Origin: a virus
IMG/VR virus record: IMGVR_UViG_3300046002_000117
Coordinates: 1 to 23,615 of that record
DNA length: 23,615 nucleotides
Reading direction: 5' to 3' (one strand)
Below the pieces are notes generated by a model. It was given only the letters and a program-made list of their open reading frames with translations. It was not told the origin of the DNA and made no database searches. Below, piece by piece: positions 1 through 23,615 of this stretch (position 1 is its first letter; every line of letters starts with the position of its first letter). Made by a program: the position numbers and the translations under genes.

Positions 1-513
1 AGATTTCGTATTGTCGGGGTGATGGCTTACCAATAGCATATCGGTATGCGCATAAACTTCCGTAATACGCCCATCAGGTCGGGGGTACTCATGCACGGGG
101 TGATGCCAATGGTATCCGTGCCGATGGTGGATTTTTTCGTAGAAGAAACTGATGCCGCAACCCCAATCAAACTTGTATCGTAGGCGGGTTGTGTTTTCTT
201 GCCATACGCGTTCAATTTCTTCGCGCCAACCTTCTTCTAAAACTTCATCAAGGTCTAACGAAATACAAACATCAATGTCACGCGGCAACAAAGCCAATGC
301 GGTATCACGGGCTTTATCAAAGCGCCAAGGTGAAATGCAAATGTCGTGAACCACCGCACCGTTTTCAATTGCCCTAGCAACCGTGCCATCGGTTGAACCA
401 GTATCGGAAATTAGGATTACATCGGCATCTTTAGCAGAATCGCAAAAACGATTTACAAATTGTTCTTCGTTTTTGCTGATTGCGTAAACGGCTATCTTTA
501 ATTTTCTTGTCAT
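1..513 (-). CDS. Family 2 glycosyltransferase, 5' part (runs off window)
   Basis: The minus-strand frame is open from an ATG at 513 to the window edge (171 codons, no stop), so the C-terminus is missing. An AGGA lies about 9 nt upstream. The N-terminus (residues 7-14, VYAISKNE) followed by a D-T-G-S-T-D-G-T stretch matches the nucleotide-sugar binding start of GT-A fold family 2 glycosyltransferases. A D-L-D-E (DxD-type) motif at about residue 85 would bind the metal and sugar nucleotide. A run rich in His and Trp follows (about 130-145), which I do not recognise. Its place at the end of the adsorption module suggests it glycosylates a virion fibre protein or a host surface sugar. The substrate cannot be read from the sequence; modification of the GPT-collagen fibre is my inference. 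Fold assignment is fairly sure, role is not. Confidence 0.82.
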   Translation of the reverse strand, partial: MTRKLKIAVYAISKNEEQFVNRFCDSAKDADVILISDTGSTDGTVARAIENGAVVHDICISPWRFDKARDTALALLPRDIDVCISLDLDEVLEEGWREEIERVWQENTTRLRYKFDWGCGISFFYEKIHHRHGYHWHHPVHEYPRPDGRITEVYAHTDMLLVSHHPDNTKS

Positions 514-527
514 GTATTGTTTTCCTA

Positions 528-986
528 TTATGGGTTCATTGGCACATAGTCGGGGTTATTGGGCCATGCGCTAAATGTTCGCGGTTCTGTAATGCCGTTT
601 GGCAAATCGCGCAATGCTTGGCGATATGTTGCCCATTCTGTTTTCTTGGCAATTGTGCAGTCAACCGCTTGTGTCCAATCGCAAGCATTTAGCAATTGGT
701 TGCGTGTTGCGCGAATGTTAGCCATTGCAGAATCTTTAGCCACTTGGATTTCTTCAGCGGTTAAGTTTTCAACTTGAACCATTGATACAAATTCACCATC
801 ATCATAAGCCGCACATTGCACTAACTTTTGCGTAAGTCGGTCATGCGTTTTGTATAGGCTAACTTTTTTTGCGTTGTTAGCCGCTAAAAATTCATCACTT
901 GGGCCATTGGCACTAAATGATGTATTAACAAACAGTTCGCGGTAATCGCCTGTTGTGATTGGGTTTGTCAAAATTGCAATTTGCAT
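528..986 (-). CDS. Tail fibre/tail assembly chaperone-like protein
   Basis: This 152-residue protein has two parts. The N-terminal half (about 1-80) is unrecognised. The C-terminal part (about 90-145) carries R-N-Q-L-L, C-D-W-T-Q, then Y-R-Q-A-L-R-D-L-P and W-P. That pattern is typical of phage tail assembly chaperone proteins encoded next to fibres in proteobacterial phages (the family usually called Phage_tail_APC). Such proteins are thought to help fold or attach tail fibres and sit at the end of fibre gene clusters, as here. The ATG at 986 has AAGGA about 9 nt upstream, and the previous gene stops just before it, so translation is probably coupled. It may instead be a structural fibre accessory. 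The motif identification is good; the chaperone role is by family analogy. Confidence 0.75.
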   Translation of the reverse strand: MQIAILTNPITTGDYRELFVNTSFSANGPSDEFLAANNAKKVSLYKTHDRLTQKLVQCAAYDDGEFVSMVQVENLTAEEIQVAKDSAMANIRATRNQLLNACDWTQAVDCTIAKKTEWATYRQALRDLPNGITEPRTFSAWPNNPDYVPMNP

Positions 987-998
987 GATGTTGTTTCC

Positions 999-2975
999 TT
1001 AGTATGGGCCTGTGTTTGGATATGCTTGTGTTGGCGGTGTAAAGTTTGTTGTATATCGGGCATAACCTTTGGTGATGCGTAAATCATCAATATATCCAAT
1101 CCAATCGCCGCCGCCCGCTACTGCACCACCAATAGTTACATTAGATGTTGAAGTATTTAATGTTTGTGTAATTGATGTGGTTGTTCCTAAAACGCCATTT
1201 TTAAATGCGTATAAAGTATTTCCACTTCTGCAAATAGCGTAATGAATCCATACCCCTGTTGTAATTGTCCCAAGTGTTGCAGGGCCATGCAATCCTGCGG
1301 CAGAAACCCAATAAAAATCCATGCTTGAACCAACGGATTCTAAAGTATAGGAATTGTTTGTAGTTCCTCCGTTATCGGGCCATTGTGCAAATACAGCGTT
1401 ATATGGGCCAAGTGCATTGGCGTAAACCCAACATTCAATAGTGAAATTACCAGAATTAAAAGATAAATTTGGCGTAGCACGGGTTGAAAGATAATCACCA
1501 TTTCCATCAAATGCCAATGACCCCGTACCATACTTCACTACACTTGTAGAAATCTGTGCATTACCCACGGTTTCTAAATCGTTCATCATGGCGTTGTCAA
1601 AGATTGCGCCATTGGTGTAATTTAAAAGAAGTGATGTTCCGCTAATAGCGGTCAATGGTGCAGTCGGTGGTGTAAATGTTGTTGTGTAAAGCGCAGATGT
1701 TGTGATTCGTGCATCCGACATATATCCATTTAAGGTATAGCCTGAAGATGAATAGCCGCCAATAAAACTAATTGGAATAGCGTTACTTTGAGTGCCACTT
1801 GCAACAGATGTTCCGTTGTAGTAAATAGTAACTGTTGACCCGCTTCTTACATAGGCCAAGTGATTCCATTGGTTTCTTTGGAAAACATTAGATGCTGATT
1901 GAATTGAAGAACTGTTGCTATAAAAAGTTAATTTTCCAGTTCCTTGGTAGTCAATCATTATTTGAACTGATGCTGTGTTACTTGCAAAAACAAGAGCATA
2001 ACTTCCAGAAGCGCCAGTTTGATAAACCCAACATTCAAATGTGAAATCGCCTGAATAAGTTTGTTGTGAATAACTTAAATTATCATCCGTGCCATCAAAG
2101 TACCCTGACCCACCAATCACGCTTGTGGAATAGGCGGTAGAAGCACCAAATGGGTTGAAGCGTTGAACGCTTAATGTGCCTGTGGTTGTGATTGCTAAAG
2201 CATTTGAACTGTTATCAATAAACCGATTACTTTGGTTAGTCAATAACGATGTGCCTGATATTGCCGTAAGTGGCGTAGTGCTTGGCGTAAATGAACTGGT
2301 GTAAACCGCAGTACCTTTAACAATTCTTACATTACTAAGATAGCCAGTTAAAGGCCCGTCAGTTTTACCATCTGATATAACGCCGTTAATTATTCCAACA
2401 CTTGAAGCACCATAAGTAAAAGATGTTGTGTAAGTGCTTCCAACTTGAGTTCCGTTTAAGAACATTCGAACAGAGTTGCCATTTCGTGTAACTGCAACAT
2501 GATTCCATTGCCCATTGTTCCAAGTAACAGAAGTAGCGGAAATTCTAGAATTTGTGTTTTCAAACCATTCCATCGTGTTATTTGATGAACGATTAAAAAC
2601 AAGCCCCCACCATCCCGAAGAACTAAATGTATTATCTTGTCCAATTGGGTCACATCTAGTTGTTTGATTTGAGTTAATCCAAAACTCAATTGTAAAGTCG
2701 CCTGTTCCAAAACTAAAACCTGATGCAGACGTAGCAGTTGTTAAATAGTTTCCAACACCCCCAAAATAAACACCCCAATTAGACCCATAAGGCGAGAAAG
2801 AACCTTGAGTTGTATTGCCGTTTCGGGTGATCGTGAAGTTGTTTGTACTGCTATCTAAGAACGTATTGTTTTGTGCGCCATTAGTCCCATCACCATGCAA
2901 TAGCATAGTGACGTAGTTAAATTGTGGGTCAGGGCCGCCGCCCGATGGTGTAGAAGTTTTAGATGCCGCAAACAT
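999..2975 (-). CDS. Triple LamG/concanavalin-like lectin-fold tail protein
   Basis: The protein has 658 residues and three tandem copies of a jelly-roll (LamG/concanavalin A-like) domain at about 22-240, 245-447 and 450-650. Each copy shows a G-D/N-F-T-I/F-E-C/F-W strand (residues 92-99, 309-316, 509-516), a W-N/I-H strand (157-159, 370-372, 576-578) followed by an NG turn, and a final G-Y-L/M/I-S/D-D/N-x-R-I strand (211-218, 417-424, 627-634) plus an F-T-P-P/S-T linker. Laminin_G_3-type domains bind glycans, so this is a candidate receptor-binding or virion-surface lectin. It sits right after the collagen-like fibre genes. The ATG at 2975 is preceded by AAGGGG, which overlaps the stop of the upstream gene. 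No catalytic residues of glycoside hydrolases are evident. Binding specificity is unknown. Confidence 0.85.
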   Translation of the reverse strand: MFAASKTSTPSGGGPDPQFNYVTMLLHGDGTNGAQNNTFLDSSTNNFTITRNGNTTQGSFSPYGSNWGVYFGGVGNYLTTATSASGFSFGTGDFTIEFWINSNQTTRCDPIGQDNTFSSSGWWGLVFNRSSNNTMEWFENTNSRISATSVTWNNGQWNHVAVTRNGNSVRMFLNGTQVGSTYTTSFTYGASSVGIINGVISDGKTDGPLTGYLSNVRIVKGTAVYTSSFTPSTTPLTAISGTSLLTNQSNRFIDNSSNALAITTTGTLSVQRFNPFGASTAYSTSVIGGSGYFDGTDDNLSYSQQTYSGDFTFECWVYQTGASGSYALVFASNTASVQIMIDYQGTGKLTFYSNSSSIQSASNVFQRNQWNHLAYVRSGSTVTIYYNGTSVASGTQSNAIPISFIGGYSSSGYTLNGYMSDARITTSALYTTTFTPPTAPLTAISGTSLLLNYTNGAIFDNAMMNDLETVGNAQISTSVVKYGTGSLAFDGNGDYLSTRATPNLSFNSGNFTIECWVYANALGPYNAVFAQWPDNGGTTNNSYTLESVGSSMDFYWVSAAGLHGPATLGTITTGVWIHYAICRSGNTLYAFKNGVLGTTTSITQTLNTSTSNVTIGGAVAGGGDWIGYIDDLRITKGYARYTTNFTPPTQAYPNTGPY

Positions 2976-2984
2976 TCAAACCCC

Positions 2985-3413
2985 TTATGGTGTGTAGTTC
3001 TGACCAACTGTAACGCCATACCAATTCGTTCCATCGCTAAAGAACGAATAAATATCTTGCCTACTTGCGGTTGATGTAATCGTTGGCGCAGTACCGCCCG
3101 CCCATTTAACCGTTGACCAAGTTACGGTACGCGAACCCGTTGCATCTTGCTTTAAAAACATGATGAACGATTTGCCGCTAACCGCGCTAGGCATTGTGAT
3201 TGTTGCGTTTCCTGTTAGGGTAATAATCTGAACCGTACCATTGGTTAACGCCAAAGTAATTGCGGTTGAACTATTAGCCGTGTATGGCGTTTCGGTGTAG
3301 TTAGTTACCGCAGGGTTTGTCAATGGTTGACCTGATGGCAAATCGGCAACATCACCGCTTTGCAATTCTTGAATTGTTGTTCCGTTAAGAACTAATGGGT
3401 ATCGTGCAGTCAT
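2985..3413 (-). CDS. Fibre-associated beta-rich structural protein
   Basis: The protein has 142 residues. It opens with R-Y-P-L-V-L-N-G and continues with Thr/Ser-rich alternating strands, including G-N-A-T-I-T-M-P, F-L-K-Q-D-A-T-G-S-R-T-V-T-W and W-Y-G-V-T-V-G-Q-N-Y near the end. I recognise this as a recurrent beta-sandwich or beta-prism module in fibre regions of aquatic phages, often beside collagen-like proteins. A biochemical role is not established, but a distal fibre or virion-surface component fits. The start at 3413 is supported by TGAGGT a few bases upstream, where the TGA is the stop codon of the collagen-like gene, so translation is likely coupled. No signal peptide or membrane segment is seen. 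An alternative is a decoration protein. Confidence 0.7.
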   Translation of the reverse strand: MTARYPLVLNGTTIQELQSGDVADLPSGQPLTNPAVTNYTETPYTANSSTAITLALTNGTVQIITLTGNATITMPSAVSGKSFIMFLKQDATGSRTVTWSTVKWAGGTAPTITSTASRQDIYSFFSDGTNWYGVTVGQNYTP

Positions 3414-3421
3414 TTTTTACC

Positions 3422-5314
3422 TCAATAAACGGGTACATTGATTGTTGTGCCACCGTGATTTAAAACGGCAAGATAACCTCCCGCAATAGCCACTTGTACA
3501 GTAGTTAAAGCATAGGTTAATACTGGCAAGAATGTGTTTAACGAACCTGATGGACCAGTGGGTCCTGTGCTACCAGTCGGACCTGTTGGTCCAGCCACAG
3601 TTGATGCAGAACCAGTCGGTCCAATATTTCCTGTGGGTCCAGTTGGGCCAACATTTCCTTGAACACCCTGAATTCCCTGTACGCCTTGCGGTCCAGTTGG
3701 TCCGGCAACTGTACTGTCAGCACCCGTAGGGCCAGTCGCACCAGTTGGACCAGCGACCGTGGATGCCGCACCAGTCGCGCCAGTCGGTCCAGTGGGTCCC
3801 GCAACAGTGCTATCTGCACCAGTTGGTCCGGTTGGTCCAGTTGGTCCAACATTTCCATTTGTGCCGTTTGCGCCAGTGGGTCCCGTAGGTCCAATATCGC
3901 CCTGCACGCCTTGAATTCCTTGAATTCCTTGTGGTCCGGTCGGTCCAACATTTCCCTGACTTCCCTGACTTCCAGTGGGTCCAGTGGGTCCGACATTTCC
4001 CTGTGCGCCAGTTGGTCCAACATCGCCTTGATTTCCAGTTGGTCCGACAGCACCCTGTATGCCAGTGGGTCCCGTAGGTCCGGCAACAGTTGAATCAGCA
4101 CCAGTTGGACCAGTTGCGCCTGTTGCACCAGTTGGGCCAACAACACCAACGGATTGCAATACGGCAATCAAATTATGATTGTTTGCAAAACCAGTTGTAC
4201 CCGTACCCGCAGAAGTTACCAACGTAACAGGGCAAGTAACCGAAGTGTTTGGTATTGTTGTCGGGTTAGCAGTTAAAACCCATTTTTGATAATTACCTGA
4301 ATTGTTTGCATCTTGCAAAATGATGTTGTCGTTTGTTTTTAAGAAACCTAAGAACAAATCAACATCAATTCCGTTGCTTGTTAAATGGCTAAAAACAAGT
4401 TCGGTTGCTGATGTTTGTGTCGCATTATTCCAATACACATCACCTGAATTTGGTGTGCCTGATGTTTGAGTTGTATCGGCTAAATATTGGTAATACGAAG
4501 ATGATTGACCGTCAGCACCAGCCGCGCCTGTTGGTCCTGTCGGACCAGTCGGTCCTGCTACTGTGGAATCCGCGCCAGTCGGTCCAGTCGGACCAGACGC
4601 ACCTGTTGGTCCAGTAATTTCGTTGCCTTGCGCACCTGTCGGACCAGTTGGTCCAGTAATGCTGTTTCCCTGTGTGCCCGTGGGTCCGGTCGGTCCAACA
4701 GCGCCAACTTCGCCTTGAATGCCTTGCACGCCTTGTGGACCAGTTGGTCCAGCGACAGTTGATGCGCTACCTTGCGCACCAGTTGGTCCAGTCGCGCCTG
4801 TGGGTCCGGCAACCGTAGAATCCGCGCCTGTGGGTCCAGTTGGTCCAACGTTGCCCTGATTGCCAGTAGGTCCAACGCTTCCAGTTGGTCCAACATTTCC
4901 AGTTGGTCCAGTTGCGCCAATATTTCCTTGTGCGCCAGTGGGTCCAACTTCTCCCTGTATTCCTTGAATTCCCTGAACGCCCTGTGGTCCGGTGGGTCCA
5001 ACATTTCCAACACCACCTTGCGAACCAGTGGGTCCAGTTGCGCCAGTCGGTCCAGCAACAGTGGATGGTGAACCCGTTGGACCCGTTGGTCCAGTTATAG
5101 ATGTACCAGATGAACCAGTCGGACCCGTTGGTCCTTGGACCGTACTAGGCGCACCAGTTGGGCCTGTTGGACCAGTTGGACCGCTACCTTGGGGACCCGT
5201 TGGACCAGTTGCACCGCTAATTGCTCTATCAATTCTTAAATCAATTCGGGGCTGTGGCGTTACTTGTAGGTTTACATTGTTGCCATCTTGAACAATAACT
5301 TTGATGTTGCTCAT
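3422..5314 (-). CDS. GPT-type collagen-like tail fibre protein
   Basis: Of 630 residues, most are Gly-X-Y triplets dominated by Gly-Pro-Thr, mixed with [10 protein letters not shown] and S-T-V-A-G-P-T-G blocks. Collagen region 1 spans about 34-268 and region 2 about 391-585. Between them is a non-collagenous globular domain (about 269-391) of a type I associate with phage collagen fibres. A short N-terminal domain (1-33, possible attachment site) and a C-terminal cap of about 40 residues close the chain. Collagen-like phage proteins form trimeric rods, so a tail fibre is likely. The ATG at 5314 overlaps the previous stop as ATGA. Synonymous codons vary between repeats, but Gly before Pro is mostly GGA, giving many GGWCC sites. 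Overlapping ORFs on both strands here are low-complexity shadows. Confidence 0.88.
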
Positions 5315-5799
5315 AAAACAATTACCCCATCGCTACGAACCAAGAACAACAAGAAAATAATTGAATCATCTGGTGGCGTAGAACCAACTTGCGGGAAACT
5401 TACTTTAACGCGACCTGAATAACCAACGGGGTCAGTGGCGTTAATTTCTAATTCGGGGTCTGTACTCATTAACGACCATGCGCCAGCGTCAATTACCAAC
5501 GTGCATGAACCGCTTGCGGCAACAATGTTAGTAACTGTTAATGGAATGGCTGTTGGGGTAGGCGTGTAATCAGCAATATCAAATGTCAAACCATTGCGTG
5601 TATCAATAATATTAGACAATTGACGACGGACAATTTGCGCGTCAATGGTTGCGCCTATCAAATTAATTGGTGCGCCAGTTACGGAATTGGTAAACGTGAG
5701 ATTCCAATACGTTTGTTGGTCCCAAACCAATTCACCCGCGAGAATGGGGTTGTCAAACCCGCTGACTTGAGCAAGGGTATTTTTATTGAAAATCGCCAT
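5311..5799 (-). CDS. Small beta-rich tail/fibre structural protein
   Basis: This 162-residue protein starts at an ATG with AGGGA 6 nt upstream. It contains [13 protein letters not shown] and ends with [17 protein letters not shown]. The pattern of polar beta strands with a [13 protein letters not shown] segment resembles the immunoglobulin-like N-terminal modules of baseplate or fibre-bearing proteins (BppU_N-like), but that resemblance is weak. It lies between the central tip protein and the collagen-like fibre, and its stop overlaps the fibre start (ATGA). This suggests a connector that anchors the fibre to the tip. I cannot assign a family with confidence. Confidence 0.6.
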
Positions 5800-5827
5800 A
5801 GCGGTTCCCTAAACTTAGATAGAACAT

Positions 5828-5842
5828 CCGCAATTCTTGCGG
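5828..5842. repeat. Short perfect hairpin in the tip-fibre gap
   Basis: The 70-base gap between the tip protein stop (5870) and the next start (5799) holds a 6-bp perfect inverted repeat, CCGCAA and TTGCGG, with a 3-nt loop. On the minus strand no T-run follows, so it is not a canonical Rho-independent terminator. On the plus strand a T-run follows only about 13 nt later. It could be an mRNA stability or processing element at the boundary between the tip and fibre genes. I see no convincing promoter in this gap. Confidence 0.35.
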
Positions 5843-5869
5843 GCTAGTGGTGTCTTGTTTTTTGATATT

Positions 5870-8800
5870 TTAGCCACCCATGTAAATACACGCAATCTGT
5901 TTTACTTCGGTTGGGCTAGAAAAAGTTACCGCTTCACGGGCTTTTGCAATTGTGTAACTATAAAACATATCATCCGCTTGTTTCATACCTTTGCCAGCCG
6001 TATCGCTTGCAACAATAAAATCACCAACGGCAATGTCGCCACCTTGACCACAAACATTGATTTTTCCCTCACCAATAGCATTAACGCCAATTGGTCGATA
6101 CGTGTCATAGATATTGGCGTATTCGGGTTTTATAACAAAATTGTTCATTGAACCTTGTACGCCTTCAATGTAATAACCCAAAGAAGCGGGAACAAACTCA
6201 TTGCCACAAACACCAGTAAACACGCCAATAACACCTTTTTGATTAGCGGATGTTGTTACCGTCATTTGTGTAATTGAATCGTTAACATTAGGTGCGGCTA
6301 CCAATGACACATCAACCATTAAATCCCCAATTTCAGGGATAGATTCGGTAAGCAATTGCAAACCATCGTGACCCGCTGTAAATGGATATGCCGCACCCGA
6401 TACGATGTAATACGCGTATGAAGTGCCACCCGTGTAATAAGCCAAACGAATATCAGCGGTAACGGCAGACTGAATAGCCCCTGCGCCACCACTCATAAAA
6501 GTGCCACCTGAAACACCAGTGCCTAAATATGCCGCAGTTCTAAAAGTTGTAAAACCTGAATTGCCATATCCAACTGCAACAATTGCGCCAATATCTGCGC
6601 TAGTTGTATTTCTAGTTCCCGAGCCAATTGCAAATCCTGTTGAATTGTTTGCGGCTAATATCCCGTAATAAGATAAATTGCTTGAGGTAAAAGCACCGCC
6701 ACTAGAATAACCACCAATACCTGTACCCGTACCCAAACCAAATGTCACAAACGAATTGAATGTTCCGCTTGTATTGTTTTCAACTTTGTTTACTGAAAGC
6801 GAATCAGCGGTAATTGCGCCACCATCAATAAACGTGGTTGTTGTTCCACCCGGACCAACGGAATTGGCAAGGTTAGTAAAAGTTACCAAACCATCCAAAT
6901 TTTGCCAAGTAAATACTGTGCTTATGTTTTCGCTATAAGAACCGCCATAAGTACTTTCTTGGAATACGACAAGAACTGCCCAATATTTATTGTCAGCCGA
7001 TGTAGTTGAAACTGAACTTGGGCTAAATGTTGTACTCCAACCAGATGCTGTAATACTTGCAGTTTGCGTTGAAAAGTTATACGCAACTTGTGATGTTGTT
7101 GGTGGTGTTGGTGCGCTTGGTTGCCCATTGTTGTAGTAAAAATAAACTTGCGCGTTACGCGGTCCTGTATCGCCAATGTCGCCAGTTGGACCCAAACTGC
7201 CGGTTGGACCCGTTCCCCCCGTTGGACCCGTTGGACCAACACCCGCAACAGGTGACCAAACAAATGCGGTGCTTGATAAACTTAAAACAGATTGGCTAAC
7301 ATCATTACCCACAAGGTAAGCAAAATAATATGTGTCAGTGTTTAAAGTTAAATTTGTAAATGTGTAATAAGAATTGTTGGTAACGGGTTGACTGTTGCTT
7401 GTGGTTGCCGTTGTTAACAATTGCCAATCAGCCGCTGTTGGTGTTGCGCTTGTCGTAAAGAAAAGATTTGCAAAAGTAACCCGTCCTGTAACTGGAATAA
7501 ACACAGTAACGCTGAAATTTGGAATGGTTGCGCTTGGATACCCCGTAACACTAGGCGCGGCTAACGATGAAAAATAACTAGGCGCAGACAACCCAGAATT
7601 TGGTACGGGCGTAAATTGCGTAATGTCTTGGTCGTCATAAATTTGGGCGTTGTACTCGGTTAATTCCAAACGCGCACCCAATGAACCATCAGGCAATGAT
7701 GCTTCGTTTACTTTCATTACTCGGAACAATTTGCTTGACCATCCGTAATCAGCATTGGTAACGCTAACCACGTTTCCAGCATCAACTTGAATGCCGTAAT
7801 ACGTAGTATTAAATGAAACGATTAAATCCTCACGCGCTTGTTCAAGCAATCGGTTGGCAAGGTATTGCGCTTGAACGGAATCGTTTACCAAATCGTATGT
7901 AATGGAATATTTGTTTACCGGTTCGTTTGGATACAGTAATCCGCTTGGCGTTTGCAAATTAACAAATGATGCTTGGTCGCGGTTTTCTTTAAACGGGAAA
8001 CGTGCTTCAACTTGGTTAATTGATGATGTAATATCTGTCGCGCTTAATCGGATATCGCCAACAATGTTGTTATCAGTAAACGCATACGATGCGGATTCGG
8101 CTTTGTTAATCACAACCGACCATTGACCCAATGCCGCGTTATATGTCATCCACGAATCGCAAGCCGACATAATGCGGTCAATATTTGACAACACTGTTTG
8201 ACCCGCATCCAATACGCCGTTAATGCGGTAACGCGCTTGCGTAACGGGTGAACCACCGCCAGATGGTGTGTAGGTAATTGTTGCGTCTGAATACGCGTTT
8301 AATGTAGTCACGCACGTTGTGTCAACATACGCGGCAGTAAAAGAACCATCAGGCAACCATCCAACTGCACCGCCATAAGATTTGTTTGTAATGTAATCCA
8401 ACCAAACGTCACCGGGTTTTGCAACGCTTGCACCATTGGGATAATGGCTTACGTTAAACGTAATTGGTTGCAATTGGGTAGTGTCTGCATCGCGGTTATA
8501 AACAAGTTTGACAATGGCAAAAGCCAAATTGTTCATTTGCCTGTTAGACGAAGGCCATCTTTGCGCAACAGCAATGTCTGAACCGCCCATAACGGTACTT
8601 GGTGCAGACGCGCCATTTGCAGACGTAATAACACCCGCGTTTGATGATGTATAAAGATTAATGTACAAATTACCACTAATTTTTGTATCAACGTTACCCG
8701 CTTCGTCTGTTAGGCTAACCACCTTGGTTAAATCAGTTCCATCAAACGTGATTAATCGGTCGCCGTAGTACATCTTGGTTGTGCCAAAATTAAACACACC

Positions 8801-9127
8801 CGCGCTTGTTCCCAATGTGGCGTTGGCTTGGCTAATGCTTGAAATTGCCAAGACGTAATACATTGTCTTTTGGTCTGTGGTTAATACCGCGTCCACAAAC
8901 GTGCCGCCCATATAAGCATCACCGTACACCACGGGTATAGCGTTAACCGCACTGGGTGGCACTTGTTGGCGTACACCCATGTCTTGCTGTGTTTCTGGGT
9001 TCTCAGCAAATATGCGAGAAACAACTTGTGACAATGCAAAACTAACGGCAAACGTAGCCGCTGTAACGCTAATTCCAAACGTTGTTACCAAATAATTTGC
9101 GCCAGCCGCAATGAGTGTCGAAACCAT
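5870..9127 (-). CDS. Central tail tip/host-specificity protein (gpJ-like) with collagen patch
   Basis: This is the largest gene (1085 residues). Residues 1-36 are hydrophobic, then P-V-V-Y-G-D-x-x-x-G-G opens a tip-hub region. Residues about 400-510 (L-A-N-R-L-L-E-Q-A-R, later V-D-A-G-N-V-V-S-V-T, then L-F-R-V-M-K-V and L-E-L-T-E-Y) match the hub part of lambda gpJ-like proteins. An Fn3-like beta-sandwich follows (about 515-625), then a short GPT collagen patch (about 628-656), then a stalk with I-T-A-D-S-L-S-V (about 768-777). The C-terminal region (about 918-1085) is a separate domain with G-D-I-A-V-G-D-F-I-V-A-S near 1030. Proteins of this class form the trimeric central tip that contacts the receptor. 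The start has AGGGA upstream, 2 nt after the GNAT gene stops. Confidence 0.82.
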   Translation of the reverse strand: MVSTLIAAGANYLVTTFGISVTAATFAVSFALSQVVSRIFAENPETQQDMGVRQQVPPSAVNAIPVVYGDAYMGGTFVDAVLTTDQKTMYYVLAISSISQANATLGTSAGVFNFGTTKMYYGDRLITFDGTDLTKVVSLTDEAGNVDTKISGNLYINLYTSSNAGVITSANGASAPSTVMGGSDIAVAQRWPSSNRQMNNLAFAIVKLVYNRDADTTQLQPITFNVSHYPNGASVAKPGDVWLDYITNKSYGGAVGWLPDGSFTAAYVDTTCVTTLNAYSDATITYTPSGGGSPVTQARYRINGVLDAGQTVLSNIDRIMSACDSWMTYNAALGQWSVVINKAESASYAFTDNNIVGDIRLSATDITSSINQVEARFPFKENRDQASFVNLQTPSGLLYPNEPVNKYSITYDLVNDSVQAQYLANRLLEQAREDLIVSFNTTYYGIQVDAGNVVSVTNADYGWSSKLFRVMKVNEASLPDGSLGARLELTEYNAQIYDDQDITQFTPVPNSGLSAPSYFSSLAAPSVTGYPSATIPNFSVTVFIPVTGRVTFANLFFTTSATPTAADWQLLTTATTSNSQPVTNNSYYTFTNLTLNTDTYYFAYLVGNDVSQSVLSLSSTAFVWSPVAGVGPTGPTGGTGPTGSLGPTGDIGDTGPRNAQVYFYYNNGQPSAPTPPTTSQVAYNFSTQTASITASGWSTTFSPSSVSTTSADNKYWAVLVVFQESTYGGSYSENISTVFTWQNLDGLVTFTNLANSVGPGGTTTTFIDGGAITADSLSVNKVENNTSGTFNSFVTFGLGTGTGIGGYSSGGAFTSSNLSYYGILAANNSTGFAIGSGTRNTTSADIGAIVAVGYGNSGFTTFRTAAYLGTGVSGGTFMSGGAGAIQSAVTADIRLAYYTGGTSYAYYIVSGAAYPFTAGHDGLQLLTESIPEIGDLMVDVSLVAAPNVNDSITQMTVTTSANQKGVIGVFTGVCGNEFVPASLGYYIEGVQGSMNNFVIKPEYANIYDTYRPIGVNAIGEGKINVCGQGGDIAVGDFIVASDTAGKGMKQADDMFYSYTIAKAREAVTFSSPTEVKQIACIYMGG

Positions 9128-9129
9128 TT

Positions 9130-9576
9130 TTATTCCCTAACGAAAGTTGCGCCAACTGGTTTATAACCCCTGCGCGTGTAATCAATCAATGGACCGTTTG
9201 CCGAAATTGAGGTTAAAACCAAATCCACTTCGCCCATTTTTAACATGGCATTGGCACGTTCATCAAACGCTTTCCAAAGCCGACCACCAACTGTTCCATT
9301 GCGATGTTCGGGTTCAACCCACCATAGCAATTCATTTAATTCTTTTACTTTGGGTGACCAAATGTTAGAACTTTTATAAGCCACGATTGCACCTCTAAGA
9401 TGCGTGTCCACAAAAATAAACCCGCGACCTTGAATGATGCTAAACAATAGTTCTTCAACATAACGGGGGAAATGGTTATGCGATTCACCAAGTTTTTTAA
9501 TTGGGTTCTCATACGCATATGCCTCCACAATTTCTAACAATCTTGGAATGTCGTATCTTGTTGCTTGTCTTATCAT
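9130..9576 (-). CDS. GNAT-family N-acetyltransferase
   Basis: This 148-residue protein has the GNAT fold order. It opens with I-R-Q-A-T-R-Y-D-I-P-R-L-L (strand 1, helix 1) and has F-I-F-V-D and G-A-I-V-A-Y strands at about 52-68. Motif A follows (L-L-W-W-V-E-P-E-H-R-N-G-T-V-G-G-R-L-W), whose R-N-G-x-x-G-G loop would bind acetyl-CoA pyrophosphate. It ends with I-D-Y-T-R-R-G-Y-K, the usual GNAT strand 6-7 ending. GNAT enzymes move acetyl groups to amines of small molecules, proteins or tRNA; the substrate here is unknown. It fits between two tip genes with gaps of 2 nt on each side, so it is co-transcribed with them. Its Shine-Dalgarno is weak and translation may depend on the upstream stop at 9579. 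In lambda this position holds the K and I genes, which I do not see. Confidence 0.88.
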   Translation of the reverse strand: MIRQATRYDIPRLLEIVEAYAYENPIKKLGESHNHFPRYVEELLFSIIQGRGFIFVDTHLRGAIVAYKSSNIWSPKVKELNELLWWVEPEHRNGTVGGRLWKAFDERANAMLKMGEVDLVLTSISANGPLIDYTRRGYKPVGATFVRE

Positions 9577-9578
9577 TT

Positions 9579-10241
9579 TTAATCGCCGCCATTACCACCG
9601 CCATCACCACCGCCATCCATTGTTACAGTAGTTTCGCTTGCTTGTGTTTGTGTTTTGGGAGGCGAACCAAAATCAAAGAACGTATTGGATATTTCAGATA
9701 CCCTGTCCATTGATGTTTCGCTTGTGCCGTAAATAAATTGCCAATTGCTTTTATTTGTTTTTACGCCTGACAATCTGTTTTCTAAAACACGGCGCATGGA
9801 CGAACATGAAATTGAACATGTTGCCACGCGTGTACGCATTTCCGTATTGAAATCTTCGGTAATGGAAACGCTGTTAATAATGCCTTGATAGCGTTTAAAA
9901 AACTGCGTTGTTGGCGTTGTGATAATTTGGTTGTTGGAATCAAAGAAACCACGCCACACTTCCACCAATGAGCCTTTAATGTCGTTTGACAAAATAAGCG
10001 CAATGTTTGTAGATGAAATGCCTGTTAACGCAATGGTCATGTCATCAGACGTTGCCTTAATATCGCGCTGTACGTCACCAACATTAAGCAAAGCACCAAG
10101 ATTTGTAAACGTAATTCCACCCACTGTAATGGGTGCGGCGGCATTGCAAAACGTGTAAATCGTTCCGGCTGTTCCAACAGTCAATTTTACAAATTCTGCA
10201 TGATTGATTTGTGAGCCTGTTACGGCGTTTATGGTTGTCAT
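9579..10241 (-). CDS. Tail tip protein, lambda gpL/DUF2163-like
   Basis: The 220-residue protein begins with a beta-rich region containing F-V-K-L-T-V-G, then I-T-V-G-G-I-T-F-T-N-L-G-A-L-L. A central segment reads M-T-I-A-L-T-G-I and V-E-V-W-R-G-F-F-D, and later there is C-S-I-S-C-S-S-M-R-R-V-L-E-N-R-L-S-G. This is the layout of baseplate-hub or tip proteins of the lambda gpL or gene-transfer-agent hub type, where cysteines sometimes bind metal or an Fe-S cluster. Two Cys here (about 144 and 148) could play that part, but a full set is not visible. The last 12 residues are a Gly/Asp run encoded by a short tandem repeat. The ATG overlaps the previous stop as ATGA. Position after the tape measure and Dit-like genes supports a tip role. 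Confidence 0.65.
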   Translation of the reverse strand: MTTINAVTGSQINHAEFVKLTVGTAGTIYTFCNAAAPITVGGITFTNLGALLNVGDVQRDIKATSDDMTIALTGISSTNIALILSNDIKGSLVEVWRGFFDSNNQIITTPTTQFFKRYQGIINSVSITEDFNTEMRTRVATCSISCSSMRRVLENRLSGVKTNKSNWQFIYGTSETSMDRVSEISNTFFDFGSPPKTQTQASETTVTMDGGGDGGGNGGD

Positions 10242-10834
10242 GTTATGTACTCACGGAAAACAAATGGCGCATCCCATTGAACAAACGCACCATCCGTCAT
10301 TGGGTTAAGTGTATATGTTGGGCATGATTCAGCAACAACTGTAAACGTGCAAGCATTGCCAATGTAAACAGTTGTTCCTGATGCGGGTGTACCAATCAAG
10401 GGACGATTAATGCTTACGGATGAACCCGCACTGTCAGCAGTTACTTTGTACGTGTAACCACTAACCATAATGAAATCACCCGCCTTGAATGTTCCATTGG
10501 ACGTTAACGCAAGTGTTTGTGTGTTAGCAACAGGCGCACCATTTAAAGTAGCCGCCGTAGCCGTACCGCGCATTTCGGTAAACCAAGATAAATTGGAACT
10601 ATTGAACGTAATAGTTTCGGGCAATTGCCTGTCCAAATTGTCAATGCTTTGGATAACGTCACGAACTTGTGGGTAATACAAATACGCATGTGGTTGGATT
10701 GTGAACACCCAAGGCACTGCGGTCAGGTATTGCGCAACTGTAATAAATCCAGAACGCGCCACTTGTTGTCCAACAGTACGGCGATTATTCACCGTCATGG
10801 ATTGCTGTATTTCAAAGATGGTTTGGAAACTCAT
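10238..10834 (-). CDS. Distal tail (Dit)-like/minor tail protein
   Basis: This 198-residue protein follows the tape measure directly, with an ATGA overlap and GAGGT before the start. The first 60 residues are mixed helical. From about 110 to 165 there is a beta domain with K-A-G-D-F-I-M-V-S-G-Y-T-Y-K-V-T-A and I-N-R-P-L. The C-terminus (P-T-Y-T-L-N-P ... W-D-A-P-F-V-F-R-E-Y-I) resembles the ending of distal tail or lambda gpM-like proteins, which close the tube and seat the hub. Gene order (tape measure, this gene, gpL-like gene) fits that assignment. Sequence similarity alone is weak, and minor tail protein is the safe name. Confidence 0.6.
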   Translation of the reverse strand: MSFQTIFEIQQSMTVNNRRTVGQQVARSGFITVAQYLTAVPWVFTIQPHAYLYYPQVRDVIQSIDNLDRQLPETITFNSSNLSWFTEMRGTATAATLNGAPVANTQTLALTSNGTFKAGDFIMVSGYTYKVTADSAGSSVSINRPLIGTPASGTTVYIGNACTFTVVAESCPTYTLNPMTDGAFVQWDAPFVFREYIT

Positions 10835-12840
10835 GCTCGACCTCGATTCACTGCCAATGATTTACCGGCGTATTGATTTGCCGCCCAAACCGCATTAGGG
10901 CTTCCAAGCAATCTTTCTTCAAACGACTTGGTGTCAATAGCATTAATGTAATTGTTTGTTACGTTGGTTGTGCCGCCCATTCCAGATAATGCATGGTTTG
11001 GAATAATGCTTCCCGCTGTACGTGGCACAAACAATTCAGGACCACGTTCACCAACAATGCTTGGTTGTCCAACGGCAGGTGAACCACCATCCGCGTAACC
11101 CGGAACGCCTGTCATTGCGGCTGGCTGATACGGGTTTGCACGCATGCCAAACATTGAACCAAACATGGCACTTAAAAAATTAGATGCCGCCGCTTTCATT
11201 TGAATAGCAATCATGTCTTGAATGATGCTTTTGGCAAGGTCTTTAAAACCAATCTTGCCTGTTCTAACAAAGCGGTCAATTGCTGATTCCATGTTGCCCA
11301 TTAATGAATCAAATGCTTTTGCACCTTGTTCTAATTCGGTTGGCATGTCGCGTATGAAACGCATTGCACTTTTTGCAAAGCCTTCTTCGTATGAACCTTG
11401 GCGAGTTTGCAATGTTAATTGGTAACGCTGATGCGCAATTGCCAATGCTTTGTTTGCCAATTCAACTTCACGCGCTTCGGCTTCGGCTCGGGCTGTTGCA
11501 GTTAAATCCCTGCGGTTATCCAATTCTTCTAAATTAGCCGCCAATTGCTGTCGAATTTGCAAACGTTCCCGTTCCAATGTGAAATCTTCTTGGCGCATGC
11601 CTGTTGCTTTCATTTCCAACAACATCATTTCTTTTTCGTTATCAAGCGCAATGCCCATTAAACGTTGACGTTCAGCAACAGCGGCGTTTCCTTTTTCATA
11701 ACTTGCAAAGAATTCAGCACGCGCTTTGGCATCTTCTTCAGCCGCTTTTTGAGCATTTGCCGCGCCTTGTGCGTAAATCTGCATTTGACGTTTTCTAGCC
11801 GCTTCTGCTTCTTTGGATTCAGCAACGGCTCGACCACCGCCAGTTTCCGATTTGGATTTTAAATAATCTGTACGGCGTGGGTCATTGGGATTACGCCCAA
11901 CTGTTTCACCCATTACCTGAGCGTAGAAAAAATCTAATTTATCCCTTCGGATTTTTGCTTCCAACGCACTACGGGACATAAGCCCTGTGGTTTCGGCTTC
12001 CGTTCCCGGAATTAATGATTTAAAAATTGATATTGTTGTTTGGAATTGTGCAACGATGCCTTCAATAACAAATGCAACGTTTGCCGCCGCAACAGCAACG
12101 GATTGGAATACAGTTTTAAATACTTGACCTAATATGTTTGTTTCGCCAGCAAGTTCTTTAATGTAATCAATGCTTAGTTTTAAAACAGGACCCAGTTGCG
12201 TAGCCAATGTAAGCATTACATCGCGGGATGTTTTTGCCAATAAATCATAAGTTTCTGCCGCGTCTTTAATTGCTTTTTCTTGTTCGGCAATTAATGGGTT
12301 GGTTGTAGAAACTTTGTCAGCAAACCCAACCATGTCCACGCCTTTTGCGGCTTTGGAAAATATTTCCATTGCCTTGGCGTTACGTGTAATTGGGTCTTCA
12401 ATTTTTGCTAAATTAGCAATCAGTTTATTAAGCAATTCCTCTTGGGACAATTTGCCTAAATCTTTTAAACTAACGCCCAAAGCAATGGCAGTTTTTTGTG
12501 CCTTGTCTGAACCACCAGCGGCTTCGTCAATAAACTTGGTAAACGCAGACAGCATTTTGCCGGCGTTATCTGCTTGACCACCTGAAGCGGCAAGCGCATT
12601 GGACAATTGCAATACTGTACCAATGGCAACTTCGTTGGCATCAGCAACGTCTGCCAGTTCGTCAGCATATTTAATGGCGGCGGCACTGGCGGCAACCAAA
12701 GCCGTAGCACCAATTTTTCCAAATTTTTCTGCTGATTGGCTAAATTGTTCTAGTTTTTTGCCAGCGGCATCTAAACCTCGGCTGAATTCCGCAGAATCTA
12801 AGCCTAGAACAACGCCAAGGCGGGCAATCATATTAGCCAT
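10831..12840 (-). CDS. Tail length tape measure protein
   Basis: The 669-residue protein is largely alpha-helical. It has an Ala-rich N-terminal part (L-D-A-A-G-K-K-L-E-Q-F then S-A-E-K-F-G-K-I-G), a hydrophobic segment near 240-265 and a charged coiled-coil region (about 340-480). The lambda-type C-terminal block follows (F-V-R-T-G-K-I-G-F-K-D-L-A-K-S-I-I), then G-Y-A-D-G-G from residue 581 and G-E-R-G-P-E-L-F-V-P. Tape measure proteins set tail length and are ejected with the DNA. By the usual 0.15 nm per residue, the tail would be about 100 nm. The ATG at 12840 has GAGGT 5 nt upstream and overlaps the chaperone T stop by 8 bases. It comes directly after the tail chaperones, as in most siphoviruses. 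Confidence 0.93.
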   Translation of the reverse strand: MANMIARLGVVLGLDSAEFSRGLDAAGKKLEQFSQSAEKFGKIGATALVAASAAAIKYADELADVADANEVAIGTVLQLSNALAASGGQADNAGKMLSAFTKFIDEAAGGSDKAQKTAIALGVSLKDLGKLSQEELLNKLIANLAKIEDPITRNAKAMEIFSKAAKGVDMVGFADKVSTTNPLIAEQEKAIKDAAETYDLLAKTSRDVMLTLATQLGPVLKLSIDYIKELAGETNILGQVFKTVFQSVAVAAANVAFVIEGIVAQFQTTISIFKSLIPGTEAETTGLMSRSALEAKIRRDKLDFFYAQVMGETVGRNPNDPRRTDYLKSKSETGGGRAVAESKEAEAARKRQMQIYAQGAANAQKAAEEDAKARAEFFASYEKGNAAVAERQRLMGIALDNEKEMMLLEMKATGMRQEDFTLERERLQIRQQLAANLEELDNRRDLTATARAEAEAREVELANKALAIAHQRYQLTLQTRQGSYEEGFAKSAMRFIRDMPTELEQGAKAFDSLMGNMESAIDRFVRTGKIGFKDLAKSIIQDMIAIQMKAAASNFLSAMFGSMFGMRANPYQPAAMTGVPGYADGGSPAVGQPSIVGERGPELFVPRTAGSIIPNHALSGMGGTTNVTNNYINAIDTKSFEERLLGSPNAVWAANQYAGKSLAVNRGRA

Positions 12841-13186
12841 GTTTTACCTCAAACAATTTTTTATCAAACCCCTGCGCCTGTGTCATAAACATTAAAAGGC
12901 TATCGTTTACAGCCGTTTGTTTATCACTGTCAGGCAATGGTGGATAGATGTAATCATACGCATTACCTAGAACATTGGCTAGTTTATACGGAGGTGCGTT
13001 TGATGGTCGCATATAGTTAAACACGCCGTTTGTCAGCGTTGCTAATTGCGTCAACAGTCCGTAATTCCCAACCAGTCCATCGGCATACATCGTTTGGATG
13101 TTTGCCATGGTTACATCATCAATGTCTTGTATTGTTTCTAAAGTATGCCCGTTGAAAATCATTGCCGCTTGACATTGGCTTTTCAA
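12833..13186 (-). CDS. Tail chaperone T segment, made as G-T fusion by -1 frameshift
   Basis: This frame has no good start of its own. Its first possible start is a TTG at 13186 without a Shine-Dalgarno, and the first ATG lies inside the downstream stem. It is open back to a stop at about 13215, so it is reachable by a -1 slip on GGGAAAC at 13204-13198 in the G gene. The fusion would then be 12833-13677, about 281 residues, reading through G residue 160 into L-I-R-S-L-K-S-Q. In lambda the G and G-T products coat the tape measure and recruit tube subunits; G:GT stoichiometry is set by frameshifting. The T segment here (about 117 residues, N-A-P-P-Y-K-L in the middle) is not conserved enough to identify by itself. 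Position before the tape measure supports the role strongly. Confidence 0.8.
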   Translation of the reverse strand: MKSQCQAAMIFNGHTLETIQDIDDVTMANIQTMYADGLVGNYGLLTQLATLTNGVFNYMRPSNAPPYKLANVLGNAYDYIYPPLPDSDKQTAVNDSLLMFMTQAQGFDKKLFEVKHG

Positions 13187-13204
13187 CGAGCGTATTAGTT
13201 TCCC
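13150..13204 (-). promoter_or_regulatory. Predicted -1 ribosomal frameshift cassette
   Basis: On the minus strand the last G codons are CGG GGA AAC TAA. The heptamer G-GGA-AAC (13204-13198) is a perfect X-XXY-YYZ slippery site in the correct phase, close to the lambda site GGGAAAG. The zero-frame stop follows immediately. Nine bases further on starts a perfect 9-bp inverted repeat, CGTTGAAAA (13188-13180) and TTTTCAACG (13158-13150), with a 21-nt loop; GCC/GGC inside the loop could extend the stem. An AGGA about 6 nt upstream of the heptamer could act as an internal stimulatory Shine-Dalgarno. After slippage the T frame runs to the stop at 12833. All these elements are seen directly; efficiency cannot be judged. 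Confidence 0.85.
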
Positions 13205-13677
13205 CGCGCTTCCTTATATGTGGGGCTAATAACTTCCGCAATCTTTTCTACAATTTGCATTTGCACAGGCAACGGGAATTCTTCCTCGATATCGGCATAC
13301 GTCAAATTTTCTAGGCTTGCACCTTCCAATTCAGGAACAAGCAATTTGAAAAATTCAGTAATACGCGCTTCCGTAATGGCTTTGTTCTTAGCCGCGTCAC
13401 GCATGGAACGTCCGTCAACAATTACATCGTTATCCGTAAATTTAAATTCTTCAGTTTGCGTTGTTTCAAATTGACGCAATGAAGAAGTAATTTCTACGTA
13501 GATTTTTTGCACAGTATCGTCATCAGGTTCAGCAACTTTTTTATAAATTTCATCTGATTCTGAAACCAATGGAATACGGACTTTAAATGTATGACCGCCA
13601 AGTTCAAATGAACGGGTCAATAAATTCTTTTTATTGGCTTGGTATTTTTCACCAAACGCATTTGCGAACTTTGTCAT
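13195..13677 (-). CDS. Tail assembly chaperone G
   Basis: This 160-residue protein has a beta N-terminus (S-F-E-L-G-G-H-T-F-K-V-R-I-P-L) followed by acidic helices. It contains I-T-E-F-F-K-L-L-V-P-E-L-E-G and D-I-E-E-E-F-P-L-P-V. Small acidic proteins of this layout are the tail assembly chaperones (TAC, lambda gpG type) that bind the tape measure before tube assembly and are not part of the virion. It ends at a TAA directly behind a slippery heptamer. The start overlaps the previous stop (ATGA at 13677-13674). Recognition rests mainly on position, size and the frameshift cassette. Confidence 0.82.
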   Translation of the reverse strand: MTKFANAFGEKYQANKKNLLTRSFELGGHTFKVRIPLVSESDEIYKKVAEPDDDTVQKIYVEITSSLRQFETTQTEEFKFTDNDVIVDGRSMRDAAKNKAITEARITEFFKLLVPELEGASLENLTYADIEEEFPLPVQMQIVEKIAEVISPTYKEARGN

Positions 13678-14231
13678 TTCTGTTTTGCCTTGTATTGAAG
13701 TAACCGCCTACCGATAATTTCGCCAAGCCTTTTTGCGGTTTGTGGGGCTTGGCTTTCCATTGCTGGACGCAAGAATGGATGTGCCGCGTTATGGGCAGAA
13801 CCAAATTCTTGCGCTATTGCTCTTGCGTCATATGGGAAATCAATTGAATATGCAAATTCTTTAAATTTTGCTCGATATTCTTTTTTATCAGAACGATACA
13901 AAGATTCATTTTCTGCAAAAAATTGATTTTTAAGTTTCTTTGGAAACGCTTTTGTCGTTACAGCCGCAATGACTGTATCCGTTTCGTGGATGTATTTTGA
14001 ACGTTTGTCTTTTCTTGTTGGACGTCTAGCCTCAACAATCAGTGTTCTTGACAATGCACCAGTATCAACAGGCGCGGTTGATTTTGCCGTGGTAAGAACA
14101 GGCTTCATTGCCTCGCGTACAGCGGGAACTAATATTTTGCTTCGGGCTTTTTTATCACCAATTTCACCAGCAAGTTCATCAAATGCGGCAAGCACCTCTT
14201 TCAAACCTTCAACTTTGAAAGATACTTGCAT
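13674..14231 (-). CDS. HK97-gp10-like neck/tail completion protein, displaced
   Basis: The 185-residue protein carries the gp10-family hallmarks: V-K-A-E-like N-terminal helix (G-L-K-E-V-L-A-A-F-D-E-L), A-P-V-D-T-G-A-L-S-R-T-L at about 54-65, and G-S-A-H-N-A-A-H-P-F-L-R-P-A near 148-161. HK97 gp10 and its relatives join the tail to the head-closure complex. It is longer than usual because of a Lys-rich insert (about 80-135). Normally this gene lies between head closure and tail terminator; here it follows the tube gene and two small ORFs. The ATG overlaps nothing upstream but is 3 nt after the 74-residue ORF stop. Family membership is clear, exact function in this phage less so. Confidence 0.8.
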   Translation of the reverse strand: MQVSFKVEGLKEVLAAFDELAGEIGDKKARSKILVPAVREAMKPVLTTAKSTAPVDTGALSRTLIVEARRPTRKDKRSKYIHETDTVIAAVTTKAFPKKLKNQFFAENESLYRSDKKEYRAKFKEFAYSIDFPYDARAIAQEFGSAHNAAHPFLRPAMESQAPQTAKRLGEIIGRRLLQYKAKQK

Positions 14232-14234
14232 GGT

Positions 14235-14459
14235 TTAACCCGCCTTGATAATTTTATGAAAAATTAGGTGATTAACTTGCAACGCGTAATCAACGACTTC
14301 TTCGGGCGTTAATTTGTCGGCATGATTCTGAGCAATCTGATGCGCAAGCGTAACCGCAGTCATACGTTGCTGAGAAAAGCCAAACCAGTCTTTGCGTTCA
14401 CTGGCTTGGCTTACTAGGAAACCCAACAAATCGTTTGTGTCTTTTATTGTCGTTGTCAT
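14235..14459 (-). CDS. Small hypothetical helical protein (74 aa)
   Basis: I do not recognise this protein. It is predicted mostly helical, with no membrane segment and no cysteine. It contains K-D-W-F-G-F-S-Q-Q-R near residue 23-32 and a second amphipathic stretch (L-T-P-E-E-V-V-D-Y-A-L-Q-V). It is 2 nt from the preceding small gene and 3 nt from the gp10-like gene, so it belongs to the same operon. The position between tube and chaperones suggests a tail assembly helper, which is inference only. Confidence 0.65.
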   Translation of the reverse strand: MTTTIKDTNDLLGFLVSQASERKDWFGFSQQRMTAVTLAHQIAQNHADKLTPEEVVDYALQVNHLIFHKIIKAG

Positions 14460-14461
14460 AT

Positions 14462-14659
14462 TTATTCTTTTGTTTTCTTGGGAGGCACATAAGGGAAATA
14501 TGATGCCAAAAACTGCAATGCAGTTTGTTCTTCAGACCCGTCAGCCGCGCTTGCCAAAGCATCAGCAACTTCTTTGGGGTCTAGGTCCATGCCCCTGACC
14601 GCAAGGTCAAAGGGCAAGTACGTAGTCGTCAATAATGTTACTGCGTCTTTAATCGTCAT
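14462..14659 (-). CDS. Small hypothetical helical protein (65 aa)
   Basis: Function is unknown. The protein is short and acidic in its middle (D-L-D-P-K-E-V-A-D-A-L-A-S-A-A-D) and ends with a Lys-rich tail (V-P-P-K-K-T-K-E). It starts 2 nt after the tail tube stop with no strong Shine-Dalgarno, so it probably depends on coupling. A conserved tight arrangement with the 74-residue gene argues that both are real. Confidence 0.62.
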   Translation of the reverse strand: MTIKDAVTLLTTTYLPFDLAVRGMDLDPKEVADALASAADGSEEQTALQFLASYFPYVPPKKTKE

Positions 14660-14661
14660 GA

Positions 14662-15156
14662 TTAAACGCTGTTTGACCAGCCGTATTGGTTACCACGGGG
14701 GTGAATTGTGAATGTAACCTTGGCTTCAGCACCGGGTGCGGAATCAATTGTCCATTGGCTAACACGACCGTTGAACGCGTAATTCACGATTCCAGTGCCA
14801 TCAGTTGCGCTAATAACAAACGTGCGGTCAATTGTGCCGTTATAAGCGTCACCACGAAGCATCAGCAAAACTGTGTCGCTAGGATTCCAAGCGGCTGTAA
14901 TGCTCATGCTTGTAGGTGCAGATTGAACGGGGATTTTGTCCGATTGACGTGAACCAGCAACGCCAAAAGATGCAACAGCATCGTCCTGACCAAATGCGGG
15001 GATTGCTTCAACAGGAACCAAATTGCCAGAAACTGCCAAAGCAGAAACAGAAGCATAGGTTGACAATGCAGAAGTGGTCAACGGTGTTGGAGTTGTTGTC
15101 GGCTGTGCGTATAGCGTTGCACTAAAGCCGGGCAAAATTTTACTTGGTAAAGCCAT
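14662..15156 (-). CDS. Major tail (tube) protein
   Basis: The 164-residue protein begins M-A-L-P-S-K-I-L-P-G-F and contains S-G-N-L-V-P-V-E-A-I-P-A-F-G, then S-M-S-I-T-A-A-W-N-P-S-D. The end has V-S-Q-W-T-I-D-S-A-P-G and V-T-F-T-I-H-P-R-G. The size, the beta-strand pattern and a P-S/T-S-M-S-I-T strand followed by a helix match siphovirus tube subunits that stack as hexamer rings. The gene has the strongest Shine-Dalgarno in the tail region (AAAGGA, 8 nt before ATG), after a 35-base gap, as expected for an abundant protein. It follows the tail terminator gene. Sequence identity to a named tube family cannot be judged here. Confidence 0.78.
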   Translation of the reverse strand: MALPSKILPGFSATLYAQPTTTPTPLTTSALSTYASVSALAVSGNLVPVEAIPAFGQDDAVASFGVAGSRQSDKIPVQSAPTSMSITAAWNPSDTVLLMLRGDAYNGTIDRTFVISATDGTGIVNYAFNGRVSQWTIDSAPGAEAKVTFTIHPRGNQYGWSNSV

Positions 15157-15191
15157 TTTGAGTTTCCTTTAAAGAGTTGAACAATCGTGTC

Positions 15192-15614
15192 TTATGTTGG
15201 AATATCTATTGTGCAATCAATAAAGATTTGCGCCAACTTATTTTCATTGTCGTAACTGTTATACAGCCACTGGCAATCCGCTTTGGAAATATAAAAACCA
15301 CCATCAGCAGGGTTTCCCAACATACCGCTATAACCGTGTAGCGATTGTAGTATCTGATTGGAAATTGTGAAACCATCTTCTATCTGCTGTGTAAACACGC
15401 TGATTTGAAAAACTGGTCTGTCAATGCCCTTAACCGATTGATACGAACCGGTATAAACGTCTTGGTGCACGTTTCTAAGCATCCACACTAGAAACTTTGG
15501 CTGTGTTGCAAAATTGCGGTTAAACGCCGCATAAACGGGCACAGGCGTGACAATATTAGCCAATTGATATTGGATTGCTTTGCCGTAATTAACAACGTTA
15601 GTTTGTGCTGTCAT
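15192..15614 (-). CDS. Tail terminator/tail completion protein
   Basis: The 140-residue protein has Y-Q-L-A-N-I-V-T-P-V-P-V-Y-A-A-F near the start and D-R-P-V-F-Q-I-S-V-F-T in the middle, then an L-H-G-Y-S-G turn. This is the layout of DUF3168-type tail terminators (short helix, then a mixed sheet with a R-x-x-x-Q-I-S strand). Tail terminators cap the finished tube and join it to the head. The ATG overlaps the stop of the head-closure gene as ATGA at 15614-15611. Position after the connector genes and directly before the tube gene agrees well. Confidence 0.68.
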   Translation of the reverse strand: MTAQTNVVNYGKAIQYQLANIVTPVPVYAAFNRNFATQPKFLVWMLRNVHQDVYTGSYQSVKGIDRPVFQISVFTQQIEDGFTISNQILQSLHGYSGMLGNPADGGFYISKADCQWLYNSYDNENKLAQIFIDCTIDIPT

Positions 15615-15955
15615 ACTGCCACCACGGGGTCGTTACGGACGCACAAGAATTTAACTGTCATGCGGTCATCGGATTCGCGAACGCTGTCAATACGCCAATT
15701 AACGCTTTTCCATTCAATTGAATATAAGTTTTGACTGTCCACAATTGTTCTGGTGTTAGGCGTGTAATTCAACGTAAATTCAACAACGTCAGCATAAACA
15801 CGATATTTTTCTGAAATGCGAACATGATTGGCAACGGAATGAACACGCGCACGCGTATCAAACCATTTTGTTATGGTCGTGGATTGCTCACCAAAGGAAC
15901 TTGCGCCAAAGGTTAATTGGTTTATGCGAATGTTCTCAAAGCGAGCAATTGCCAT
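15611..15955 (-). CDS. Head-closure (head-tail joining) protein
   Basis: The 114-residue protein has I-N-Q-L-T-F-G near its start, then W-F-D-T-R-A-R-V-H-S-V and a strand pattern ending in W-R-I-D-S-V-R-E-S-D-D-R-M-T-V-K-F-L-C-V. Its size and beta-barrel pattern agree with SPP1 gp16/HK97 gp7-type head-closure proteins, which seal the portal-connector channel after packaging. It starts right after the connector stop (TAA-ATG). Assignment is by size, pattern and order. Confidence 0.65.
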   Translation of the reverse strand: MAIARFENIRINQLTFGASSFGEQSTTITKWFDTRARVHSVANHVRISEKYRVYADVVEFTLNYTPNTRTIVDSQNLYSIEWKSVNWRIDSVRESDDRMTVKFLCVRNDPVVAV

Positions 15956-16618
15956 TTACATCACCAGTGGTTTGTAAGGACGAAGCAAGGTGGCAACGCC
16001 AAACGGAACTTCATGCAATCTGCCATCGGTTGTGTTTGACCTGTTGTTATACAAATGGGTTAACAACATCAAAGCCGCCTGTTTAATAACAGGGAACGTG
16101 GACAAAAACCCCGAACTTTGGGTGTACGTCACAATGATTGGATTCTCAACAAACTGATTTAACGTGTTTGGAATCGTGTTCAAAATAACGCGGTTACCCG
16201 TTGGGTCGTATGAATATTCTGTTGACGCAATTACCACAGGCACAGTGTTTGATGTGCTGTAAAACTCAACACAATCAATGGTTACACCCGGACGCGATTG
16301 CGTTGGACCTGAAACTTCAGGCAAATCCAAATAAACGGCAGTGTTATACAAACCAAAATTGGTGTAATACACGCGCCATGTGGTTGGATAAATTGCGATG
16401 CCCAAATAATCTTCAATTGCCATGCGTGTGGCAAGTTCCAACGATTGCAGATATGAATCTTGGCTTTCGTCTTGGAACAGATTTAATTGTTGCGTGATTT
16501 CATCAAGCGTAAGCCATGGCGTGACCACATCGCGGTCAACTTGTTCCATCTTTGCATAGTTGTACGGATTACGATTGTTCGCGTAAAACGGTGCAAGTGT
16601 TAGATTTTCAACAGCCAT
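15956..16618 (-). CDS. Head-tail connector protein (HK97 gp6-like)
   Basis: This 220-residue protein contains W-L-T-L-D-E-I-T-Q-Q-L, then Y-L-Q-S-L-E-L-A-T-R-M-A-I-E-D-Y-L-G, which is the helical signature of gp6-like connectors. The C-terminal helix F-P-V-I-K-Q-A-A-L-M-L-L-T-H-L-Y-N-N-R is also typical. Such proteins form a ring under the portal. It has an inserted beta region between the helices (about 85-180), making it roughly twice the shortest members. The start has AAGGA 6 nt upstream. It is the first gene after the capsid pair. Confidence 0.82.
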   Translation of the reverse strand: MAVENLTLAPFYANNRNPYNYAKMEQVDRDVVTPWLTLDEITQQLNLFQDESQDSYLQSLELATRMAIEDYLGIAIYPTTWRVYYTNFGLYNTAVYLDLPEVSGPTQSRPGVTIDCVEFYSTSNTVPVVIASTEYSYDPTGNRVILNTIPNTLNQFVENPIIVTYTQSSGFLSTFPVIKQAALMLLTHLYNNRSNTTDGRLHEVPFGVATLLRPYKPLVM

Positions 16619-16632
16619 GACTGTTCCTTAAA

Positions 16633-17649
16633 TTAAGCCGCAGATGCACGCACACCAGCAAACGGGTCACGGACGGTGCTTGCAAGGCGGCGTTCGGCGT
16701 AAATGGTAACAAAACCGGGTGCTGTTTGTTCAAATACTTGTACGGACATTTCTTCAACGTCTGCAATGGTCATGAATCTATCCCAATTTGCCAAATAAAT
16801 GGGGAAAGTTTCTGACAAATATGAATTGGGGATAACAGGCCATCCGAAGATTGAACCAACTGCACCACCTTCACCGGGTTCTCCCAATTCAAGGAACAAT
16901 GGCAAACCTGCGGTGTCTTTCAACTGACGCAAAGTTTGAATCATTGTTGGTGTCATGTGCCATGCCGTTGTTGGCAATGCCCAATATTGCGCTGGCAATG
17001 AATTGGCAATGTTTGTAATCTTGTTATAAGTCGGTGTAGTTCCACCCAATGATGTTGTCACCAATGTGTGAATGCCGTTTGTAATGGCTGTACCGCTTGT
17101 TCCATAAGCCGCTGAACCACTCAAGTACGTATCCAAACCACGCAAGCCGTATGTCGCGCCTGTGGTGGTTGTGGTTGAACCAGATTGGTCGTTGTTTGTG
17201 CCCATAGACGCACCTTCTTGTTGGCTAAATTCTAATGCAAGGTCAGCCAACAGGGCTTCTTCGATACCATTAATGTCGTCCAATGCGGCTGTACGAACAG
17301 GCAATTGGGCGTTAATGATTCGGGTAGGCATAACCCAATAAGCAGTTGCCGTGTCGGGCGAACCGGTGTTAGGTGTTGCGTTTGGATTCCATGGGTTTGC
17401 GCCAGTTGCGTTACCAGTTTTGGCAACAAACTGAACAGCAGAAGAATTGGGCGTTTTAATGTTGCGTGTGCCCATACGGAATGGGTTGGCATAACGCAAT
17501 GTTGAAAAAGCGTCATCGAAATAAGTGCGACCGCCAATATCCAAGCCCGAGCCAGTCAATGTCGATGCTTCACGCAAGTCGATTGTTACTTTACGATTTT
17601 CGGCAATCGCCAATTTGATGCCGTCTAGAATTTTTTGGGTTGCACTCAT
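16633..17649 (-). CDS. Second HK97-fold capsid protein paralogue, no delta domain
   Basis: This 338-residue protein aligns with the preceding capsid protein over almost its whole length. Shared blocks are L-R-E-A-S-T-L-T-G-S-G (residues 25-35 here, 104-114 there), V/I-R-T-A-A-L-D-D-I, N-N-D-Q-S-G-S-T-T-T, G-L-R-G-L, L-P-x-Q-Y-W and Q-T-A-P-G-F near the end. It lacks the first ~80 residues, which in the partner form the scaffolding delta domain. HK97 capsid proteins make the icosahedral shell; a second copy may form special vertices or be a minor or alternative shell subunit. ATG at 17649 has AAAGGA 7 nt upstream; a TTG 18 nt earlier lacks one. It lies just behind a terminator, so expression is probably lower than that of its partner. 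It has diverged strongly, so the duplication is old. Confidence 0.88.
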   Translation of the reverse strand: MSATQKILDGIKLAIAENRKVTIDLREASTLTGSGLDIGGRTYFDDAFSTLRYANPFRMGTRNIKTPNSSAVQFVAKTGNATGANPWNPNATPNTGSPDTATAYWVMPTRIINAQLPVRTAALDDINGIEEALLADLALEFSQQEGASMGTNNDQSGSTTTTTGATYGLRGLDTYLSGSAAYGTSGTAITNGIHTLVTTSLGGTTPTYNKITNIANSLPAQYWALPTTAWHMTPTMIQTLRQLKDTAGLPLFLELGEPGEGGAVGSIFGWPVIPNSYLSETFPIYLANWDRFMTIADVEEMSVQVFEQTAPGFVTIYAERRLASTVRDPFAGVRASAA

Positions 17650-17670
17650 TTCAATATCCTTTAACAAAAG

Positions 17671-17695
17671 AAAAATGGGGAACCGAAGTTCCCCA
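17671..17695 (-). terminator. Rho-independent terminator (UUCG tetraloop) between capsid genes
   Basis: On the minus strand an 8-bp stem, TGGGGAAC and GTTCCCCA, closes a TTCG loop (17695-17676) and is followed by TTTTTCTTTT. C(UUCG)G is an unusually stable tetraloop. It starts 6 bases past the stop of the major capsid gene and ends about 22 bases before the ATG of the capsid paralogue. No promoter can fit in the remaining gap, so downstream genes must be read by leakage or antitermination, or the hairpin serves as an mRNA 3' stabiliser. Confidence 0.85.
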
Positions 17696-17700
17696 CTTCA

Positions 17701-19044
17701 TCAAGCACCAGTGGCTGTTGAACGATAGCGAATAATGCTAAATGGATCAACAATGCTGGAACACAGACGTTTTTCCCCGAAGAATGTGATAAATCCTGGG
17801 GCTGTTTGGTCGTAGCGACGCAGAACCATGTTCAGGCGGTCCACGATTGTATGACCACGGCTCCAGTCACCAAAGTACATTGGGTACTGGCTGTTAGTGC
17901 CGGCAGAACCACCAGAAGCGGTTGGGCTTTCAATGTAGTTGTTAACAACAACGTCGAAACCAAGCAACTTACCAACGATACCTTCGTACACCAATGGTGA
18001 CATACGTTCGAACACAGGTGTGCCGTTGTCGTCAACCAAACCGCGAATTCCAGCCAACATCAAAGGTGACACGACAAATTTGGCAGATGGAGTCCAATAT
18101 TGTTGTGGCAACAGGTGGATGAAATTGATAATGTCAGCAAATGTCACATTGTTTGCAGTACCAAAACCGTTTGTGGTCAATTGGTCATACGTTGCAATGC
18201 TGTGCAAACCATCGGATGTAGCAGAACCGCTAGAACCGAAAGCCGCTGTGCTGATTGTGCCGCCTGTGTAGGTGGAATTTGCACCGGGGTATGAATTCAA
18301 ACCGCGCAAACCAGATGTGCCACCAGTTGATGTGGTGGTAGAACCGGATTGGTCGTTATTGATAATCATGGATTGGCCTTCAGCGGCACTGAATTCGCTG
18401 AGCATGTCGTCAACGACGTTGCTTTCCAAACCATCAATATCGTCCAAAGCGGCGGTACGGATTGGGAACTGAACGTTCAAATCGGCAAGGTTCAATTGCC
18501 AAATGTTCGTTGCTTCAGTTGTAGCCGCGCCGTTGTTTTGGATTGTATAACCCCAAGCAGGTCCAGCATTGCCGGTTTTTGCTCTAAATTGGTAGGTTGA
18601 ACCATCAGTCGCAACAGTGCGTGACACGCCGCGCATAGGGTTCATCAAACGCAAAGCGTGGAACACGGGGTCATAAGCGGTACGACCACCGATGCCAGCG
18701 CCAGAGCCTGTCAATGTTGAGGCTTCGCGCAAGTATGCGTTATGCTGGTCAACAGATTCCCACAGTTTGATTTCTTTTTCCAAGCGACCGCCTGTTTTAT
18801 GGAAATCACGCAATTGCTCTTTAACCATGCGGTTAACATCGCCACGAATTGTCTTTGCGGGTGCGCGGATAATTTCGGGGACTTGAATAGAGGCAACTTT
18901 GGCTTCCAGAGCGGTTAATTTCTCTTGAATTTCTGCTTTTGCAGATTCCACAGTTGTGGCGACTTCGGCTTTCACCGCTTCAATTTTGGATTCGTTAGAC
19001 ACGGCAATCGCGTCAACTTTTTCCAGTACTTTATCCATAGACAT
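17701..19044 (-). CDS. Major capsid protein (HK97 fold) with delta domain
   Basis: The 447-residue protein has a charged coiled-coil N-terminus (about 1-95, Lys/Glu/Ala-rich), like the HK97 delta domain that acts as built-in scaffold and is removed by the protease. The mature fold seems to start near 100-105 (L-R-E-A-S-T-L-T-G-S-G at 104-114). It runs through N-N-D-Q-S-G-S (229-235), L-L-P-Q-Q-Y-W (311-317) and Q-T-A-P-G-F (413-418). Gene order portal, protease, capsid confirms it. I chose the ATG at 19044 because AAAAGGA lies 8 nt upstream, just after the protease stop. A longer frame to a TTG at 19110 would overlap the protease and has no Shine-Dalgarno. A strong terminator follows directly. 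HK97-type cross-linking cannot be judged. Confidence 0.93.
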   Translation of the reverse strand: MSMDKVLEKVDAIAVSNESKIEAVKAEVATTVESAKAEIQEKLTALEAKVASIQVPEIIRAPAKTIRGDVNRMVKEQLRDFHKTGGRLEKEIKLWESVDQHNAYLREASTLTGSGAGIGGRTAYDPVFHALRLMNPMRGVSRTVATDGSTYQFRAKTGNAGPAWGYTIQNNGAATTEATNIWQLNLADLNVQFPIRTAALDDIDGLESNVVDDMLSEFSAAEGQSMIINNDQSGSTTTSTGGTSGLRGLNSYPGANSTYTGGTISTAAFGSSGSATSDGLHSIATYDQLTTNGFGTANNVTFADIINFIHLLPQQYWTPSAKFVVSPLMLAGIRGLVDDNGTPVFERMSPLVYEGIVGKLLGFDVVVNNYIESPTASGGSAGTNSQYPMYFGDWSRGHTIVDRLNMVLRRYDQTAPGFITFFGEKRLCSSIVDPFSIIRYRSTATGA

Positions 19045-19057
19045 TTTAAATTTCCTT

Positions 19058-19846
19058 TTAAATGCGTTTTTCAAGTGCCTTAACCAACTCACGCGCTTCA
19101 AAAGCGGCAAGCAATGCTTCGGCTTCGTTTACCACCGCATCAGGCTCACCCTGAATTGGTAGAGATTCAAGTGGCTTCTGAACCGCCTCACGCTGTTCCA
19201 GAGCGTTCTTGAATACCAAAGATGCGGTGGTCGCATCTTTCCGAGTAAGACCCGCCTCACGCAGAGCCTTTTCGACTGTACGAATGTTCAATACACCTTG
19301 TGCGCTGAACATTTCCAATTTGTTAATTTCCGCATTGGGATTGTTTGGGTACATCACAACGGATACTTCGCGCAAACCACCCTTGGTAATTTGGAAATAA
19401 CCTTCTTCGTAATCATCTTCGCATGGGTTGCCTTCTGCATCTACCCAACAGGCTTCGTCTGCATACGCGCCAACAGAAACGCCACCAAACATCTTGGGGG
19501 ATTCTTTTAGGATTTGATAAAGGTCATTGCCGCCCACAGTGTTTGTGTACAAGCGGCCTTTTGCTGTCATGCCGGTATCATCAAATTCAAATGAATACCA
19601 TTCGCCCATTGGCATGCCAAGGTCATTGTGATTCAAGAACATCGGCAAAGGTTTGCCGCTTTCATTAAATTCATTTGCCCAATCCATGAAGCCTTCAGGT
19701 TGGTAATTGAATTTCCTACCATCTGCGCCTTCGCGTGCGCCCCATGTGGTGCATACCGCTTCAATCAACCCGCTTGGCTGGGCGGCCTCGTTTGCGTTTG
19801 GCGTTAGGCTGACTTTGGCTTCGCAAATCAGATTTAATTGTTTCAT
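19058..19846 (-). CDS. Prohead maturation protease (S78/HK97 family)
   Basis: This is a 262-residue serine protease of the assemblin-like fold that trims capsid delta domains inside the prohead and then itself. The conserved core covers about 26-170. His73 in F-L-N-H-N-D, Ser124 in G-G-V-S-V-G and an acidic residue in L-R-E-V-S-V-V (Glu160) match the S78 catalytic sites. The C-terminal 80 residues are helical and probably mediate scaffold contact. The ATG at 19846 has GGGGTG 5 nt upstream. Its first 28 codons overlap, in another frame, the end of the AT-hook ORF. It ends 13 nt before the capsid start. Confidence 0.9.
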   Translation of the reverse strand: MKQLNLICEAKVSLTPNANEAAQPSGLIEAVCTTWGAREGADGRKFNYQPEGFMDWANEFNESGKPLPMFLNHNDLGMPMGEWYSFEFDDTGMTAKGRLYTNTVGGNDLYQILKESPKMFGGVSVGAYADEACWVDAEGNPCEDDYEEGYFQITKGGLREVSVVMYPNNPNAEINKLEMFSAQGVLNIRTVEKALREAGLTRKDATTASLVFKNALEQREAVQKPLESLPIQGEPDAVVNEAEALLAAFEARELVKALEKRI

Positions 19847-19976
19847 TTATCACCCCGTTGTGAATAGATTGATTGTCGTCTGTTATCTTATGGGGTTTTT
19901 CTATTACGGCGAGTGTAACATTATCTGACTTTACTTGTGAAGTCAAATGTGCCAGCATTTTTTTCAGATTATTCAT
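19761..19976 (-). CDS. Small protein with C-terminal AT-hook-like motif, overprinting protease start
   Basis: The 71-residue ORF starts on a TGATG overlap with the portal stop. It fills the otherwise empty 129-base gap before the protease and then runs 86 bases into the protease gene in another frame. Residues 1-35 look helical; the middle is polar. Residues 60-69 read K-R-K-R-G-R-P-A-K-R, which contains the R-G-R-P core of AT-hooks that bind the minor groove of AT-rich DNA. The stop follows two residues later. I know no named family. Coupled start and gap filling argue that it is translated; a weak Shine-Dalgarno and lack of a homologue in memory argue caution. A DNA-binding or head-assembly role is inference. 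Confidence 0.6.
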   Translation of the reverse strand: MNNLKKMLAHLTSQVKSDNVTLAVIEKPHKITDDNQSIHNGVINETIKSDLRSQSQPNAKRKRGRPAKRVD

Positions 19977-21376
19977 CAGGTCGTCCCGATGTTCATCTTA
20001 CTTTTCTGATTACCGCCGCCGCCACCCGTGTCTTGTGGTGAAGTGCCCGCAATTGGTTTATCTGCCTTTTTATCAAGCGGTGCAAGAATGTCACCACCAT
20101 CAATTTCGGGCATGTTCATGTATTCACGCGCTTCGTTGACCGTCATGATACCCGCTTTAACGCCAGACGTCACAAAATTCATTTGGTCCAATGCCGCGCC
20201 CTTTAAAAAGTCCTTGGTATCAAAACGCACGCAAAGGTTTGGATAACCTTTCAACAAATGCTGTTTCAATTTTTGCTCAAGGCTAATAACAGTTGGATAC
20301 ATCACGGTTTTATAAAACTCGTCCAACATGGTTTGGGTATTGTTATATTTTTGGTCCGCAATACCAAGCATTGCAGGGGGCACGCCAAACAAACCGCAAA
20401 TGCGCTTCATTGTTTGCTCTTTTAACGCGGCGGCTTCTGCGTCTTGCAACGTAAGCATCTTGATTGCGTCATACTTCATGCCTTGGTCAAGCAACATACC
20501 TTGACCCGCTTTGCTTGGGTCACTGGCGCGACTGCCCGTCATGGCGTTCCACGTTTCTTTAATACGTGAAGCAATTTCCTTAAATTTTGCGTCAGGGATA
20601 ACTTGGTCGGTGTAGAAAATGCCCGAAGGCTTTGCACCGTTTTGCATAATAAAGTTGGCGTAAACGTCAATGTCAGAATCCAATGCCACCAACTCGGTTG
20701 CCAAGATGCCTTTGTTAAAACCTGACGAACCTTGCCATGCCGCTTCTTTTACGTGCATAACTTGAAACGCGTCCAATGGTTCATCTTTGCTAAACCCATA
20801 TGAAGGCGTAGACAATCGATAAGACGGGTAACGCGTGGGCGTTAATTGAACAGTAATTAACGTTGCGTCAAGGTTATACATTTCCAAAGGCGTTGTGCTG
20901 GAATTCTTTTGGTTTTCACGCCACCACAATGTAAATGATTCACCGGCAAGGTCTTGCCACATCATCCATTGATACCAAAATTCGTATGCGCTTTGAAAAT
21001 TGTTTGGGTTTTGCAAAAGGTTCAAAACCTGACGCGCTTTTGCTTTGTCGCGTGCGCCAACGTTTTTATCGGTTAACGCATTTACAAAACTACCATCTTC
21101 AGCCTTGGACATAATACTAATGCCGCATTGAGATAATGCACGCGCTTTAACGCCAACGCATCCCATAACGGTTGAATTACGCGTAAGGGCTGATATATCC
21201 AATACCCGACCCGCAACTGTGGTGCTGGAAGTGGTTACATATAACAGTTGCTGACCCGCAGATTGTTGTCTTTGCGTGCCATAAATGACCTGATTACCTA
21301 ATTGGAGTTGACCAAGAACCGTGTTCGATTCGTTCAGATTTTGTTTTTTCTTAGCGAAAATGTCCAAAATACCCAT
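19976..21376 (-). CDS. Portal protein (HK97 family)
   Basis: The 466-residue protein is a dodecameric ring subunit through which DNA enters and leaves the head. It starts with M-G-I-L-D-I-F-A-K-K-K, and the core shows the family blocks V-M-G-C-V-G-V-K-A-R-A-L, then F-W-Y-Q-W-M-M-W-Q-D-L-A-G-E-S-F, then I-C-G-L-F-G-V-P-P-A-M-L-G and T-V-N-E-A-R at the end. A Gly-run and a Lys-rich tail close the chain (G-G-G-G-G-N-Q-K-S-K). The start has GGGAGA upstream. It lies 30 nt after the large terminase and its stop overlaps the start of the small AT-hook ORF. Family and role are clear. Confidence 0.93.
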   Translation of the reverse strand: MGILDIFAKKKQNLNESNTVLGQLQLGNQVIYGTQRQQSAGQQLLYVTTSSTTVAGRVLDISALTRNSTVMGCVGVKARALSQCGISIMSKAEDGSFVNALTDKNVGARDKAKARQVLNLLQNPNNFQSAYEFWYQWMMWQDLAGESFTLWWRENQKNSSTTPLEMYNLDATLITVQLTPTRYPSYRLSTPSYGFSKDEPLDAFQVMHVKEAAWQGSSGFNKGILATELVALDSDIDVYANFIMQNGAKPSGIFYTDQVIPDAKFKEIASRIKETWNAMTGSRASDPSKAGQGMLLDQGMKYDAIKMLTLQDAEAAALKEQTMKRICGLFGVPPAMLGIADQKYNNTQTMLDEFYKTVMYPTVISLEQKLKQHLLKGYPNLCVRFDTKDFLKGAALDQMNFVTSGVKAGIMTVNEAREYMNMPEIDGGDILAPLDKKADKPIAGTSPQDTGGGGGNQKSKMNIGTT

Positions 21377-21406
21377 GTTTTTCTCCCAAATTTTGGTGAT
21401 CCTACA

Positions 21407-23077
21407 TCAAAACGAACGAAATCCAAAACTATCGCTTACATACGGGTTGTCCAACGAACAATGAGCCGCAATAATCATTGAGATAATTCCATCAACCTTT
21501 GCGGCTTTGTCGGCTTCGTTCTTGCGCACCTTGATATTACCATTGATATCTGTGTAACACTCGCAATTGCCTAATTGCCAACCAACAAACGGGTTGCCAT
21601 CGTGTTTAATTTGTTTGTTTAATATCAATTTTTCAATGTATTTGCTCGGATTGTTTAACACCGCCATGCCTTGCCCAACTTTTTTAACTGGGATGCCGGC
21701 ATCGTGCAAACGTGCAACTAAACTGGCGGCGTTATAAGCGTCATACCCAACTTCTTTGACATTGTATTTTTGGCATTGTTGGTTAATGATGTACTCGCTA
21801 ATTTCGCGGTCATCCATAACATTGCCTTCCGTTAATTTCAAAATGCCCGTGGAAATTGCCACTTGGAAAATGTCCAAATAGTGTTTTGGAATAAATGCAA
21901 GCGAATCTTCTGGCAAAAAGAATTGCCATTCCGCTTCATAATCCATTTCGCCAAAACGCTTCAAAGTACACACGGCGTTCAAATCGCGTGTTGCCGCCAA
22001 GTCAAACCCAATAAACACGGCTTCGGGTTCTTTGCGTGGTTCAACAATAATACATTTGGGGTCATCCCAATGTTGTCTGTCCACCCATGCGGCATTTGCA
22101 GAAACCCACACGTTTAGCGTTTTGCATAGGAATTCATTTAACGCGGCTGGCTTGTGTTTGGCTTCTTCTGCGCGTGCGGCAATGGCATCCTCAAATACGG
22201 ATATGCCATGCATTGGGTTGGCTTTGGCCCAATTAACGGGGTCACGCCAATCATCGCCAAGGTCTAGCCCGTACAGCAAGCCAAACCATCGCGGGTTATC
22301 GGTTGCCTCGCCACGAAGCATCGACTGATACATGGACAAGTCCTCATAAAACTTTGTGTCCTTCGTGAACGAGGCGGTCGTAATATACACGCGTAGCGGA
22401 TTTTGTCTAGCCACCATACCGGAATGCAACACTTCAACGCTGTTTCGGTCGGTAATCTGGGCGGCTTCGTCAACCACAACGGCAGACGGATTTTTACCGT
22501 CACCTGATTTTTTGGTGTCACGACTTAACGCCTTGAACATGGATTGCGAATCGCCTTTTTTCCCAATTGTGTATTTGCTTGGGTTAAACAATTCTGCCAA
22601 TTCACGGGGCATGGATTCAATAAACCCCTTGGCGGCATCAAACACAATGGTTGCCTGTTCGCGGTTGGTCGCCAATGTGAAAACTTCGGGTCCCGCTTCG
22701 CCAAAAAGCAATTCATACAGGGTTAAAACTGCGGTCAGTGTAGATTTACCCGCCTTGCGCGGAATAAACAAAATCACATCCGTGACCATGCGCTTGGAAA
22801 TATCTTTTTTGCTTCTAAACCCGTAAATGGCGCAAATTAGCAATATCTGGAATGGTTCAAGAACAACGCCTTCACCCGCTTGTGGTCCTTTGGTATGACG
22901 CAACGTTGCCGCAAATTGCAATACATGGTCAGGTGCGCGGCTGTCGAATATCCATTCCCATTCTTTGTTTTCCAATTGGTTTATAAACCGCTGGCAAGCA
23001 AGCCGAACATCATTGCAAACGTTAACCTCGCCTTTGGCAACTGAATGCGCATAGGCTATCCCGTCTTGGTAATTCAT
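21407..23077 (-). CDS. Terminase large subunit
   Basis: This 556-residue protein packages DNA. The ATPase half has Walker A at about 105-112 (I-P-R-K-A-G-K-S) and Walker B at 200-204 (V-V-V-D-E), followed by an I-T-T-A-S coupling motif at 232-236. The nuclease half has D359 in F-D-L-A-A-T, D446 in G-Y-D-A-Y-N and D529 in K-V-D-G, fitting the RNase H-like metal site. Its VGQG segment near 467-470 resembles HK97-type terminases. The start overlaps the small subunit stop (ATGA at 23077-23074), so the two are translationally coupled. The packaging strategy (cos or pac) cannot be decided here. Confidence 0.95.
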   Translation of the reverse strand: MNYQDGIAYAHSVAKGEVNVCNDVRLACQRFINQLENKEWEWIFDSRAPDHVLQFAATLRHTKGPQAGEGVVLEPFQILLICAIYGFRSKKDISKRMVTDVILFIPRKAGKSTLTAVLTLYELLFGEAGPEVFTLATNREQATIVFDAAKGFIESMPRELAELFNPSKYTIGKKGDSQSMFKALSRDTKKSGDGKNPSAVVVDEAAQITDRNSVEVLHSGMVARQNPLRVYITTASFTKDTKFYEDLSMYQSMLRGEATDNPRWFGLLYGLDLGDDWRDPVNWAKANPMHGISVFEDAIAARAEEAKHKPAALNEFLCKTLNVWVSANAAWVDRQHWDDPKCIIVEPRKEPEAVFIGFDLAATRDLNAVCTLKRFGEMDYEAEWQFFLPEDSLAFIPKHYLDIFQVAISTGILKLTEGNVMDDREISEYIINQQCQKYNVKEVGYDAYNAASLVARLHDAGIPVKKVGQGMAVLNNPSKYIEKLILNKQIKHDGNPFVGWQLGNCECYTDINGNIKVRKNEADKAAKVDGIISMIIAAHCSLDNPYVSDSFGFRSF

Positions 23078-23544
23078 TTAGCGAACGGACCTTTGAGAAA
23101 TTGGGCAACGGGGCTGTCATCTTCGGATTTACCGGCAGACAACCGACTGCGTGGGGTTAACCCTAGTTCATTCATGATTTGGATTATGAGCGTCATCGTC
23201 TTGTTACGCACCGACAAATATGGATTCGGGCCAACAGTTGCGCCACCATTAAACGTGGAAATGATGCCGCCCTTTTTAATTGCCGCCGTACATTTGACGT
23301 AAACATCAATGTGGTCAGCCAACATTGCCAAGGTGTGTTTGTCTTGGTCGTTGCCAATGCCATAAACGTTGTACAGAAATTCAGCCGTTTCTTCGATAAA
23401 CCGGTTTTTGTCCCATGCATCAGGGTTGTCCACCCATTCGGCTCGGGGGATTCTTTTTTTTAAATTGTCGGGCAACGCGGTAGGCATTCCCTTACGCGGC
23501 GTGGTCCCGTCAACCAAGTGGAGTTCAGGCGGTTTTTTGTTCAT
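23074..23544 (-). CDS. Terminase small subunit (P27 family)
   Basis: The 156-residue protein starts with a basic, Pro-rich tail (K-K-P-P-E-L-H-L-V-D-G-T-T-P-R-K-G), typical of P27-like small terminases. A helical middle contains T-L-A-M-L-A-D-H-I-D-V-Y. The C-terminal signature is N-P-Y-L-S-V-R-N-K (about 108-116) and E-L-G-L-T-P-R-S-R-L (about 127-136). It recognises the packaging site and activates the large subunit. It is the first gene of the packaging-head operon in view. The start is the ATG at 23544, preceded by CCGGTCC, which is not a strong Shine-Dalgarno. Confidence 0.9.
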   Translation of the reverse strand: MNKKPPELHLVDGTTPRKGMPTALPDNLKKRIPRAEWVDNPDAWDKNRFIEETAEFLYNVYGIGNDQDKHTLAMLADHIDVYVKCTAAIKKGGIISTFNGGATVGPNPYLSVRNKTMTLIIQIMNELGLTPRSRLSAGKSEDDSPVAQFLKGPFAK

Positions 23545-23580
23545 GGACCGGATGCTAATGTATTAGACCCCATGTTGTCA

Positions 23581-23599
23581 AATTACATTGCACGTAATT
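23581..23599. promoter_or_regulatory. Inverted repeat upstream of terminase, possible operator
   Basis: AATTAC and GTAATT (6 bp) are spaced by 7 bases, upstream of the first packaging gene. A TTGACA box (minus strand, 23581-23576) abuts it, but no good -10 lies 16-18 bases away. A separate 8-bp palindrome, TGCATGCA, follows at 23599-23606. This 71-base end of the window has no gene; it may hold a control or terminase-binding site. Confidence 0.25.
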
Positions 23600-23615
23600 G
23601 CATGCACACGTTTGT

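Follow-up and report, generated by a model that had tools for sequence, protein, structure and literature searches.

The window, i.e., the whole stretch of 23,615 nucleotides of viral DNA that was analyzed, carries on its minus strand a late operon that begins with the genes for the small and large terminase, the portal protein (19976..21376; PF04860, E=3.8e-58) and an S78 prohead serine protease (19058..19846; PF04586, E=4.8e-9; phrog_3244). The protease gene lies directly upstream of two neighboring capsid genes on the same strand, here called MCP1 and MCP2. MCP1 (17701..19044) runs from an ATG at 19044, with a further in-frame ATG at 19038, to a stop at 17701, and encodes an HK97-type major capsid protein of 447 amino acids with a delta-like N-terminus (PF05065, E=9e-28; phrog_10, E=1.5e-27). 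MCP2 (16633..17649) runs from an ATG at 17649 to a stop at 16633 and encodes a second HK97-fold capsid paralogue of 338 amino acids (PF05065, E=1.4e-20). The sequence between them contains a hairpin resembling an intrinsic terminator (17672..17699, minus strand; GGGGAAC-TTCG-GTTCCCC and a T run) and a Shine-Dalgarno-like AAAGGA ahead of MCP2 (17657..17662, minus strand). The operon continues with a head-tail adaptor gene 14 nt downstream of MCP2 (15956..16618; phrog_40, E=1.2e-15; PF05135), followed by the genes for a head completion protein, a small protein, the major tail protein, the tape measure and the fibres. The product of the gene after the tape measure (10241-10834, minus strand) gives a weak match to a profile of major head proteins (phrog_283, 4.8e-5), and it is likely to share a minor domain rather than to be a third capsid protein.

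The homology of the two proteins extends over the whole capsid core. They align by BLASTP over 339 amino acids with 41% identity and 58% positives (E = 8e-71), and a profile-profile comparison covers 314 columns with 100% probability (E = 5e-91); the identity of the two cores is put at 41-46%. Both score far above the gathering cut-off of PF05065 (Phage_capsid; 97.9 bits for MCP1 and 74.3 bits for MCP2 against 24.2). They differ at the N-terminus, where the LREASTLTGSG block is preceded by 104 residues in MCP1 and by 24 in MCP2. The 104 residues of MCP1 form a delta-like scaffold domain (18733..19044, minus strand) with three predicted helices (3-52, 66-84 and 98-111), which is absent from every MCP2. 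The residual tail of MCP2 (residues 1-24; 17578..17649, minus strand) has one short predicted helix (3-17) before the shared core. A helical N-terminus of about 100 residues and an adjoining S78 protease, by which a delta-type domain is recognized, are thus found for MCP1 and not for MCP2. These results bear out the initial annotation, which had reported a departure from the usual layout with one capsid gene, ordered sequence blocks common to both proteins (every one of which falls within the BLASTP alignment), a helical N-terminus of about 100 residues on the upstream paralogue, and a downstream paralogue without a delta domain that starts about 25 residues before the core. MCP2 may also act as a "pre-trimmed" subunit, as had been proposed. 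A hydrophobic-Lys motif shared by the two proteins about 12-13 residues before the core was considered as a protease cleavage site, and its signal is too weak to claim.

Two other explanations of the short MCP2 were rejected. The MCP2 frame is open for only 16 codons upstream of the ATG (354 amino acids in total), and in relatives it is often closed at the ATG itself; therefore no scaffold domain is concealed by a misplaced start. Nor is MCP2 an isoform made by frameshifting or readthrough of the T7 10A/10B type, as the two proteins are encoded by separate genes, each with its own stop, Shine-Dalgarno-like sequence and ATG.

Structures were predicted with AlphaFold2 from alignments of relatives drawn from the window and from IMG/VR loci, with modest confidence for MCP2 (pLDDT 63, pTM 0.64) as well as for MCP1 (pLDDT 58, pTM 0.53). 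At that confidence, Foldseek matched both paralogues to the shells of the Rhodobacter gene transfer agent (GTA) and HK97 with probability 1.00. The MCP2 model retrieved the GTA capsid first (8.3e-14) and HK97 prohead I next (2.2e-13); the GTA capsid was also the top match of MCP1 (2.0e-11), which matched HK97-type capsids as well. The initial annotation had staked its reading on an HK97 fold in the second protein, and Foldseek indeed places MCP2 among HK97-lineage shells. A sequence search of the PDB with the MCP1 profile gave moderate E-values for the RcGTA capsids and for a single major head protein; the MCP2 profile found no match there. The MCP1 model has at its N-terminus a helix of 50 residues and two shorter helices, an arrangement similar to that of the HK97 scaffold domain, which has two coiled-coil helices and a third helix (PMC10275583).

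Relatives were collected by scanning IMG/VR with MCP1, MCP2, the MCP2 of Methylophilaceae phage P19250A and an MCP1 profile, together with one scan of GTDB genomes, which yielded 247 related loci (some overlapping on one contig) after the window's own copies were set aside. Both genes are present in the order MCP1-MCP2 at 230 of them; at each of the other 17, the contig or fetched stretch ends before the second gene or starts after the first. The loci with both genes complete reduce to 144 distinct protein pairs. In the phage collection, P19250A, which has the same gene order, is the only match to MCP2, and its copy (P19250A_0006, gene 6) is annotated "hypothetical protein"; queried with this copy, the search gave no match beyond its own record. 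A plasmid search with MCP2 gave no match. The suggested search for the same pair in other phages thus recovered it both in a cultured phage and at nearly all related loci. The more distant phages Bcep176, ST64B, PARCL1pr, D14E, a freshwater phage contig and a Rhizobium phage each have one capsid gene, which follows the portal and protease genes. Phage Venkman has been grouped with P19250A at the genus level, with similar synteny reported (PMC8163748), and was considered as a second cultured member. It was rejected because its capsid module is different, and it is absent among the matches listed for the P19250A MCP1. Compared with P19250A (L149, KX815270), the deposited Venkman genome (L150, MT375522) has a podovirus-like head module with a separate scaffolding protein and a different capsid gene. 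One phage contig of the MCP1/MCP2 group (L188, JAHEYD010000010.1) lies inside a metagenome-assembled genome labeled Candidatus Nitrosotalea, an archaeon; this label is probably a binning error, as the remaining matching genome records are proteobacterial.

The origin of the pair was examined in a maximum-likelihood tree of 30 MCP1/MCP2 pairs and six single-capsid outgroup proteins. MCP2 forms one clade with support of 98 and MCP1 forms one clade with weak support of 38, and together they are set apart from the six outgroups with support of 100. The simplest reading of the tree would be one duplication before the group diversified, after which the delta domain was lost from one copy. The branches that place the root are long, and the tree is compatible with MCP2 arising either inside or beside MCP1. 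Between close relatives the median dN/dS is 0.07 for MCP2 and 0.10 for MCP1, which are rough values as synonymous changes are near saturation. MCP2 is therefore under strong purifying selection, which among close relatives is no weaker than that on MCP1; across greater distances, MCP2 varies more than MCP1 (mean identity 0.60 vs. 0.70). The distribution, the tree and the dN/dS values rule out a recent duplication, a pseudogene or an assembly artefact as the source of the pair.

These data also bear on whether MCP2 could work outside the finished shell as an assembly factor or decoy, or be a functionless relic. Lack of the scaffold domain would fit an inability to assemble, and the P19250A copy has passed as a hypothetical protein. 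However, universal retention and a dN/dS of about 0.07 rule out a relic, and a transient factor accounts less well than a shell subunit for conservation of the whole core, in which 50 alignment columns have one and the same residue throughout the two families. We consider an existence outside the shell highly improbable.

Directly 3' of MCP1, the window and all relatives have a GC-rich hairpin with T residues after it. The stems differ widely in sequence among relatives yet still pair. Under a strict terminator test, 98 of the 118 distinct MCP1-MCP2 gaps pass and none of 118 shuffled gaps does, with almost no hits (0.002 per kb) over the 3.5 kb upstream. A hairpin of this kind is also visible in the 20 gaps that fail, and the predicted folding energy is <= -16.6 kcal/mol in all gaps. 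In the window, the hairpin has the most G-C pairs of any terminator-like match in 9000-23615, and the 14-nt spacer between MCP2 and the adaptor gene contains no hairpin. In a minority of loci, strict terminators cluster again about 3.0 kb past the MCP2 start, a position that gene order would place close to where the major tail protein gene ends; the window has no such terminator. The hairpin is not an innovation of the pair. Single-capsid outgroup phages also have one after the capsid gene, hence it is an older feature, with MCP2 on its downstream side. From this position we infer that MCP2 is produced in lower amount than MCP1.

MCP2 sequences follow those of their neighbors poorly. Two loci, L062 and L090, encode MCP1 proteins that are 99.8% identical and MCP2 proteins that are 62% identical, and the DNA flanking MCP2 is about 93-100% identical on both sides. 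Identity breaks near MCP2 codon 30-55 and resumes just past the MCP2 stop. A chimeric assembly is unlikely, since related alleles of both MCP2 kinds recur in several separate assemblies (L061, L065 and L067 vs. L093-L096). When pairwise protein identities were compared over 90 non-redundant loci, those of the protease, MCP1 and the adaptor correlated among themselves (Spearman 0.61-0.69; 0.68-0.69 for MCP1 with its other neighbors), whereas MCP2, despite its central position, correlated with the three at only 0.32-0.34 (0.34 with MCP1). By these sequence comparisons, MCP2 behaves as an exchangeable cassette, which is new here.

Added domains were found on MCP2 as well. The tail ahead of its core is short in nearly all relatives; one subclade (L112-L118, L121, L124, L125 and L240) has gained an unrelated N-terminal domain of about 100 amino acids of the phrog_2859 type (e.g., L112:5946-7271 and L116:7365-8690). 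The domain is joined in frame at the Met that is the normal MCP2 start. A Shine-Dalgarno-like sequence precedes this Met, so these genes may possibly give both a long and a short product. Other occurrences of this domain type include the N-termini of long major capsid proteins in Synechococcus and Roseobacter phages. In a single case (L216:6095-7333), 71 residues are inserted into the E-loop region of MCP2, and the insert matches a family of tail-fibre type (phrog_38233, 5e-17). MCP1 lengths range from 435 to 474 among the distinct pairs, with no comparable additions.

The exchange of MCP2 between near-identical phages, together with the fibre-like insert and the added N-terminal domain, which have no counterpart in MCP1, could be explained if MCP2 were an exposed display subunit valued for its variation, whether for binding surfaces or particles or for evading capsid-sensing host proteins, with its position in the shell being secondary. 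However, purifying selection on MCP2 between close relatives is not relaxed relative to MCP1, no ligand or sensor is known, and recombination hot spots need not mean selection. Variation as the main purpose of MCP2 therefore appears improbable to us.

We favor, at about even confidence, the reading that MCP2 serves in the shell as a dedicated minority component, most likely as the penton protein, and depends on the scaffold of MCP1. MCP1, with its fused delta scaffold, would build the hexons and drive procapsid assembly around the portal. MCP2, having no scaffold of its own, would join the shell solely by co-assembly with MCP1 and occupy the eleven non-portal vertices, with the scaffold supplied by hexon subunits alone; the scaffold towers observed at the HK97 portal likewise belong to hexons (PMC10275583). 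It would be made in smaller amount, as its gene sits behind the terminator, and would number about 55 copies in the virion if the shell is T = 7, an estimate of ours based on HK97 and on the genome size of 38-39 kb. The S78 protease would then cut away the MCP1 delta domain. The match of both proteins to HK97-lineage capsids by profile and by fold, the presence of the pair at every locus with room for it, the separate clades, purifying selection and the hairpin after MCP1 all argue for a shell subunit. Since MCP2 would be a discrete part, its core could be swapped and extra domains tolerated with the rest of the shell unchanged. A tentative extension is that MCP2 is a vertex cassette, i.e., a scaffold-free penton that is exchanged and decorated, such that the corners of the shell diversify and the rest of the capsid stays fixed.

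The penton position is plausible by analogy with two systems. T4 is a large, prolate myovirus in which the scaffold core is separate, and its HK97-fold paralogues gp23 and gp24 both have cleaved N-termini. In T4, gp24 forms the pentamers and gp23 the hexamers (PMC3185693). T4 thus resembles the present phages in having two capsid proteins in one phage genome, and differs from them in that here the module is of siphovirus type and only one paralogue bears a fused scaffold. The stronger precedent is Ccm of SaPIbov5, a capsid-protein homologue 24% identical to the phi12 capsid protein that lacks the long N-arm, exclusively fills the pentamers, and cannot make shells without a delta-bearing partner (PMC8569155). 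MCP2 is likewise a capsid-protein homologue beside a delta-bearing partner and, as a vertex protein should be, distinct from the major capsid protein; its place in pentamers and its dependence would complete the likeness. Ccm is nevertheless satellite-encoded, redirects its helper, and itself bears an 87-residue delta domain (PMC8569155), whereas MCP2 is without one and is paired with the product of a tandem gene in the same phage genome, to which it is 41% identical. HK97 gp5 shares with MCP1 the fused scaffold, the fold and the order terminase-portal-protease-capsid gene, but HK97 has one capsid protein for both hexons and pentons. According to the title of Oh et al. (2014), cited in PMC10275583, the HK97 delta domain is essential for assembly, and a delta-less subunit should therefore need a partner. 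T7 also has two forms of its major capsid protein, 10A and 10B (PMC8785237), which come from one gene via frameshifting and not from two genes.

Several observations speak against the penton reading. T4 gp23 and gp24 begin with removable N-terminal parts, as does Ccm (PMC8569155), thus scaffold loss is no hallmark of known pentons. Single-capsid relatives have a hairpin in this place too, and the major tail protein gene also lies downstream of it, although its product should be abundant. The weak correlation of MCP2 with MCP1 is unlike a tightly co-adapted interface, and the structural models are of modest confidence.

Two other positions within the shell were weighed against pentons. Encapsulins, which are compartments of cells and have neither a portal nor a prohead protease nor a delta domain, offer a precedent for a mosaic in which MCP2 is mixed with MCP1 across hexons and pentons at a variable ratio and with no fixed position, thinning the scaffold or tuning stability. 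In two-component Family 2B encapsulins, two HK97-fold shell proteins co-assemble with variable composition and irregular tiling (PMC12407261), and here, too, there are two HK97-fold genes. The core identity still retained by MCP1 and MCP2, and the interchangeability of MCP2 alleles between backgrounds, are consistent with such mixing. However, the paralogues are kept as two constrained clades, suggesting distinct roles, and they differ systematically in length in the post-spine, A-domain and C-terminal loops, so we judge a mosaic unlikely. Alternatively, MCP2 may be confined to a single special site, e.g., the capsomers that surround the portal or neck, or may determine head size or shape, rather than form all pentons. 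Its gene lies between MCP1 and the adaptor gene, apparently in one transcription unit with the neck genes, and Ccm alters shell shape (PMC8569155). In HK97, however, the portal is contacted by coiled-coil towers of the scaffold domain (PMC10275583), which are precisely what MCP2 is without; the sequence gives no specific support for a portal or neck position, and we find such a place quite unlikely. An alternative shell size, which the initial annotation had listed besides pentons and a special vertex, is less likely since MCP2 is universal and constrained, as a standard component should be.

Two capsid paralogues in one shell are already known. The open-access literature searched yielded no siphovirus module in which the phage encodes both paralogues in tandem, only one of them has a fused scaffold, and the other is swapped as a cassette. 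The pair is universal in a large freshwater phage group, and gene 6 of P19250A and its relatives can now be annotated as capsid-family proteins rather than "hypothetical." A single protein has to make the six-fold as well as the five-fold capsomers of HK97-type phages, and its delta domain is believed to help set capsomer type and shell size. A lineage with a genome of about 38 kb in which this work is apparently divided between one paralogue with a scaffold and one without raises the question of whether pentons need a scaffold, and the cultured member P19250A makes it testable. The exchange of MCP2 among near-identical phages further raises the possibility of diversifying pressure on one part of the shell.
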